Assembly: GCA_951828515.1 (NCBI GenBank)
Contig: OX639992.1
Span: 1,116,001-1,180,000, forward strand
Reading direction: 5' to 3'
DNA: 64,000 bases
Origin: an uncultured Poribacteria bacterium
Lineage (GTDB): Bacteria; Poribacteria; WGA-4E; WGA-3G
The notes below the pieces were generated by a model that saw only the letters and a list, made by a program, of their open reading frames with translations, was not told the DNA's origin and made no database searches. Below, one piece after another: positions 1-64,000 of this stretch. The position numbers and the translations under genes are program-made. How positions within the stretch are numbered: position 1 is the stretch's first letter; the number at the start of each line of letters is the position of its first letter.

Positions 1-1
1 A

Positions 2-175
2 TGCATGAAACAGAAGGAGGTCACAAACAATGTCAACTGGAATGCAAACGCCACAGAATATATTGTCAACGTTCACACCTTTTGGGCCACCCGTCTTAAT
101 GACTATAGACATGTTGCTCCGCTGGAGCAAGGGAATTTCTTCCGCGTGAATCTGTGTAATTCGCGATTCAGATAA
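2..175 (+). CDS. C-terminal fragment of an unidentified protein, 5' end outside the window
   Basis: A frame open from the first bases of the window runs to a TAA at 173-175 and encodes about 57 residues, rich in Asn and aromatic residues, ending VNLCNSRFR. No start with a good ribosome binding site is visible: the ATG at position 5 has nothing upstream to judge. It is followed within 10 bases by a terminal-inverted-repeat element. I do not recognise the family. It may be the tail of a real gene or a chance open frame. Confidence 0.3.
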   Translation, partial: CMKQKEVTNNVNWNANATEYIVNVHTFWATRLNDYRHVAPLEQGNFFRVNLCNSRFR

Positions 176-182
176 TTAAAAC

Positions 183-334
183 AGGACTTACGCAACATTG
201 GCTTCCATGCCAAGATTGAGGGGATATTCCCGAAGAAAGCGCAATAATGCACGTCGCATTTGGGCGAGTACGCCGCAGAATTGCGCTACTACGAACCAAA
301 GACTGCGCGACAATGGGTCAACTGCGTAAGTCCT
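183..334. mobile_element. MITE-like element with AGGACTTACGCA terminal inverted repeats
   Basis: The 152 bp segment starts with AGGACTTACGCA (183-194) and ends with its exact reverse complement TGCGTAAGTCCT (323-334). It encodes no protein. The left 75 bp recur at 49424, and other copies or half-copies with the same ends lie at 22433, 22584 and 47352. This is the pattern of a non-autonomous transposon derivative; no transposase with these ends is present in the window. No clear target duplication is visible. Confidence 0.75.
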
Positions 335-629
335 ATAAAATTAACATCTCTATACACATTTCGCCCCTACGGGGCTAAAAACAGCGGAGGATTCGCGTTC
401 CTATAAACATGCTGAAGAAATACTCAAGCAAATAAACCCCACGGGGCTGAAGAATGGATGAGTCTTGATTTTGTTAACACTGGTAGTAGTAAAGCGGAAG
501 CCTCACGCACCGACAACGTCTCTCGGACCTGCATCTATAACTGGATCCCTATGCGTCAGATGGTTAATAAAATGCCAAAGAAAAATGTCAATGCCTTTGA
601 TACCGCTAAAGATGTTCGCCTTTGTATGA
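335..629. other. Intergenic stretch, copy 1 of a duplicated 3' flank
   Basis: No gene is supported here. From about 515 to 700 the sequence is nearly identical to 4632-4818, because the downstream flank of the neighbouring surface-protein gene is duplicated with the gene. A short open frame at 458-667 lies across this flank and ends inside the terminator hairpin, so I do not treat it as a gene. Confidence 0.5.
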
Positions 630-664
630 AAAAAGTAAAGGGGCGCGGTGAGAGACCGCGCCCC
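630..664 (-). terminator. Intrinsic terminator of the first LRR surface-protein gene
   Basis: Read on the minus strand, a perfect 10 bp stem (arms 640-649 and 655-664, GGGGCGCGGT with ACCGCGCCCC) with a 5 base loop is followed by a T-rich run, TTTACTTTTTT. It begins 36 bases beyond the stop codon at 700-702. The same structure follows the second paralogue at 4749-4783. Confidence 0.85.
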
Positions 665-699
665 TGAGAAATCGCTATTAGAAGATCGCTCCTACAGTG

Positions 700-3600
700 T
701 TACTGCAAGATGACCATCTTCCGCAGAAGGGAGATATTTCCCGCCTGTAGTTGATAGAAATAGATACCACTCGCCACGCGCTCACCGACATTATTTTTGC
801 CATCCCAATACGCTGCACGACTCCGGCTCGTGTAGTAGCCTTCGCGCTGATGTCCGAGTTCCAACCGGCGCACGACGCTGCCACGCATATCATATATCGT
901 AATTTTGACATCACTCGTATTTGATAACTGATAGGGTATCCACGTCTCTGGGTTGAATGGGTTTGGATAGTTCGCCGAGAGCGTCGTTTCGCTGGGGACT
1001 TCGTCGACAGGGGTCATTCTCGGTGCCGCATTTCCCAACGCATTTATGACCGTGAGAGGCAAATCCGTGGATTTGACGAATTCATAACCACTAATTAATG
1101 GTAAGGGTAACGTTTCGATATCGACCAAGACAGCACCCGTCGTGCCGGGCGTGCGTGTCACAGTGAAGGTCTCGCTTTCGATCTTGCCAACGGGTATCGT
1201 GATACTATCAGTTCCACCCGTGATGCTCCCGTTGACAACGCTGATCGACAATGCCATATTAAACGGAGCACCGGTAGGTACTGTTGCCTTGAACTGACCT
1301 TCTTCAATCTGTTTAAGTGACACCGTCAGCGGTAGCGGGTTAACAGTATTGCCAGATAGGTCAAGAATCAATAGGGAGGTGAGCCCCTCAAAGATACCAT
1401 CCGGCACGGAACTCAAATCGTTATTCTGCAGATAGAGCGTATTCAGGGAGGTGAGCCCCTCAAAGATACCATCCGGCACGGAACTCAAATCGTTATTCTG
1501 CAGATAGAGCGTATTCAGGGAGGTGAGCCCCTTAAAAATACCATCCGGCACCGAAATTAAATCGTTATTCTGCAGGTCGAGCTGCTCCAGAGCGGTGAGG
1601 TCATCAAAAATACCCGACGGTAAACTGCTCAAATCGTTGCGCGCCAGGTAGAGCTGCTCCAGAGCAGTGAGGTCATCAAAAATACCCGACGGCAAACTGC
1701 TCAAATCGTTGCGCGCCAGGTAGAGCTGCTCCAGAGCGGTGAGGTCATCAAAAATACCCGACGGTAAACTGCTTAAATCGTTATTGCTCAGCCAGAGACG
1801 CGTCAGGGAGGTGAGGTCATCAAAAATACCCGACGGTAAACTGCTCAAATCATTACCGTACAGGTCGAGCTGCTCCAAAGAGGTGAGGTCATCAAAAATA
1901 CCCGACGGTAAACTGCTTAAATCGTTATTGCTCAGCCAGAGACGCGTCAGGGAGGTGAGGTCATCAAAAATACCCGCCGACAAAGAACCCAAATCGTTGT
2001 TGGCGAGCTCGAGCTGCTCCAAGGCGGTGAGGTCATCAAAAATACCCGCTGGTAAACTGCTCAAATCGTTACAGTACAGGTCGAGCTGCTCCAAAGAGGT
2101 GAGGTCATCAAAAATACCCGACGGTAAACTGCTTAAATCGTTATAGTTCAGCCAGAGACGCGTCAGGGAGGTGAGTCCGCAGAAATCGCCCACTTTTAGC
2201 GCGGTGATGTTCTCACTTCGAAGGGCAAGGGACGTAATTGTCGCGAGGTCTGCCGCAGTTACATTGGCGCAATCGCTTACGTTTGGGACGGCAGCAACTA
2301 TCGCATCTCGGACCTGAGGCGTGCGATCACAGACCGATACGAACACAGCAAGGCATACTTCCGTGTCGTCAGGCACATTCATAGTGATGCTTACCTGTGC
2401 TGTGCTGAGAACATTTGTGTTCCCCGCAGTATCGGTTACCGCACCTGCGGCAATACTCAGCGTCAGCGTCCCACTCGCCGTCGGCGTGAGCGTTGCCGTC
2501 CAGACAGTGTCGTCTGTCGTTGCCCATGCTGTGATGCTCGCTGTTGCCGTCCCGGAAAGCGTCAGGTCTGATTGCTCAAAGTCGGAGACTGACTCTGTAA
2601 ACGTTATCGTTACATCAAACGCACTGTTCTGAGCATCTGCTGGCACAGAAAGGCTAACACCCGGTGAAGTCATATCTACGGTGACAGTCTGTGTCTCGGC
2701 AGCCGTATTGTTGTTACTCGCCGCATCCGTAGCAACATTTGCCGCAACGCTGAGTGTCACTTCGCCACCCGTCGTTGGTGTGAGCGTGGCGGTGTAAGTT
2801 GTGTCGTCTGTCGTTGCCCATGCTGTGATGCTCGCTGTTGCCGTCCCGGAAAGCGTCAGGTCTGATTGCTCAAAGTCGGAGACCGACTCCGTGAACGTGA
2901 TCGTCGCTTCAAACGCACTGTTCTGAGCATCTGCTGGCACAGAAAGGCTAACACCCGGCGAAGTCATATCTATGGTGACCGTCTGTGTCTCGGCAGCCGT
3001 ATTGTTGTTACTCGCCGCATCTGTAGCAACATTTGCCATAACGCTCAGCACCACATCGCCTTCCGTCGTCGGTGTGATTGTGGCGGTGTAAGTTGTGTCG
3101 TCTGTCATTGCCCATGCTGTGATGCTCGCTGTTGCCGTCCCGGAAAGCGTCAGGTCTGATTGCTCAAAGTCGGAGACTGACTCTGTGAACGTGATCGTCG
3201 CTTCAAACGCACTGTTCTGAGCATCTGCTGGCACAGAAAGGCTAACACCCGGCGAAGTCATATCTATGGTGACGGTCTGTGTCTCCGAAGCCGTATTGTT
3301 GTTACTCGCCGCATCGGTGGCAACATCCGCCGCAACGCTGAGTACCACATCGCCTTCCGTCGTCGGTGTAATCGTAGCGGTAAAGACGGTGTCGTCTGTA
3401 GATACCCACGCCGTGATACTCACCGTGGCTGTCCCGGAAAGCGTCAGGTCTGATTGCTCAAAGTCGGAGACTGACTCCGTGAACGTGATCGTCGCTTCAA
3501 ACGCACCTGACTGCGCCACCGACGGAACGGTAATACCGACCGACGGAGCATCCACATCAACCGTGACCGTCTGGGGGGTCGCTGCGTTATTCTGAGTGCC

Positions 3601-3933
3601 TCCGGCATCTGTCGCAACATCCGTAGGCACACCAATGATCACTGTGCCGCTTGTTACCGGCGTGATCGTGGCGTTAAAGATGAGATCATCTGTAGACGCC
3701 CATCCCGTGATCGATGCCGTTGCCGTCCCAGTCAATATGACATCGCTTTGCACAAAATCTAAGACCTCTTCTGTGAATCTGATTCTCGCAGTAAACGCAC
3801 CATTCTGGACATCCGAGGGAACCGTGATACTCACATCCAAGCCTGGAGTTGGAAGCCTAAATTGCGAATATCCAACAGGACTGAATACGATCGCAGCAAA
3901 GAAAATAAATAAAAGTGTGGAAAACCGTTTCAT
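700..3933 (-). CDS. Secreted Ig-like/VLR-type LRR surface protein with Por-like C-terminal sorting domain
   Basis: A 1077-residue modular surface protein. A signal peptide covers about residues 1-24. Five Ig-like repeats of about 95 residues follow (25-510; shared core TFTESVSDFEQSDLTLSGTA). Next come twelve 24-residue LRRs (about 540-870; consensus LTSLxxLxLxxNDLSSLPSG then IFDD), the LPxGIF style seen in Toll and lamprey VLR proteins. The C-terminal 90 residues begin NYPNPFNPETWIPYQL and are a FlgD-like/Por (type IX) sorting domain. I place the start at ATG 3933 because AAGGA lies just upstream; an in-frame ATG at 3951 is possible. Its paralogue lies immediately upstream on the same strand, and a strong terminator follows. 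The likely role is adhesion or interaction at the cell surface (inference). Confidence 0.85.
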   Translation of the reverse strand: MKRFSTLLFIFFAAIVFSPVGYSQFRLPTPGLDVSITVPSDVQNGAFTARIRFTEEVLDFVQSDVILTGTATASITGWASTDDLIFNATITPVTSGTVIIGVPTDVATDAGGTQNNAATPQTVTVDVDAPSVGITVPSVAQSGAFEATITFTESVSDFEQSDLTLSGTATVSITAWVSTDDTVFTATITPTTEGDVVLSVAADVATDAASNNNTASETQTVTIDMTSPGVSLSVPADAQNSAFEATITFTESVSDFEQSDLTLSGTATASITAWAMTDDTTYTATITPTTEGDVVLSVMANVATDAASNNNTAAETQTVTIDMTSPGVSLSVPADAQNSAFEATITFTESVSDFEQSDLTLSGTATASITAWATTDDTTYTATLTPTTGGEVTLSVAANVATDAASNNNTAAETQTVTVDMTSPGVSLSVPADAQNSAFDVTITFTESVSDFEQSDLTLSGTATASITAWATTDDTVWTATLTPTASGTLTLSIAAGAVTDTAGNTNVLSTAQVSITMNVPDDTEVCLAVFVSVCDRTPQVRDAIVAAVPNVSDCANVTAADLATITSLALRSENITALKVGDFCGLTSLTRLWLNYNDLSSLPSGIFDDLTSLEQLDLYCNDLSSLPAGIFDDLTALEQLELANNDLGSLSAGIFDDLTSLTRLWLSNNDLSSLPSGIFDDLTSLEQLDLYGNDLSSLPSGIFDDLTSLTRLWLSNNDLSSLPSGIFDDLTALEQLYLARNDLSSLPSGIFDDLTALEQLYLARNDLSSLPSGIFDDLTALEQLDLQNNDLISVPDGIFKGLTSLNTLYLQNNDLSSVPDGIFEGLTSLNTLYLQNNDLSSVPDGIFEGLTSLLILDLSGNTVNPLPLTVSLKQIEEGQFKATVPTGAPFNMALSISVVNGSITGGTDSITIPVGKIESETFTVTRTPGTTGAVLVDIETLPLPLISGYEFVKSTDLPLTVINALGNAAPRMTPVDEVPSETTLSANYPNPFNPETWIPYQLSNTSDVKITIYDMRGSVVRRLELGHQREGYYTSRSRAAYWDGKNNVGERVASGIYFYQLQAGNISLLRKMVILQ
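1360..2175 (-). repeat. Near-identical 72 bp DNA repeats encoding the LRR array
   Basis: The LRR region is built of tandem 72 bp units that are almost identical at the nucleotide level, not just the protein level; for example the segment encoding SLPSGIFDDLT recurs nearly unchanged through 1590-2150. Such arrays are substrates for slippage and unequal recombination, so repeat number could vary between cells. Confidence 0.8.
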
Positions 3934-3951
3934 AGTTTCAGTTCCTTCCAT

Positions 3952-4345
3952 TTTAGGGTAACGTTGGGTCTCGTCTGTGGTTCAACCCAACCTATATTTG
4001 ATTCCATCAGCCTCATCTGAAAAGGCGGACAACAGTAGAGATGATGTTTCAACATAAGAATCGGCTTGTGAACAGAGATACTCAAACGTGTCTCTCACAC
4101 AAATTTTCTTGTGAAATATAGCAGACGTGCCAAGGTCTCTGTCTAAGCAAAAATATCAGTGTCCTGTTAGGTTTATTTTCATGATTATTCTAAAATCCAT
4201 TTTTATTGACCTATAAAGATAATAAAATTATACTTTAATCCGACATAGAAGTCAAATCAAATTTGTATAATTTGCCCGAAGAAAGCATAATTCCATGGAT
4301 TTCAGGGATTTTTTTTTCAAAAACAGACGGGTAATTTGGAAACGA
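3952..4345 (-). promoter_or_regulatory. Conserved upstream region of surface-protein gene 1 (duplicated at 7729-8140)
   Basis: About 390 bp upstream of the gene is nearly identical to the region upstream of its paralogue, including an A/T-rich block around 4180-4260 that could hold the promoter, and a long 5' leader. I cannot fix a -35/-10 pair confidently. Because the leader is conserved along with the coding ends, both genes are probably expressed in the same way. The rest of the gap (4346-4570) shows no convincing gene. Confidence 0.55.
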
Positions 4346-4579
4346 GGCCCACTGCGATGGGAAAAAGTTTGAAAAAGCGTTATGCCGTTTGCTATAGAGG
4401 CTGGACACCGGTCAGGGGCGTGACTATTGACGGCGTTTATCGCGTCTATCAGGCGAGAACCTACCGGATTTTGGAGGGTTGGAGAGGTCCGAACTCTGTA
4501 TCCCATCAGCAGCGAAAGAATGCGGGGACGATTTCTATGAAGATTCAGAATTTAATTCGGTAATTTCCTAATGAGATCC

Positions 4580-4600
4580 GGTGCGGTTGCAAACCGCACC
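4580..4600. repeat. Palindromic dispersed repeat (GGTGCGGTT/AACCGCACC)
   Basis: A 9 bp perfect stem with a 3 base loop, preceded by ATCC and followed by TACCGGGTCTGGG. Relatives occur at 8169, 8327, 8404, 18508 and 18580, always intergenic. It resembles a REP-type element. Confidence 0.65.
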
Positions 4601-4748
4601 TACCGGGTCTGGGGGAAACATAGCATTACCGACAACGTCTCCTGGGACTGCATCTATAACTGGATTCCTGTGCGTCAGATGGTTAATAAAATGCCAAAGA
4701 AAAATGTCAATGCCTTTGATACCGCTAAAGATGTTCACCTTTGTATGA

Positions 4749-4783
4749 AAAAAGTGAAGGGGCGCGGTGAGAGACCCCGCCCC
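4749..4783 (-). terminator. Intrinsic terminator of the second LRR surface-protein gene
   Basis: A GC-rich stem (arms 4759-4768 and 4774-4783, one mismatch) with loop GAGAG is followed, on the minus strand, by TTCACTTTTTT. It is the duplicate of the hairpin at 630-664 and lies the same distance after the stop codon. Confidence 0.8.
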
Positions 4784-4818
4784 TGAGAAATCGCTATTAG
4801 AAGATCGCTCCTACAGTG

Positions 4819-7710
4819 TTACTGCAAGATGACCATTTTGCGCAGGAGGGACATATTATCCGCCTGCAGTTGATAGAAATAGATACCACTCGCCACGCGT
4901 TCACCGACATTATTTTTGCCATCCCAATACGCCGCACGGACCCGGCTGGTGTAGTAGCCTTCACGCTGATGTCCGAGCTCAAGCCGCCGCACGACGGTGC
5001 CACGCACATCGTAGATCGTGATGACCACAGTGCAGGCATTCGCCAAGTGATAGGGGATCCATGTTTCAGGATTGAACGGATTGGGATAATTCGCCAACAG
5101 CGATGTCTCGGCTGGACGCATGGATGCCAAGAGACTCTCAAGCAACGCGATCGCACGCTGATATTTCAGGGAGCCATCGTTTTTTGAACGCAACATTGAG
5201 AGATGCTCGGTGAGTGTCTCCGGATCCAAGGATTCAAGCACGGCGCGATCCAACAGGGACGCTATACCGCCCATAGCCGATGGCGCCGCCTCATCATCAG
5301 CATCGAGGTTCTCGGTGACCAACGTCAGGTCATCGGCATCCACCGTGCCATCGCCGTTGACATCCGTGCGCGAATCTATGATGTCCGCACCACTTTGTCC
5401 TAAGGCGGCGGTGACGAGTGCCACATCGCTGGCATCCACACTCTCGTCCTTATTGACATCCCACGGCGCATATCGAGAAACATCTATGTCAATATAGGTA
5501 ATGGTGCCATCATTCTCTGACAAAAGATCATAAAGCGGGGAGGTATCCGAAATCGGATTGTTCTTAAGAGATAAATGTGTCAGACTCGTCAAGTCAGAAA
5601 GATGACTCACGTCGATTATCGAATTGTCTTGCAGATATAAGCTCGTAAGGCTCGTCAAGTCTTCAAGTGGACTTATATCGCTTATTGAATTTTTACCCAG
5701 ATGTAACTCCGTAAGGTTCGTCAAGTCCTCAAGCACACTCACATTGATTATTGAGTTATCATTAAGACTTAACGTCGTAAGGCTCGTCAAGTCTTTAAGT
5801 GAGTTGATATCGCTTATCGAATTTGATAATAGATATAACGTCGTAAGGCTCGTCAACTTAGAAAGATGACTCACGTCGATTATTGAGTTGGCATTCAGCC
5901 ATAACGTCGTAAGGCTCGTCAACTCAGAAAGATGACTCACGTCGATTATTGAATTGTTACCCAGGTATAAGCTCGTAAGGTTCGTCAAGTCTTTAAGCGG
6001 CTTAATATCGCTTATTGAGTTGGCATTCAGCCATAACGTCCTAAGGTTCGTCAAGTCTTCAAGTGAGTTGATATCGCTTATCGAATTTGATGACAGATAT
6101 AATACCCTAAGGCTGGTCAAGTCTTTAAGCGGCTTAATATCGCTTGCCGAATTTGATGACAGCCATAACACCTTAAGGCTGGTCAAGTCTTTAAGCGGCT
6201 TAATATCGCTTATTGAGTTGTCATTCAGCCATAACGACGTAAGGTTCGTGGCATGCTCTAACCCCGTGAGATCCGCTATCTCGCTATTCCGAGCAGATAG
6301 GAACGCGAGTTCTAGCATTTTTGTCTTGGTGAGTGCCTCATCGACCGCGAGCCCGAGTTTATTCCGGACAGCACTCCTGAGGTTAGCATCTGGTATCCAT
6401 ACTGTTTCCGGTTCGACTGTTACTGTCACAGTCTGTGAGTTAGAGGCAGTATTGTTGTTACGCGCTGCGTCCGTGGCAACATCTGCAGCAACGCTGAGTG
6501 TCACATCACCACTCGTCGTCGCCGTAATCGTAGCGGTAAAGACGGTATCATCTGTAGAGGACCATGCCGTGATGCTCGCTGTTGCCGTCCCTGAAACAGA
6601 CAGATCTGATTGCTCAAAGTCTAAAACCGGCTCCGTAAACGTAATCACTACATCAAACGCTTCGGTCAGAATACTTTTTGGCACAGAAATACTAACGCCC
6701 GGCGCGTCAACATCTACGGTGACAGTCTGTGTCTCGGAGGCAGTATTATTATTGTTTGCCGCATCGGTAGCGACTTCAGCGGCGATATCCAAGATCACTG
6801 TGCCACTCGTCGTCGGTGTGATTGTAGCGGTAAAGACCGTATTATCTGTTGTAGTCCATGCCGTGATAGATGCCGTGGCTGTCCCAGAGACCGAGAGGTC
6901 TGCCTGCTCAAACCCGGAGACGGCTTCTGTGAAGGTGATGGTTACATTAAACGCACCATTCTGGGCACCTTCTGGCACCGAAAGGCTAACACCCGGTGGT
7001 GTCATATCTACGGTGACCGTCTGTGTCTCGGAGGCAGTATTGTTGTTACTCGCCGCATCCGTGGCAACATTTGCCGCAACGCTGAGTACCACATCGCCTT
7101 CCGTCGTCGGCGTGATTGTGGCGGTAAAGACGGTGTTATCTGTTGTATCCCACGCCGTGACAGTCGCCGTGGCTGTCCCGGAAAGCGTCAGGTCTGCTTG
7201 CTCAAAGTCGGAGACCGACTCTGTGAAGGTGATCGTCGCTTCAAATGCTCCTGACTGCGCTACCGACGGAACGGTAATACCTACCGATGGAGCATCCACA
7301 TCAACCGTGACCGTCTGGGGGGTCGCGGCGTTATTCTGATTCCCTCCGCCATCGGTCGCAACATCCGCAGGCACGCTAATGATCACTGTGCCGCTTGTTA
7401 CCGGCGTGATCGTGGCGATAAAGATGACATCCTCTGTAGACACCCATCCCGTGATCGATGCCGTTGCCGTCCCAGTCAATATGACATCGCTTTGCACAAA
7501 ATCTAAGACCTCTTCTATGAATCTGATTCTCGCGTTAAACGCACCGTTCTGGACATCCGAGGGAACCTTGATAGTCACATCCAGGAACGACCGATCCGGA
7601 ACTCCCGGCGGATCTGCGGGCGGATCTTCGGGCTGAAATTGCCCATATCCAATAGGAATGAATACACTCACCGCAAACAAAATAAAAAAAAGTGTGGAAA
7701 ACCGTTTCAT
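4819..7710 (-). CDS. Secreted Ig-like/internalin-type LRR protein with dockerin and Por-like C-terminal domain
   Basis: A 963-residue paralogue of the neighbouring protein. Signal peptide, then four Ig-like repeats (about 38-420) closely related to those of the neighbour. A segment beginning VWIPDANLRSAVRNKLGL leads into about eleven 22-residue LRRs of the internalin style (about 430-720; TSLxxLxLxxNSISDIxPLK). A dockerin-like pair of calcium loops follows (about 745-800; WDVNKDESVDASD and DVNGDGTVDADD), then a helical linker and the Por-like domain (about 875-963). The start at ATG 7710 follows AAGGA; ATG 7728 is an alternative. The ends and flanks match the neighbour, but the central LRR cassette and dockerin do not, so the pair differs by a cassette exchange. 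Function at the surface is inferred. Confidence 0.85.
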   Translation of the reverse strand: MKRFSTLFFILFAVSVFIPIGYGQFQPEDPPADPPGVPDRSFLDVTIKVPSDVQNGAFNARIRFIEEVLDFVQSDVILTGTATASITGWVSTEDVIFIATITPVTSGTVIISVPADVATDGGGNQNNAATPQTVTVDVDAPSVGITVPSVAQSGAFEATITFTESVSDFEQADLTLSGTATATVTAWDTTDNTVFTATITPTTEGDVVLSVAANVATDAASNNNTASETQTVTVDMTPPGVSLSVPEGAQNGAFNVTITFTEAVSGFEQADLSVSGTATASITAWTTTDNTVFTATITPTTSGTVILDIAAEVATDAANNNNTASETQTVTVDVDAPGVSISVPKSILTEAFDVVITFTEPVLDFEQSDLSVSGTATASITAWSSTDDTVFTATITATTSGDVTLSVAADVATDAARNNNTASNSQTVTVTVEPETVWIPDANLRSAVRNKLGLAVDEALTKTKMLELAFLSARNSEIADLTGLEHATNLTSLWLNDNSISDIKPLKDLTSLKVLWLSSNSASDIKPLKDLTSLRVLYLSSNSISDINSLEDLTNLRTLWLNANSISDIKPLKDLTNLTSLYLGNNSIIDVSHLSELTSLTTLWLNANSIIDVSHLSKLTSLTTLYLLSNSISDINSLKDLTSLTTLSLNDNSIINVSVLEDLTNLTELHLGKNSISDISPLEDLTSLTSLYLQDNSIIDVSHLSDLTSLTHLSLKNNPISDTSPLYDLLSENDGTITYIDIDVSRYAPWDVNKDESVDASDVALVTAALGQSGADIIDSRTDVNGDGTVDADDLTLVTENLDADDEAAPSAMGGIASLLDRAVLESLDPETLTEHLSMLRSKNDGSLKYQRAIALLESLLASMRPAETSLLANYPNPFNPETWIPYHLANACTVVITIYDVRGTVVRRLELGHQREGYYTSRVRAAYWDGKNNVGERVASGIYFYQLQADNMSLLRKMVILQ

Positions 7711-7728
7711 AGTTTCAGTTCCTTCCAT

Positions 7729-8140
7729 TTTAGGGTAACGTTGGGCTTCGCTTGTGGTTCAACCCAACCTATATTTGATTCCGTGAGTTGCGTCTGAAAA
7801 GGCGGACAACAGTAGAGATGATGTTTCAACATAAGATGTCGGCTTGTGAACAGAGATACCCAAATGTGTCTCTCACACAAATTTTCTTGTGAAATATAGC
7901 AGACGTGCCAAGGTCTCTGTCTAAGCAAAAATATTACTGTCCTTTTAGGTCTATTTTCATAATTATTCTAAAATCCATTTTTATAGACCTATAAAGATAA
8001 AAAAATTATACTTTAATCCGACATAGAAGTCAAATCAAATGTGTATAATTTGCCCGAAGAAAGCATAATTTCATGAATTTCAGCGATTTTTTTCAAAAAC
8101 AGACGAGTAAATTGGAAACGAGGTCCACTGCGACGGGAAA
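7729..8140 (-). promoter_or_regulatory. Conserved upstream region of surface-protein gene 2
   Basis: Second copy of the 390 bp leader described at 3952-4345, differing by scattered substitutions and small indels. It defines the outer edge of the tandem duplication, since similarity stops near 8140. Confidence 0.55.
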
Positions 8141-8160
8141 AAGTTTGATATATTCTCCAA

Positions 8161-8430
8161 ATCCGGTAGGTGCGGTTTGAAACCGCGCCATAGGTGTCAA
8201 TTTAGCGATGTTTTGCGGGTATTTTGTGGCAGCAGGTTTATAAATGCTGAAGAAACACCCAAGCCAATAACCCCTACGGGAGTCAAGAGCCGTTTTGAAG
8301 TAGCCACGGTTTGTGGGGAAAAATCCGGCGCAGTTGAAAACAGCGCCTACCGGGCCTGGGAGAGCGGGAGTTTGAAGTAGCCACGGTTTGTGAGGAAAAA
8401 TCCGGCGCAGTTGAAAACAGCGCCTACCGT
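8161..8430. repeat. Cluster of three palindromic repeats, two in a tandem duplication
   Basis: Palindromes at 8169-8189 (GGTGCGGTT type), 8327-8347 and 8404-8424 (GGCGCAGTT type). The last two sit inside a 75 bp direct duplication containing GAAGTAGCCACGGTTTGTG. No coding function is visible. An open frame at 8177-8380 is made mostly of this repeat material. Confidence 0.6.
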
Positions 8431-8456
8431 AAATCCTGATTCAGACGATTTTCTAC

Positions 8457-8852
8457 TCAAAGTGGTTTTCCGAAACACAGAACATACTCGTCATGGTCCT
8501 TGAGTTCAAAGGCGCGGAGACCGTCATCCGTGTCCGCGAGGGTTTCGTGGAAGGCTAATCCACGGGACTGGAACTCGGCAAACAACGCGTCAGGATCGGG
8601 GACCAAGATAAAAGCGTCCCATCTTGCCCACTCGTGTCGGGTGTGGTTTGGGACTGGATGTATACCTTCAGTGATGTGTTTGAGAAGTATCCGCACGTTA
8701 TCTCGGCTCACGATTCCAAAGAACGGATCTTCTTCCGGGACGAGAATATCTGTCTCGAAACCGAGTTTCTGATTGTAAAAGTCGATTGACGTAGCAAGGT
8801 TTTTGACAATAAAAAATGGATAAATCCTTTCAAGCATTGTATTTTTTGCCAT
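8457..8852 (-). CDS. VOC-superfamily (glyoxalase/bleomycin-resistance-like) protein
   Basis: 131 residues with the single-module vicinal oxygen chelate pattern: an N-terminal strand YPFFIVKNLATSIDFYNQ, GFETD, a central histidine-containing strand (RILLKH), and a C-terminal half with DPDALFAEFQSRG and ending ELKDHDEYVLCFG. The length suits a family member that dimerises to form its metal site. Substrate cannot be read from sequence. The start MAKNTM has AAAGGG about 8 bases upstream; MLERIYPF five residues later is possible. It stands alone, with no obvious operon partner. Confidence 0.85.
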   Translation of the reverse strand: MAKNTMLERIYPFFIVKNLATSIDFYNQKLGFETDILVPEEDPFFGIVSRDNVRILLKHITEGIHPVPNHTRHEWARWDAFILVPDPDALFAEFQSRGLAFHETLADTDDGLRAFELKDHDEYVLCFGKPL

Positions 8853-9132
8853 TGTGAATTCCCTTTCCTCGCCTTATATCCGCAGTATGGTGTTGGCTTT
8901 CACTTCCAGTTCAACCCAGCCTACAAAACTCACACAATATCCTAACAGATTTACGTCCAGTATTCAACGCAGAAGATTCTCATGGAAAAGTCGCCCCGGT
9001 TTGTAGTAGTGCGATTCACCGCATGTTCTGAAGGGACAACGGACAACAAATGGTTTCCTTTCCTCTTTGAAAAAATCAATACGCCGCCAAAAATTTTACA
9101 CACCCTTTTAATCGAACCCGTTTGGTATCGAA

Positions 9133-9172
9133 ATTTCGCTGCATTTCGCTGCATTTCGCTGCATTTCGCTGC
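9133..9172. repeat. Four tandem copies of the 10-mer ATTTCGCTGC
   Basis: Perfect 10 bp direct repeats lie between two copies of a 19 bp sequence (AATCGAACCCGTTTGGTAT at 9111 and 9301). The rest of 8853-9460 shows no supported gene. Confidence 0.85.
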
Positions 9173-9237
9173 CATTTTGTCTTTTATAGTAAATCCTAAA
9201 AATAAGTGCACACTTTAGAAACACAAGCACCGTTCCG

Positions 9238-9262
9238 CCGCTGGCGAGGTTTCTAACCTCGC
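9238..9262. repeat. Palindromic dispersed repeat, GGCGAGGTT family
   Basis: An inverted-orientation copy of the family also seen at 11770, 33267, 41416 and 53413. The shared core is GGCGAGGTT, a short spacer, AACCTCGCC, then AGCGG on one side only, which gives the element polarity. Confidence 0.7.
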
Positions 9263-9463
9263 CTTCCGGTGGGTGTATAGTTAATTGTTGACTTTACTAT
9301 AATCGAACCCGTTTGGTATCTTGGAAATACATCCAGTGGAGACGCAAAACTCTGAACGGTTGGTTGAAGGGGCATAACCATCGAAATCCTATTAAAGACG
9401 CATTTAATGACTACCCTTAAATCCCGATTTAGACAACACCCCCGGATGTGTATAAAAGCATAG

Positions 9464-9492
9464 TTGACACATCTGAGACTTTGCAGTATACT
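9464..9492 (+). promoter_or_regulatory. Sigma70-type promoter of the Gfo/Idh/MocA gene
   Basis: TTGACA (9464-9469) and TATACT (9487-9492) are separated by exactly 17 bases and lie 45 bases before the ATG at 9537. This is an almost consensus vegetative promoter. Confidence 0.8.
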
Positions 9493-9536
9493 AACAGCGA
9501 CGAACACACTCTGGATTGAGAAAGGAAACAAATTTC

Positions 9537-10499
9537 ATGGCAACGCTCAGATGGGGAATACTCGGTTGTGGAGATGTCGCTGAATATAAGGGCGGACCGC
9601 CGCTTTACACCGTCGATGATTCGGAACTCGTCGCCGTGATGCGACGGGACCACGCCAAAGCGGAATCCTTTGCGGAAAGACATGGCGCGAAGCGATTCTA
9701 TACCGATATAGACGCACTTCTGACAGATGACGAACTCAATGCGATCTACATCGCAACACACCCGTATCTCCACTGCGAACAGACACTCCGTGTGGCAGCG
9801 GCGGGCAAACACGTCCTCTGTGAGAAACCGATGGCGATGACAGTTGAGGAGTGTCAACGTATGGTGGACGCTTGCCACGACGCGGGTGTTACCTTGATGC
9901 TCGCCTATTACCGCAATTTCTATCCGAATATCGTGAAGATGAAGGCGTTGATGGATGAGGGTGCTATCGGTGATGTGGTACTCGCACGGATCAATCACAC
10001 CGGTTTCTATGACCCAAATCGGCACGATCTGCACAGTTGGCGGGTAGATCCGAAAATCAGCGGTGGTGGGGTGCTGATGGACCTCGGTAGCCACCGTATC
10101 TCGCTCCTTCAGTATCTGATGGGAGCGGTTGAATCTGTGCAAGGCTATGCGGAGACGGTGCATCTGGATATTGAGGTCGATGATGCCACTGCATTTACGC
10201 TCCGTTTCGAGAGTGGGGCGCACGCTGTTGCGAACGTCAACTGGAACGTCGGTGTTTCGATCGATGACGTTGAAGTCTACGGTACAGAAGGGGCTTTAAA
10301 GTGTTCGCCGTTGAATAGCGGGAATCTGACATTGGAGAAATCGGATGAGCAGATTGCAATGAATCAAACCCCGTTTCCTTACACACATACAGGGCTTGTG
10401 GAAGACTTTGTCAATCACCTGAAGACGGGTGAACCGATCCGGTGTACGGGCGAGTCGGGATTGCAGACGAACTCGATTATTGCGGAGATAATAAAATAA
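9537..10499 (+). CDS. Gfo/Idh/MocA-family NAD(P)-dependent oxidoreductase
   Basis: 320 residues. The N-terminal Rossmann fold begins RWGILGCGDVAE, a GxGxxA/G-type dinucleotide loop, followed by the family motif CEKPMAMTVEECQRMV (Lys-Pro of the active site). The C-terminal half carries the family sheet domain with GGGVLMDLGSHRISLLQYL, where the GSHR His is the usual catalytic position. Members oxidise or reduce sugars, inositols and related hydroxyl compounds; the exact substrate cannot be told. The ATG at 9537 is chosen for AAAGGA 10-15 bases upstream; a frame extension to 9516 lacks one. The gene has its own strong promoter. Three more family members occur in this window. Confidence 0.9.
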   Translation: MATLRWGILGCGDVAEYKGGPPLYTVDDSELVAVMRRDHAKAESFAERHGAKRFYTDIDALLTDDELNAIYIATHPYLHCEQTLRVAAAGKHVLCEKPMAMTVEECQRMVDACHDAGVTLMLAYYRNFYPNIVKMKALMDEGAIGDVVLARINHTGFYDPNRHDLHSWRVDPKISGGGVLMDLGSHRISLLQYLMGAVESVQGYAETVHLDIEVDDATAFTLRFESGAHAVANVNWNVGVSIDDVEVYGTEGALKCSPLNSGNLTLEKSDEQIAMNQTPFPYTHTGLVEDFVNHLKTGEPIRCTGESGLQTNSIIAEIIK

Positions 10500-10606
10500 T
10501 AGGCTGTGACGCAGATATTGAGGGGATACTTGATTATATGCGTACTGCGGAACGTTACCGCTGCTACTTTCGCAAATTTCCCTATGAGGAATAGAGGATA
10601 GTTTTT

Positions 10607-11182
10607 GTGAGAAACATGATTTTGATACCTGCTGGCAGACTTGAAATAGGAAGTGTTGACGTATTCTATATTGACACACACCCTGTGACAAATCTTGAAT
10701 ATCAGCAGTTTCTATTAAAAAACCAGCAGTGGCAAAAACCGCATATTGAGGATAGGTTTCACGACGGGGACTATCTCAAAGATTGGGAAGGCAACGATTA
10801 TCCGATCGGGAAAGCGAACCAACCCGTGAGGTGGGTAAGTTGGTTTTCGGCAATGGCGTATGCACAATGGGCAGGAAAGAGGCTGCCAACAGAGACAGAG
10901 TGGGAATATGCTATGCGCGGCGGGTTTGCCAATCTGAAATATCCGATTTGGGAATGGTGTCTTGACTTATTTGACGACGATTTTTTCTTTGCCATGCCTC
11001 GCAAAAATCCACGCGCAGCTACCAACGAGGTAGAGTGGATAATAAACAATTTCACAGACATTGAAACGTTACCCGTAAGGGCTTTACGCAGCAAAGGCAT
11101 CTGCGCCACCAATCGCTTACTGCTTTCACCTACAAACACACTCCACGAATACGGTTTCCGTTGTGCAGAATCAGCGAACTAA
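10607..11182 (+). CDS. Formylglycine-generating enzyme (SUMF1)-like protein, compact
   Basis: 191 residues with SUMF1/FGE-sulfatase family landmarks: MILIPAGRLEIGS at the start, DTHPVTNLEYQQFL, QPVRWVSWFSAMAYAQWAGK, RLPTETEWEYAMRGG, then WEWCLD and a C-terminal YGFRCAES. It is shorter than typical members (about 250 or more) because the region after AMRGG is contracted and the usual GNVWEW is only IWEW. In characterised enzymes the domain oxidises a sulfatase cysteine, but many bacterial members do other chemistry, and no sulfatase gene lies nearby. The GTG at 10607 is chosen for AGAGGA upstream; ATG 10616 is an alternative. Confidence 0.75.
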   Translation: MRNMILIPAGRLEIGSVDVFYIDTHPVTNLEYQQFLLKNQQWQKPHIEDRFHDGDYLKDWEGNDYPIGKANQPVRWVSWFSAMAYAQWAGKRLPTETEWEYAMRGGFANLKYPIWEWCLDLFDDDFFFAMPRKNPRAATNEVEWIINNFTDIETLPVRALRSKGICATNRLLLSPTNTLHEYGFRCAESAN

Positions 11183-11270
11183 TCCGAACCTTCGCAAGAT
11201 GCACGCAACCTCACAAAACATAGTTGTCACGCATACAACGAGTACCCGCGGCTCCAGGTTTGAAATCCCT

Positions 11271-11768
11271 GTGATAGCACCCACAACCTAAAGGTTGGGG
11301 CTTCGGCTTCGTAGACAGTGCGGTTTTCTCTAAGAGGCTACCGTCTTAATCCGTCTCCACCAGCAGGCGATTACCCAAAGGGTGAAAAATCCCTTTAGGC
11401 ACATCAAGGCAAAAAATCTTGGCTATCCCCGCCTACCTCTCTCCAAAAGGAGAGAAAAGTTGAAAGACAGGGCAGCAATACAACGTGCGGGATTTCACCT
11501 CCGCTCCGATTCACACTTTCGTGCAATTACGCGTGAACTGCCCAAATATATGTTTTTAGAGTGGTATCACACTCAACACTTTTACCACCTCTCACAGTGG
11601 CGGACAACGCCTGCACAAGGTATGTGCAGGGTGAGAGTGTTGTCCAGAGTGTTAGGTTAATTATACTATATTTTAGACCGAATGTCAACTCTTTTTTTAA
11701 CGACAAACCCATCTGCCGTCTACATCCCCAAGCTAAAGCATGGGGTCTTGACGGAAGATTGATAAACA
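11271..11768 (-). mobile_element. IS605/IS1341-type remnant without TnpB (PATE-like), reverse orientation
   Basis: The right end (11271-11400) and left end (11655-11768) match, in reverse complement, the ends of the TnpB element at 33345-34820. The right end shares the terminal hairpin, GGCTTCGG, the GCGGTTTTCTC block and CGTCTC. The left end shares a CCCCAAGC/CATGGGG hairpin (11726-11745), an outer stem CCGTC/GACGG, AAGAGTTGACATTCGGTC and AATCTTCC. The roughly 250 bp between the ends contain no transposase or TnpB frame. It is therefore an internally deleted, non-autonomous element. Its boundaries rest on comparison with the intact copy and are accurate to a few bases. Confidence 0.75.
11661..11689 (-). 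promoter_or_regulatory. Promoter retained in the IS605-type remnant
   Basis: On the minus strand TTGACA (11684-11689) and TATAAT (11661-11666) are 17 bases apart. It corresponds to the promoter ahead of tnpB in the complete element but here drives no protein gene. Confidence 0.7.
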
Positions 11769-11769
11769 G

Positions 11770-11796
11770 GGCGAGGTTGGGAAACCTCGCCAGCGG
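11770..11796. repeat. Palindromic dispersed repeat, GGCGAGGTT family
   Basis: GGCGAGGTT, spacer GGG, AAACCTCGCC, then AGCGG. It abuts the left end of the IS605-type remnant. Confidence 0.75.
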
Positions 11797-11816
11797 TAAA
11801 AAATTGATTTTTTGGG

Positions 11817-12971
11817 TTAACGAATCCGTTCGGATTCCAATGTTAGCCAGTCCCAATAGGCTCGTGGCATCTCTGCAGGCGGCTCCAATCCCGATTCTTC
11901 ACGCCACCGTAACAACGGGTGTCGCCGATCAGGTTGTGGAAGATCAACGCGCGTACCATACGCCGCCGACTCAAAGATACCCATCATCATTTCAATGATG
12001 TGCCGTCCCTCTGTCCCGCTACACGTATGTGGTCTGCCTTCATCTAAAGCGTTGACATAGTCCTCGACAAACCAGTAATCTGCTTCCGACGCGCTACTTT
12101 CAGGATCGTAGTGATCAGGATAGATAAGTTCCAAGGGTTCCCACTGGTCGTGTGTGCCGTCAGGAACATAGTGAGGTGTTGGTAGCCACCACGCGCCTCC
12201 GAGTCCCCAGAAGAGCCTTCCTTCAGTGCCGTAAAGCTCCATCGTATACCCGTTGGTATCCATTTTGTCAAAGCGGTGTTGGAGTAGAGTGCCGGTGACG
12301 TTGCCTTCATACTGCAGCGTCGCAGTGATATACTCGCCAGCGATCGTCCCCATGCCGCTCGGTGATGGCACGACATCTGTAGCCATAATCGGTTTGCCAC
12401 CCGTCGTCAGATGTGCCACAATACTTTGACATCTTTTTCCGAAGTGCAGCATGTTGTTGAGCATGTGTGTACCAATGTTCATCAAGCCGTAGCCGCCGTA
12501 GTAGCCTTTCCCACTGCCGTACATGTAGCGCAACTCACCAATCTTTCCTTCATCAAAGGCTCGTGAGAGGGTCTGCATAGGTGCCCCGACTCTGCCTTGA
12601 TGGTGGACGGCGACTTGTACGCCTTTTTCCTTCGCTTTGGCGATAACGGCATCCGCTTGTACGAGATCCACACACATCGGCTTTTCGACCTCAATATTGA
12701 CCCCATGTTCCAGCACGCGCATGCACAGATCGTAGTGAAATTCCGTGCCGGTGGGAATCGCGACGATGTCGGGTTGGATTTGCCGAATCATCTCATCTAA
12801 ATCGGTGAACTGTGCGGTGACGTTGACTTCTTCGCCGAGCGTGTCGAGACGTTCCTGAACCAGATCACAGAGTCCGACAATCTCCGTCCGTGGATGCGCA
12901 TGATATGCTCGTGCTGCTGCTGTCCCGCGTCCTCTACATCCTAAAATTCCGATTCGATATGTTTTCATCAT
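11817..12971 (-). CDS. Gfo/Idh/MocA-family oxidoreductase
   Basis: 384 residues. The Rossmann fold starts YRIGILGCRGRGTAAARAY; EVEKPMCVDLVQADAVI carries the Lys-Pro active-site motif, and GLMNIGTHMLNNMLHFG occupies the place of the family histidine motif. The C-terminal domain includes CSGTEGRHIIEMMMGIFESA, typical of family members in this kind of genome. Substrate unknown. ATG 12971 or the next ATG (12968) is favoured because AAAGGAG lies 3-6 bases upstream; a longer frame to 12986 would overlap that ribosome binding site. No operon partner is evident. Confidence 0.9.
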   Translation of the reverse strand: MMKTYRIGILGCRGRGTAAARAYHAHPRTEIVGLCDLVQERLDTLGEEVNVTAQFTDLDEMIRQIQPDIVAIPTGTEFHYDLCMRVLEHGVNIEVEKPMCVDLVQADAVIAKAKEKGVQVAVHHQGRVGAPMQTLSRAFDEGKIGELRYMYGSGKGYYGGYGLMNIGTHMLNNMLHFGKRCQSIVAHLTTGGKPIMATDVVPSPSGMGTIAGEYITATLQYEGNVTGTLLQHRFDKMDTNGYTMELYGTEGRLFWGLGGAWWLPTPHYVPDGTHDQWEPLELIYPDHYDPESSASEADYWFVEDYVNALDEGRPHTCSGTEGRHIIEMMMGIFESAAYGTRVDLPQPDRRHPLLRWREESGLEPPAEMPRAYWDWLTLESERIR

Positions 12972-13075
12972 TTGCTCCTTTCTCACATTTGATTGTCCTT
13001 GTGTCCGCCTGCCTGCGCTGTTGATGTTTCCATTGTATCACAGTTCGTTTAAGGGGTCAATGCGTTTGATTTTTC

Positions 13076-13104
13076 TTGACTTTGTGTCTCAAATCTGCTA
13101 TCCT
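13076..13104 (+). promoter_or_regulatory. Putative sigma70-type promoter of the propeller-phosphatase gene
   Basis: TTGACT and TATCCT with 17 bases between, 139 bases before the GTG start at 13243. Confidence 0.5.
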
Positions 13105-13242
13105 TTCAGCAAGGCAAGGTTACTCTATACATTTTTTTATTCACCCTTGCGCACTAATTTCAAGGGCTATTCTCGAATTCAGTTTTTCCACAAGGAGCTT
13201 TCAAGTGTTTTCAATGCTCCGAACAATTAAAGGTGTTTTGCA

Positions 13243-16200
13243 GTGAATAGCTTGACTAAATTCGTATTCATCTTATTCATTCTATGCCTCTCCATCACTT
13301 TCATTGAATCTTCCGTAGCTTTCGAGCAGATAGAAACCTATACGGTTGCTGATGGTCTTGTGGGTCCGATCGTTCCTGTTATTTTTCAGGACAGTCGAGG
13401 CGCGCTCTGGTTCGGCTCTGATAGGGGTGGTGTCAGCCATTTTGATGGTAAAACTTTTGTGCCATACACGGCTGTCCCAATTACTTCAGAGGAGATGTCA
13501 GTATCTGGTGTCCAACCGGGAGCACTCCTCGGACGCACGCGACAAATTGTTGAAGATAAGTGGGGACACATCTGGTTTCTTACCAGAGATGATTCAGAAA
13601 CGATAGGGCAGGTCAGCCGCTTTGATGGCACTTCGATCGAACTGATCGGAATGGGCAGTTCCCTAATCGTTGACAGGGCGGGCGACGTGTGGGTTAGTGA
13701 AAGTCAGTGGCTAACGAAATACGTTACATCAGGTGTCCAAAAACAGCCAGAGGCACATCGGAATGAACTTGAGAGTGAAGATTCACTTGAGTCAGTGGAA
13801 ACATTGACAATAAACGCTATCTTTGAAAGTGAAGACGGAACCCTTTGGCTTGCTGGTAGAGAAGGCATCAAGGAAAAAAAGGCTGTAGTTCTGAGTTTTC
13901 GTGAGACGCGTCTCCCAGATAAGGAGCTCGGTGGCAGTGATACCCCAAATGATCAAACACCGAGTCCTCGACCAAAGATCGGATTCACGCGTTATAGCCT
14001 TCCTAATGCCGCGAGTAATATAGACGCGGTAACGGAAGACACGTCCGGCAACCTTTGGTTCGGTGGCTATAATCTTCTCCTGAAATTCGATGGGCAAACC
14101 TTTCAGCGGATTCTGCCTTTAGGTTCAACACAAAGCGGTCCTGGATGGTATAAACCGCCGAGGCGAGCTGCATTCGAGCGTGACACGAAAGGACGACTCT
14201 GGTTTAGCGATGGTCGCATCACAAAATCATGGAACGATGGACAACTCCAGACTCTCAAAACCATACCAGGCGTTCTTGAAATTGAGGACGCATGGGGAAA
14301 CCTATGGTTCACTAACGAGAGTGGTGAGGTCCAACACTACGACACAACTCTCAATCCGATTATTTATGGTGCCACTGGTGGACTTGGTATTGACCGGATA
14401 CGGACGATTTTTGAAGCGATGAACGGCGACTTGTGGTTCGGACATGATAATGGCGTTACAGTATTTAACCCAAGCCCCGCAATTCAGAATCACGGCACAG
14501 GAATCAGTAGTAGAGTTGGCGGGAAATCGCGTTTCGCATTTTGGACGGATATTGTAAAAATATTTGAAGTTGGTAAACACATCTGGTTTGTCAATAAACC
14601 GATATACAGTGAAAATGCCACACGCTACACGTTCTTCCGCTACGAAGACGAATCCTTCGATCAGGTTTCTATCTTTATTAAACCCAAAACGGGACAGATC
14701 AGGAGACAATCTGATAGGGATCCGAATCTCTTTGTTACCGAAGGGGAACACCAATGGATCGCTTTTGGTGGACATATTTTCAAAGTCGACGCAATAGGAT
14801 TGTTATGGCTTACAAACCGCTTTCAGCGAATCCCCTTTCAAACAACCCTGGAAATTGATCACGCTGACTCCCCTATAAATGCCTTGCATACGGATCCCAA
14901 CGACAAATTATGGGTGCTTTACGAGAACGGGAGAGTGCAGTCCTACCCAAAAGAGATGGGTCCCTCAACGTCCACAAATATTGAGCCGGAAACCCTTCCG
15001 TATTTGATTAAAGTAACAAAGATGTTGGAAATTCCATCAGGGACGAAATGGTTTTTCAACGCTGTGACAGGAAAGTTGATACGCTGGAATGTTCCTGAAC
15101 CCGACAAACCCATTGTGCTCAAGGAGCATTCGCGTGCCGCCCCACTTGCAGTGTGGCAGCACCCAACAGAAATGTATGGGAAAGTCACCTTCCTTTTTCC
15201 GAATGCCCTCAAGACCTATCTCGACAAGGAGTTAATCACAACGAAGGAGATTGAACTTGCTCCAGCAAACGCGACCTTAATTTCTCAGAAAGGCGTTCTC
15301 TGGATAGCGACCTCTCGTGGTGTCGTTCGCTACAATGGAAAAGACCTCACAATGTATACAACGAAAAATACATCTCAGGGTTCGAGAACAGAGAGATTTC
15401 TTGTCGATAACGTGCAAGATGTGATCGAGGATAGTAGCGGAAGTATATGGTTCGCAACAAAGGGTGGTGGCACCGTCCGCTATGATGGTGAAACCTTCGA
15501 TTCCCTCACCATGAAAGACGGTCTGGTACATAACAACATCTCAAAAATTTATGAATCCTCTAACAAAGATATTTGGTTTGCTACTGAAGGCGGGGTCACA
15601 CAATACACACCGACGCGCGGTGGACTCCCCTTTTATCGGCTCACCGCTTTAAAGGCTGACAAAACCTACACCGAACTCTCATCGAGTATTAGCCTGCCGG
15701 CACATGGGAACAAGCATATCATTCTCTATGTACGAGGCATCAGTCCACTCCGAGAACGGCTCTCCTATGAATTTAAAATAATCGGATTGGATAGTCCTGG
15801 ATGGACTAAATTTTCAGCAGAGGAGTTCTCACTTTTGCCTATAAGTTTCGGGGCTCCATCCGATACATGGTTTCCCGCCTCAGAATTGGCAACTCAACAA
15901 GCCACACACAATAATGGTGTTCAACAGGAATTTCAGAACCAAAATGGTGTGCTATGCATACGATATACGGGTCTCAAAGCGGGTACCTATAGCTTCATCG
16001 TCAAGGCTTTCCGCGAAGACTGGCCCTATACGCACCCACCCGCCGTGGTGGATTTTAGTATCCCATCCCCGTTCTGGACCCAGTGGCGAACCTATCTCCC
16101 TACACTCATCTTTACGACTATTGTCTTTGCTCTCGTCGGTCGCTTGATCATCAATCGAAGGCACACGGCGCAACTTCGCACCGAAATGTCGCAGAGGGAG

Positions 16201-16953
16201 GAAGCGGAAATACAGCGAATCCGTGCTGAACTGGTCGAGGCACAAAATATCCAAACGGGGCTACTCCCGACAGAATCACCAGATACAAAAGGGTTTGATA
16301 TTGCCGGGATGTCGGTACCAGCGACGCAGGTGGGAGGAGATTTTTACGATTATGTGACCGTCGCAAACGGGCATACCGCTATTGCAGTAGCAGATGCCGC
16401 CGGCAAAGGATTACGCGGCGCGATGAATGCTGTTCTCACGAACGGAATGCTACACGAAGTTGCCAGATTCAGATCCGATGCCGACGCGATCCTGACCGAC
16501 CTCAATGCCGGGTTAGCACCGCGGATGTACGGTCCCAGTTTCATTGCGCTGAACTTGGCAATTCTCAATGCATCCGATAAACGTATTGACTACGCCAACG
16601 GCGGGCAACCCTATCCTATTCTCAAAAGAGGCACCGAAATCATTGAAATTGAAAATAGTGACCTGCCCCTCGGTGGTATGAAAAGCGTTCGATACGAATC
16701 CATCACTTTCGATTTAGCTGAAGGTGATATACTCATCTTCCATTCCGACGGTCTCATTGAAGCCCTCAACCCTAACGAAGAAATGTACGAAGCTGAACGG
16801 TTAATAGAATTGGTGTCCCAAATACCAAACGAATCTACCGCTGAGGAAGTGATCCAACACATCGTTGAAGACGTTAATAGATTCGTTGAAGAGGCAGAAC
16901 AGTACGATGATTTAACGCTTGTCGTCATCAAACGTATCTCCGCATCTGAGTAG
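13243..16953 (+). CDS. Two-component-type beta-propeller sensor with SpoIIE/PP2C phosphatase output
   Basis: 1236 residues. A signal peptide or N-terminal anchor (about 1-27) is followed by many Reg_prop propeller repeats (30-800; recurring LWFG/IWFA, as in ALWFGSDRGGVSHFDG). A Y_Y_Y domain covers about 830-940, one membrane segment about 950-972, and a charged helix about 985-1010. The C-terminal PP2C/SpoIIE phosphatase (about 1015-1234) has QTGLLP, GGDFYDY, AVADAAGKG and FHSDGLIE, including the metal-binding aspartates. A periplasmic propeller would sense a ligand, and the cytoplasmic phosphatase would act on a Ser/Thr-phosphorylated partner such as an anti-sigma antagonist (inference). Homologues with this N-terminal layout usually end in a histidine kinase or diguanylate cyclase. 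The start is GTG. Confidence 0.9.
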   Translation: MNSLTKFVFILFILCLSITFIESSVAFEQIETYTVADGLVGPIVPVIFQDSRGALWFGSDRGGVSHFDGKTFVPYTAVPITSEEMSVSGVQPGALLGRTRQIVEDKWGHIWFLTRDDSETIGQVSRFDGTSIELIGMGSSLIVDRAGDVWVSESQWLTKYVTSGVQKQPEAHRNELESEDSLESVETLTINAIFESEDGTLWLAGREGIKEKKAVVLSFRETRLPDKELGGSDTPNDQTPSPRPKIGFTRYSLPNAASNIDAVTEDTSGNLWFGGYNLLLKFDGQTFQRILPLGSTQSGPGWYKPPRRAAFERDTKGRLWFSDGRITKSWNDGQLQTLKTIPGVLEIEDAWGNLWFTNESGEVQHYDTTLNPIIYGATGGLGIDRIRTIFEAMNGDLWFGHDNGVTVFNPSPAIQNHGTGISSRVGGKSRFAFWTDIVKIFEVGKHIWFVNKPIYSENATRYTFFRYEDESFDQVSIFIKPKTGQIRRQSDRDPNLFVTEGEHQWIAFGGHIFKVDAIGLLWLTNRFQRIPFQTTLEIDHADSPINALHTDPNDKLWVLYENGRVQSYPKEMGPSTSTNIEPETLPYLIKVTKMLEIPSGTKWFFNAVTGKLIRWNVPEPDKPIVLKEHSRAAPLAVWQHPTEMYGKVTFLFPNALKTYLDKELITTKEIELAPANATLISQKGVLWIATSRGVVRYNGKDLTMYTTKNTSQGSRTERFLVDNVQDVIEDSSGSIWFATKGGGTVRYDGETFDSLTMKDGLVHNNISKIYESSNKDIWFATEGGVTQYTPTRGGLPFYRLTALKADKTYTELSSSISLPAHGNKHIILYVRGISPLRERLSYEFKIIGLDSPGWTKFSAEEFSLLPISFGAPSDTWFPASELATQQATHNNGVQQEFQNQNGVLCIRYTGLKAGTYSFIVKAFREDWPYTHPPAVVDFSIPSPFWTQWRTYLPTLIFTTIVFALVGRLIINRRHTAQLRTEMSQREEAEIQRIRAELVEAQNIQTGLLPTESPDTKGFDIAGMSVPATQVGGDFYDYVTVANGHTAIAVADAAGKGLRGAMNAVLTNGMLHEVARFRSDADAILTDLNAGLAPRMYGPSFIALNLAILNASDKRIDYANGGQPYPILKRGTEIIEIENSDLPLGGMKSVRYESITFDLAEGDILIFHSDGLIEALNPNEEMYEAERLIELVSQIPNESTAEEVIQHIVEDVNRFVEEAEQYDDLTLVVIKRISASE

Positions 16954-17008
16954 AGACGTTATCATCAATGTAGCGTCCTACTGAACGAACACGCGTTAGG
17001 GGTGATGT

Positions 17009-17899
17009 CTATTTTCGGCGGGATAGGTACTCAGACAGCGCATAGTCAAACGGCGTGGCGGTGTCCATCTGGACGTAATCGATCTGGCTCGCGCCACACC
17101 CGCGACGGTAACTCTGAATGAACTGGTTCAATTTTTCAAGATAATCCGTTTTCAGCGTATCCGCCTGTGTTGAAAGCGTCTGCCCGGTTTCCATGTCCCG
17201 AAAGACGACAGACCCGGTGTAAGGGAAGGTAAGCTCGGCAGGATCGAGCAGATGAAAAACAATAACCTCATGTTTCTGATGACGGAGGTGTTTCAAGGCA
17301 GAGACGACCTGCGAGGGTTCGTCGAGCAGATCAGAGATAACAATAACTAAACCGCGTCTTACAATCCGTTTGGCGAGTTCATGGAAGATACCACTCAACT
17401 CGGTCTCCTGACCGGGGGTCGCATTCTCCAAAGCGGACATAATTGCTCGCAGATGCGTTGCGGCTCCCCTCGGTGGAATGTATTGTGTAATATCCGCGTC
17501 AAAGAGTGCTAAACCTACAGAGTCTCGCTGCTTCAACATAAGGTAGGTGAGCGTCGCTGCGAGATAGCAACCGTATTCAAACTTCGTCAATCCTTCCTCT
17601 CCGTGCTTGTAATTCATCGACGCACTTGTATCGAGGAGGACATAAGCGCGTAGGTTCGTCTCCTCTTCAAACTTCTTGACGTAATACCGATCCGATTTCC
17701 CGTAGACTTTCCAGTCGATATAACGGATCTCATCGCCGGGCATATATTGCCGGTGTTCCGCGAATTCTACGCTGAACCCTTGATACGGACTTTTGTGTAA
17801 CCCAGTGACAAACCCTTCAACGACGAGCCTCGCGACGAGTTCCATACCGCCAATTCGAGAGAGAGCAACAGGGTCTAAGTATTTGTGAGATGTTTGCAT
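17009..17899 (-). CDS. DUF58-domain protein (MoxR/vWA-associated type)
   Basis: 296 residues. DUF58 hallmark GDEIRYIDWKVYGKSDRYYVKKFEEE (the DxRxIDW-like motif) is followed by a vWA-like fold with a MIDAS-type LLDTSASM and VIVISDLLDEP. Members usually work with MoxR AAA ATPases in chaperone-like or metal-insertion complexes; no MoxR gene is present in the window. I start it at ATG 17899 (MQTSHKYLDP), which matches the usual family beginning; the longer frame to 17986 overlaps the upstream zinc-finger gene. It ends 55 bases from the stop of the convergent phosphatase gene. Confidence 0.85.
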   Translation of the reverse strand: MQTSHKYLDPVALSRIGGMELVARLVVEGFVTGLHKSPYQGFSVEFAEHRQYMPGDEIRYIDWKVYGKSDRYYVKKFEEETNLRAYVLLDTSASMNYKHGEEGLTKFEYGCYLAATLTYLMLKQRDSVGLALFDADITQYIPPRGAATHLRAIMSALENATPGQETELSGIFHELAKRIVRRGLVIVISDLLDEPSQVVSALKHLRHQKHEVIVFHLLDPAELTFPYTGSVVFRDMETGQTLSTQADTLKTDYLEKLNQFIQSYRRGCGASQIDYVQMDTATPFDYALSEYLSRRK

Positions 17900-17915
17900 G
17901 TTTTTCTTTACCAAA

Positions 17916-18143
17916 TTAGTGGAAAACAGCGACTGACACCGGACGTTTTGGCGCGACGGTCTGACGCAGTTTCTTAATTCGTTCAATTCCTTGTAGCGTC
18001 TGTGCAGTCAGGTAGCCTTCGCCACAATTTGGACAATGGATCGTAGGCACATTTTCGATGACGAGAAGGGACTCACCTTTACCATAACTTCGGGAGACAT
18101 AACGCTGACGCGCCCCCTCTTTTCCACATATATCGCACTTCAT
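17916..18143 (-). CDS. YgiT/MqsA-type zinc-finger protein, possible antitoxin
   Basis: 75 residues. Two CxxC knuckles, CDICG (residues 3-7) and CPNCG (about 37-41), with the intervening YGKGESLLVIENVP, form the YgiT-type zinc-finger module found at the N terminus of MqsA-like antitoxins and as stand-alone proteins. No helix-turn-helix domain follows. AAAGGAG lies about 6 bases before the ATG. It overlaps the 3' half of a tiny upstream gene (18079-18252) in another frame and lies 16 bases before the DUF58 gene. An antitoxin role is inferred; no DUF4258-type toxin is visible. Confidence 0.8.
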   Translation of the reverse strand: MKCDICGKEGARQRYVSRSYGKGESLLVIENVPTIHCPNCGEGYLTAQTLQGIERIKKLRQTVAPKRPVSVAVFH

Positions 18144-18252
18144 TGTTTAACTCCTTTGTAAGCGCGCGAACAACCAAGAATTTTTCTTTGGGTGGCATTT
18201 GCTGAACCAAATCGATGATCTGTTCAGTTGTTAATTCAATTGTTAAGTTCAT
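18079..18252 (-). CDS. Small overlapping gene upstream of the YgiT-type protein
   Basis: 57 codons from ATG 18252 to TAA at 18079-18081. The first 37 residues (MNLTIELTTEQIIDLVQQM, then PPKEKFLVVRAL) look like a short amphipathic helical protein of the kind encoded upstream of toxin genes. The last 20 overlap the zinc-finger gene in another frame and look non-native. GGAGGTC lies 6 bases before the ATG, and a consensus promoter lies 30 bases upstream. Together these make expression likely even though the protein is too small to assign. It could act as a leader peptide coupling translation to the downstream gene. Confidence 0.55.
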   Translation of the reverse strand: MNLTIELTTEQIIDLVQQMPPKEKFLVVRALTKELNNEVRYMWKRGGASALCLPKLW

Positions 18253-18280
18253 GAGAGTGACCTCCTAAATCTTGTCCACA

Positions 18281-18309
18281 ATTATAGCAAAAATTTGCTT
18301 GAATATCAA
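18281..18309 (-). promoter_or_regulatory. Promoter of the small gene/YgiT unit
   Basis: On the minus strand TTGATA (18304-18309), 17 bases, TATAAT (18281-18286). Confidence 0.7.
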
Positions 18310-18507
18310 CCGAAATGCAAAAAACATGGAAGATTAATTCGCATTTTGAGTAGCAGTTTGCGGAAAGTCTTGGTGGTGAGATCGTTATACCGCCTCAAGA
18401 AATTCCGGGGAATGCAAGTCACTTCGCGATATTCTGTGATCCGAGAGATACCATCCCTACGGGATTCAAGAGGTTTTTGGAGTCTTGAAGGTTTTTGTGT
18501 AAAATCC

Positions 18508-18599
18508 GGTTCGGTTAGGAAACCGAACCTACTGGTCTTGGTCTGCGACAGTTGTTTTTTCTAAAATTGATATCCATGATGTGGTTAGGAAACCGCACC
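18508..18599. repeat. Two palindromic dispersed repeats between metH and the YgiT unit
   Basis: GGTTCGGTT/AACCGAACC (18508-18529) and an imperfect GTGGTT/AACCGCAC copy (18580-18599), each followed by CTAC(T/C) and GGTCT. Otherwise 18310-18669 shows nothing I can support as a gene. Confidence 0.6.
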
Positions 18600-18669
18600 T
18601 ACCAGGGTCTGGGTGAACGTCGCGGTTAATGCGATATAAACTTTTAAAAATGGTATTATAAGGACCATC

Positions 18670-21600
18670 TTAGGTAAGCAGTGGCTTGAGCCAACGCCTC
18701 GCCGTTTCGATGTCCATACCGGTACGTTCCGCGTAATCAGCGACCTGATCCTCTCCGATTCTACCGATACTGAAATACCGCGCCTCTGGATGTGAATAAT
18801 ACCAACCGCTCACAGAGGCCGCTGGAAACATCGCCAGACTCTCGGTGAGAGAGATACCGGTGTTCTCTGTAACGTTCAACAATTCAAACAACACCCGTTT
18901 TTGGTTATGGTCAGGACATGCGGGGTATCCCGGTGCCGGACGAATCCCTCGGTATTTTTCGGCAATTAACGCTTCATTATCCAAGGTCTCATCATCGACA
19001 TACCCCCAAAGCGTTGTGCGGACGTGCTGATGCATCCGCTCCGCGAAAGCCTCGGCGAGTCGGTCTGCTAATGCCTTTGCCATAATGCTGTTGTAATCGT
19101 CCTGCTGCTGCTCGAACTCGGCACAGAATTCAGAGACCCCGTGGCCTGTTGTCACCGCAAATGCCCCGATATAATCCGGGACCCCTGTTGTCTTCGGCGC
19201 GATGAAATCACCGAGGCTGAGGTTCGGTCTCGTAAACGGTTGTTCCGTCTGTTGACGCAGGTGGTGCAAGGTGGCGACCCCTTCTGTCCGCGCTTCGTCA
19301 GCATAAATTTCGGTATCCTCACCAACACCGTTGGCAGGGAAAAGTCCGACGACAGCGCGTGCCTGAAATCTTTTATCTTCGACGATAATACGAAGAAGCG
19401 TTTCAGCATCCTTAAGGAGTTTACGGGCTTCCTCACCGACTTCTGAATTCTCCAGTATATTCGGATATTTACCGCGGAGTCCCCACGTCGTGAAGAAGGG
19501 ATTCCAGTCGATATAGTCAACCAATTCCGCTAACGGATAGTCTTCAAAAACTTTAGTACCCATCAAGCACGGCGTGGAGGGTTGATAATTTCGCCAATCC
19601 AGTGTGGATCTGCGTTCCTGTGCGATAGCAAAGGGGAGCAAGTTCGCTTGTTGCCGATTTTTCGCGCGACGTTTCCGGATCTCAGCGTACTCCTCACGGG
19701 TTTGCTCGGTAAATGTCTGTTGTCTTTCGGTACTCATCAGATGGCTAACAACGCCAACACTTCGAGAGGCATCCCTGACGTGAATTGTTGAACCACTATA
19801 AGCGGGTTCAATTTGAACGGCGGTATGTACCTTTGAAGTCGTCGCGCCACCGATCAGGAGCGGGATTTGGAACCCTTCACGCTCCATCTCTCCAGCGACG
19901 TGTACCATCTCATCCAAGGACGGTGTAATAAGTCCACTCAACCCGATCATATCGGCGTTCTCTTTCCGTGCGGTTTCCAGAATGTCTTCCGCAGCCACCA
20001 TCACACCGAGATCGAGGACCTCGTAATTGTTGCACCCAAGCACAACACCGACAATGTTCTTACCGATGTCATGAACATCGCCTTTCACCGTTGCCATCAC
20101 AATTTTGCCTCTGGATCGGATAGCACCTTCCGCCTGCTCCTTTTCAATATATGGAATGAGGTGTGCGACCGCTTTTTTCATGACCCGTGCGCTCTTGACG
20201 ACCTGTGGCAGGAACATTTTACCGTCGCCGAAAAGTTCACCGACACGGTTCATACCGTCCATTAGGGGTCCCTCGATTACGTGTATAGGACGTTCGTAAT
20301 TGAGCCGTGCTTCCTCTGTATCGGCTTCAATGTATTCGATGATTCCTTCAACAAGTGCATGACTGAGCCGTTCTTCAACGGGCAGTTTCCGCCATTTCCT
20401 ATTTACACGTTTCTTTTTCCCCGGACCTTTCAGTGTATCGGCGAGATTAACGAGTCGATCGGTTGCATCTTCTCGGCGATTGAACAAGACATCCTCTACT
20501 GCTTCTAAGAGCGGTTTCGGCAGATCGTCATAAACCGCGAGTTGCCCAGCGTTGACAATACCCATATCCATACCGGCATTGATGGCGTGGTAGAGAAATG
20601 CGGCGTGCATCGCCTCACGCACCGTGTCGTTGCCCCGGAAAGCGAAGGAAATATTGCTGACCCCGCCACTCACTAACGCATACGGACACGCGGCTTTAAT
20701 CCGCTCACAGGCTTCAATAAACGCCTTCGCGTATGCGTTGTGCTCTTCGATACCAGTTGCGACAGCGAAAATATTCGGATCGAAAATGATGTCCTCCGGT
20801 GGGAACCCGACCTCTTCCGTCAAGAGCCGGTACGCCCGACGACAAATCTCTACTTTCCGTTCGTAGGTATCCGCCTGCCCTTCTTCGTCAAACGCCATAA
20901 TAATAACGGCGGCACCGTACCGTTGAATCAGCCGTGCCTTCGCTAAGAAATCTTCCGCCCCTTCTTTCAAACTGATTGAGTTAACGATGCCTTTTCCCTG
21001 AATGCACTTCAAACCTGCTTCTATAACCTCCCAGCGACTGGAGTCTAATATAATAGGCACACGACTAATGTCGGGTTCTGCGGCGATAAGATTGAGAAAC
21101 TTGACAATTGCGGTTTTGGCATCTAACATGCCTGCGTCCATATTAATGTCGATAAGTTGTGCACCGTTTTCGACCTGATCTCTGGCGACCTCTAAAGCGG
21201 TTTCATAGTCCTCGTCTTTAATGAGCGTTGCGAATCGGCGGGAGCCTGTTACGTTTGTCCGTTCGCCAACGTTAACAAAGAGAGAATCAGGCGTGATGTT
21301 AAACGCCTCTAAACCGCTCAGACGGCAGGCATGTTTTTGTGGCACGGGTTCCCGCGGTGCGTACTCAGCGGCAACGTTGGCAATCGTTTCGATGTGTTCA
21401 GGTTGACTCCCACAGCATCCGCCGACAATATTGACGAATCCGTTTTGCGCGAAATCGTGCATCCATTCCCCCATTTCGGCTGGGGTTTGCGTGTACTGAC
21501 CGAGCTCATTGGGGAGTCCAGCGTTCGGATAACAGATAACGGGTATATCGGTTATTTTCGCCATTTCGGCGAGATAGGGACGAATTTGCTGTGAACCGAA

Positions 21601-22344
21601 GCCACAATTCAACCCGACGGCGAGCAGGTTCGCATGCCGAACCGAGTTCCAGAAGGCTTCGACTGTTTGTCCGGAGAGGTTTCTGCCGCCACCGCCACTT
21701 CTGTCAGAGGAGACGATAAGGGGAATATCAATGCCTCGTGATTCAGCGAGGGTTTGTATGGCGAAGAGTGCCGCCTTACAGTTAAGCGTGTCCATGACGG
21801 TTTCGACGAGAAGGAGATCGGCACCACCGTCAATTAAACCTTCGGCTTGCGTCGTGTAGGCAGAAACGAGTTGGGCAAAGGTAATGTTCCGATAGCCCGG
21901 ATCGTTCACATTCGGCGAAATCGTGCAACTGCGGTTGGTAGGTCCCATACTCCCTGCAACGAAGCGCGGTTTGTCGGGTGATGTCCATTTATTCGCCACC
22001 TCGCGTGCAATGCGTGCAGCCGCATAGTTTACCTGATACGCGATGTCTTGGAGTTGGTAGTCTGCCATTGACACGGATGTACTGGTAAAGGTATTCGTTT
22101 CGATGATATCCGCGCCAGCCCTGCAGTAGTTTGCGTGTATTTCTTTTACAATATGCGGTTGTGTTATGGAGAGCAGATCGTTGTAACCTTTGAGGTCACA
22201 GGGATGATCGGCAAACTGTTCCGCTCGAAAATCCGCCTCTGTGAGCCGATAGGTCTGCAATAGGGATCCCATTGCGCCATCGAGGATCAGAATCCGTTTC
22301 TCCAATTCATTTTTGAGATGTGTTATCCGTTCAGTGTCTGCCAT
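18670..22344 (-). CDS. metH: Cobalamin-dependent methionine synthase
   Basis: 1224 residues, full length. It transfers the methyl group of 5-methyltetrahydrofolate to homocysteine through B12. Domains in order: homocysteine-binding barrel (about 5-335; zinc cysteines in LNCG and [12 protein letters not shown]); pterin-binding barrel (about 355-620; [14 protein letters not shown]); B12 cap and cobalamin domain (about 650-900; GDVHDIGKN, whose His is the lower axial cobalt ligand); and the S-adenosylmethionine activation domain (about 920-1220; [20 protein letters not shown]). AAGGAGG lies ahead of the ATG. It is monocistronic, with no cobalamin riboswitch visible upstream, so any control is probably at another level. 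Confidence 0.97.
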
Positions 22345-22432
22345 ACGGTATATTTTTCCTCCTTTTAGAAGTCCTCAAACGATACGGACATCGTGCATTA
22401 TAGTATACCGTACATGAAACCACTATGTCCAT

Positions 22433-22682
22433 AGGACTTACGCAAATCCGTTGTAGGTCTCAATCCACAAATTCCAGATTTTTTTCAAATTATGCGAATT
22501 TTCAGTCCAAAGTCTCGTCTTTAATAATAGAGGGTATGAACCGTATCGTCCCGCGTAATTTTACAAGATTCGGTATCTGAGTCAGGACTTAGGCAAATTG
22601 AATGAGGAAACGGTATATTTTGCTGATTTAACCCCCTAAATCCGCCTTATTAGGGGATTTTAAGAGAAAGTGCGTAAGTCCT
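22433..22682. mobile_element. Nested AGGACTTACGCA-type MITE fragments
   Basis: AGGACTTACGCA at 22433-22444, a variant AGGACTTAGGCA at 22584, and TGCGTAAGTCCT at 22671-22682. The inner pair bounds about 99 bp containing CCCCCTAAATCCGCC and TTAGGGGATTT, which can pair with each other. The gap 22345-22856 contains no gene apart from these elements. Confidence 0.6.
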
Positions 22683-22755
22683 ATAAAACTAAATGCCCCA
22701 GGGAACACGCCGACTTTTTTCGCGAAAATCAACGATAAATAATCCTGTTTTTTAG

Positions 22756-22784
22756 TTGACGATTTTCGTTAGACTTGTTAAAAT
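22756..22784 (+). promoter_or_regulatory. Putative promoter of the LRR/dockerin gene
   Basis: TTGACG and TAAAAT with 17 bases between, 72 bases before ATG 22857. Confidence 0.5.
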
Positions 22785-22856
22785 TTGAAAAAACAGAGGC
22801 TTCACACTTGACACGAAGTTTATGACGAAAAATCCGCATAATATGGACACAACACA

Positions 22857-25067
22857 ATGCAAATTGCCAATAAACAACACATTTTCTTAAGTATAATCGC
22901 GCTTTCCACCACATTCTTCTTGGCACCGCTAAGCACATCCGCACAAGTTGTCAGCATTCCAGATGCCAACCTACGCGCCGTTATTAACGAAACACTCGAT
23001 AAACCCGAAAATGCACGCATCACCCGCGAAGAGATGCAGACACTGACCGAACTGCACGCCGATAACAGAGGGATCACCGATCTGACTGGACTCGAAACCG
23101 CAACAAACCTCCGAGATTTAGCACTACGTGACAACTTGATATCCGACCTAACACCCCTTGCCAGCCTCACGCGCCTACGACAGCTTTTCCTAGGCAACAA
23201 TGTGATATTCGACCTATCACCTCTTGCATCCCTTATCAACCTAAGAGAAATAGGAATTAGTGCCAATTTCATATCCGATTTATCACCCCTTGCTGGACTC
23301 ATAAGACTGGAAGAAATAGGGATGTCCGAGAACCCACTCGCCGACCTCGCCCCCCTCTCAGGATTGATTAACCTCCGAGCCTTTTCCGGATGGGACACAC
23401 CCGTCGTGAACCTTGAGGGAATTGCAGAACTTCCCAAATTGCGAGATATAAATGTATGCAACGCAGGAATATCAGACCTCTCGCCCTTAGCAAAAGCAAA
23501 AGGTTTAACAGGACTCTATATTGTTGATAGCCAGGTAACAGACCTTTCACCGATAGCCGGGTTAACCAACCTCAAATTCATCAGTTTCCACAACAACGTT
23601 ATCTCCGATATATCGCCCCTTGAAAACTTAACGAACCTGACCTGGTTAGACCTGTCAGAAAACGATATCTCGGGTGTCTCACCCCTTGCTGAGATCCAGG
23701 CACTCACATGGATAAACCTCAGCGATAATTTCATAACAGACCCATCACCCCTCACGAATTTGGACAACCTCAACTGGATCGGTCTTACCGGCAATACCAT
23801 ATCGGACGAAACCGTCTTCGACAGGTTCGCAGGCCGCACAGCCATCACACACTCTAATTTTGTGAATACCATATTCCCGGAAGCAGGTCCCAAAATCGAA
23901 GGTCCCTGGCTCTGGGTGATCGTCCCCGGCACCCTACTTCACAAGGATACCGACCTCATCGCAAAAGCAACCGGCGGTGCAGCAACTGAAATCAAAATCT
24001 CCACCTTCGGGGCAACTGAAGGGAAAGCCGTCGGCGATAGTGAATGGGAGGCACATACACTCGCACCTACTGGCGGTGATAACATCAACGAAATGACAGA
24101 CGCACTCGGATGGGGCTTCGGCTCCGAAATATACGACCACGTCGTCTACGGATCGGTTACCCTCAATTCACCTCAAAAACAGGAAACAACCATGCTCGTC
24201 GGCAGCGACGATGCCGTGAAAGTCTGGCTCAACGGCGAGATGGTCCACTACAATCCTATAAAACGCGGCGCAGGGGATTTTCAAGACGCTTTCCCCGTAA
24301 CACTCAAAACTGGGGTAAACGTCCTCCTCGTCGCCGTTGATAACCATGGACACGAAGCATTCAGCGGGTTCTTCGGGTTCGCAAAGGATACCAACTATAC
24401 CGTTAACCCCATCAACAAAAAATTCGTCATCACTGTCCCAAAATGGGATGTCAATAGAGATGGCGCAGTCGACATCTTAGACCTTATCCTCGTCGCGCAA
24501 GACATCGGAAAAACCAGCGGAACTAACCTCCGAACAGATGTAAACGGCGACGGAACACGCAATATACAAGACCTCGTCCTTGTCGCCTCACACTTTGGAG
24601 AACTCAGTGGTTCCGCTGCTGCACCACTGCTAAGCCAAATTCTAACCCAAAACCGAATTTCGCCAACCGTCCTACAGGCATGGATCGCCCAAGCACAGGC
24701 TGAAAACAACGGCTCCTACGCATTCCAAAAAGGGATCGCGAACCTTCAGAAACTGCTAACAGCACTGGTACCCGAAGAAACCGCGTTGCTACCGAACTAT
24801 CCAAACCCGTTCAACCCAGAGACGTGGATACCGTATCAACTCGTCGAACCTGCCGGAGTTACGCTACGTATCTATGCTATAAACGGAGAATTGATTCGCA
24901 CGTTAGCACTCGGACATCAACCGGCAGGCATCTATCAAACCCGAACCCGTGCCGCCTATTGGGATGGTAAAAACGCCTTCGGTGAACCCGTCGCCAGTGG
25001 TGTCTATTTCTACACCCTCACCGCAAGCGAGTTCACATCAACACGAAAAATGCTAATCATGAAATAA
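22857..25067 (+). CDS. Secreted LRR/dockerin protein with Por-like C-terminal domain
   Basis: 736 residues. A signal peptide (about 1-30) is followed by IPDANLRAVINETL and about thirteen internalin-style 22-residue LRRs (60-325; LTNLxxLxLxxNxISDLSPL). A PA14-like or carbohydrate-binding-like domain spans about 340-515 (WLWVIVPG, TMLVGSDDAVKVWLNGEMVH). A dockerin-like calcium repeat covers about 525-580 (WDVNRDGAVDILDLILVAQ; DVNGDGTRNIQDLVLVA). A helical linker and the Por-like tail (about 643-736; NYPNPFNPETWIPYQL to the C terminus) complete it. It is most similar in layout to the next gene, 186 bases downstream on the same strand. Probably a cell-surface binding protein. Confidence 0.85.
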   Translation: MQIANKQHIFLSIIALSTTFFLAPLSTSAQVVSIPDANLRAVINETLDKPENARITREEMQTLTELHADNRGITDLTGLETATNLRDLALRDNLISDLTPLASLTRLRQLFLGNNVIFDLSPLASLINLREIGISANFISDLSPLAGLIRLEEIGMSENPLADLAPLSGLINLRAFSGWDTPVVNLEGIAELPKLRDINVCNAGISDLSPLAKAKGLTGLYIVDSQVTDLSPIAGLTNLKFISFHNNVISDISPLENLTNLTWLDLSENDISGVSPLAEIQALTWINLSDNFITDPSPLTNLDNLNWIGLTGNTISDETVFDRFAGRTAITHSNFVNTIFPEAGPKIEGPWLWVIVPGTLLHKDTDLIAKATGGAATEIKISTFGATEGKAVGDSEWEAHTLAPTGGDNINEMTDALGWGFGSEIYDHVVYGSVTLNSPQKQETTMLVGSDDAVKVWLNGEMVHYNPIKRGAGDFQDAFPVTLKTGVNVLLVAVDNHGHEAFSGFFGFAKDTNYTVNPINKKFVITVPKWDVNRDGAVDILDLILVAQDIGKTSGTNLRTDVNGDGTRNIQDLVLVASHFGELSGSAAAPLLSQILTQNRISPTVLQAWIAQAQAENNGSYAFQKGIANLQKLLTALVPEETALLPNYPNPFNPETWIPYQLVEPAGVTLRIYAINGELIRTLALGHQPAGIYQTRTRAAYWDGKNAFGEPVASGVYFYTLTASEFTSTRKMLIMK

Positions 25068-25252
25068 TACTATCAGGACAAACGCAAAACCTTTTGCAGT
25101 CGGGGTTTGTAACCGAAAACCGAAGCCATCCCACCTGTTACTTGGAAAGGGGTACCTGCCGCAGTTCTGTAGGTTGGGTTAATCGGTAAAGACGACCTAT
25201 GTTTATTCAGAAAATGACATTTTGCCATGAAGCATTTAAGGAGCAAATAACT

Positions 25253-28200
25253 ATGAACCAGAGCAAATACTTTTACCGCATTTTCTTAATAATCATCGCA
25301 CTCGGATTTATACACACAGCATCCGCACAACAGGAACTCGCACAACAGGCATATCTCATCTTGCAAACCAAATGCCTCGACTGCCATGGCCCCCACGGCA
25401 CCTTCACGGAGAACCTCGTTATCGACTCCGCTTCAGGATTAGTAGACACCGGAGTCGTCGTTCGAGGGCAACCGCTCAACTCTAACCTATATGCACGCCT
25501 CATTACAACCGATAATACGAAACGCATGCCACTCGGACAACCCCCACTCGACGACGCATCCCTTCAGGTTATTAGCGACTGGATCGCAGCAGGCGCGCCC
25601 AACTGGGAAACACAACACGACGTGACATTCATACCGACAGATGCCATGCTCACTGCAATGCAACAACACATCCAGACACTCAACCCCTTCGACCAACCCT
25701 TCGCGCGCTACTTCACGATGACGCATCTCTATAACGCCGGTGAAAGTCCCGAAGCACGCAACGCCTATAAAATCGCACTCGCGAAACTCGTTAACAGCCT
25801 CTCCTGGGGGTTTGACATACACAACCCACACCCGATCGATGACACCGAGACCCTCTTCTACATTGACCTACGTAACTACGACTGGGACCTCCGAGACGCA
25901 TGGACACAGATCGAAAACGTCTACCCCTACGCCATTGCCTTTGATGCAGAGACACAAGCCGGGCTCCACGCGAAACTCACGAATCTCCAACAGACAATGG
26001 ATTGTGATGTGCCGTTCGTACATGTAGATTGGTTCCTCGCCACCGCCTCGCTACCACCGCTCTACCACAACATCCTTCGACTCCCCGAAACAGAACGCGA
26101 ACTTGAACGGGAGTTAGACGTGGATGCCCACCGAAATCTCCAGAGAGACCCGGGGCGACGCGTCTGGCGCGCAGGAACAAACGACTCAGGTGTCTCAAGG
26201 CACAACCGCGTCGTAGAACGACACACCGCACGCTACGGTGCTTATTGGAAAAGCCACGATTTTGCTGGCAGCGCGGACGCACAGAATATCTTCACACATC
26301 CACTCTCTTTTGAACGCGACGGCGGCGAAGTCATCTTCAATCTCCCCAACGGCTTACAAGCATACTATATCGCAGATAAATCAGGGACTCGAATAAATGT
26401 CGCACCGACTGAGATCGTCTCCGACCCTGCCGCAAAGGACCCAGCCGTTCACAACGGATTGTCATGTATCGGTTGCCACACCGAAGGAATGAAAACGTTT
26501 ACGGACCAAGTCCGATCAGTTATTGAACAGACGGCGAACCCACTCTACGATAAAGACTACGCACTGCTGCTGTATGTAACACAAGACAAGATGGACGCAC
26601 TGCTCGCCGAAGATACCGCACGCTACAAAACCGCATTAGAGAAAACCGGCGGCGTGTTCGGCGGCATTGAACCTGTTCATCGTTTCTATGAAGCGTTCCA
26701 AGACGCTTTAGAGGCACCCGACGCTGCAGCAGTCGTCGGCTTACAAACTGAGGACTTCCTCTCACAGATCCGTAAGAAGTCAAGCCTCCAAAACCTCGGA
26801 CTCACAGGACTGACAAGCGGTGGGAATGTGAAACGGGACGCGTGGACACAACGATTCTCGGAGATCATCATAGCTCTAAATTCACCGGATACCCCAGTTA
26901 CGACTACACCCAGCACTGTCCGTCCGGTTCAACCCACACCGAGCGGAATCGTCCGTATACCCGACCCGAATTTGAGAAGTGTGATTGAACGGCTGCTCGA
27001 AAAAGAAAATGGGGCCGCGATTACCCCAGAAGATATGGAAAGATTAAACCGGATTGAGGCAGATGAAAACGGCATCCGAGACCTAACAGGCCTGGAATAC
27101 GCCACCAACCTCGAACGCATAGAATTCCGGCACAACGCCATCAGTGACCTAACTCCCCTCACAAACCTCATCCGATTGAATAACATCAAACTCCGTGGCA
27201 ATCAAATAACCGACGTAGCACCACTTGCCAAACTCTTCAACGTAGAATGGATGGGGCTCGAAGAGAATCAGATAACCGACTTCTCCCGCCTCCAAAACCT
27301 CAAAAAGTTGAACGGCATCGGTATCTCAGGGAACCCAGTGACCGATGTGTCACCCCTCGCCGGAATGATTAGTCTCGAAGGCATAGCCGCACGGAATACA
27401 CGCATCACCGATTTCTCACCCTTAGCAAACTTACCGAGGCTCCAATGGATAGAATTCGGTAATGATCCTACCATATCAACACTGCCCTCGCTAACAGGCA
27501 TAAAAACACTCAGACGTTTAGAAATCACTGGTACAAAAATCTCGGACATCTCCGGACTTGCAGAACTGACGCAACTCACACAACTTGATCTGGAAAGAAA
27601 CTTGATATCAGATATATCGCCCCTCTCAAATCTAAAAAAGTTGATTGAACTAAGGTTAGATAACAATCAGATTGCCGACATCTCTCCGCTCTCAGGATTA
27701 ACAAACCTAAAGGAACTGAGTCTAACGGACAACTTTATATCCGATTTCTCGCCCCTGGAGAGTTTACCCGAAATAATAACGATAAATGCACAAGGGAACC
27801 CAGGAAATTTTATAGACCTCAGCGCGCCGAAAATAACGAAATCTTGGCTTTGGATGATCGTCTCCACTGGCAATATTGGCGGCGCAAGGGCTGCAAAATC
27901 CGGTGTGGATTTCCTCGCACGCGCCAGTGACGGTGAAGTAACCGAACTTAAGGTCGCTACGGATGGCGCAACCGAAGGAAATCCCGTCGGGAGCAAAGTC
28001 TGGACAATCGGAGAATTGTCCCCCACGTATCATAGTAACCTCGAAGTTATGGGACGCGACACTGGCTTGTTGCTGGTAGATAATTTTGAGAACCACGTCG
28101 CTTACGGGTTTCTCGTCTTGGAATCACCCAGAGAACAACAGACAACGATGCTTATCGGCAGCAGCGATGCCGTGAAAGTCTGGCTCAACGGCGAATTAGT

Positions 28201-29419
28201 TCACTACAACTTTGTAGATCGTTATAGTTCCGATTATCAAGATCGGGCCCCTGTTACCCTAAAAACAGGAGAAAACATCCTACTGGTCGCCGTTTACAAG
28301 GCAGGCGGCCGCTGGAGCGGATTTTTCGGGTTCGCTTCAGATGCCGAATACACTGTCCTGTCACCTGGGCCCCGCTTTTCTCTCACCACAGACACAACAG
28401 AATTCCAAACCGATACCAAATTCGTCATTCGTCTCAACGCCGCAAATATGGAAGACTTAGCCGGATGGCAGACAGATGTACTCTTCGACCCAACTGTCCT
28501 AAAAGCGAACAGCATCACCGAAGGCACCTTCCTCAAACAGGGAAATGGACGGACCTACTTCCGCAGTGGCACCATCGATAACACAACTGGCAGAATTACA
28601 GGGATAAGTGCCGCACGGCTCACCAGCGGCGTAGAAGGAAGCGGAACACTTCTCGCAATCAACTTCACGCTCAAAAAAGCGATGAACACCCCAGTCCGAC
28701 TCCGAAACCTCAAAGCCGGAGATAGCAACGGCCAATCAATCCACATGACTTCACCCGAATTCCGCATCCGCCTAAAAACCGAGACCTCCACGACGATACC
28801 CGCATGGGATGTCAACGAAGATGGTATAACGGATATCACCGATCTGATTTTGGTGGCGACGGTACTCGGTACCAATTCGCCTGAGAACCCGCGCCTTGAT
28901 GTCGATGGGAACGGGACAGTCAATATCCAAGACCTCCTCCTCGTTGCGACACACCTCGGTGAGACAGTGGGAGCTGCGGCACCCGCCCTTGTTGCGTTGC
29001 CAGAACGTCTGACACCGGAAACACTTCAGCAGGCACTGGATCTCTTACGGACGCAGAATGACGGATCCCTTGCCTTCCAACGCGCAATCGCGAACTTAGA
29101 GCAGCTGCTGGCAGCGTTGATGCCAAAAGAAACAGCACTGTTAGCAAACTACCCGAACCCGTTCAACCCAGAGACCTGGATACCGTATCAACTCGCCGAA
29201 TCTGCTGAAGTTACGCTACGTATCTATGTTATAAACGGAGAATTGGTTCGCACGTTAGCACTCGGACATCAACCGGCAGGCATCTATCAAACCCGAACTC
29301 GTGCCGCCTATTGGGATGGTAAAAACGCCTTCGGTGAACCCGTCGCCAGTGGTATCTATTTTTACACCCTCACCGCAAGCGAGTTCACATCAACACGAAA
29401 AATGCTGATCCGCAAGTAA
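25253..29419 (+). CDS. Giant cytochrome c-motif/LRR/cohesin-like/dockerin surface protein with Por-like tail
   Basis: 1388 residues. After a signal peptide comes a planctomycete-type cytochrome c domain with CLDCH (about 41-45) and MPLGQPPLDDASLQVISDWI; a second heme motif CIGCH lies near 404-408 inside a region I do not recognise. Internalin-type LRRs span about 580-855. A PA14-like domain covers 860-1040 (WLWMIVSTG; TMLIGSSDAVKVWLNGELVH). A cohesin-like domain lies at about 1041-1175 (LAGWQTDVLFDPTVLKANSI and GSGTLLAINFTL). A dockerin-like domain is at 1183-1236, and the Por-like domain occupies the last 90 residues. The start ATG 25253 has AAGGAG nearby; the longer frame from 25199 lacks one. 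Having cohesin and dockerin in one chain is unusual. Electron transfer or attachment at the surface is only inferred. Confidence 0.85.
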   Translation: MNQSKYFYRIFLIIIALGFIHTASAQQELAQQAYLILQTKCLDCHGPHGTFTENLVIDSASGLVDTGVVVRGQPLNSNLYARLITTDNTKRMPLGQPPLDDASLQVISDWIAAGAPNWETQHDVTFIPTDAMLTAMQQHIQTLNPFDQPFARYFTMTHLYNAGESPEARNAYKIALAKLVNSLSWGFDIHNPHPIDDTETLFYIDLRNYDWDLRDAWTQIENVYPYAIAFDAETQAGLHAKLTNLQQTMDCDVPFVHVDWFLATASLPPLYHNILRLPETERELERELDVDAHRNLQRDPGRRVWRAGTNDSGVSRHNRVVERHTARYGAYWKSHDFAGSADAQNIFTHPLSFERDGGEVIFNLPNGLQAYYIADKSGTRINVAPTEIVSDPAAKDPAVHNGLSCIGCHTEGMKTFTDQVRSVIEQTANPLYDKDYALLLYVTQDKMDALLAEDTARYKTALEKTGGVFGGIEPVHRFYEAFQDALEAPDAAAVVGLQTEDFLSQIRKKSSLQNLGLTGLTSGGNVKRDAWTQRFSEIIIALNSPDTPVTTTPSTVRPVQPTPSGIVRIPDPNLRSVIERLLEKENGAAITPEDMERLNRIEADENGIRDLTGLEYATNLERIEFRHNAISDLTPLTNLIRLNNIKLRGNQITDVAPLAKLFNVEWMGLEENQITDFSRLQNLKKLNGIGISGNPVTDVSPLAGMISLEGIAARNTRITDFSPLANLPRLQWIEFGNDPTISTLPSLTGIKTLRRLEITGTKISDISGLAELTQLTQLDLERNLISDISPLSNLKKLIELRLDNNQIADISPLSGLTNLKELSLTDNFISDFSPLESLPEIITINAQGNPGNFIDLSAPKITKSWLWMIVSTGNIGGARAAKSGVDFLARASDGEVTELKVATDGATEGNPVGSKVWTIGELSPTYHSNLEVMGRDTGLLLVDNFENHVAYGFLVLESPREQQTTMLIGSSDAVKVWLNGELVHYNFVDRYSSDYQDRAPVTLKTGENILLVAVYKAGGRWSGFFGFASDAEYTVLSPGPRFSLTTDTTEFQTDTKFVIRLNAANMEDLAGWQTDVLFDPTVLKANSITEGTFLKQGNGRTYFRSGTIDNTTGRITGISAARLTSGVEGSGTLLAINFTLKKAMNTPVRLRNLKAGDSNGQSIHMTSPEFRIRLKTETSTTIPAWDVNEDGITDITDLILVATVLGTNSPENPRLDVDGNGTVNIQDLLLVATHLGETVGAAAPALVALPERLTPETLQQALDLLRTQNDGSLAFQRAIANLEQLLAALMPKETALLANYPNPFNPETWIPYQLAESAEVTLRIYVINGELVRTLALGHQPAGIYQTRTRAAYWDGKNAFGEPVASGIYFYTLTASEFTSTRKMLIRK

Positions 29420-29552
29420 AGCAACAAAACGGCGGAAGTTAACTTCTTATCACGCACTGCAGCCGGAGTTTAAAACCTTGCCTTAGCAGAATAATCAGCG
29501 CAATCCGTGATCCACACCCCTGACAACTGAAGGACTCCGTGTAAAACTTCCT

Positions 29553-29933
29553 ATGCAAACTCAAAACAAAGAACGCGAACGCTCTCCATATACCCATAAA
29601 TACGCCATCCATTTTGACATCCTCCCAGAGATCTCTTATCTCAATGAAGAACTACCGGTCTTAATAGCCGATCTATTGCCAATTTTCCACGGTTTTCCGC
29701 AAGATGTCTGGATCTCTGAAAAATCGGTAGATGAAGGACTTGATTTCTGTCGGGTTGTTTTCTCGGTATGTAGTGAATCTCCCGATGATGTTAAAACTTT
29801 CGGAAACTGGTTTCAGGCAATATTCCGAGAACCATCTGTCGCTGAAGTCTTAGAACGTCTTGTCAGGTGTGCGTTGGATGACTCTGATGATATAGAGGTT
29901 ATTCTGACGGATTGGACGCGCTTAGCGAATTGA
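29553..29933 (+). CDS. Hypothetical protein, acidic, 126 residues
   Basis: An open frame with plausible protein composition: a basic N terminus (MQTQNKERERSPYTHKYAIH), then acidic and hydrophobic alternation (FDILPEISYLNEELPVLIAD, FHGFPQDVWISEKSVDEGLD) and many Asp/Glu. No signal peptide or membrane segment. I do not recognise it. The ribosome binding site is weak. It stands between the surface-protein genes and the lolA promoter. The composition and lack of a competing frame make a real gene likely, but the function is unknown. Confidence 0.6.
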   Translation: MQTQNKERERSPYTHKYAIHFDILPEISYLNEELPVLIADLLPIFHGFPQDVWISEKSVDEGLDFCRVVFSVCSESPDDVKTFGNWFQAIFREPSVAEVLERLVRCALDDSDDIEVILTDWTRLAN

Positions 29934-30030
29934 GAGCAGTATCCAATTGGCACCACAGCCATCCTAAAAATCCTCTAATTCTGATTCTGACGACTGCCCA
30001 TTACATCGTCTATTTTCAACATAAATAATA

Positions 30031-30060
30031 TTGACATCTGTAAACAAATAATGCTATAAT
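30031..30060 (+). promoter_or_regulatory. Promoter of the lolA-pgsA-thpR-recA cluster
   Basis: TTGACA (30031-30036) and TATAAT (30055-30060), both perfect consensus, with an 18 base spacer, 56 bases before the lolA ATG. Confidence 0.8.
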
Positions 30061-30115
30061 ATTGAGGTAGAAATCAGTTTTCTAAAAGGCAATTTGGCAA
30101 AACAGGAGATGGTTA

Positions 30116-30853
30116 ATGATCCGACGAACCCTTTGGATCACTACGCGGGGAAAGTTTACGCGACTCCAAAATTTACTCTTAATAGTGATGTCCCTCTCAG
30201 TGCTGTTTGTTAGCACGGCATCCCCACAAACCGTTGATGAAATTTTTCAGAATTTCAAAACGGCGTACGAGAAATCTAATAATTTCAGTGCGGACTTTGA
30301 GGAGACGACGCTGTTTGCGAATAAGAAAAGTGTCGCTCGTGGACGGTTTATATTCGGGAGACCGAACCTACTTCGTAAGGAGTATGTCGACCGGCAAGAC
30401 GCATCAAAGGTCGTCCAACTCACTGTCTTAGACGGCAAATACGGCTGGACATATACACCAATACTGAATCAAGTGAATAAAATGAAGTGGACGAATCCAG
30501 AACGTCGGGAACTATTGCCGGGTATTGGTGCGTCCCTCGAAGACGTCCAGAAAAACTACGATATGGCTCTTATTCCTGACGAATTTGCGAATCCAAAAGG
30601 TGTACATCAAATTGAGTTGTCTCCTAAAAAGCACATGGTAAGCACGAATGCGAAGGAAACCCTTCTCATCTGGGTGAAATCCGGTGAGTGGCTTCCGGTG
30701 CAATTTGGCTACAAAACCGAGTTTGAAGACGGCACGCGTCAAAGTGTGATTGTTACACTGACGCAGATTGAACGAGATAAGAAACTCGCACCGGATCTTT
30801 TCAAGTTTGTGGTGCCCAAAGATGCCGAGGTAATAGATCTGTCCGAAGATTAG
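30116..30853 (+). CDS. lolA: Outer-membrane lipoprotein carrier protein LolA
   Basis: 245 residues. After a long basic N terminus and signal peptide (about 1-40, ending near STASPQ), the mature part follows the LolA half-barrel pattern: NFSADFEETTLFANKKSVARGR, FGRPNLLRKEYVDR, VLDGKYGWTYTPILNQVNKM and a C-terminal LPVQFGYKTEFEDG. In diderms LolA carries lipoproteins across the periplasm to the outer membrane, so the gene is direct evidence for an outer membrane in this organism. GGAG precedes the ATG. It heads a likely four-gene unit with pgsA 49 bases downstream. Confidence 0.85.
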   Translation: MIRRTLWITTRGKFTRLQNLLLIVMSLSVLFVSTASPQTVDEIFQNFKTAYEKSNNFSADFEETTLFANKKSVARGRFIFGRPNLLRKEYVDRQDASKVVQLTVLDGKYGWTYTPILNQVNKMKWTNPERRELLPGIGASLEDVQKNYDMALIPDEFANPKGVHQIELSPKKHMVSTNAKETLLIWVKSGEWLPVQFGYKTEFEDGTRQSVIVTLTQIERDKKLAPDLFKFVVPKDAEVIDLSED

Positions 30854-30902
30854 TAATGTATCTCTTCTGACGAGGTAATTTCTGGTATTTCGGAAACACA
30901 TT

Positions 30903-31523
30903 ATGAATTTCGGTACCCTTTTTCGGTTGGCAAACCTCCTAACAATTTTACGGCTTTTCCTGATCCCGCCGTTCATATACTGTTTTCAGGCGGATATGAT
31001 GGGAGTCGCGCTCGCTATTTTTACTGTGGCGGCACTGACCGATCATTTTGATGGTAAAATTGCACGAAAGCAAGGTGTAACTGGCTTCGGAAAATTCATG
31101 GACCCGCTCGCCGACAAGTTGTTAACCGGTGCCGCTTTAATCTGTTTAGCTTTATTCAAGCACGTTGACAATGGGCTTATTCCGGTATGGATGGTTTCTG
31201 TTATCATGGGTCGTGAAGTTCTCGTCACACTCCTGAGAGTCGTTTTTATTGCAAAGTACGGGCAGGTTGTCTCCTCAAACCAGTGGGGAAAATATAAGAT
31301 GACCTCACAACTGATTGCGATCATTATCGGTTTAATTTTACTTACCTTCCAAGACCATCTAAACGCAACACTGATTGTGCAAAGTCGGGGTCCCATCTAT
31401 TTTATGATGTATGTACCGTTATTACTCACAGTCGGATCTGGTCTGGAATTTCTCGTTAACAATCGCAAACCCTTATTTGCGCTGGTTCATTCAACCCGTT
31501 ACGATCCAAAAGCAGGTGCGTGA
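30903..31523 (+). CDS. pgsA: CDP-diacylglycerol-glycerol-3-phosphate 3-phosphatidyltransferase
   Basis: 206 residues with four or five membrane segments and the CDP-alcohol phosphatidyltransferase signature DHFDGKIARKQGVTGFG followed by KFMDPLADKL; the conserved Asp residues bind the two metal ions. It makes phosphatidylglycerophosphate, the first committed step toward phosphatidylglycerol and cardiolipin, in the inner membrane. The stop overlaps the start of thpR, indicating translational coupling. Confidence 0.93.
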   Translation: MNFGTLFRLANLLTILRLFLIPPFIYCFQADMMGVALAIFTVAALTDHFDGKIARKQGVTGFGKFMDPLADKLLTGAALICLALFKHVDNGLIPVWMVSVIMGREVLVTLLRVVFIAKYGQVVSSNQWGKYKMTSQLIAIIIGLILLTFQDHLNATLIVQSRGPIYFMMYVPLLLTVGSGLEFLVNNRKPLFALVHSTRYDPKAGA

Positions 31524-32110
31524 TGGACACAGCCAAAAGCGCGGTCATTCGCTGTTTCGTAGCAGTTGAGATTTCAGAACCGATACAAGCGTTGCTGAAG
31601 CCAGTGCAGACACACCTTCAGTCTCAGATTCACAAGGGAGCCTCGTGGACAAAGCCCGGAAATTTCCACCTCACTTTGAAATTCCTCGGCGACATCCACC
31701 CCGAAGCAAGCCATGACGTGAGCGAAGCCCTTCAACGTGTGACAGAGAGGCATTCCCCCTTCTCTATTGCCTTCGGAGGCATCGGTGCGTTCCCGAATCT
31801 CGCTCGTCCGCGTGTCATCTGGCTGGGGATAAAGCAGGGCGCGTCAAGCGTGTCACGCCTCGCGAAAGCGGTAAACTTTGAATTGACGGATCTCGGCTTC
31901 TCAACAGAGAATCGGTTTCATCCACACCTTACGCTCGCGCGGCTGAGAACCGCTACAAATCTTGAACCGTTAAAGAATATTCTACGTAAATATGATACAA
32001 TTGTTGGTGGATCGATGCGTGTAAACGAAATCGCACTCATGCAGAGCCAACTTCACCGAAATGGGGCGATCTATACGCCTTTAAGCGTCCGTCATTTTTC
32101 GGCGCAATGA
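31520..32110 (+). CDS. thpR: RNA 2',3'-cyclic phosphodiesterase (2H family)
   Basis: 196 residues. Two HxTx motifs define the 2H phosphoesterase fold: FHLTLKFLGD (near residue 52) and FHPHLTLARL (near 135). Length and spacing match the ThpR/LigT family, which opens 2',3'-cyclic phosphates of RNA. The GTG at 31520 or the ATG at 31523 starts it, overlapping pgsA. A pgsA-thpR-recA order resembles the pgsA-cinA-recA neighbourhood common in bacteria. Confidence 0.9.
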   Translation: MMDTAKSAVIRCFVAVEISEPIQALLKPVQTHLQSQIHKGASWTKPGNFHLTLKFLGDIHPEASHDVSEALQRVTERHSPFSIAFGGIGAFPNLARPRVIWLGIKQGASSVSRLAKAVNFELTDLGFSTENRFHPHLTLARLRTATNLEPLKNILRKYDTIVGGSMRVNEIALMQSQLHRNGAIYTPLSVRHFSAQ

Positions 32111-32167
32111 AATGCCTGAAGCACCTATTTTTCACAGCAGGTGCAACATAAGGAGAAACGTTAAGAC

Positions 32168-33223
32168 ATGCAAAATGAACAAAAACAGAAAGCCATTGAC
32201 CAAGCGATTTCACAGGTAGAACGTGAATTCGGTAAAGGTGCCATCATGCGCCTCGCGGACAACGAAATTGTGCCTGTTGAAGCGATCCCAACCGGTTCTC
32301 TCGCACTTGACCTTGCCCTCGGCGTAGGCGGTGTCCCGCGCGGCAGAATCATCGAAATCTTTGGACACGAAGGCACAGGAAAAACCACCTTGGCACTCCA
32401 CATTGTCGCTGAAGCCCAAAAGTTAGGAGGCACGGCTGTGTTCATTGATGTTGAACACGCGCTTGATACCACCTACGCTCGAAATATCGGGGTCAACATG
32501 GAAAACCTATTGATCGCACAACCCGACGCCGGCGAACAGGCATTAGAAATCGTCGAAACGCTCATCCGCAGCGGTGCGATTGACTTGGTAGTCGTTGACT
32601 CTGTAGCCGCTTTGACCCCTCAAGCTGAAATTGAGGGTGAAATGGGTGATGCCCACGTTGGTTTGCTGCCTCGCTTGATGTCCAAGGCACTGCGGAAGTT
32701 ATCGGGTGTCACGAATAAATCCCAAACCTGTGTTATCTTTACAAATCAGATTCGGCAAAAAATTGGAATCATGTTCGGGAACCCAGATACAACGCCCGGT
32801 GGACTCGCTCTCAAGTTCCATGCGTCCCTCCGGTTAGAACTCCGCCGTGGCACCCAGATTAAAGATGGCACTGAAATCCTTGGGAGCAGTGTCCGTGTCA
32901 AAGTGGTGAAAAATAAAGTCGCACCGCCTTTCAAAGAGGCAGAATATGACGTTACTTTCGGGGTAGGCATCTCTAAAGAGGGAAATCTCTTGGATATTGC
33001 CGTTGATAATGAATTTGTTCAAAAGAGTGGCTCTTGGTTTGCCTACAACGGTGAACGAATTGGTCAAGGCAGAACGAATGCGAAAAAATATCTCGAAGAG
33101 CACCCAGATATCGCGGCGGAAATCGAAGTGAAGATACGGGAAGCACTGAGTGTGTCTCGAGATGCTGGTGCTGGTGCAATTCCTGAAGACGAAAGTGACG
33201 AGGCCATCGAAGTTGCGGAATAA
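32168..33223 (+). CDS. recA: Recombinase RecA
   Basis: 351 residues, full length: [19 protein letters not shown], Walker A region (about 66-73), [20 protein letters not shown] (Walker B), and the L1/L2 regions ending [27 protein letters not shown]. RecA forms ATP-dependent filaments on single-stranded DNA for recombination and SOS induction. The Walker A loop reads GHEGTGKT instead of the usual GPESSGKT; the essential Gly-Lys-Thr is kept. AAGGAG lies 12 bases before ATG. No SOS box was recognised, and the gene may be read from the lolA promoter. Confidence 0.97.
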
Positions 33224-33266
33224 CAAAACTATAGTAAAGTTTAGAATTAATTAGACGCTCTAAAGA

Positions 33267-33292
33267 GGCGAGGATACAATCCTCGCCAGCGG
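33267..33292. repeat. Palindromic dispersed repeat, GGCGAGGTT family
   Basis: GGCGAGGAT, spacer, ATCCTCGCC, then AGCGG, between recA and the TnpB element. The paired change (GGTT to GGAT, AACC to ATCC) preserves the stem, which suggests selection for the hairpin or spread of a variant. Confidence 0.7.
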
Positions 33293-33428
33293 CGGGGAGG
33301 GTTGTTTCGCTAAGTAGCTGTCTACATATTTTTCGACTTTACCTAATCTTCCGAGACTAAAGCCCAATTCTTTAGATTTGGGATACAGTCTCGCCCTATT
33401 GAATTAGACCAAACGCCTAAAAAAAGAG

Positions 33429-33457
33429 TTGACCTTCGGTCCGAAAAGCGATATACT
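33429..33457 (+). promoter_or_regulatory. Promoter of tnpB in the element's left end
   Basis: TTGACC and TATACT separated by 17 bases, 97 bases before the ATG. Equivalents are kept in both TnpB-less relatives. Confidence 0.65.
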
Positions 33458-33553
33458 TCAGGTATCATGTTGGCAGACATGCTAAGCATTGTCGCTTGAC
33501 AATGTGTCTGCCACCTACTTAGCAGGGGTTAAAAGCATGATACATGAAAGTCC

Positions 33554-34663
33554 ATGAAAACAGAAACATACGAGTTCTACCATCAATCTAACTTGATACA
33601 GCTCGGCAATTTGATTGACGATCTGCATGGTGTGCATGTTCACCTTTTGATGTTGCAGAGACGCTATTATCGTATCTATGGTAAATATGCGTCCTTTGCC
33701 CGCATCTGCAATCATATCACGCAGTTGAAACAGCGGACGAAACCGCATTGGAATCAGCTGCCGAGTCAGGTCATCCAACAAGTCGCAAAACGTATTCACT
33801 TGGGATACGAAAAGTTCTTTGATAATATCAAAGACCGAAAAGCCGGTAAAACAAAACGTAAAATCGGTAGACCGAAAATCAAGCCGAATCATAAATATAA
33901 CTCCTTGACGTTCACACAAGCAGGTTTCAAAATAGAAGGCAATCGGTTGAAAATCAACTGTCTCGGTAAGTCCTTCACGTTTTGGAAACACCGCGAGTGG
34001 ACGGGGAGTATCAAAACCGTCACAATCAAGCGTGACCGCGTAGGCGACTACTACCTCTACATCACCTGTGAGGATTGCGAACCTTCCGAGAAACTCCCAT
34101 TGACCGGTAATGTGGCAGGGGCGGACTTCGGAATAAAAACATTTCTCACACTTTCAGATACCACGAGAATAACGTCCCCCGAATTCTATAAACAAGGTTT
34201 CAACGCAATCCGTTCAGCAAACAAGGCACTCTCCCGCAAGCAAAAGGGTTCAAAGGCATGGTATCGTGCAAAGTGGCATCTCGCCCGTGTTCATAAACAA
34301 ATCACCCATAGGAGACGCGATTGGTTCTTCAAATTGGCACTTCGGCTTGTACGTAAATACGATACACTTGCGATAGAGACCCTGAACCTTGAGGGGATGA
34401 AACGCCTCTGGGGACGCAAAATCTCTGATATTGCCTTCGGTGAATTTGCTTTGATCCTCCAATGGACTTTTGCGAAACATGGTAAAACATTCTTGAAAGC
34501 GGGACGTTGGGCAGCGACGACAAAACCGTGTTCGGCTTGTGGACATCCCAACGAAAATCTAACACTCCAAGATAGGCAGTGGATATGCCCTGACTGTGGT
34601 TCACACCACGATAGAGACGTAAACGCTGCTATCAACATTTTGCAGGCTGGGGTACCCGCGTAA
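33554..34663 (+). CDS. tnpB: TnpB-type RNA-guided nuclease (IS605 OrfB)
   Basis: 369 residues. The split RuvC site is intact: Asp in GADFGIK (about residue 190), Glu in AIETLNLEGMK (about 275), and Asp in HHDRDVNAAINIL (about 355). The zinc ribbon CSACGHPNENL ... CPDCGS lies between the last two. TnpB proteins cut DNA next to an element-specific flanking motif, guided by an RNA from the element's right end, and help the element persist. All key residues are present, so it is probably active. It lies between recA and a secreted-protein gene with no operon relation to either. Confidence 0.92.
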   Translation: MKTETYEFYHQSNLIQLGNLIDDLHGVHVHLLMLQRRYYRIYGKYASFARICNHITQLKQRTKPHWNQLPSQVIQQVAKRIHLGYEKFFDNIKDRKAGKTKRKIGRPKIKPNHKYNSLTFTQAGFKIEGNRLKINCLGKSFTFWKHREWTGSIKTVTIKRDRVGDYYLYITCEDCEPSEKLPLTGNVAGADFGIKTFLTLSDTTRITSPEFYKQGFNAIRSANKALSRKQKGSKAWYRAKWHLARVHKQITHRRRDWFFKLALRLVRKYDTLAIETLNLEGMKRLWGRKISDIAFGEFALILQWTFAKHGKTFLKAGRWAATTKPCSACGHPNENLTLQDRQWICPDCGSHHDRDVNAAINILQAGVPA

Positions 34664-34836
34664 CAATGCGCGATAAAGCCGTTGGATCACAACTTCGTGA
34701 GTGTGGCGGAGACGGAATAAGAGCCTGCGGGTGGAGCGACAGTCAGACGGTGGACTCTCTGAGAAAACCGCAGTCGCTATGAAACCGAAGCCCACGCCTT
34801 TAGGCGTTGGGTAGTATCACTATAAACTATCAGGAG
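34600..34836 (+). ncRNA. Probable omega RNA of the TnpB element, with guide
   Basis: In characterised IS200/IS605 elements the guide RNA covers the 3' end of tnpB and the right end, and its last 16-20 bases come from the flanking DNA. Here a structured right end (34664-34820, terminal hairpin 34791-34811) fits. The guide would start at 34821 (TATAAACTATCAGGAG), in the leader of the next gene. Extent is by analogy, not seen directly. Confidence 0.5.
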
Positions 34837-34840
34837 ACTC

Positions 34841-35572
34841 ATGATGATGTTAAAGCGAAGTTTGGCACTCAGTTTCGGACTCCTGTTTTTGGGGTTCAAT
34901 GCGTTTAGCAACGTGTGGTACAGTGAAAATTTTGACGACTTTAAAGATGGTGACATCGCTGGACAAGATGACTGGGAAACGGCGATGAACCAAAAAACTT
35001 GTCAAATTGGAAGTGAAGTGACGCGCGGTGACACAGGCAAAAGCATTCTGGTCACAGAAAACACAATGGTCACCAGAAGTTTTGAAGGCACCCATGATGG
35101 CATTCAGTACGTTTCATTATTCACGCAGCGGGACAAGGGCGGAGGCATAATGCTGTTTTATATAGGTGGAGATGCCATCAAGTGGGGAGGGGCTGCCGTG
35201 TTTAATACTCGGGGGGACACCTCTATCCATGCGCTCGACGGCAATGCAGGACAACAGGTGGGGGAGGTGAAACTCGGTGAATGGCATCATTTCCGCATCG
35301 TGCTTGACTTTAAAAAGAAAACTTATGACTTTTACGTCGATGACGAACAAATCGTTGACGATTTCGGTTTTAGAGGCGAAGGGGGCAAAGGCGGCGTGAA
35401 TCCGAGTCTCAGCTGGATCTTCTTCGGTTGGGACCACCCCGATGCTCTGACCGCTTATATTGATGACATTGAAATGGGAGACGGTGAGGGCGAAACGGCT
35501 GGCAAACCTCAAGCGGTTTCCGCCTCAGACAAACTCGCGACCACTTGGGGAAGAATCAAGCAGCGATTGTAG
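34841..35572 (+). CDS. Secreted jelly-roll (LamG/DUF1080-like) protein with W-G tail
   Basis: 243 residues. A signal peptide covers about 1-23. The mature protein begins NVWYSENFDDFKDGDIAGQ and follows the concanavalin-like beta-sandwich pattern (GEWHHFRIVLDFKKKTYDFY, ALTAYIDDIEMGDG), as in sugar-binding or DUF1080-type proteins. It ends in the short tail KLATTWGRIKQRL, which also closes four other genes in the window. CAGGAG precedes three successive ATG codons. The guide region of the TnpB element runs into its leader. Ligand unknown; extracytoplasmic location inferred from the signal peptide. Confidence 0.75.
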   Translation: MMMLKRSLALSFGLLFLGFNAFSNVWYSENFDDFKDGDIAGQDDWETAMNQKTCQIGSEVTRGDTGKSILVTENTMVTRSFEGTHDGIQYVSLFTQRDKGGGIMLFYIGGDAIKWGGAAVFNTRGDTSIHALDGNAGQQVGEVKLGEWHHFRIVLDFKKKTYDFYVDDEQIVDDFGFRGEGGKGGVNPSLSWIFFGWDHPDALTAYIDDIEMGDGEGETAGKPQAVSASDKLATTWGRIKQRL

Positions 35573-35659
35573 CATTTGCTCAGGCGATGGTGAAAGTCTG
35601 TCAATTGTGACGGTAGCACCTGGCAATCAACGTGAATCTGAAAAAGGCAGACTTTATTC

Positions 35660-35688
35660 TTGACACAATTTTTTCAAAATGCTATACT
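35660..35688 (+). promoter_or_regulatory. Promoter of the Pup-proteasome locus
   Basis: TTGACA (35660-35665), 17 bases, TATACT (35683-35688), 115 bases before the ARC ATPase ATG. Confidence 0.8.
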
Positions 35689-35803
35689 CTAATAAAAGTG
35701 TTGGGTTTGAATCTGGAACTCGACCGAATCTGATTATCCGCGTCCCTGACTCTCATTGCAGGTGAGGTTGGAAAAATCGTTTTGGAAAGTGAGAACTTCA
35801 CGT

Positions 35804-37588
35804 ATGGCTATCAAAAGAGGAAATTCCACGGATTCCTTTGAGGAGAAAGAGAGCGGCGATGCTGTTTGGTATCAACAGCAAATTCGCACACTCCAAGGGA
35901 CCATTGACATGCTCAAAGGCGAGCTTGAAAGCATGCGGCAACAGCAGCGTGCTGTATATGTCAAGGACCTTGAAACTCGACTCTATGAAATGCAGCGCGA
36001 GTTGATGACGGCACATCGGCGGAACAAGAAACTCACGAGCACGCTTCAAGAGGCGAAAGAGAAACTGGAGATCCTTAAGGAAAAGGTCGCCCAATTGAGC
36101 GCACCCCCCAACAATTACGGAGTCTTCCTCGCTTCAAACGAAGATGGCACTGTTGATATCGACATCAGCGGTAGGAAATGGCGTGTCAATCTTGATCCGT
36201 CACTTAGAGATAAAGACCTTGCGGTTGGACAAGAGGTTATTGTTAATAGCGGGATGAACGTCGTTGACATCAAAACTGCTGAAAAGCACGGGGATGTTGT
36301 TAAAATTAAAGAGCGAATTGCGGATGAACGTGCCATTGTGAGTCTCCGCACGGATGAAGAACGGGTCGTTAGAATATCAGAGTCCCTCAAAGAGGAATCG
36401 CTGAAAATCGGGGATCACGTCCTTCTCAACCATACGACCAGTATGCTCATGGAAAAACTTCCGAAACGGGAAGTCGAAGACTTGCTACTTGAAGAGGTGC
36501 CGAATATCGGTTACACAGACATCGGTGGTCTCGATACACAGATAGAAGCGATTCGGGATGCGGTTGAGTTGCCCTATCTCTATCCGAAGGAGTACAAGGA
36601 ATTTAACCTCTCGCCTCCAAAAGGGGTTCTCCTTTATGGGCCGCCCGGTTGTGGTAAAACTTTAATCGCTCGAGCTGTCGCCAGCAGCATCGCTGAGCGT
36701 GTAAGAAAAGAGACCGGTAGAGACGAAATTCGCGGCTATTTCATCAATATCAAGGGACCTGAACTGTTAAATAAGTATGTTGGTGAAACTGAACGTAAAA
36801 TTCGGGAAGTTTTCCAAAAGGCGCGCGATAAATCGAGAGAAGGGTTTCCTGTTATCATTTTCTTTGATGAAATGGATTCCCTGTTCCGATCCAGAGGCAT
36901 GGGAATCTCATCGGATATGGAATCAACGCTTGTACCGCAATTCCTTTCCGAAATTGATGGTGTTGAGAACCTTCGGGATGTCATTGTTATTGGCGCGAGC
37001 AATCGACAGGATCTCCTCGACCCCGCCGTTTTAAGACCCGGCAGGCTGGATGTGAAAATCAAAATTGATCGCCCCAATCTTAAGGGTGCTAAAGACATCT
37101 TCGCTATATACCTGACCCCAGACCTTCCGTTCTCTGAAGAAACTTGTCAGCAGTTCGATGGAGATACGCAGGCGATCGCGAAGCACTTCATTGATGACGC
37201 GGCAAACGAAATGTACGCAACGACTGATGAAAATCGTTTCATTGAGGTGACTTACGCTCGTGGCGAACGGGAAATGCTCTTCTTTAAAGACTTTGTCAGT
37301 GGCGCAATGATCGAAAACATCGTTTCACGTGCGAAGAAAACAGCGATCAAACGCTTTATTGGTTCTGATGGGATTGACAAAGGGATGCGTCTTGAAGATC
37401 TGAGAGCAGCTATCCGGGAAGAATACCACGAAAACGAGGATCTTCCGAACACTACGAACCCTGATGATTGGGCAAAAATATCGGGCAGGAAAGGTGAAAA
37501 GATCGTTAATATCCGTGCTTTGATTAATGAGCCGACACAGGAGAAAAAACAGGATGTCCGGGTGACCCGAGGCGGTACATTCCTTTGA
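35804..37588 (+). CDS. arc: Proteasome-associated AAA+ ATPase (ARC/Mpa)
   Basis: 594 residues. An N-terminal coiled coil (about 20-95) that in Mpa captures Pup is followed by tandem OB folds (about 100-230) and one AAA+ module: GPPGCGKT Walker A near 279-286, FFDEMD Walker B near 352, and the SRH region SNRQDLLDPAVLRPGRLD. It unfolds pupylated substrates and feeds them to the 20S core. The C terminus reads GGTFL: the docking tail of actinobacterial Mpa has Tyr as the penultimate residue, and here it is Phe. ATG 35804 is preferred over a TTG at 35756 because the conserved protein begins near it. It heads the proteasome locus. Confidence 0.95.
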   Translation: MAIKRGNSTDSFEEKESGDAVWYQQQIRTLQGTIDMLKGELESMRQQQRAVYVKDLETRLYEMQRELMTAHRRNKKLTSTLQEAKEKLEILKEKVAQLSAPPNNYGVFLASNEDGTVDIDISGRKWRVNLDPSLRDKDLAVGQEVIVNSGMNVVDIKTAEKHGDVVKIKERIADERAIVSLRTDEERVVRISESLKEESLKIGDHVLLNHTTSMLMEKLPKREVEDLLLEEVPNIGYTDIGGLDTQIEAIRDAVELPYLYPKEYKEFNLSPPKGVLLYGPPGCGKTLIARAVASSIAERVRKETGRDEIRGYFINIKGPELLNKYVGETERKIREVFQKARDKSREGFPVIIFFDEMDSLFRSRGMGISSDMESTLVPQFLSEIDGVENLRDVIVIGASNRQDLLDPAVLRPGRLDVKIKIDRPNLKGAKDIFAIYLTPDLPFSEETCQQFDGDTQAIAKHFIDDAANEMYATTDENRFIEVTYARGEREMLFFKDFVSGAMIENIVSRAKKTAIKRFIGSDGIDKGMRLEDLRAAIREEYHENEDLPNTTNPDDWAKISGRKGEKIVNIRALINEPTQEKKQDVRVTRGGTFL

Positions 37589-37678
37589 TAGCAGCCAGCA
37601 GTCAGCGGTTAGTCGTGCGGGTGGCGGTTGCGTATTGCTTGAATCCCACAAACCATTCTTACAGATAACCGATGGACG

Positions 37679-39223
37679 ATGGCTTCTTCGCTGATGGCTA
37701 ATAAAAAAATGGAAATACCAATAATAATGGGAACAGAGACTGAGTACGGTATCTCAGTCAAAAATGCACGCGAGCAGGATCCGGTTGCCGCTTCCACCTT
37801 GGTAGTGAACGCCTATAAAACGTCAAGGGATGATATTCCGAGTGCAACTTCTTCTGTCACATGGGATTATGAACAAGAAAGTCCTTTGATGGACGCTCGT
37901 GGGTTTCTCGCTGAGACGGAAACACCTATCAGCGAGGCAGATACAAATAGCGTTGTCAACGATATATTGATAAACGGGGGACGTTATTACGTAGACCACG
38001 CCCACCCAGAATATTGCACGCCGGAATGTGCCAATGCACGCGATCTGCTTCTCTACGAAAAGGCGGGAGAATTAATATTGGAAGTCAGCAGGGTAACAGC
38101 TGAACGCCTTTTGCTTGACAACCAAGAGATTATCATCTATAAGAATAATACCGATTACAAAGGGCATAGCTACGGTTCCCATGAGAACTATCTCATGTCC
38201 CGAAAAGTGCCGTTTGATGCGATTGTCAATGGGTTGACCCCCTTTCTCGTTACGCGTATTATTATCACAGGTAGCGGCAAAGTCGGGGCAGAAAACGGAA
38301 GTAACGAAACAAACTATCAGATTTCTCAACGCGCCGACTTTTTTGAGAAAGAGGTAGGACTCAGCACTATGGTGAATCGGCCTTTGATTAACACGCGCGA
38401 TGAACCGCATGCTGATGATAAAATCTATCGACGTTTGCACGTCATCGTCGGTGATTCTAACATGTCTGAATACAGCATCTACCTCAAAGTTGGCATTACT
38501 TCGATAGTGCTTCAGTTGATTGAGAAAGGTGTTGTCGGAAACCAACAATTCAGTTTAAAGGATCCTGTCGCGGCAATAAAAAGTATTTCACGAGACCTTT
38601 CGTGCAAAAATCAGATAGAACTCGCGGACGGAGAGCAGTGGACCCCGATACAAGTACAGCGTGCGTACCTGAAACTCGCGCAACAACATCTCACAGCCGA
38701 AGAGCGGACCCCTGTCGTTGAAGATGTCCTCGAAAAATGGCAATATGTGCTTGACAACTTAGAAATCGATCCGATGCGGCTCAGCCAACATCTCGACTGG
38801 GTCATTAAAAAGAAATTGATAGAGGCTTATCGCAAACGACACGGATACGAATGGACTGATGCGCATGTGCAGATGCTTGACTTACAGTATCATGATATCC
38901 GTCCGGACAAAGGACTTTACATTAGACTGCTGAAAAACGGACATGTGAAACGGTTGCTTAGCCATGAAGAAATTGTGCACGCGATGCACTATCCGCCTGT
39001 GGATACTCGTGCGTATTTTCGCGGCACCTGTTTACGGAAGTTTCCGAAGCATATTTACAGTGCCAGTTGGAACTCAATGATTTTTATTGGTAAATCGGGT
39101 GGGCTTGATAAAATTATGATGGATCGCCCCCACTTCGGCACCCAAAAGATCGTTGGTGAATTGCTGAACAACTGCACAGCAGAAGAACTCGTTAGAGAAA
39201 TCCGAGGAAATTCTTCAAAATAG
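37679..39223 (+). CDS. dop: Deamidase/depupylase of Pup
   Basis: 514 residues of the glutamine-synthetase-like Dop/PafA family. Dop rather than PafA is indicated by the inserted loop after residue 45 leading to VTWDYEQESPLMDARGF and by YVDHAHPEYCTPEC; it also has GTETEYGI at the start and KNNTDYKGHSYGSHENYLMS, INTRDEPHAD, RLHVIVGDSNMSE (nucleotide and metal binding). Dop converts the C-terminal Gln of Pup to Glu and removes Pup from substrates. Several in-frame ATG codons (37679, 37697, 37709) are possible starts, none with a clear ribosome binding site. It follows the ATPase gene by 90 bases. Confidence 0.95.
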   Translation: MASSLMANKKMEIPIIMGTETEYGISVKNAREQDPVAASTLVVNAYKTSRDDIPSATSSVTWDYEQESPLMDARGFLAETETPISEADTNSVVNDILINGGRYYVDHAHPEYCTPECANARDLLLYEKAGELILEVSRVTAERLLLDNQEIIIYKNNTDYKGHSYGSHENYLMSRKVPFDAIVNGLTPFLVTRIIITGSGKVGAENGSNETNYQISQRADFFEKEVGLSTMVNRPLINTRDEPHADDKIYRRLHVIVGDSNMSEYSIYLKVGITSIVLQLIEKGVVGNQQFSLKDPVAAIKSISRDLSCKNQIELADGEQWTPIQVQRAYLKLAQQHLTAEERTPVVEDVLEKWQYVLDNLEIDPMRLSQHLDWVIKKKLIEAYRKRHGYEWTDAHVQMLDLQYHDIRPDKGLYIRLLKNGHVKRLLSHEEIVHAMHYPPVDTRAYFRGTCLRKFPKHIYSASWNSMIFIGKSGGLDKIMMDRPHFGTQKIVGELLNNCTAEELVREIRGNSSK

Positions 39224-39330
39224 CCATCAGCTGTCGGCTATCGGCTGTCAGTCCAGAGATGTTTGTGGCAGTCCAAAGGGTTGCCCCCATCAGATGCTCT
39301 ACTGACTGCTGGCTGCTGACTGCCAATAAG
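39222..39330. repeat. CAGTCAGC-type low-complexity repeat tract between dop and pup
   Basis: Short words such as CATCAGCTGTCGGCTATCGG, CTGTCAGT and ACTGACTGCTGGCTGCTGAC recur here. Similar tracts lie at 37592-37615, 40341-40500, 53380-53500 and 61618-61665, always between genes. They can fold into imperfect hairpins. Confidence 0.55.
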
Positions 39331-39339
39331 GAGAAAACC

Positions 39340-39537
39340 ATGTCGACTGAAAAACAACAGGACCAGGTCAACCATCCTGTCGATGAAACTGAAGAGATTG
39401 AACTGAATGTCGAATCGAGCGAAATGGACGAGGAGTTCGTCGAAGATTTAGATTCACTTCTCGACGAAATCGATGAAATTCTGGAAGAAGATTCACAGGA
39501 ATTTGTCGAAAACTATATCCAACGAGGAGGACAGTAG
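39340..39537 (+). CDS. pup: Prokaryotic ubiquitin-like protein Pup
   Basis: 65 residues, very acidic and probably disordered. It ends DSQEFVENYIQRGGQ, matching the Pup C-terminal region that binds the ATPase coiled coil and the ligase; Mycobacterium Pup ends the same way, in GGQ. Because the last residue is Gln, it must be deamidated by Dop before PafA can attach it to lysines. AAGGAG lies 6-7 bases before ATG 39340. The frame can be extended upstream to 39259, but that part is repeat DNA. The prcB start follows its stop by 2 bases. Confidence 0.95.
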   Translation: MSTEKQQDQVNHPVDETEEIELNVESSEMDEEFVEDLDSLLDEIDEILEEDSQEFVENYIQRGGQ

Positions 39538-39539
39538 AA

Positions 39540-40334
39540 GTGCTTGACCTCAATGATTATGGCACTTCTGATTTCTTCCAAATCCTCAAGCGTCGCCATC
39601 CCGAATTATTGGCGACATCCGATTCGTCTGATGCCGTCTCAAGTGCTCACACCTCCGAGTCGTCGTTGCGTTCTTACGAAGGCACAACTGTTTTAGCGGT
39701 TGTTTATAATACTGGTGTCGTCATGGCTGGCGACCGGCAGGCAACAGAAGGGTATCAGGTCGGCGAGCGACGAATTCAGAAAGTCTATCCAGTCGATCGG
39801 CACTCGGCAATCGCTGTTGCGGGTGCCGCGGGTCCCTGTATTGAGATGGCAAAACTCTTCCAAGTTGAGGTCGAATTCTACGAAAAAACAGAAGGGATGA
39901 ACCTCAGTCTTGAAGGGCAAGCGAATTTTCTCTCACACTTGGTGCGCTCTAATTTAGGGCTTGCCATGCAGGGCTTAATTGTCTTACCACTCTTCGCCGG
40001 TTACGACTTGAAACGGCAACGTGGTCGAATTTTCAAATACGATGCTGTTGGTGGTCGTTATGAGGAAGACGACTATTATGCAATCGGTTCTGGTGGTAAG
40101 GATGCCCGTACAACCCTAAAAAAACGGTACACTCCAGAGATTACGCGTCAAGATGCCTTAGAAATTGTCGCGGAAGCTCTCTGGGACGCTGCCGATGAGG
40201 ATATCGCGACAGGCGGTCCTGATCTCATCCGGAAAATTTTCCCAACACTTTACACTATTACCGAAGAAGGAGTCGCCGAGATTCCTGAGGCTACCGTAGA
40301 AGAACTATACCGGGAACTCATATCGCGCCTATAG
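39540..40334 (+). CDS. prcB: 20S proteasome beta subunit
   Basis: 264 residues with a GTG start. A 48-residue propeptide precedes the autocatalytic junction SYEG/TTVLAVVYNTG; cleavage exposes Thr49 as the N-terminal nucleophile. Counting from it, Asp17 (VVMAGDR) and Lys33 (RRIQKVY) of the catalytic triad are both present. The rest follows actinobacterial PrcB closely (GLIVLPLFAGYD, AVGGRY, GSGGKDA, DAADEDIATGGPDL). It forms the inner rings of the core particle. It is translationally coupled to pup. Confidence 0.96.
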   Translation: MLDLNDYGTSDFFQILKRRHPELLATSDSSDAVSSAHTSESSLRSYEGTTVLAVVYNTGVVMAGDRQATEGYQVGERRIQKVYPVDRHSAIAVAGAAGPCIEMAKLFQVEVEFYEKTEGMNLSLEGQANFLSHLVRSNLGLAMQGLIVLPLFAGYDLKRQRGRIFKYDAVGGRYEEDDYYAIGSGGKDARTTLKKRYTPEITRQDALEIVAEALWDAADEDIATGGPDLIRKIFPTLYTITEEGVAEIPEATVEELYRELISRL

Positions 40335-40507
40335 TGGAATGGTAATCAGTCGTCAGCACGGTTTCTCTACGAAAAACCTTTCAGTCCTCGGTCAAAAGGT
40401 TTTCGTTTAACTAACAACCCCTCCTGTAACTGATAACCGATAACTACTAAAAACCGAAAGGGTTGCGTCAGCAAACCGTACTGAGAACTGACACTTATTA
40501 AAAAAAT

Positions 40508-41230
40508 ATGTCCACACCTTATTATGTTTCACCGGAACAAATTCGTCAGGATAAAGAGGATTTCGTCCGTCGCGGCATCGCACAGGCAAAAGAGGTTGTC
40601 GTCTTAGAATTCCGGGATGGACTACTGATGGTTGCCGAAAATCCACGCAAAACGACCTTTAAGGTTTCCGAAATTTATGACAGGATTGCCCTCGCTGCGG
40701 CAGGTAGAATCGCTGAATATGAGGCATTACGTGTTGCTGGCATTCGCGAATCCGAAATTAAAGGCTTTCGTTACTACCGTGAAGATGTCACCGCAAAATG
40801 GTTGACGAATCTCTATTCACAACACATGGGAGCAGTCGCACAAGCGTGGGACGCGAAACCCTTGGAGATTGAACTCCTTGTATGCGAGGTAGGACCCATG
40901 GACGCCTCAACGAATTCAGGGACACAGCGGAATCAGATTTATCATATTGCCTTTGATGGTATCTATTCGGAAGAGGAGAAGTACGCCGTTATTGGCGGAC
41001 GTGCCACGACGATCACAGAAATTTTGGAGCAGAATTATACAGATGATTTAGAGATGTCAGCCGCACTCCGGTTGGTAACAGAGACCTTTCAAACCGTTGA
41101 AGCAGATACCGAAGATAACTATGAAATCACCGCAGAAACGATAGAAGTGGCATGTCTTGAATACACCGCCGAGCGACGAAAATTCCGACGACTCTCTACT
41201 GACGAAGTTTTTAATTTATGGAGTTCTTGA
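40508..41230 (+). CDS. prcA: 20S proteasome alpha subunit
   Basis: 240 residues. The N terminus PYYVSPEQIRQDKEDFVRRG corresponds to the gating segment and H0 helix of PrcA; then IAQAKEVVVLEFRDGLLMVA, ISEIYDRIALAAAGR-type sequence, and SLEVACLEY-like C-terminal strand (IEVACLEYTAERRKFRR). It lacks the catalytic Thr, as expected for outer-ring subunits that gate the chamber and receive the ATPase tail. The 173 bases between prcB and prcA hold a low-complexity repeat tract and no gene; no strong ribosome binding site is visible. Confidence 0.95.
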   Translation: MSTPYYVSPEQIRQDKEDFVRRGIAQAKEVVVLEFRDGLLMVAENPRKTTFKVSEIYDRIALAAAGRIAEYEALRVAGIRESEIKGFRYYREDVTAKWLTNLYSQHMGAVAQAWDAKPLEIELLVCEVGPMDASTNSGTQRNQIYHIAFDGIYSEEEKYAVIGGRATTITEILEQNYTDDLEMSAALRLVTETFQTVEADTEDNYEITAETIEVACLEYTAERRKFRRLSTDEVFNLWSS

Positions 41231-41586
41231 TCGCGCTCGGCTCCGCTTCGCGCAGGTTTTTCATTATTCTGTAGATGATTCTTAGCGTCGGACCCGAAGC
41301 CCGTAATGAAATGGAAGGGTTTCTTCTTGAGGTTTTTGCAATGTAATACAAGGACTGGACTGAGTCTATTCCCAGACTATGGTAAAATATACAATTACCT
41401 ATACACCAGAAGATTGGCGAGGTTAGAAACCTCGCCAGCGGGGGTGGGATTTTTCGCTTCCATTGAAATGTAAACTTATTTTTATAATTCACCATAAATC
41501 CGGTGTTTCCTCAATTTCTTCAACTTGAACACGGAAAGTGTCACGGCACCAACCGCGTTACCTACCCGCAAGGTAAAATTAAAAAG
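41231..41586. other. Intergenic stretch between prcA and pafA
   Basis: It contains a GGCGAGGTT-family palindrome at 41416-41441 and GC-rich sequence just after prcA (41228-41255) but no supported gene. The frame of pafA remains open back to 41503, but the conserved protein begins at 41587. Confidence 0.6.
41416..41441. repeat. Palindromic dispersed repeat, GGCGAGGTT family
   Basis: GGCGAGGTT, AG, AAACCTCGCC, then AGCGGG. It is inserted in the middle of the proteasome locus. Confidence 0.75.
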
Positions 41587-42945
41587 ATGAAACGTAGAAT
41601 TTACGGATTAGAAACTGAATTCGGAATCATCTGGACCCCAGATGCCCCGCGTAGAAAGACCCTCACTGTTCAGAACGTTGTGATGTATCTCTTCCGCGAA
41701 ATTGTTGCTGGGAGAATGTACCCCGATGTCTTTCTTGAAAACGGTGCCAGATTCTACCAAGACATCGGATGCCACCCGGAATACGCGACCCCTGAATGCG
41801 ATGATGTCGCTGAACTTGTCGCTCACGATAAGGCGGGTGAACGCATTATCACGCGGCTTGCCAGCACTGCGGAACGGCGCATGCGCAACGACGGATTCTA
41901 TGGGAAGATTTCTATTTTTAAAAACAACTTGGATACCCCTGGAAATACGTATGGATGCCACGAAAACTATTTGATGGAACGGCACGTCGATTTCCGTCAG
42001 TTGGCATCGCAACTGATACCCTTCTTTGTAACCCGACAGGTTTTCGCAGGTGCAGGAAAAATCAAACCGAGTCATCGGGGTTACTATGCAATTTCGCAAC
42101 GTGCCGAACATATTCGAGAGGAAATTTCTATCGGCACAACAACGGCACGCGGAATTATCAACACGCGCGATGAACCACATGCCGACCGTGAGAAATATAG
42201 ACGTCTACATGTTATCGTCGGAGATTCCAATATGTCCGAGTTTTCGACTTTTTTGAAGGTGGGTACAACCGGTATTATCCTCCGCATGATCGAAGATAAC
42301 TTCATTGAGCAGCGGTTTGCGCTCCGTAATCCGGTCACAGCGATTCGCGATATTTCTGACGATATTACATGCACACACCCGATTGAACTCCAAAACGGGA
42401 AGCGGCTCACGGCTGTCGAACTACAGTGGCAATATTTAGAATGCGCGAAGCGGTATCTTGAACAAGCTGAATCCGATTCAACCACGAACCAAGTGATGGC
42501 ACGCTGGGAATACGTCCTGACATGCTTGGAAAGCGATCCGATGCAGCTGGACAGAGAACTGGACTGGGTCATCAAATGGAAGTGGTTGCAGACCTACCTC
42601 ACAAAGCGTGAACTTGAATGGGATGCCCCACAGATAAAACACTTAGATTTAAAATATCACAACGTGCGTCAGGCGGAAAGCCTCTACTATACGCTTGAAA
42701 AGCGATCAGAGACCGAGCGAATTGTCACGGATGAGCAGATTCGCCATGCTGAGCAATTTCCACCTGAACGGACCCGAGCAAAATTTCGAGGTAAGTTTAT
42801 AAAGAAAGTTAACGAAGGCAAAGTCCTATGCGGTGTCAATTGGAGTTATATTCAACTTTATGAGCCGTATCAGATCCTTTACCTTTCGACAGATCCCTTT
42901 AAACCCGAATTTGACGAAGCCAGTCGAACAATTTATTCAATCTAA
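41587..42945 (+). CDS. pafA: Pup-protein ligase
   Basis: 452 residues. PafA rather than Dop: the N terminus RRIYGLETEFGI lacks the Dop loop; FLENGARFYQDIGCHPEYAT is followed by PECD with the catalytic Asp region; then FKNNLDTPGNTYGCHENYLM, INTRDEPHAD and RLHVIVGDSNMSE. It uses ATP to phosphorylate the C-terminal Glu of Pup and form an isopeptide bond with substrate lysines. The C-terminal domain ends TDPFKPEFDEASRTIYSI, close to actinobacterial PafA. Start ATG 41587 is the only one consistent with the conserved N terminus. ppdK begins 24 bases after its stop. Confidence 0.95.
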   Translation: MKRRIYGLETEFGIIWTPDAPRRKTLTVQNVVMYLFREIVAGRMYPDVFLENGARFYQDIGCHPEYATPECDDVAELVAHDKAGERIITRLASTAERRMRNDGFYGKISIFKNNLDTPGNTYGCHENYLMERHVDFRQLASQLIPFFVTRQVFAGAGKIKPSHRGYYAISQRAEHIREEISIGTTTARGIINTRDEPHADREKYRRLHVIVGDSNMSEFSTFLKVGTTGIILRMIEDNFIEQRFALRNPVTAIRDISDDITCTHPIELQNGKRLTAVELQWQYLECAKRYLEQAESDSTTNQVMARWEYVLTCLESDPMQLDRELDWVIKWKWLQTYLTKRELEWDAPQIKHLDLKYHNVRQAESLYYTLEKRSETERIVTDEQIRHAEQFPPERTRAKFRGKFIKKVNEGKVLCGVNWSYIQLYEPYQILYLSTDPFKPEFDEASRTIYSI

Positions 42946-42969
42946 ATAGCCAATAATAGGAGGCATTTG

Positions 42970-45603
42970 ATGCCACAACCGAAGTACGTCTACTTCTTTG
43001 GAGGCGGTGAAAGTGATGGTAACGCCACAATGCGCTTGCTGCTTGGCGGAAAAGGGGCGAATCTTGCAGAGATGAGCAATCTCGGTATACCCGTCCCCCC
43101 CGGTTTCACTATCTCCACTGAGGTTTGCAAATTATACTACGAAAACGATAAACAGTACCCCGCCGGACTTGACGCACAGATTGATGAGAATCTTGCGAAA
43201 TTAGAAGCCTCGCTCGGCACGAAGTTCGGTGATACCGAAAATCCACTCCTGCTCTCTGTCCGTTCTGGTGCCGCTGTCTCAATGCCCGGTATGATGGACA
43301 CGATTCTCAACCTCGGCTTAAATGATGCTGCTGTTAAAGGACTTATCACCAGATCTGAAAACGAACGTTTCGCTTACGACTCCTACCGACGCTTCGTCCA
43401 GATGTTCGGAAACGTTGTCCTTAATGTCGATCACAACGAGTTTGAACATCTACTTGAAGAAAAGAAAAAGTCAAAAGGTGTTATATTAGATACCGAATTA
43501 GAAGCCGACGATTTAGCGGCACTCGTCCGTGAATTCAAGAACGCCGTCAAACAGCACACAGGTAACGATTTTCCTGATGATCCGCGCACGCAATTAGATA
43601 TGGCACGGGATGCCGTTTTTGAATCCTCTGGAAACCCGCGCGCGATCACCTACCGTCGCCTTAACGATATTTCTGAAGAACTCGGGCGGACGGCTGTCAA
43701 CGTCCAAGCAATGGTATTTGGAAATATGGGTGGAACCTCCGGGTCAGGAGTCGCTTTCACGCGTAACCCGTCGACCGGTGCCAACCAATTTTATGGCGAA
43801 TTCCTCATCAATGCGCAGGGTGAAGACGTCGTCGCTGGCATTCGCACACCGCTTCCAGTCGTCGAATTGAGAAACATTTTGCCCGAGGCGTATGATGAAT
43901 TGGTCGATATCGGTTTGCGGCTTGAGAAGCACTATACCGATATGCAGGACGTAGAATTTACGATTCAAGACAGTAAACTCTATATGCTCCAAACCCGTAA
44001 CGGCAAACGCACAGGTCAAGCGGCTGTCCGTATCGCCGTTGAGATGGTTGAGGAAGGCTTGATTGATAAACAGACCGCTTTGACCCGGGTCCCTGCGAAC
44101 GATCTTGATCAGCTATTGCATCCGAGCGTTGATCCGGATGCAACAGTCGAGGTTATCGCTCAAGGCTTACCCGCTTCTCCAGGTGCCGCTGTCGGTAAGG
44201 TCGTTTTCACCGCGCTTCGCGCCGAAGAACTTGCAGCCGCTGGAGAAAAGGTGATTCTCGTCCGCACTGAAACATCACCGGAAGATATTGGCGGTATGGA
44301 TGCCGCAGAGGGTATACTCACCGCCCGCGGCGGTATGACGAGTCACGCCGCTGTTGTCGCACGCGGCATGGGAAAAAGCTGTGTCGCCGGTTGCTCGGCA
44401 CTGTTTATCAACGAAGAGACCTTGGAATTTTACGCTGAAGGGAAACGCTACGCTGAGGGAGATTTCATCACGCTCAACGGATCCACAGGCGATGTCCTGA
44501 ACGGACAGGTGGCACTCATCCAACCCGAATTGAGTGGACAATTCGGAATACTCATGGAGTGGGCAGATGAAGTCCGCTCGTTAGGTGTCCGCACGAATGC
44601 GGATACCCCTGAAGATGCCACAAACGCCAGGCAATTTGGCGCAGAAGGTATCGGGCTTTGTCGAACCGAACACATGTTCTTCGGCGCAGGGATTGATGCC
44701 ATCCGTGAGATGATTCTCGCCGATGAGACAGAAGAACGCGAAGCGGCATTGGCGAAATTGCTTCCGCATCAACGTTCAGACTTCATCGGGATCTTCGAAG
44801 CGATGGCTGACTATCCTGTCACGATCCGAACGCTCGATCCGCCGCTTCACGAGTTCTTACCGAAAAGCGAAATTGAAATCCTTGAGCTTGCAGCGCGAAT
44901 TAACGTTGAACCGCAAAAACTCCGTGAGCGTGTTGAGGAATTGCATGAGTTTAACCCGATGCTTGGGCACCGTGGATGTAGACTCGGTATTGTCTATCCG
45001 GAGATAACCGAAATGCAAGCCCGCGCAATCTTTGAAGCTGCCGTTGACGTTTCAAAACGCGGCATTACCGTGTTACCAGAAATCATGATCCCGCTCGTTG
45101 GGCACATCAACGAATTATCCTTGCAGCGCAAAATCGTCGTGGATACCGCTGAAACTGTGTTTAGTGAGTCAGGCACCCGCGTTGAGTATCTTATCGGCAC
45201 GATGATTGAATTGCCCCGTGCGGCACTCACTGCTGATAAGATTGCCGCCGAAGCCGAATTCTTCTCCTACGGCACCAACGATCTCACGCAAACAACATTC
45301 GGGATGAGCCGTGACGACGCAGCGAAGTTCCTCGATGACTATGTCAGAAATGGCGTGCTCGAATACGATCCGTTCCAAGTCTTAGACCAAGAGGGTGTCG
45401 GCAGCCTATTGCAAATCGGTTCCGAAAAAGGGCGAGCAACACGTCCTGACCTGAAAGTTGGTATTTGCGGTGAACACGGTGGCGAGCCGAGTTCTGTGAA
45501 ATTCTGTTACGGATTAGGGTTCAATTACGTATCGTGTTCCCCGTTCCGTGTGCCGATTGCGCGTCTTGCGGCAGCGCAGGCTGTTATTGAAGCTGACGCT
45601 TAG
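42970..45603 (+). CDS. ppdK: Pyruvate, phosphate dikinase
   Basis: 877 residues, full length. The ATP-grasp N-terminal domain (KYVYFFGGGESDGNATMRLL; GGKGANLAEM; SVRSGAAVSMPGMMDTILNL) is followed by the swivelling phosphohistidine domain with GGMTSHAAVVARGMGK (His near residue 459) and the PEP-utilising barrel ending GEHGGEPSSVKFCYGLG and YVSCSPFR (catalytic Cys near 856). It interconverts pyruvate, ATP and phosphate with PEP, AMP and pyrophosphate. AGGAGG lies 6 bases before ATG 42970. It directly follows pafA and probably shares its transcript. Confidence 0.97.
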   Translation: MPQPKYVYFFGGGESDGNATMRLLLGGKGANLAEMSNLGIPVPPGFTISTEVCKLYYENDKQYPAGLDAQIDENLAKLEASLGTKFGDTENPLLLSVRSGAAVSMPGMMDTILNLGLNDAAVKGLITRSENERFAYDSYRRFVQMFGNVVLNVDHNEFEHLLEEKKKSKGVILDTELEADDLAALVREFKNAVKQHTGNDFPDDPRTQLDMARDAVFESSGNPRAITYRRLNDISEELGRTAVNVQAMVFGNMGGTSGSGVAFTRNPSTGANQFYGEFLINAQGEDVVAGIRTPLPVVELRNILPEAYDELVDIGLRLEKHYTDMQDVEFTIQDSKLYMLQTRNGKRTGQAAVRIAVEMVEEGLIDKQTALTRVPANDLDQLLHPSVDPDATVEVIAQGLPASPGAAVGKVVFTALRAEELAAAGEKVILVRTETSPEDIGGMDAAEGILTARGGMTSHAAVVARGMGKSCVAGCSALFINEETLEFYAEGKRYAEGDFITLNGSTGDVLNGQVALIQPELSGQFGILMEWADEVRSLGVRTNADTPEDATNARQFGAEGIGLCRTEHMFFGAGIDAIREMILADETEEREAALAKLLPHQRSDFIGIFEAMADYPVTIRTLDPPLHEFLPKSEIEILELAARINVEPQKLRERVEELHEFNPMLGHRGCRLGIVYPEITEMQARAIFEAAVDVSKRGITVLPEIMIPLVGHINELSLQRKIVVDTAETVFSESGTRVEYLIGTMIELPRAALTADKIAAEAEFFSYGTNDLTQTTFGMSRDDAAKFLDDYVRNGVLEYDPFQVLDQEGVGSLLQIGSEKGRATRPDLKVGICGEHGGEPSSVKFCYGLGFNYVSCSPFRVPIARLAAAQAVIEADA

Positions 45604-45626
45604 TGAAAGATAAAATGTGTCATTGT

Positions 45627-45665
45627 TATATAGGCGTGCGCGCTTTTGATGGGCACGCCTATATA
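45627..45665 (+). terminator. Long hairpin after ppdK
   Basis: A perfect 13 bp stem, TATATAGGCGTGC (45627-45639) with GCACGCCTATATA (45653-45665), and a 13 base loop, 23 bases after the ppdK stop. There is no T tract, so it may terminate weakly or protect the 3' end. Confidence 0.55.
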
Positions 45666-45783
45666 ATAAGTAGACATAGCCTTCAAGATGTGAGATAGCA
45701 ATTGGATTCCATACGAGTATGCGTTAAAATGTTGAAGAGTGTAGGAAAACACGCTTGCTGACGCATCACAGGAGGATAAGTAA

Positions 45784-46353
45784 ATGAATGCACAAGAAGT
45801 TCGTCAATTCTCGCAAGAAGAACTCCCTCCTGAAACCTCTACGATGACGTTAGAGGAATTCCTTGAAAGCGACTTAGAGGGATATGAATACATTAAAGGG
45901 GAATTAATACCGGCACCTCCTACATCAATGGAACACGGTAAGATTAGTGTTAATTTAATTTTGCCGTTAGGCTTGTACGTTCGAGAAAATCAGTTAGGAG
46001 ATGTCTATGTACCAGACACAGGCTTCAAAGTCGGTGAACGTGTCCTAATACCAGATATAGCTTTTATCTCAACAGAACGGATACCTGCGGATCTAAGCAA
46101 AGCATCTCCGGTCCCACCAGACCTCGCCGTTGAGGTGGTTTCTCCAACAGATATATTACATCGAGTTGAAGAAAAGGCATTTGTCTATTTAGAATCGGGC
46201 ACGCAGTTGGTATGGGTGCTTAAGCCTGTGTCTAAAACGGTAACGGTCTATCGTTCAGAGACAGACATCACGCTGCTCACTCGGAATGATACCCTCACCG
46301 GTGAGAATGTCGTTGAAGGATTTTCTTGTCAGGTGGCAGAGCTTTTTGAATAG
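45784..46353 (+). CDS. Uma2 family (DUF820) putative restriction-endonuclease-fold protein
   Basis: 189 residues with the Uma2 pattern: GYEYIKGELIPAPPTSMEHG, GFKVGERVLIPDIAFIS (the PD motif), PDLAVEVVSPTD (the ExxS-type position) and ESGTQLVWVLKPVSKTVTVY. The fold is PD-(D/E)XK-like, but function in bacteria is unknown. AGGAGG precedes the ATG by about 8 bases. The family is abundant in cyanobacteria, Planctomycetes and similar genomes. No partner gene is evident. Confidence 0.88.
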   Translation: MNAQEVRQFSQEELPPETSTMTLEEFLESDLEGYEYIKGELIPAPPTSMEHGKISVNLILPLGLYVRENQLGDVYVPDTGFKVGERVLIPDIAFISTERIPADLSKASPVPPDLAVEVVSPTDILHRVEEKAFVYLESGTQLVWVLKPVSKTVTVYRSETDITLLTRNDTLTGENVVEGFSCQVAELFE

Positions 46354-46430
46354 TGTTAGCCTTGTAACGTGCACATGCCAAGGCATGGAAACCGGAGCTG
46401 AGACAACCCTTATTCTTGGGGGCATGGTTG

Positions 46431-46733
46431 ATGAAATGGATGAAAGACAACGAATCACCACCATGGGTTTACCTTTTAGGGGCGTTGTTGATAATCTCTG
46501 GAGTTCTTATAAACCTCCTTATTAAAGCTGTTTTGCTGGGTACAATCATGGTCTTCTGCGGAACTTGGTTGCATCGCTGGTGGTACGAAGTGCCAGTAGG
46601 ACATCCAAGGTTTAAAAAAATGTCAGAGCGAAAGTTTCGTTTTTGCCGTAATACTGCAATTGTGGCAAGCTGGATAATACTTGCCCTAACGGTTGCCGTT
46701 GTCTCTCTTACTGTTTTTGGAGTGTTACCATAG
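46431..46733 (+). CDS. Small hypothetical membrane protein
   Basis: About 100 residues with two tightly packed hydrophobic segments near the start (WVYLLGALLIISGVLINLLI, then KAVLLGTIMVFCGTWL) and one near the end (IVASWIILALTVAVVSLTVF). A basic loop (KKMSERKFRFCR) lies between. I do not recognise a family. The start is uncertain: ATG 46431 (MKWMKD) is chosen, but a TTG at 46416 is possible and no good ribosome binding site is seen. It begins 80 bases after the Uma2 gene. Confidence 0.55.
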   Translation: MKWMKDNESPPWVYLLGALLIISGVLINLLIKAVLLGTIMVFCGTWLHRWWYEVPVGHPRFKKMSERKFRFCRNTAIVASWIILALTVAVVSLTVFGVLP

Positions 46734-46852
46734 CAGAGAAAAGGCAACGCTTTAAGGCTGCTTCATCGCTTTCCTCCTTACAAATCGGGAACAAGATCAT
46801 AAATGTATCGGAAACCGGATTGCCAATCCGGAATAGAGGATAGAAAACAAAA

Positions 46853-47296
46853 ATGTTAATCGCAGATGTAAAGGCAATGGAAGGGCGGACCTATCCTGCC
46901 CGTAGACGCACCAAAAATCTTGTCGGTGGCGCGTCCCCAATCCAGATAGACGAATTCTGCCTGGGATTCGTCGTTTTAGAGCCAAACGGTGGGCAAGTGC
47001 CGTGGCACAACCACGAACAGGAAGAGATCTACTTCATCGTTGAAGGTGAAGGCGAAATGTGTCTCGGTGAGGAACGCCAAACCATTTCCGCAGGGCAGAC
47101 GGTATTTATCCCTTCTTGGATTTTCCATCAACTCACGAACACCGGCGACACACCGATGCAGATGGTCTACTGTTATGGACCCGCAGGTGATGTGGCACAT
47201 TGGAAACAGGAACTCGCTGGCACACTCCCGAAAGCTGGCGTTGACGCGCCACCACTCCCTGAAGGCGCGGCACCCCAATGCACTGACAAACCTTAG
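46853..47296 (+). CDS. Cupin-domain protein
   Basis: 147 residues. Cupin motif 1 is clear: GGQVPWHNHEQEEIYFIVEG, giving His, His and Glu metal ligands. Motif 2 is degenerate (GDTPMQMVYCYGPAG), lacking the last His, so the metal site may be incomplete. Small single-cupin proteins bind or modify sugars and other small molecules; substrate unknown. GAGGAT lies upstream. It is not linked closely to other genes. Confidence 0.85.
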   Translation: MLIADVKAMEGRTYPARRRTKNLVGGASPIQIDEFCLGFVVLEPNGGQVPWHNHEQEEIYFIVEGEGEMCLGEERQTISAGQTVFIPSWIFHQLTNTGDTPMQMVYCYGPAGDVAHWKQELAGTLPKAGVDAPPLPEGAAPQCTDKP

Positions 47297-47351
47297 ATAG
47301 ATTCATCCGTTTTCGCGTAGACTGGACATAGAATAAGGAAGTAGCATTAAT

Positions 47352-47475
47352 AGGACGGACGCAAGTAGGCGAAAAAGTGTTTCCTTACTACAAACACAGT
47401 CTCTCGCAATATGCGTGTTGCTCAAAACAAACACGGTTCGTAGTAGCGCAATTCATTGCGCATTGCGTAAGTCCT
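47352..47475. mobile_element. MITE-like element, AGGACTTACGCA family, degenerate left end
   Basis: The left end AGGACGGACGCA and right end TGCGTAAGTCCT (47464-47475) bound 124 bp. Inside, GGTTCGTAGTAGCGCAATT is the reverse complement of a stretch in the element at 183-334, so the two share internal sequence. The right end lies 12 bases before the toxin gene. Confidence 0.6.
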
Positions 47476-47487
47476 GATTAATAAACA

Positions 47488-47825
47488 ATGCGTAACGCAT
47501 ACCCCAGAGAAGTAGAAATCTACCGTTCTCGGAATGGTCGAGAACCTTTCACAGAATGGTTGAACGCAATTCGAGATCAGAAGACGCAAAGACGTATTCG
47601 GACTCGGCTTGCAGGTCTTAAATTAGGCAATTTCGGAGATTACAAACCTGTGGGTGACGGGGTCTTTGAGTTGCGTTTCTCTTCGGGGTCGGTTATCGAA
47701 TTTATTTTGGTGAAGTGGATAACACCATTGTTCTTTTGCTCTGTGGAGGCGACAAATCATCACAGAAACGCGACATTGAACACGCAAAAACCTATTGGTT
47801 GGAGTACAAGGAGACGCACCCATGA
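47488..47825 (+). pseudogene. HigB/Gp49-like toxin gene with a frameshift
   Basis: The first 67 codons ([50 protein letters not shown]) are a RelE/HigB-type (phage Gp49-like) toxin. The rest of the family pattern, [40 protein letters not shown], continues in another frame from 47691 to TGA 47823-47825. One base is missing near 47681-47690. In the restored frame the stop overlaps the antitoxin ATG as ATGA, exactly as in intact toxin-antitoxin pairs. It could be a true inactivating mutation or a sequence error. Confidence 0.8.
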
Positions 47826-48223
47826 GAAAAATGAGAACGTACCGCGAGTATCTTTTTGACATATTCACCGATCGCGATGAAGCGATTGGGCACCTCCAGG
47901 TGGCACTCGAAGATTACCAAACTCACGGGAATACAGACATATTTCTTTTCTTACTTGAAACTGTCGTAGAAGCCCAAGGTGGGATTGCTGAACTTGCCAA
48001 GCAAACCGATACCAAGCCAAAAGTTCTTTCGGACGCGCTCATCAGTCACGATATACTGCTGATTGACAGACTCGGAACGGTTCTTAAAGCCCTCGGATAC
48101 CGGCTTTCAATCGAACCGTTAGAAGTGGAAAGCCTCAATTTTGAAACTGCTACCGCGGGGGGACAAGCTGCGCCAACATCTCTGTCAGAAAATCAAGACA
48201 CGCCACCACAAGCAGTTAAATAA
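47822..48223 (+). CDS. HigA-like antitoxin of the frameshifted toxin
   Basis: 133 residues. The helix-turn-helix part reads [20 protein letters not shown] and [17 protein letters not shown], as in the antidote proteins encoded after Gp49-like toxins. The N terminus ([20 protein letters not shown]) matches the toxin-binding part of that family. The ATG at 47822 overlaps the toxin stop in the restored frame. The last 30 residues are polar and probably flexible. It would bind the promoter and the toxin. The next gene starts 10 bases downstream. Confidence 0.8.
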
Positions 48224-48233
48224 TAGGAGACAC

Positions 48234-49403
48234 ATGACCCATCAGACTGAAAAAACACACCGTGTCGGTATCATCATGAACGGTGTCACCGGCAGGATGG
48301 GAACAAACCAACACCTCATCCGTTCTATCTTGGCAATCGCAGAAGAGGGTGGCCTCCCGATTGGTGACGGTGAAGTGATTATGCCCGACCCGTTTCTCGT
48401 CGGCAGAAACCCAGCGAAATTAGAGAAGCTGTCCGAAACCACCGGTGTTGAAAAGTGGAGTACGGATCTCAACGCGGCTCTCGCTGATGATGCTTATTCT
48501 GTCTACTTTGACGCGCAGGTTACGTCCCGCCGAGTGGATGCAGTCGAAGCGGCAATATCCGCCGGCAAACACATTTATTGTGAAAAACCGACTGCCACTT
48601 CAACCGCCGATGCTTATCGTCTTTATGAACAGGCGGCAAAGGCGGGACTCAAAAATGGTGTCGTTCAGGATAAACTCTGGTTACCCGGTATCCAGAAACT
48701 GAAACGCTTGATAGATGCCGATTTTTTTGGAAAGATTATCGCTGTCCGTGGTGAGTTCGGCTATTGGGTCTTCCAAGGCGATGCAATCCCGACGCAGCGT
48801 CCGTCTTGGAACTACCGTGTCGAAGACGGCGGCGGTATTATCCTGGATATGTTCAGCCACTGGCGATATGTCATTGACAACCTTTTTGGTGCCGTTAAAG
48901 GCGTTTCTTGCATGGCTGCGACACATCTACCGCAACGGTGGGATGAGGAAAATAAACCTTATAAGTGTACAGCAGAAGATGCTGCATACGCGACGTTTGA
49001 ATTGGAGAACGGTATTATTGCGCACTTTAACTCATCTTGGGCAGTCAGGGTCCGCCGCGACGATCTGTTGACAATCCACGTAGACGGTTTGAACGGGTCT
49101 GCCATTGTAGGCTTGAGAGACTGCTGGATTCAACCGCTCTCTGGCACGCCGCGTCCGGTCTGGAATCCTGACATCGAACAACCGATCAAATTCTTTGATG
49201 GATGGCTCAAGGTCCCTGAACAGGAAGAGTATGAGAACGCATTTCGAGCGCAGTGGGAACTTTTCCTCCGACACGTCGTTGCCGATGAACCGTTCCCGTG
49301 GACACTGCTCGCAGGCGCGAAGGGTGTACAGTTAGCAGACAAGGGTATGGAATCGTGGAAGACTCGGAAGTGGGTAGAATTACCGGAATTGTCGGCATTG
49401 TAA
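48234..49403 (+). CDS. Gfo/Idh/MocA-family oxidoreductase
   Basis: 389 residues. HRVGIIMNGVTGRMGTNQHL begins the Rossmann fold, an unusual start reading MNGVTGRMG in place of GxGxxG; YCEKPTATSTADAYRLYEQA carries the Lys-Pro motif; GGGIILDMFSHWRYVIDNL occupies the catalytic His region. AGGAG lies 5-6 bases before ATG 48234. The ATG is 10 bases after the antitoxin stop, so they may be co-transcribed, though no functional link is evident. Substrate unknown. Confidence 0.88.
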   Translation: MTHQTEKTHRVGIIMNGVTGRMGTNQHLIRSILAIAEEGGLPIGDGEVIMPDPFLVGRNPAKLEKLSETTGVEKWSTDLNAALADDAYSVYFDAQVTSRRVDAVEAAISAGKHIYCEKPTATSTADAYRLYEQAAKAGLKNGVVQDKLWLPGIQKLKRLIDADFFGKIIAVRGEFGYWVFQGDAIPTQRPSWNYRVEDGGGIILDMFSHWRYVIDNLFGAVKGVSCMAATHLPQRWDEENKPYKCTAEDAAYATFELENGIIAHFNSSWAVRVRRDDLLTIHVDGLNGSAIVGLRDCWIQPLSGTPRPVWNPDIEQPIKFFDGWLKVPEQEEYENAFRAQWELFLRHVVADEPFPWTLLAGAKGVQLADKGMESWKTRKWVELPELSAL

Positions 49404-49423
49404 AATTTCTAAACTACTCATGC

Positions 49424-49502
49424 AGGACTTACGCAAAATTGGCTTTCATGCCAAAATTGAGGGGATATTCCCGAAGAATGCGCAATAATGCACGTCGCAT
49501 GA
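49424..49502. repeat. Half-copy of the AGGACTTACGCA MITE
   Basis: 79 bp closely matching the left half of the element at 183-334, including GGGGATATTCCCGAAGAA and GCGCAATAATGCACGTCGCA, with no right end. The remaining gap to 49711 holds nothing recognisable. Confidence 0.75.
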
Positions 49503-49711
49503 ATCAACGGTATTCATGCCGTTGAGATTTACGGGGTCACCTGTCCCAGGCTTTGATTATTGTCTGTATGATGAACTATTGGCTTTAACGCGTCTGCCGC
49601 AATTCAGCATACACATAGGAAGCGGAATATAGAACACATTCTCGCAAAAGTTTTAGTTACACCTCTGGATTATTTAGGCACTAACGTTCCAACACCGTAA
49701 AGGAGAACCCG

Positions 49712-50404
49712 ATGAAAAAGCTTGTCGAGATGCCCCGTGACGAAATCTATGAACTGCTCCAACGTGTTACCGGCGAGTACTTCTTTGACTCACATAAACA
49801 CCTCGTCGCTTTGCTCAACACACCGCCTTCGGCAGCAAATGAAACAAAGCTGGTGGCAGAATTCCGAGAATTTTTCTGCGGATACACATGTCTCGCTTTG
49901 TGGCTTGAGGAATACGAGGAAGATCCGCTCAAGGGGCTAAATCCGCACACCGCTCTTGCGAAAAAACTGAGGCGGCACCTTGGCTATATTCACGCCAATC
50001 GGAAGACAACCCTCGATGATCGAATGGATAAACGCATGGGTATCCCCTTAGAAAGCGAGTCTGCACCAGAGTTGAAGGTATCCGAGCTACACTCAACGGA
50101 ATTCCGCCAACTGTTACGCATTCTCATTGCACAGGAGCTCTTCATGGTGCGCGAACAGATTGATGCCTTGCTAAAGACAAATCCTTCGCGTCAGGAGTTA
50201 GATACAGCATTTCGCGAGTTTTTCGTTGCCTATGAACTCTTTGAACTTGCCTTAGACCCATACCATTACGACCCAGACGAAGGATTAGAATTACGTCCTG
50301 AAGTTGCTGCAGAAATCGATCAAAGTATCGCGGATTACGAGTCTGAAAAAGTTAAAGCGATTCCGATAGAGGAGGCAGCAAAAAAACTTGGGTTAGAGTG
50401 GTAA
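49712..50404 (+). CDS. Putative antitoxin with internal duplication
   Basis: 230 residues. Two copies of an about 80-residue unit are visible: residues 6-85 and 124-203 align (for example EFREFFCGY with AFREFFVAY, and DPLKGLNPHTALAKK with DPDEGLELRPEVAAE). The C terminus IPIEEAAKKLGLEW is like the ends of small antitoxins. I do not recognise a named family. AAAGGAG precedes the ATG. Its stop TAA overlaps the ATG of the RelE-like gene (TAATG), which argues for an antitoxin-toxin pair; the antitoxin role is inferred from that arrangement. Confidence 0.75.
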   Translation: MKKLVEMPRDEIYELLQRVTGEYFFDSHKHLVALLNTPPSAANETKLVAEFREFFCGYTCLALWLEEYEEDPLKGLNPHTALAKKLRRHLGYIHANRKTTLDDRMDKRMGIPLESESAPELKVSELHSTEFRQLLRILIAQELFMVREQIDALLKTNPSRQELDTAFREFFVAYELFELALDPYHYDPDEGLELRPEVAAEIDQSIADYESEKVKAIPIEEAAKKLGLEW

Positions 50405-50658
50405 TGTATCGGTTAAAGATCATGCCAAAGGCAGAAAGTGGTTTGGCACGTTTGGATGCTACGGTAGTCCCGCGGGTGCGAAGAAAAATGGATCGGTTAT
50501 GCGAAGGTGGCCCAATGGGCCGGCACAAAGCACTGAAAGGAAAAGACAGAGGAAAGTTTAGTGTGCCAGTAGGAAACTACCGAATCATCTATTCCTTTAA
50601 TACCGGAGCACAAGAACTTATTGTTCACCGGATTGGACATCGTAGGAGTGTCTATTAG
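50404..50658 (+). CDS. RelE/ParE-family toxin
   Basis: 84 residues: MYRLKIMPKAESGLARLD, VRRKMDRLCEGGPMGRHKAL, KGKFSVPVGNYRIIYSF-type sequence and ELIVHRIGHRRSVY. This is the RelE/ParE fold, with the conserved GxYRIIY strand and a final GHR.xxY. Such toxins cleave mRNA on the ribosome or inhibit gyrase. It overlaps the preceding gene by one base. An insertion sequence lies immediately after its stop codon, with the duplicated target starting at the very next base. Confidence 0.87.
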   Translation: MYRLKIMPKAESGLARLDATVVPRVRRKMDRLCEGGPMGRHKALKGKDRGKFSVPVGNYRIIYSFNTGAQELIVHRIGHRRSVY

Positions 50659-50666
50659 ATATAACT

Positions 50667-51767
50667 GAGGGTGGTTCATAAATAAAGTTGTAGTATGTCA
50701 GGATAAAGGATATGCTCTAATGAGAACCAATCATCTGGAGCATACCCAATGTCTTATCCTGACAGAAAAGAGTATATCACATTTATGTTTTCTTTGCTTG
50801 ATGCGTTCATGAAAACACAGCAACTCCCGATAAGTCGCGGGAGACCGAAAATCTATTCAGAGGCCTCCCTGCTCGTTTTTTATGCCATCATGACCCTGAA
50901 GCAAATAAACAAGATTCGGGGACACCACCGCTGGTTATATGTCCATCCCGTCATGCTTGAAACGCTACGTCTGCCGGGGTGTCCCTCACGTCTGACGCTT
51001 ATGCGGAGATATAAAACTTTGCTACCCAGCGTCAAGGCGTTTTGCGAGTTTATCACTGAGTGGGCAGTTTCAAACGGATATGGGTTTTCACACACGATCG
51101 CCTATGAAGATAAGAGCTTATTCAAAGCACAAGGTCCCGTCTGGCACAAAAAGGATCGCGCGAAAAACCATATTCCCAAAGGACTCCGCAATGTTGATAA
51201 GACCGCGCATTGGTCGAAAAGTGGCTATCACGGGTGGGTTTATGGATATGGACTTCATTTGACGACCACGCCCCAGGGATTCCCTATAATGTTGATGTGC
51301 TGCCTGGCAACGTCAGTGAACGCAAGGTGCTGGATAAAAAGCAGGACCGTCTTCTTTCAAAAGGCATCAGATGTTTGGTTGCCGATGCCGGCTATAGAGA
51401 TAAAAAACGGTGGCGTTCCCTGGCTGAGAAGCACGTGATGCTCCTGACTCCTGACATCTGTGTGGATGCCGCAGCAGCGATGTTTGGTCCGATGGATGCC
51501 ATGGCAGGGGCAGTTTTCAATGAAGCCAAAGCGTCTCGGAAAACTGCCATTGAACCGACGTTTGATTTACTCAGCCAACTCTTGGCGACTCATGGGCAGC
51601 AAAAACCTTTACCTGTTCGCGGACTGGACGCAGTATCTACATTTCTTGGACTCGGTGTTTTACTTTTACAACTCGCAATGTTAATGAATGTTCGGTGGGG
51701 ACTTCCCACACGAAAGGTCACCCACATTAAAACTGTCTTTCAATAATATGATTTATGAACCACCCTC
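50667..51767 (+). mobile_element. Insertion sequence with 17 bp inverted repeats and 8 bp target duplication
   Basis: The ends are exact inverted repeats: GAGGGTGGTTCATAAAT (50667-50683) and ATTTATGAACCACCCTC (51751-51767). The flanking 8 bp ATATAACT is duplicated (50659-50666 and 51768-51775). Length is 1101 bp. It encodes one DDE-type transposase with a frameshift. The perfect ends and target duplication indicate a recent insertion. The family is uncertain, probably within the IS4/IS5-like group. Confidence 0.92.
50749..51746 (+). pseudogene. IS4/IS5-like DDE transposase, frameshifted
   Basis: The frame from ATG 50749 reads as transposase (SRGRPKIYSEASLLVFYAIM; IAYEDKSLFKAQGPVWHKKD with the first catalytic Asp; HLTTTPQGFPI) up to 51288. 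The sequence then continues in the -1 frame (NVDVLPGNVSERKVLDKKQD; VADAGYRDKKRW with the second Asp) to the stop at 51744-51746. The junction at 51286-51290 reads CCTATAATG, which is not a classic A-rich slippery site. A recent single-base loss or sequence error is therefore more likely than programmed frameshifting. Confidence 0.85.
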
Positions 51768-51913
51768 ATATAACTATAGATTGGCTTTTCCTCAAACTGG
51801 CAAGAAAGAAATTTTAATTTACATGGCTGCCTATCAAATCCCGCAGTGTGACAAGATTCTCGGTATCCTGACGAGTATGGTAGAACAAAAGGCGTGATGC
51901 AGAACGGAAGATT

Positions 51914-53371
51914 ATGGCACAACAAAACGTACCTCTCCAAAAACTTGATGAATATCGCTGGCGTATCCCGAAGAGTTATATGAAAGGTATGCGTGTAGAC
52001 GGCATTGTCTACGCCAACGAGAAACTTCTTGAAAATGCCAAAAGCGATGAGGCGTTGCAGCAGGTCGCAAACGTTGCGCATCTCCCGGGTATTGTCGGAC
52101 ACTCCCTCGCAATGCCTGATTTGCATTGGGGTTACGGTTTCGTCATCGGGGGTGTTGCTGCCACAGATCCGAAAGCAGATGGTGTCGTCTCTCCCGGCGG
52201 CATTGGGTACGACATCAACTGCGGTGTCCGTCTGATTCGGACGAACCTCGATGTCTCGCAACTTGAGGGGAAGCGGAAGGCACTCGTTGCGAAGTTGTTC
52301 GAGAACGTCCCGTGTGGTGTCGGTTCCAGCGGCAAAATTCGGCTCACTGTCCAAGAAGAGCGACAGATGTTAGAGAAAGGCGCGCTGTGGGCAATTGAGC
52401 GAGACTACGGTCACGCAGGAGATCTCGACTTCACAGAAGCAACCGGCTTTCTCCAAGACGCAAACGCCGATGCGGCGAGTCAGCGCGCGTTGGAACGCGG
52501 CAAAAACCAACTCGGCACACTCGGTTCAGGTAACCACTTCCTTGAAGTCCAAGCGGTTGATCGTATCTTTTACCGAGAAGCCGCTGACGCGATGGGGTTA
52601 AGCGAAGGCAACATTTGTGTCATGATCCATACCGGTTCACGGGGTTTCGGCTACCAGATCTGTGATGAACACGTCAAAAGTTGGGTCAAAGTTGCCGAAA
52701 GATACGGCATTAACCTCCCCGACCGTCAACTCGCCTCTGCACCCATCAACTCACCAGAAGGACAGGATTACATCACTGCGATGGCGTGTAGTGCGAACTA
52801 TGCGTGGAACAATCGACAGTGTATTATGCACCTCGTGCGCCAGACCTTTATGCAGTTTTTTGAGACGACAGAAGATGAACTCGGTTTAGAACTCGTCTAC
52901 GATGTCGCGCATAACATCGGAAAGTTTGAGAAGCACACCGTTGGTGGTAAAGAACGGGAGTTGTTTATTCACCGTAAAGGCGCGACGCGTGCGTTCCCGG
53001 CGGGGCATCCCGAAATCCCCGATAAATACCAGAAAATCGGTCAACCCGTCCTAATCCCCGGTGATATGGGAACCGCCTCTTACGTGCTTGTTGGTAATCC
53101 GGGTGCGATGGCAGAGACATGGGGCACGACCTGTCACGGTGCCGGTAGAGTTCTCTCGCGCCGAAAAGCGATCGCCTTGACGAAAGGACGTTCTATCCAG
53201 AAAGATCTGGAGGCACAAGGTATCTACGTCCGAGCAGAAGGCAGACGCACCCTCCAAGAAGAAGTTCCCGAAGCCTACAAAGACGTTGACGAAGTCGTTC
53301 GTGTCGTTGACAAAGCGGGGCTTTCCCGTCGTGTTGCGCGCCTCCGACCCATCGGTGTTGTGAAGGGTTGA
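51914..53371 (+). CDS. rtcB: RNA-splicing ligase RtcB
   Basis: 485 residues, full length. RtcB joins RNA 2',3'-cyclic phosphate or 3'-phosphate ends to 5'-OH ends using GTP. Metal and active-site landmarks are present: MPDLHWGYGFVIGGVAATDP, GGIGYDINCGVRLI (Asp and Cys ligands), GTLGSGNHFLEVQ (His ligand), MIHTGSRGFGYQIC, and the C-terminal TCHGAGRVLSRRKA with the guanylylated His. The nearby ThpR gene (31.5 kb) acts on the same kind of RNA ends. There is no RtcA or RtcR gene here. Confidence 0.95.
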   Translation: MAQQNVPLQKLDEYRWRIPKSYMKGMRVDGIVYANEKLLENAKSDEALQQVANVAHLPGIVGHSLAMPDLHWGYGFVIGGVAATDPKADGVVSPGGIGYDINCGVRLIRTNLDVSQLEGKRKALVAKLFENVPCGVGSSGKIRLTVQEERQMLEKGALWAIERDYGHAGDLDFTEATGFLQDANADAASQRALERGKNQLGTLGSGNHFLEVQAVDRIFYREAADAMGLSEGNICVMIHTGSRGFGYQICDEHVKSWVKVAERYGINLPDRQLASAPINSPEGQDYITAMACSANYAWNNRQCIMHLVRQTFMQFFETTEDELGLELVYDVAHNIGKFEKHTVGGKERELFIHRKGATRAFPAGHPEIPDKYQKIGQPVLIPGDMGTASYVLVGNPGAMAETWGTTCHGAGRVLSRRKAIALTKGRSIQKDLEAQGIYVRAEGRRTLQEEVPEAYKDVDEVVRVVDKAGLSRRVARLRPIGVVKG

Positions 53372-53800
53372 GCCTCTAACTAACAATTGACAGCCGACAG
53401 GCACTATAGATTGCGAGGTTAGGAAACATCGCCAGCGGAACCAATATCGGTAGGAGTGGTTAATTAATAACTGCCGACGGCTGATGGCTGATGGCTACCT
53501 CCCATGTGCATTTTTTTATCATAGCCTGTTCAAAAAATAGGCAATATCCCGCAAAAATTGCCCAAAACAGCGCATTTTCGATTGGCACGAAAATTGCTTA
53601 TATCTTATGTAAGCCTCCTTGGGTAAGCCGGAGCCATAATTCCTATAAGGTGTGCCTTGCAAGTTCCCGTTGCATGCGTTAGTTCAGTTGAAATCCCTGA
53701 AACTCTTGGCACCAATTAGAAACGTGGCTTCCGGCCCCTTTTTTATTCCCATCCGTAAAAAAAAGCACAATTTCAAGCGATTTTTTCATTTTTTTCACTT
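53372..53800. repeat. Repeat-rich gap after rtcB
   Basis: It contains CAGTCAGC-type words (CAATTGACAGCCGACAGG at 53388; GACGGCTGATGGCTGATGGC around 53475) and a GGCGAGGTT-family palindrome with one mismatch at 53413-53438. No gene is supported in 53372-53930. Confidence 0.55.
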
Positions 53801-53841
53801 TATGCACCCTTTTCACCTTAAAATTGTGTCTTTAACAATAT
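53801..53841 (+). promoter_or_regulatory. Shared 40 bp upstream element, copy 1
   Basis: TATGCACCCTTTTCACC then TTAAAATTGTGTCTTTAA recurs with a few changes at 56082-56120. Each copy lies 90-155 bases upstream of a secreted-protein gene of the W-G tail group. It could be a control site or a transcript leader. Confidence 0.45.
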
Positions 53842-53930
53842 CGTTTTGATTTTACAAGCTATGAGGACGTATATCCTTCTTTACGATGAAATTCACAAGT
53901 TCTCTTCTTAGACGAAAAGGGAGAGAAAAA

Positions 53931-54327
53931 ATGACACGCCGACACATCCTTACATGCCTCTTTATGCTCGCTTTAATGCCGCTGAGTGCCAAAGCATTTC
54001 CACCCGCTTCACCCGCAGGCGGAAACTATTTAGTCCTCGATGGCGTGGATGACTACGCGGTTTTAGACTTTAAAACCTTCGGTATCCTCTTGCCAAAAGG
54101 CACGGACGAGTTCACCGTTGAAGCGTGGGTCTATCCGACTACACCACCTGACAGGAACATATATGCGACGATTCTCAGCCAACAGGTGCGAATGGATGTC
54201 GCGGTCGCTGCCGAGGGACGGAGGGACATCAAAAAGGGGGATTTAGTCTTAGCAACGCAAGCGCATATTACGGTTGGTCGAACCCCACGAAAAACTCACC
54301 ACAACATGGGGACGACTCAAGCAATGA
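53931..54327 (+). pseudogene. Truncated LamG-like secreted protein with frameshifted W-G tail
   Basis: ATG 53931 follows GGGAGAG and encodes a signal peptide, then a LamG-type start (NYLVLDGVDDYAVLDFKTFG; GTDEFTVEAWVYPTTPPDRN). The fold is too short (about 115 residues remain) to be complete. The open frame runs to 54335, but the family tail KLTTTWGRLKQ with its own stop lies in the next frame at 54292-54327. Dropping one A from the AAAAA run at 54290-54294 would join them. It is therefore a decayed or mis-sequenced gene. The sigma-factor gene starts 45 bases later. Confidence 0.7.
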
Positions 54328-54372
54328 ATCTCTAAAAAAGGCTTTCGTTATGGGTGTATAGGAGGGAGTCTC

Positions 54373-54628
54373 GTGGAAAGAAAAGAAGATGTTCAGTTGA
54401 TTTACGACATTTTATCGGGGAACGATGATGCCTTCAGCACGTTAGTGCAAAAGTATCAGAAGCGTGTCCATGCACTTGCATGGCGCAAGATCGGCGATTT
54501 TCATTATGCGGAAGAGATTACGCAGGACACCTTCCTCCAAGCGTACAAAAAACTCTCGACCCTCAAAAATCCGCATCAATTTGCTGGGTGGTTGTATGTC
54601 ATCGCAAATCGGCACTGCATTAACTGGC
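54373..54628 (+). pseudogene. ECF sigma factor, cut after region 2 by an IS605-type remnant
   Basis: GTG 54373 follows GGAGGGAG. The product begins with sigma70 region 2: DDAFSTLVQKYQKRVHALAW, FHYAEEITQDTFLQAYKKL, FAGWLYVIANRHCINW. It stops being sigma-like at 54628, where the right-end hairpin of a mobile-element remnant starts; the open frame continues inside the element only to 54714. Region 4 is missing, so the protein cannot act as a normal sigma factor. The lost part was not found at the other end of the element. Confidence 0.8.
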
Positions 54629-55160
54629 GTGATGCACTCCCACAGCTAAAGCAGTGGGCTTCTTACGAAGATCCGCCTCCACAAGGCATACGGACAGCGT
54701 TTTATCGCTTATAGCGACTCCAAAGGTATATGTTCCCAAAGGGTAACAATGAAACCTAAGTCACGTAGACAATGCAAGGGTCTACGACACGCACCACTTA
54801 TGCAACTACAGGGTGAGTTTTGAATGTGGAACACCCTGATACTTGACGCAATCACGGTTGCTGTCAATGAGAATCTGTCCCGTCAGTATTCTTGTTTTCT
54901 TTGTTTAGGCTACACGCGTCCTCATGGCGGTGTAGTTATCTAAATCGGGTTCTGTTCCAAGCAACAAGCAGAGTCCTCTATGCTATTTGGACGGGGAGTC
55001 ACTTCGCAAAAGGTTCGCGAAGATAGCATTGACTCCCACTGCTTGATACTACAATTATATCACATTTTTAGACAATGTGTCAACGCTTTTTGTACAGATG
55101 GGCGGCATTGACGGGGTTGGACCCAAGTCTAAAGACTTGGGATTGTTAGAGAATTCCCTT
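54629..55160 (-). mobile_element. Second TnpB-less IS605-type remnant, reverse orientation
   Basis: The right end at 54629 (GTGATGCACTCCCACAGC, hairpin CCCAC/GTGGG, GGGCTTC) resembles that of the remnant at 11271 and of the TnpB element. The left end carries hairpin CCCAAGTC/GACTTGGG (55122-55141) and a promoter. There is no TnpB or TnpA frame inside. The interior does not clearly match that of the 11271 copy. The left boundary is approximate. Confidence 0.7.
55054..55083 (-). promoter_or_regulatory. Promoter retained in the second IS605-type remnant
   Basis: On the minus strand TTGACA (55078-55083), 18 bases, TATAAT (55054-55059). Confidence 0.65.
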
Positions 55161-56069
55161 CAAAATAGGCGCGGTCCCTATGGACTTTCAACGGTTGAGG
55201 TGTATGACCCAAAAACGAATAGTTGGGAACGAGTCGCAGATATGCCAACGCCACGCACAAGTGCTGAGACAGCGGTTGTCAACGGGACAATCTATGTTTG
55301 CGGCGGCTATAATGGGGCAGGCAATCGTGCGGTCAACCTAAAATTTCTGGATATTGTAGAGGCGTACGACCCGCAGAAGGATACATGGATGAGAAAGCAA
55401 GGGATGTCCGGGGCCCGTGTAGCTTTTGGCATCGGTGCTGTTGCCGGTAGAATCTATAGTATTGGCGGGTCTGTTCACCCTTTGGACAGGGAGCCTAAGG
55501 CTCCGGGGCGTATTGACCTCGTAGAAGCCTACGATCCTGTCACTGATACGTGGGTGAAGCGAGCGAAGATGCCGACAAGGCGCTCTGGCGTTAAGGCAGC
55601 GGTTGTTCGGGACGCTATTTATGCCATCGGTGGAGGCGGGTGGCCACAAGTAGGCGCGGGGGGTCCCTTTTTGACGGTCATTGAGGAATATAATCCGAAA
55701 ATCAATCGCTGGAAAAAGAAGAATGAGATGCCCGAACTGAGGCTGTCGTTCTCGACGGTTGTTCTTGACGATGTGATTCATCTGATTGGTGGCTTCACTT
55801 GGCAAAACCGGGTTCCTCAATATCTATCAACTGTTGATACCTACAACCCAGAGACAGAAGAATGGAATAATATTCCACCGATGCCAACACCTTTTATGCC
55901 TTTTGGCGCAGCGGTGGTCGATGGCAACATCTACGTTTTCGGTGGGATCGGAGAAAACAGGGAACATTTTACCAGCGTGATGATATTTGGGAAGGGCTTT
56001 CGTGCCGTCACAGCAACCGGAAAACTCCCAACTCGCTGGGGTGAGTTGAAAGCAGAACGTGAAAATTAA
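55077..56069 (+). CDS. Kelch-repeat protein with W-G tail, 5' truncated
   Basis: The supported protein starts near 55164 (RRGPYGLSTVEVYDPKTNSW); the open frame upstream is element DNA. Six Kelch-type blades follow (YVCGGYNGAG, YSIGGSVHP, YAIGGGGWP, HLIGGFTWQ, YVFGGIGENR), each with VEAYDP or VDTYNP and a conserved Trp. The C terminus ends KLPTRWGELKAEREN, the W-G tail with extra residues. There is no signal peptide or proper start, so the true 5' part was lost, probably when the IS605-type element inserted or rearranged. It is likely non-functional unless translated from within the element. Confidence 0.7.
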   Translation: MSTLFVQMGGIDGVGPKSKDLGLLENSLQNRRGPYGLSTVEVYDPKTNSWERVADMPTPRTSAETAVVNGTIYVCGGYNGAGNRAVNLKFLDIVEAYDPQKDTWMRKQGMSGARVAFGIGAVAGRIYSIGGSVHPLDREPKAPGRIDLVEAYDPVTDTWVKRAKMPTRRSGVKAAVVRDAIYAIGGGGWPQVGAGGPFLTVIEEYNPKINRWKKKNEMPELRLSFSTVVLDDVIHLIGGFTWQNRVPQYLSTVDTYNPETEEWNNIPPMPTPFMPFGAAVVDGNIYVFGGIGENREHFTSVMIFGKGFRAVTATGKLPTRWGELKAEREN

Positions 56070-56081
56070 CCTTTGTAAGAT

Positions 56082-56120
56082 TATGCACCTTTTCCACCCT
56101 AAAATCGTGTCTTTAATAAT
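56082..56120 (+). promoter_or_regulatory. Shared 40 bp upstream element, copy 2
   Basis: TATGCACCTTTTCCACC then CTAAAATCGTGTCTTTAA, matching 53801-53841, between the Kelch gene and the next secreted-protein gene. Confidence 0.45.
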
Positions 56121-56235
56121 CGAAAGGGCTTTTTTTTAACGCCTTTTAAGTCAAATTCACATTAATAATATAAACGTGAGTTTGATAAAGATTTTAGGTA
56201 GCAATTTGGGTTACAGGTCGTAAAAGGAGATAGGT

Positions 56236-57060
56236 ATGAAACTGGTAATGATTGCAAGTATGATTTTCCTCTTTACCTTCTCAGCAAGGGCAGGGGTGTT
56301 TCAGGAAAATTTTGATAACGGAAACTTGGATGCGTGGCAGGAACTTATTATGACACAGGATTTTCTTTTTCTTGATGTGGACGATCCGCCTCCCGGTTCT
56401 TGGGAAATCGTTGACGGTGAACTTCATGCGGTAAGTCCTGATGAGAGCACGCGTCTGCTCACAATTGGTGATGAGACTTGGCGCGATTACACCATCGAAT
56501 TTGATGTCAAACCACTTGATAAACCGGGTCTTAGCAATATCGCTATTGCCGCTCGAATCAAGGGAAGTTGGGTGGCATGGTGTGTCATCGGCGATTTGCC
56601 GGCATTTCGCAAAAATGCCTCCGAAGCTCGGCTGGGTGCTGGCAATTTTCATGACCGAAACACAATTTTCTATACACATGCCGAGCTCCATCGCTCTTTA
56701 AAATTAAACAGGTGGTCGCAGTTGAAGTTGGCAGTTGAAGAAAATACCCTAAACTTTTGGATTAATGGTAAGCTGGTTATTGGACCCGTCCAACTTCCAA
56801 ACCGTAAAACCTTCAAGGATCATGAAGCTGCCAAACATGCACATCCAATTAAACCGGGAAATATAAGGATAATTCACCCATTAGCGTTAGACGGATTCCA
56901 CGACTTTTTGACAGGCGCAGCGGGCTTGGGTCTCTCGAATCAGACAGTGAGATTCGACAATATTGTAATCACCGGCGACAGTATCCCTGACAGCGGTGGT
57001 TTATCGGTAACGCCGAAAGCAAAACTCACGACGGTCTGGGGAAGTCTAAAGCGTTTTTAA
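56236..57060 (+). CDS. Secreted jelly-roll (DUF1080/LamG-like) protein with W-G tail
   Basis: 274 residues. A signal peptide covers about 1-19, then GVFQENFDNGNLDAWQELI, a start shared by concanavalin-like secreted proteins; WRDYTIEFDVKPLDKPGLSN and LNRWSQLKLAVEENTLNFWI are typical sandwich strands; TVRFDNIVITGD closes the domain. The C terminus is KLTTVWGSLKRF, the W-G tail. AAGGAG lies 7 bases before ATG. It has the same layout as the protein at 34841. Probably binds a polysaccharide or surface partner (inference). Confidence 0.8.
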   Translation: MKLVMIASMIFLFTFSARAGVFQENFDNGNLDAWQELIMTQDFLFLDVDDPPPGSWEIVDGELHAVSPDESTRLLTIGDETWRDYTIEFDVKPLDKPGLSNIAIAARIKGSWVAWCVIGDLPAFRKNASEARLGAGNFHDRNTIFYTHAELHRSLKLNRWSQLKLAVEENTLNFWINGKLVIGPVQLPNRKTFKDHEAAKHAHPIKPGNIRIIHPLALDGFHDFLTGAAGLGLSNQTVRFDNIVITGDSIPDSGGLSVTPKAKLTTVWGSLKRF

Positions 57061-57166
57061 TACATTCACCCAAGTTGCTACCAAGAGATCTTTCACATCC
57101 CAGAAAGGGGTTTTTCAGTCTCTTTCCTCACTCCAGAAGGTGTCCGTTTCAATTAAGGGGTTTATA

Positions 57167-58189
57167 ATGCGAGAGAAGCGTCTGTTTGTTTTATGTGCAC
57201 TAAGTGTCGTCATGTTATGCACGAATATTTGTGCCGTGTTCGCCAAAGCACCAACAACCCCTAAAATCCTGTTTACCTCCGCACGAGATGGCAATCGCGA
57301 AGTTTACATCATGAACCCGGATGGGAGCGAACAGGTGAGACTCACACAACATCCCGAAAACGATATGAATGCCGTTTGGTCACCGACGGGTGAACAGATC
57401 CTTTTTATTTCTGATCGCGACGGAAAGCGAGACCTATATCTGATGAACCCGGATGGATCCAATATCCGACGCATCTTCAAGAACGAACTCAAGAGAAACT
57501 TCACTTATCGGGATGATCCGACATGGTCGCCAGATGGTAAACAGATCGCTTACACGCACATCAACTGGGATAAGGATATATACGCTATCCACATTGCGAA
57601 CTTAGGGGAACAAGAAGAGAATTTCTTGGCGAATGGCTTGCATCCAGCATGGTCGCCCGACGGTGCAGAAATAGCTTATACGCCCCTTGAAGATGGTCGA
57701 ATGACGCTTATCAATGTTCGCACAGGTGCGCAAAAACGGATCCTGCCGAGAAAAGAATGGGGTGGCCAAATGAGTCCCTCTTGGTCTGCTATGGGGGACA
57801 AACTCGCCTTCTCTTGGAATAACAATCGATTGCCGCCAGACTTCAAGCGGGGCGATAAACTACCAGACGGATGGACTGATAAACGAACAATCTATATCGC
57901 CAATCGCGATGGTACCGGTCTCGAACAACTTGTTGGCGAGGCGGGTCCGATGGCATCAACGCCTAAGCTATCACCGAATGGCAAAGAACTTCTTTATACA
58001 CAGGAAATTAAGGGTTTTCTACAGATTTTCAAACTCGATATAAGTAGCGGCGTTCGGACACAGTTGACGCATATTGGAGGTGTTTTCCAAGCAAATGCTG
58101 GCGAGGACTGGTTCGATCCGGCGTATGCCTTGCCTGTTTCGCCACAACCGCAGCTGCTAACAACGACGTGGGGACAACAGAAAAAATAG
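57167..58189 (+). CDS. Secreted TolB-like beta-propeller protein with W-G tail
   Basis: 340 residues. Signal peptide to about 29 (ending AVFAKA). WD40/TolB-type blades follow, each with the PDG/SPDG pattern: ILFTSARDGNREVYIMNPDG, WSPTGEQILFISDRDGKRDL, WSPDGKQIAYTHINWDKDIY, HPAWSPDGAEIAYTPLEDG. It resembles the C-terminal part of TolB, but there is no TolB N-terminal domain and no Tol operon nearby. It ends QLLTTTWGQQKK, the W-G tail. The ATG at 57167 is chosen for AAGGGG just upstream. Confidence 0.85.
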   Translation: MREKRLFVLCALSVVMLCTNICAVFAKAPTTPKILFTSARDGNREVYIMNPDGSEQVRLTQHPENDMNAVWSPTGEQILFISDRDGKRDLYLMNPDGSNIRRIFKNELKRNFTYRDDPTWSPDGKQIAYTHINWDKDIYAIHIANLGEQEENFLANGLHPAWSPDGAEIAYTPLEDGRMTLINVRTGAQKRILPRKEWGGQMSPSWSAMGDKLAFSWNNNRLPPDFKRGDKLPDGWTDKRTIYIANRDGTGLEQLVGEAGPMASTPKLSPNGKELLYTQEIKGFLQIFKLDISSGVRTQLTHIGGVFQANAGEDWFDPAYALPVSPQPQLLTTTWGQQKK

Positions 58190-58304
58190 ATCCGGAAAGG
58201 ACAGCCACAAGGGACTACCCCTACAGTGATGTGTTTTGCTTGGATGTTTCTCCCTCCTACAGGAGAACTGAATACCTCTGACCGATAGATCACGATTTGA
58301 ACAA

Positions 58305-59777
58305 TCAACCTGATGGAATCAACTTCCGCAACGTCTGAATCAGTGTGCTTTCTGAGAACCATTTGCCTGATACGCGCCAGACACTACTTGAAAACGTTGG
58401 ATATACATGGATCATCCCACTCAATTTCCGCAACGGAATCCCTTCTTGCATCGCCAGAATATACTCGTGGATGACCTCGCCCGCGTTTGCGCCAACGAGA
58501 TGAACGCCTAATATTTTTCCAGTCCACCGACTCGCAATGACTTTGCTGAAGCCGTGTGTCTCACCTTCCGCGACAGCTCTATCGACATCCCCTTGATCGA
58601 GTGTGAACACATCAACGTCCCCATATTTCTCGCGTGCCTCTGCTTCTGTTAGACCGCAACGGGCAACTTCTGGATCACAGAAGGTTGTCCACGGCACGAC
58701 GGCATAGTTAATCGTTTGAGAAAATGGGAAGAAGATATTTCGGAGGAGCAGCTGCGCTTGAAACGCCGCAACATGTGTGAACAGGTAATGTCCAATCACA
58801 TCGCCTGCGGCATAGATATTTTTCACGCTCGTCTGAAGCTTACTGTTCACTTCAATTCCACGCGCGCCGACCTGCACCCCGATTCCGTCAAGAGCCAAAC
58901 CTTCAATGTTCGGTGCACGCCCTGCGGCGATCAAAATTTTATCAAACGTCTGTTCTGTTGTCCCATTTTCACTTTCACCACCACTGAATGTCACGCTTGT
59001 GCCTTCGTGATTATTCACAACGCCTGAGATACTCGTATTCAGTCGGACGGTGATGCCCTCCTCTCGGAGGTAACGCAGCATCTGTTCAGAAACATCGGTA
59101 TCCTCTTTTGTGAGAATGCGTCCGCTCCGTTGTGCTATCGTTACATCCGCACCGAGACGATGAAACGCCTGCCCGAGTTCAATACCGATTGGACCCGCAC
59201 CGATGACGAGAAACCGGTTGGGGCACTCCTCAAGGTCCCAGACGTTCTCACTGTCAAGATAGTTAGCTGATTTTAACCCAGGTATGGGTGGCGCGACAGG
59301 ACGAGACCCCGTGCTAATCACGAACTTTTTGCTTTCGAGAGTGCGCGTCTGACCGTTCTCAGTATCTTCTACAACGAAACGATCAGGGGACTCAAAATGC
59401 CCATTTCCGAAGATAACATCAACCCCCATCTCACGGAATCGTTCAGGGTTGTCATGTTCCTCCTCTATGGCGTACTGGGTGCTCCTCACATACGCCATCA
59501 CACGTTGCCAGTCAGGTGTCGTATCGGTGCCTGTAACGCCGTATTTTTCAGCGTCCTTGATGTAATTCGCGACCTTTGCTGCTTTGAGGAGTGCCTTGGA
59601 AGGCACGCATCCCGTCCAGAGGCAGTCGCCACCGATGCGGTGTTTTTCCACGAGCGCGGTCTTTTTCCCCAATTTTGCGCCCGCCACGGCAAGCACGAGT
59701 CCGGCACTCCCGCCGCCGATAATCGTCAAATCATTTTTTAATTTTTCCTTGCGGCGTAATTGCGTGGGTTTCATGCT
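58305..59777 (-). CDS. FAD-dependent pyridine nucleotide-disulfide oxidoreductase (MerA/Lpd-like)
   Basis: 490 residues. FAD motif DLTIIGGGSAGLVLAVAGAK, redox pair GGDCLWTGCVPSKALL (Cys-x4-Cys), NAD(P) motif VIGAGPIGIELGQAF, second FAD motif NIYAAGDV, and a dimerisation domain. Unlike lipoamide dehydrogenase and glutathione reductase, the end of the dimer domain reads IHVYPTFSSSVWR, so the His of the usual HxHPTxxE active site is Tyr and the Glu is absent. It also lacks the N-terminal metal domain and C-terminal Cys pair of mercuric reductase. The substrate is unknown. It may be co-transcribed with the deacylase 73 bases upstream. Confidence 0.88.
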   Translation of the reverse strand, partial: SMKPTQLRRKEKLKNDLTIIGGGSAGLVLAVAGAKLGKKTALVEKHRIGGDCLWTGCVPSKALLKAAKVANYIKDAEKYGVTGTDTTPDWQRVMAYVRSTQYAIEEEHDNPERFREMGVDVIFGNGHFESPDRFVVEDTENGQTRTLESKKFVISTGSRPVAPPIPGLKSANYLDSENVWDLEECPNRFLVIGAGPIGIELGQAFHRLGADVTIAQRSGRILTKEDTDVSEQMLRYLREEGITVRLNTSISGVVNNHEGTSVTFSGGESENGTTEQTFDKILIAAGRAPNIEGLALDGIGVQVGARGIEVNSKLQTSVKNIYAAGDVIGHYLFTHVAAFQAQLLLRNIFFPFSQTINYAVVPWTTFCDPEVARCGLTEAEAREKYGDVDVFTLDQGDVDRAVAEGETHGFSKVIASRWTGKILGVHLVGANAGEVIHEYILAMQEGIPLRKLSGMIHVYPTFSSSVWRVSGKWFSESTLIQTLRKLIPSG

Positions 59778-59850
59778 TGAATTGCTTTTCACCTATCCGC
59801 CCTCCAAATGTAGAGCAAAGACAAATCATGCCATTTAAGGCATAATTTCA

Positions 59851-61410
59851 TTACGGGCTATGGTTTCGGCGCTGACGCAGAACTCTACCGGGTAGCTGCC
59901 CCGTCACGTCACCGTCTTCAACAACTGAAACGCCGTTGACGAACACATAGTTTACACCGACAGGAGATTGTACCGGGTCCGACCATGTAGACCTGTCTGC
60001 GACAGTCTCCGGATCAAAGACGACGATATCCGCGGCAAGCCCTCGATCGATTCGTCCGCGATCGGAGAGTCGAAAGCGTTCAGCGGGGAAACCACTCATT
60101 TTATAGACAGCTTCTTTCAATGAAATCAACTGGCGTTCGCGCACGAATTTGCCGAGATATTGCACGAAGCACCCGTAACTCCGTGGATGTGGGTGTGGGA
60201 TGTTGTATACACCATCGCTGGCAATCATCATACGGGGATGGCTCGCAGTGCGGTTCAAAATGCGTTCATTCTCTTCAGGGGGAGTTGCCCACGGCATCAC
60301 AAAGGTTTCAATCGTGGCTTCCTCTTGAATGAAATCGAAGGCGAATTCTTCATGAGACTTACCTTCGCTTTCAGCGGCTTCAGCAAGCGTCATTCCGATA
60401 AATCTACCCGATCGGTTGTAACCGACGATCTGATTGCCGCCGCGCAATTCGCCCCGTAAGTATGCGATCGATTCTTCTCGGACTTCAGGATCTTGTAGAT
60501 GCGCCAACATCTCAACAGGCGCGCCGGTCTGATATTCCATCGGGAGCATCATGGCGAGATGTGTCATGCCAGCGGGATAGAGATAGGATTCAAACGTCAA
60601 ATCTATCTGTTCTTTCTCTATCCGTTCAAGCACGTCCGCGGCTTCATCGTCAACACGCTCGTGCGAGATATGTACAGGAATTTCGGCACGTTGTGCGATC
60701 TCAATCGTCTCCTCCCACGCTTGTTTTCTACCGAGGATGCGGTAGCGGATATGCGCAGCGTAGATGGCATCGTAAGTAGCCGCAATTTTCGAGAGATACA
60801 CCAGTTCATGCAAATCGGCATTCGCGGAAGGTTGATAGTCGAGTCCCAAGCAGAGACAGCACGCACCCGCCTCTAACCATTCCCGCGTTGTGCGTTCCAT
60901 CACTTTCAACTCATCAGCAGTTGCCGGACGCGGATCCCACCCCATCGCACCGAGGCGAACAGCGCAGTGCGGCACTTGCGGATAGAGATTCGCGGGGATC
61001 CGTCCGTCAAACATACCGAGATACGCGTCCGGTGTTTGCCAATCGAGTGGGACTTCCGCATCTCCATAAGCGAACTGCGTGTAGTGCCACATCTCCTGTG
61101 CTTGTTTTGGTGGTAAAGGTGCCCACCCGAAACCGTCCGGTGCCGCTAAATGCGTCGTCACACCTTGGCTGACAGCGGCGAACTGATCACGACCACCGAG
61201 CAGAGCGATTTCAGAATGTACGTGCACATCAACGAAACCGGGGCAGACAACCTGTGCCTCCGCCGAAATCCGATGAGGTGTTTCTGCTTCCGAGAGGTCA
61301 CCGATGGCAGCAATCTGATCACCCTGAATACCGATATCTGCGACAAACGGTTCCCGTTCACCTGTTCCGTCAACGATGTTCCCGCCTGCAATAATCGTAT
61401 CAAATGTCAT
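59851..61410 (-). CDS. N-acyl-D-amino-acid deacylase-type amidohydrolase
   Basis: 519 residues. It has the two-domain amidohydrolase layout: a small sheet domain (FDTIIAGGNIVDGTGERE), then the TIM barrel with metal ligands in CPGFVDVHVHSE, a conserved ICLGLDY-like region (CCLCLGLDYQPSANADLHEL), AAHIRYR and VHISHERV, and a C-terminal ASDGVYNIPHPHPRSYGCFV motif followed by GRGLAADIVVFDPETV-type sequence. Members remove acyl groups from D-amino acids or open related rings. The exact substrate cannot be assigned. No cyclic-amidase partner is present. Confidence 0.88.
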   Translation of the reverse strand: MTFDTIIAGGNIVDGTGEREPFVADIGIQGDQIAAIGDLSEAETPHRISAEAQVVCPGFVDVHVHSEIALLGGRDQFAAVSQGVTTHLAAPDGFGWAPLPPKQAQEMWHYTQFAYGDAEVPLDWQTPDAYLGMFDGRIPANLYPQVPHCAVRLGAMGWDPRPATADELKVMERTTREWLEAGACCLCLGLDYQPSANADLHELVYLSKIAATYDAIYAAHIRYRILGRKQAWEETIEIAQRAEIPVHISHERVDDEAADVLERIEKEQIDLTFESYLYPAGMTHLAMMLPMEYQTGAPVEMLAHLQDPEVREESIAYLRGELRGGNQIVGYNRSGRFIGMTLAEAAESEGKSHEEFAFDFIQEEATIETFVMPWATPPEENERILNRTASHPRMMIASDGVYNIPHPHPRSYGCFVQYLGKFVRERQLISLKEAVYKMSGFPAERFRLSDRGRIDRGLAADIVVFDPETVADRSTWSDPVQSPVGVNYVFVNGVSVVEDGDVTGQLPGRVLRQRRNHSP

Positions 61411-61723
61411 TTTTCTAATTTTCCTTGCGGTTCGGTCAGATCGGTTCTATGTTTGACGTGCCTTTTCGTTGATTCACCTGCGCCGTTGTTGCAGGTTTCG
61501 TTTTCGTGCTAATTTTCAGACTGGAAAGACTCGCCTTCTTCTCTATCCTAACGGTACTTCATCGCCACAATCTATCACGAAAAAAAATATATGTCAACAC
61601 AGACATATAAGTTATCAATCATCAGCCATCAGCTGTCAGAAAGATAGTCACCAGTCCCAGTCAACGGTTTTCAATATTGTCCGGAATCGGAGTTCTCTTC
61701 TACAGCAGAATCCTACTTTTCCT
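61411..61723. other. Intergenic stretch between divergent genes
   Basis: It contains a CAGTCAGC-type tract (CATCAGCCATCAGCTGTCAG at about 61620) and no supported gene. The deacylase and the lipoprotein gene diverge from here. Confidence 0.5.
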
Positions 61724-61752
61724 TTGACAAAAAAACCGAGGGCTGATATAAT
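61724..61752 (+). promoter_or_regulatory. Consensus promoter of the lipoprotein gene
   Basis: TTGACA (61724-61729), 17 bases, TATAAT (61747-61752), 66 bases before the GTG start. Both hexamers are perfect consensus. Confidence 0.85.
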
Positions 61753-61818
61753 GGGAGTTAGCACTTATACCCAATTATTTAACTGCCGTTATCTCAGCCC
61801 AAGATAGGAGAAGAACCC

Positions 61819-62307
61819 GTGTGTCAAGCCTGCACCTATATCAAGACGTTACTTGCAACTCCATATTCTATATTCGGGATAGTTCTACTGTCGCTAACGA
61901 TTGTAGTGAGCGGTTGTAGTGAAGATCCTTCTGGCGGAAGTGGTTTCACCGACGTAGGACGGGATGAACCGATGATTGTAGATTCTGCCTTGGCAATCAG
62001 CGTCTTCGAGGATAGACCCGACGGCATCACGACGACCTTCACCGCTGAAGTCAACGATCAGGTATTTTTATGGATATTATGGGCAAACATCACAGAACAC
62101 CACACCGTTAAAGTCTCATGGTTCTCACCGGAAGACGATCTGGACGATCCACCCTTCTGGACAGAGAAGCAAACCCTCACATCAACAACCGGCGAAAAAA
62201 TTACGTGGTTTTACATCGACTTGCCAGACATTACAGGCGAGTGGTTTGTCGAAATCCACTTAGACGACGATCTCTTCGAACGGAGCCACGTCTTCTGGGT
62301 GGAATGA
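61819..62307 (+). CDS. Putative lipoprotein of unknown function
   Basis: 162 residues from GTG 61819 (AGGAG 7-9 bases upstream). The N-terminal hydrophobic segment SIFGIVLLSLTIVVSGCSED ends in a lipobox-like VVSGC, so signal peptidase II processing is likely. The mature part (ISVFEDRPDGITTTFTAEVN, DQVFLWILWANITEHHTVKV, GEWFVEIHLDDDLFERSHVF) looks like a single beta-sandwich. I do not recognise a family. It is followed 46 bases later by a Gfo/Idh/MocA gene and may share its transcript. Confidence 0.75.
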   Translation: MCQACTYIKTLLATPYSIFGIVLLSLTIVVSGCSEDPSGGSGFTDVGRDEPMIVDSALAISVFEDRPDGITTTFTAEVNDQVFLWILWANITEHHTVKVSWFSPEDDLDDPPFWTEKQTLTSTTGEKITWFYIDLPDITGEWFVEIHLDDDLFERSHVFWVE

Positions 62308-62353
62308 ATAACAAAGGCGATTACCGACTCACATCCCTTGGAGGAGGCAAGCC

Positions 62354-63439
62354 ATGGATAAACTCAAAATCGCGCACATCGGTACTGGCAGACGCGGTGC
62401 CGGAACCTACCTTCCCCTTATCTCGAAATTGACGGATGACCTTGAACTCATCGCTGTTTGTGATCCACGCGAAGACAGCGTTACGGAACAGGGTGAGAAA
62501 TACAGTGTCCCCGCCTACACAAATACCGAGCAGATGTTGGAAACAGTGAAACCTGACCTCTGCTCAATTGTGATTACTCCGAGCAACAATCACATTCCAG
62601 GCCTCCTCTGTTCCGAGCATGGGGTTAGTTATTGCACCGAAACGCCCATTGACACGGATCTCGGATGGGCGGACAAGATGATCGCGTCTGCACAGGCGAA
62701 CGGCACAAAATTGGAAGTCAATGAAAATTACTACCGCGTCCCTTCGGAGCGGATAAAACGCGAGATGATTCTCGCCGGGGTTTTCGGGAAAGTCAACGCC
62801 GCCTATAACGACTTCCGAGGACACGGCTATCACGGTATTGGACTCATCCGTAGTTACGTCGGTTTTGACAATGAACCTGTTCAAGTTTACGGCTTCCGAA
62901 AAGGATATAATGTCCAAGAGCACGTCTGGCGGCAGGGACAACCGACGCGCGATACTGAGGATTGGCAACATGCTGTGATTGAGTTCGCGGATGGTGCTGT
63001 CGGCATCTTCAATTTTAGCGGTCTTTCCTACGGCTCGCCACTGCGAGGCTTTAACGGGTCAAAATTTTACGCAGAACGTGGGATGTGCTTCCGAGATGAG
63101 GCAGTTATCTTAAACGAAACTGCCGATGCACAGCGCGCGATCAATATTTCGCGTAGAACGAACACCGTTAATGGCTACGAAACCTTGGCTGCCCTCGTCG
63201 CAGATACCGACCCCGAAGTGGTGTGGGAAAATCCGTTGCAAAATTATCCACTCAGCGATGGGGAAATTACTGTCGCATCAGAACTGATGAGTCTCGTAAA
63301 CGCAGTTCGTAACGACACAGAACCTGAATATGGTGCTTACAACGGTCGCAAAGACCGGGAGATCGATGTTGCGATGGCACGTTCATGGTCAAACAACGGC
63401 GCGCCTGTCAGCTTTCCCTTTGAATACGAGGAACGTTGA
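62354..63439 (+). CDS. Gfo/Idh/MocA-family oxidoreductase
   Basis: 361 residues. KIAHIGTGRRGAGTYLPLIS is the dinucleotide-binding start; YCTETPIDTDLGWADKMIAS takes the place of the usual E-K-P motif (the Lys is Thr here), a notable change at the catalytic Lys position. YNDFRGHGYHGIGLIRSYVG corresponds to the middle domain. GGAGGAGG-like sequence precedes the ATG. Loss of the Lys may mean altered chemistry or a non-catalytic role. Substrate unknown. Confidence 0.88.
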   Translation: MDKLKIAHIGTGRRGAGTYLPLISKLTDDLELIAVCDPREDSVTEQGEKYSVPAYTNTEQMLETVKPDLCSIVITPSNNHIPGLLCSEHGVSYCTETPIDTDLGWADKMIASAQANGTKLEVNENYYRVPSERIKREMILAGVFGKVNAAYNDFRGHGYHGIGLIRSYVGFDNEPVQVYGFRKGYNVQEHVWRQGQPTRDTEDWQHAVIEFADGAVGIFNFSGLSYGSPLRGFNGSKFYAERGMCFRDEAVILNETADAQRAINISRRTNTVNGYETLAALVADTDPEVVWENPLQNYPLSDGEITVASELMSLVNAVRNDTEPEYGAYNGRKDREIDVAMARSWSNNGAPVSFPFEYEER

Positions 63440-63461
63440 TACCGTTGTTAAAGAATTTGCC

Positions 63462-63490
63462 TTGCCGTTTGCAGAGATATTCTGTATACT
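63462..63490 (+). promoter_or_regulatory. Putative promoter of the last gene
   Basis: TTGCCG and TATACT with 17 bases between, 48 bases before the TTG start at 63538. Confidence 0.55.
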
Positions 63491-63537
63491 TTAATAATTA
63501 AGTTGGAACAATCAAAACCTTGGAGGAACCTCCTATT

Positions 63538-64000
63538 TTGAAAAATTTTCGGTTCATTCCCGCCATTTTGCTTCTCTTCGGTCTCAGCGCGACTTTGATG
63601 GGAAATGAATGGGCAAACTACTACTTTCCAGATGCCGTCGGCAGTTACTGGGTTTATGAAGACCAGAACGGGGACGAGTTAACGCGCTACGCAATAGAAC
63701 CAGAAGAGATTGATGGCGAATCCTATCGCACCTTCAGTTACGATCCGGCTTTGGAGAATTGGGCAGACTTCGAGCATTACATTCAGCCCTATTTCTACCA
63801 GGTCGGTGCCGACTGGGTGGCGTTTTTTGTTGGCACTGAAATCGAAAACGCGCTCAAAGCCGCCACAATGGAACAGATGGAAGAAGCTATGATACTGATG
63901 CGCCAAGCACTGATGGAACAGATGCCTGAAGGACTAAACATCACTTTTGACTTAGATTACGATGTGGAAGTAGATTCCCAAGACTACTTCTACTTCCTGC
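63538..64000 (+). CDS. Secreted protein of unknown function, 3' end outside the window
   Basis: At least 154 residues from a TTG start with GGAGGA 10 bases upstream. A signal peptide covers about 1-22 (FRFIPAILLLFGLSATLMGN). The mature part begins EWANYYFPDAVGSYWVYEDQ, followed by a helical, Met-rich stretch (MEQMEEAMILMRQALMEQMP). The ribosome binding site lies in a GGAGG/CCTCC palindrome (63522-63533). I do not recognise a family. The frame is open to the window's end. Confidence 0.75.
   Translation, partial: MKNFRFIPAILLLFGLSATLMGNEWANYYFPDAVGSYWVYEDQNGDELTRYAIEPEEIDGESYRTFSYDPALENWADFEHYIQPYFYQVGADWVAFFVGTEIENALKAATMEQMEEAMILMRQALMEQMPEGLNITFDLDYDVEVDSQDYFYFL

Follow-up and report, generated by a model that had tools for sequence, protein, structure and literature searches.

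Five genes in the window, the stretch of 64,000 nucleotides of Poribacteria DNA analysed here, end in nearly the same short peptide (Table 1). A six-frame scan of the window with the pattern [TSAIVLM]xWGx[ILVMQ]K returned exactly five matches, each 1–5 residues ahead of a stop codon. These are the five tails of the initial annotation, and the translations agree. The scan also confirmed that the second tail lies in a different frame from the ORF that carries the 5′ part of its gene. That gene (53886–54324) aligns to residues 1–125 and 269–291 of an intact paralogue of 291 residues in the same genome (G000:3279926), with the middle lost; judged from this alignment, it is a decayed copy whose tail has shifted to another frame.

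The domains ahead of the tails had been described as different folds, preceded by signal peptides wherever the 5′ end was intact. The kelch (55098–56066), PD40/TolB-like (57140–58189) and LamG-type assignments hold, while the first protein has no Pfam match and the fourth (56236–57057) is a 3-keto-disaccharide-hydrolase-like sandwich. Signal peptides were found by rule in the first and fourth proteins and by eye in the fifth. None is recognisable in the kelch ORF, the 5′ end of which is probably damaged. Near variants of the fifth tail are present in named Poribacteria loci.

Table 1. Tails and tail-bearing genes in the window
Feature	Position	Strand	Remarks
Secreted tail protein, 243 aa	34841..35572	+	Signal-peptide rule passed; no Pfam match
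Tail KLATTWGRIKQRL	35531..35569	+	C terminus of ORF 34841–35572
ORF, 5′ part of decayed gene	53886..54335	+	Signal peptide and about the first 125 residues of the paralogue
Tail KLTTTWGRLKQ	54292..54324	+	Decayed LamG-type gene; frame differs from 5′ part
Kelch beta-propeller ORF	55077..56069	+	Pfam kelch; no recognisable signal peptide
Tail KLPTRWGELKAEREN	56022..56066	+	End of kelch ORF 55077..56069
Secreted 3-keto-disaccharide-hydrolase-like beta-sandwich protein, 274 aa	56236..57060	+	Signal-peptide rule passed
Tail KLTTVWGSLKRF	57022..57057	+	Low-confidence AlphaFold end, residues 254–274, pLDDT < 50
Secreted PD40/TolB-like propeller protein, 349 aa	57140..58189	+	Signal peptide judged by eye
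Variant tail QLLTTTWGQQKK	58151..58186	+	End of ORF 57140–58189

Conservation and distribution of the tail

The tails follow the consensus V-x4-K-L-[ATS]-T-x-W-[GA]-x-[LIV]-K, and the protein ends shortly afterwards: in the window's genome, the last motif lysine is followed by 1–17 variable residues and at most 17. A profile search found at least 150 tail-bearing genes in this genome, a lower bound, since scoring covered 150 of the 309 initial candidates and the window's fifth tail is not in that set. The DNA pattern AARYTNNCNACNNNNTGGGGN matched the genome 70 times, against none for the reversed pattern; 69 of these matches are C-terminal tails and the remaining one is a stray frame of seven codons. 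Two positions not forced by this pattern are conserved as well, namely the V five residues ahead of K (68 of 69 tails) and the K three residues past G (69 of 69). The codons of the conserved residues vary synonymously, with L encoded by CTC, TTG, CTT, TTA, CTG and CTA and T by ACG, ACA, ACC and ACT. Conservation therefore acts at the protein level, and a DNA repeat is ruled out.

Tail genes lie closer together than expected, with 24 gaps shorter than 1.5 kb against 4.8 under uniform placement. Ordinary tandem duplication would equally give such clustering. Around the tail genes of 93 named loci, the three biggest clusters of non-tail ORFs occur in 14, 12 and 11 loci; the second is represented by a TolB-like protein that is homologous to a tail protein.

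Across 84 Poribacteria genomes, the DNA pattern without a stop gave 3,656 matches, compared with 59 for the reversed pattern. It detected the tail in 83 of the 84 genomes and in 20 of 21 genera; in the sole negative genome (G009), tails were found by profile. The tail is kept at the protein level throughout the phylum. A scan of 84,980 species returned 93 stretches, 92 of them in Poribacteria records, with a codon-restricted pattern that matched five sites where the base pattern gave 79 in the same loci, so that it might overlook rare occurrences of the tail outside Poribacteria.

The one apparent exception is a contig from a bin labelled Pseudomonadota (L136), which carries two tail genes with signal-peptide-like starts. 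Within this 1.9-Mb genome, the two strong profile matches both fall on that contig, and the remainder are weaker (E 6e-4 and 0.002 for a pair sharing one further contig, E 0.2–0.5 for two elsewhere); the contig is therefore probably misbinned. The bin itself may not be Pseudomonadota, because the collection holds only 58 genomes of its phylum. These 58 genomes gave 21 pattern matches, two of them from this bin, against 13 for the control. We found no published description of the tail in the literature searched.

Position, export and fold of the tail proteins

The initial annotation had taken the tail to be confined to the C termini of exported proteins, and the counts bear this out. Every profile match (150, in the window's genome) and every loose-motif match (144, in the 93 named loci) is C-terminal; with no internal match in either set, occurrence inside proteins is ruled out. 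In the window's genome, 127 of the 130 tail ORFs of at least 150 aa pass the rule for Sec-type signal peptides, which leaves hardly any tail on a protein of cytoplasmic type. In the named loci, which were chosen by a tail pattern without a stop requirement and counted without frames running off locus ends, the rule was passed by 120 of 123 tail ORFs compared with 159 of 393 non-tail ORFs (Fisher p 3e-34); the rule is crude, as the latter figure, 40%, indicates. Paralogues of the window's kelch ORF do have signal peptides.

The absence of a transmembrane helix was likewise upheld. No protein among the 130 exceeded a 19-residue hydropathy mean of 1.6 in its last 60 residues, the top value being 1.44. 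None has a cysteine within the last 25 residues, and a lipobox-like stretch was seen in two. By these counts, a membrane anchor, a cysteine or a lipobox is ruled out as a feature of the tail proteins. The signal-peptide and hydropathy counts in this genome exclude eight of 138 tail ORFs, being shorter than 150 residues, and 12 further tails.

Among the 25 of 46 Pfam families listed for 132 tail proteins, the most frequent are LamG_3 (73), 3keto-disac_hyd (14) and kelch (6), followed by F5/8C (3), LTD, CBM_4_9 and CBM9 (2 each), with single matches to PD40, NPCBM and ankyrin; matches may overlap on one protein. The 25 of 45 NCBIfam families listed for the same proteins include no sorting-tail model. 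In the first of two AlphaFold models, that of the 274-residue protein from the window, the last strand spans residues 236–248, and residues 254–274 have a pLDDT below 50. In the second model (280 residues), the last strand, at residues 232–241, is followed by helices with the tail beyond; the mean pLDDT is 94 in the last domain block versus 59 and 51 in the final two blocks. Both models, at low confidence, place the tail outside the folded domain, and they suggest a short helix rather than a strand. Fold searches with the two models led to beta-sandwiches of the carbohydrate-binding type. The 50 matches listed for the LamG model are all of the clostridial neurotoxin type, either complete toxins, their receptor-binding domains or complex partners, at 11–17% identity, which we read as a shared lectin fold only.

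Type IX machinery and the proposed role of the tail

The initial annotation had noted that the tail coexists with a Por-like domain on other proteins. This proved correct: the classic type IX tail, TIGR04183, has 73 matches in the window's genome (72 over the cut-off), none of which lies in any of the 138 tail ORFs, and the three C25 peptidases of this genome carry it. The machinery itself is also represented. SprA_N (PF14349) was found in 75 of 81 Poribacteria genomes, in 29 over the cut-off, and in none of 14 control genomes. Matches to the SprA model TIGR04189 range from E 2e-34 to 5e-51 and lie under the 200-bit cut-off where bits are listed. The assignment of SprA rests on these two models, because a search of the SprA-like alignment against PDB profiles gave one weak match, to a glycine-rich stretch (E 0.31). 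Peptidase_C25 (PF01364) is present over the cut-off in 80 of the 81 genomes and in none of the controls, and the PorU model has a match just under its cut-off in the window's genome; among the proteins listed, matches to both the SprA and PorU models fall below the curated cut-offs. The PorV family (NF033709) was found over the cut-off in all 81 genomes, compared with one of 14 controls under the cut-off. It has 17 matches in the window's genome, and a PorV-family gene lies directly downstream of a PorU-like gene. The type IX translocon SprA, the sortase PorU, which removes the signal from the cargo, and the shuttle PorV all have divergent relatives here. Their presence in nearly all of 81 genomes reopens the question of protein export in Poribacteria, in contrast to a 2014 single-cell study that reported Por-type tails and an absence of Por structural genes (PMC3909097).

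In 8 of 21 genomes, by reading, a tail gene lies at most two genes from the one for the SprA-like protein, while the script counts 9; seven of the eight belong to one genus with shared synteny, which makes the association weak. The script's additional hit, in G002, does not look like a tail. As the tail, SprA, C25 and PorV are all near-universal in the phylum, co-occurrence cannot single out a partner.

Position, export and the variety of folds support the earlier proposal of a sorting or processing signal; the sorting or processing itself is what we infer from them. We consider it likely that the tail is a phylum-specific C-terminal signal for sorting or anchoring after Sec export, with its partner left open. 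On such a pathway, Sec would export the protein and the signal peptide would then be removed. The domain would fold in the periplasm, and the short C-terminal peptide would use its invariant residues to dock into a single receptor, which would hand the protein on, cleaved or intact, to the cell surface or outer membrane. The tail may even constitute a second, independent code for delivery to the outer surface of this diderm phylum, free of helix and cysteine and read by a Poribacteria-specific receptor beside the divergent type IX system, a proposal to which we give somewhat less than even credence. The receptor would possibly be found among members of the multicopy PorV-like family. Under the same proposal, and held no more firmly, such a code would serve far more than a hundred proteins per genome, lectin-like ones among them.

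The best candidate route would combine the SprA-like translocon, the PorU-like C25 peptidases and the PorV-like shuttle family, some members of which would read the short tail rather than the classic domain, with its length of some 70 residues. We suggest only tentatively, from co-presence, that tail proteins are routed through this divergent type IX machinery; the 73 TIGR04183 matches on other proteins indicate that it already has its normal signal, which counts against the link.

An unlikely alternative is that the tail is a processing site for a Poribacteria-specific protease or transpeptidase, unrelated to type IX, that joins proteins to lipid or glycan. The core K-L-x-T-x-W-G-x-[LIV]-K with its 1–17 variable residues does resemble an enzyme recognition motif, and the known sorter exosortase is improbable, being found in 3 of 81 genomes. 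However, no such enzyme was identified, and the membrane helix that would hold the substrate is absent (0 of 130). We regard as slightly less probable still that the proteins are exported by some other route and that the tail then acts as a docking peptide for a scaffold in the matrix or at the surface, in the way that dockerins bind cohesins, to form a coat of small lectin-like proteins. Carbohydrate-binding-type folds match most tail proteins, the genes are more closely spaced than under uniform placement (24 short gaps against 4.8), and a peptide used for binding would likewise depend on a constant face and do without cleavage. Yet the tail occurs on propellers and not on lectins alone, and the presumed scaffold would have to exist in every genome of the phylum.

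Two further readings have little left to recommend them. Inheritance of a functionless by-product from one expanded LamG family would account for the LamG_3 matches on 73 of 132 tail proteins and for the mutual resemblance of kelch-group tails, which duplication predicts. It is very improbable given that several unrelated folds end in the same tail, that synonymous codons vary, that the tail reaches 20 of 21 genera by DNA pattern, and that it holds four of the six invariant and four of the seven nearly invariant columns of the LamG alignment. Least credible is that a C-terminal domain common to these proteins ends in the tail as its last strand: the alternation of L, T and W would suit one face of a strand, but the domains ahead differ and both low-confidence models put the tail after the final strand, as a suggested short helix.

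Read as a sorting or anchoring signal, the tail marks a large secretome of carbohydrate-binding-type proteins. Poribacteria are known chiefly from uncultured sponge symbionts, and these proteins may face the sponge.

Comparison with known sorting systems

The tail matches none of the known sorting-signal types tested. The MYXO-CTERM tag includes a membrane helix. Like the tail, the MYXO-CTERM/myxosortase system of Myxococcota has a phylum-wide C-terminal tag, on dozens of proteins per genome, for sorting to the cell surface, and that tag is described as having an invariant cysteine and further parts (PMC11980579); the Poribacteria proteins have neither a cysteine (0 of 130, last 25 residues) nor a hydrophobic segment (0 of 130, last 60). 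PEP-CTERM/exosortase likewise involves a short region of homology at the C termini of many exported proteins with various folds (in part after PMC1569441), whereas the tail has no PEP motif and no helix. Exosortase is ruled out as partner, as PF09721 is found in only three of 81 genomes and is absent from the window's genome.

Encapsulin cargo-loading peptides carry the motif hydrophobic-G-x-L-K/R and thus resemble the tail as short C-terminal peptides with a G-x-L-K-like core. Tail proteins differ in bearing signal peptides, and cargo loading is ruled out by the occurrence of encapsulin (PF04454) in two of 81 genomes and not in the window's. IPTL-CTERM has a similar P-T-x-x-W-G core close to the C terminus, accompanied by a membrane helix that the tail lacks. 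By hydropathy, the tail proteins also have neither the C-terminal membrane helix of GlyGly-CTERM/rhombosortase nor the one that follows the LPXTG motif of sortase substrates, and the two lipobox-like stretches among 130 set them apart from lipoproteins. The type IX domain shares its place as a C-terminal signal on exported proteins, in genomes with SprA-, PorU- and PorV-like genes, but TIGR04183 spans 72 positions and the tail about 20 residues including its lead-in. C-terminal sorting tags have in each case pointed the way to a machine, namely sortase, exosortase, rhombosortase, type IX and myxosortase; for a tail without a helix, a cysteine or signs of a folded domain, the reader should be either a new machine or a known one in a new use.

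The W-G tail in the window and its genome

All five tails reported in the initial annotation are present at the positions given, and a loose W-G motif matches nowhere else in the six frames of the window. The tail gene at 53886-54324 is a decayed copy: relative to its 291-residue paralogue, the middle part is missing and the tail lies in a different frame. The suggestion that every intact gene encodes a signal peptide held for three of them, two by a sequence rule and one by eye, and these three encode exported proteins. In the kelch ORF no signal peptide was recognizable by the rule, so that it has either been lost or the true start lies elsewhere. The first tail gene lies immediately downstream of an IS605 OrfB-type transposase gene (OrfB_IS605 and Cas12f1-like TNB matches).

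The window's genome, a single contig of 5.85 Mb, was scanned with the pattern AARYTNNCNACNNNNTGGGGN, which contains no stop codon. The pattern gave 70 matches, compared with 0 for its reversed form, and 69 of the 70 are tails that close an ORF. Two positions not forced by the pattern are also conserved: a valine five residues ahead of the lysine (68 of 69 tails) and a lysine three residues past the glycine (69 of 69). Using a 20-column profile built from 57 tails, with matches accepted up to E = 0.5, we found at least 150 matches (150 scored of 309 first-look candidates). Each was inspected (69 + 69 + 12) and all 150 are C-terminal, with 1–17 residues past the last lysine of the motif, which argues against a tail found equally inside proteins. 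The fifth tail of the window is a real variant outside these 150; the true number is therefore larger.

Features in the window and in other Poribacteria loci (G, genomes, G000 being the window's own; L, loci)
Feature	Coordinates	Strand
TIGR04183-tail protein	700-3951	-
TIGR04183-tail protein	4819-7728	-
Reg_prop–SpoIIE protein	13243-16953	+
TIGR04183-tail protein	22857-25067	+
TIGR04183-tail protein, multidomain	25199-29419	+
IS605 OrfB-type transposase	33554-34663	+
Proteasomal-type AAA ATPase (Pup-proteasome set)	35756-37588	+
Depupylase Dop (Pup-proteasome set)	37679-39223	+
Intervening ORF	39540-40334	
Intervening ORF	40508-41230	
Pup-ligase family protein (Pup-proteasome set)	41503-42945	+
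SprA-like ORF, window's genome	G000:C1:2369872-2376732	
Divergent SprA-like	L307:1373-8233	-
Divergent SprA-like	L262:4892-11401	+
PorU-like	L292:4897-11232	-
PorV-family, adjoining PorU-like	L292:3724-4791	-
Encapsulin	G001:C289:3890-4645	
Encapsulin	G002:C314:4548-5297	

Outside the tail genes, the window encodes a Pup-proteasome set, in which the two ORFs between the Dop and Pup-ligase family genes occupy a possible expected place of 20S subunits. Another of its proteins, 1236 residues long, combines propeller repeats of the two-component-regulator type (Reg_prop) with a SpoIIE phosphatase domain.

Tail-bearing proteins and the position of the tail

Signal peptides were scored as a charged start, a hydrophobic core and then small residues. 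Among tail ORFs of at least 150 residues in the window's genome, 127 of 130 satisfy this rule; two of the three misses resemble signal peptides by eye, and the third is the kelch ORF. The proposed enrichment on signal-peptide proteins was borne out in 93 named loci from other genomes (up to 8 kb each), where a similar rule recognized 120 of 123 tail ORFs compared with 159 of 393 other ORFs (p 3e-34).

The domains ahead of the tail are diverse. Among the 25 of 46 Pfam families listed for 132 tail proteins, the most frequent are LamG_3 (73) and 3-keto-disaccharide hydrolase (14), followed by kelch (6), F5/8C (3), LTD, CBM_4_9 and CBM9 (2 each), and PD40, NPCBM and ankyrin (one match each); four of ten example proteins have no Pfam match. 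The NCBIfam families listed for the same proteins (25 of 45) include no sorting-tail model. As initially described, the tail lacks a transmembrane helix: none of 130 tail proteins has a membrane-helix-like stretch in the last 60 residues. None has a cysteine in the last 25, and two have lipobox-like sites.

The tail could instead be the last strand of one shared domain. Two AlphaFold models argue otherwise, since in both the predicted domain stops ahead of the tail: one is of a LamG tail protein (mean pLDDT 85.6, from 49 sequences), the other of the protein encoded at 56236-57060 in the window (mean pLDDT 72.7, from 14 sequences). In the former, block mean pLDDT is 94 and then drops to 59 and 51; in the latter, residues 254-274 have pLDDT below 50. 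A short helix is predicted with low confidence over the W-G-x-L-K part in both. In these two models, the tail is thus an appendage outside the domain.

Distribution across Poribacteria

The DNA pattern is present in 83 of 84 Poribacteria genomes, with 3,656 matches compared with 59 for the control and a median of 46 per genome. The single negative genome gives 38 profile matches at E ≤ 10; all seven inspected are C-terminal tails that differ where the pattern fixes residues. Across 84,980 named species, a codon-restricted pattern found 93 stretches, 92 of them in Poribacteria-titled records. The remaining one lies in a contig (JAPPIL010000222.1) from a bin titled Pseudomonadota; this contig carries two Poribacteria-type tail genes and is probably misbinned, and among 58 genomes from the phylum of that bin the pattern occurs at a near-chance level (21 matches, 13 for the control). 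The expectation of C-terminal-only matches held in the 93 loci, where all 144 occurrences of the loose motif are C-terminal. Of 31 tail-protein homologues outside the loose motif, 26 have evident variant ends, such as TQTTLWGKLK and LLTTTWGKLKTQD.

Candidate machinery and known C-terminal signals

The Por-like domain noted on other proteins does coexist with the tail. TIGR04183 has 73 matches in the window's genome, 72 over the cut-off, and none shares an ORF with any of 138 tail genes, so that the two constitute separate classes of C-terminal signal. Four large TIGR04183-tail proteins are encoded in the window; the multidomain one additionally matches LRR, Planctomycete cytochrome C, cohesin and dockerin models.

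Exosortases, rhombosortase, myxosortase and sortases require a helix, which the W-G tail lacks, and only 3 of 81 Poribacteria genomes have an exosortase. Of the known routes, type IX secretion is the one that recognizes helix-free C-terminal domains. A 2014 single-cell study of Poribacteria reported type IX C-terminal domains and found none of the structural genes (PMC3909097); divergent SprA- and PorU-like genes have now been found in this phylum. In 75 of 81 genomes, SprA_N is matched by an ORF as long as SprA (mostly 2,150–2,300 residues), weakly (29 over the cut-off) and once per genome in all but one. All four SprA-like examples tested match TIGR04189 (best E 5e-51), the first at E 6e-42, under the model's 200-bit cut-off. 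A SprA-like ORF is also present in the window's genome, one of the six without a SprA_N match. Peptidase_C25 occurs in 80 of 81 genomes, usually in three copies; the three of the window's genome all hit the PorU model with E-values of at most 2e-106, scoring under its 420-bit cut-off. One C25/PorU-like gene is directly adjoined by a gene of the PorV family, which is present in 81 of 81 genomes with 8–24 matches each (17 in the window's genome). Tail genes lie beside the SprA-like gene in eight genomes by manual reading, namely all seven that were examined from the window's genus plus one further genome (a script found 9 of 21, one doubtful), an arrangement that is largely one syntenic event. 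Among the 81 genomes, encapsulin genes were found only in the two most distant ones.

The proposed reading as a sorting-type signal is supported by a C-terminal tail on secreted proteins of several folds. It may be read by the type IX machine through some extra PorV-like shuttles, or by another receptor, and there is a real chance that the reader is new. Searches of the open PubMed Central literature, to which subscription papers and most preprints do not belong, revealed no earlier description of the tail. By its behaviour, the W-G tail belongs among C-terminal sorting tags; as first noted, it matches no familiar signal, departing in at least one tested defining feature from each of the type IX, PEP-CTERM, MYXO-CTERM, GlyGly-CTERM and LPXTG families, as well as from encapsulin cargo and lipoproteins.
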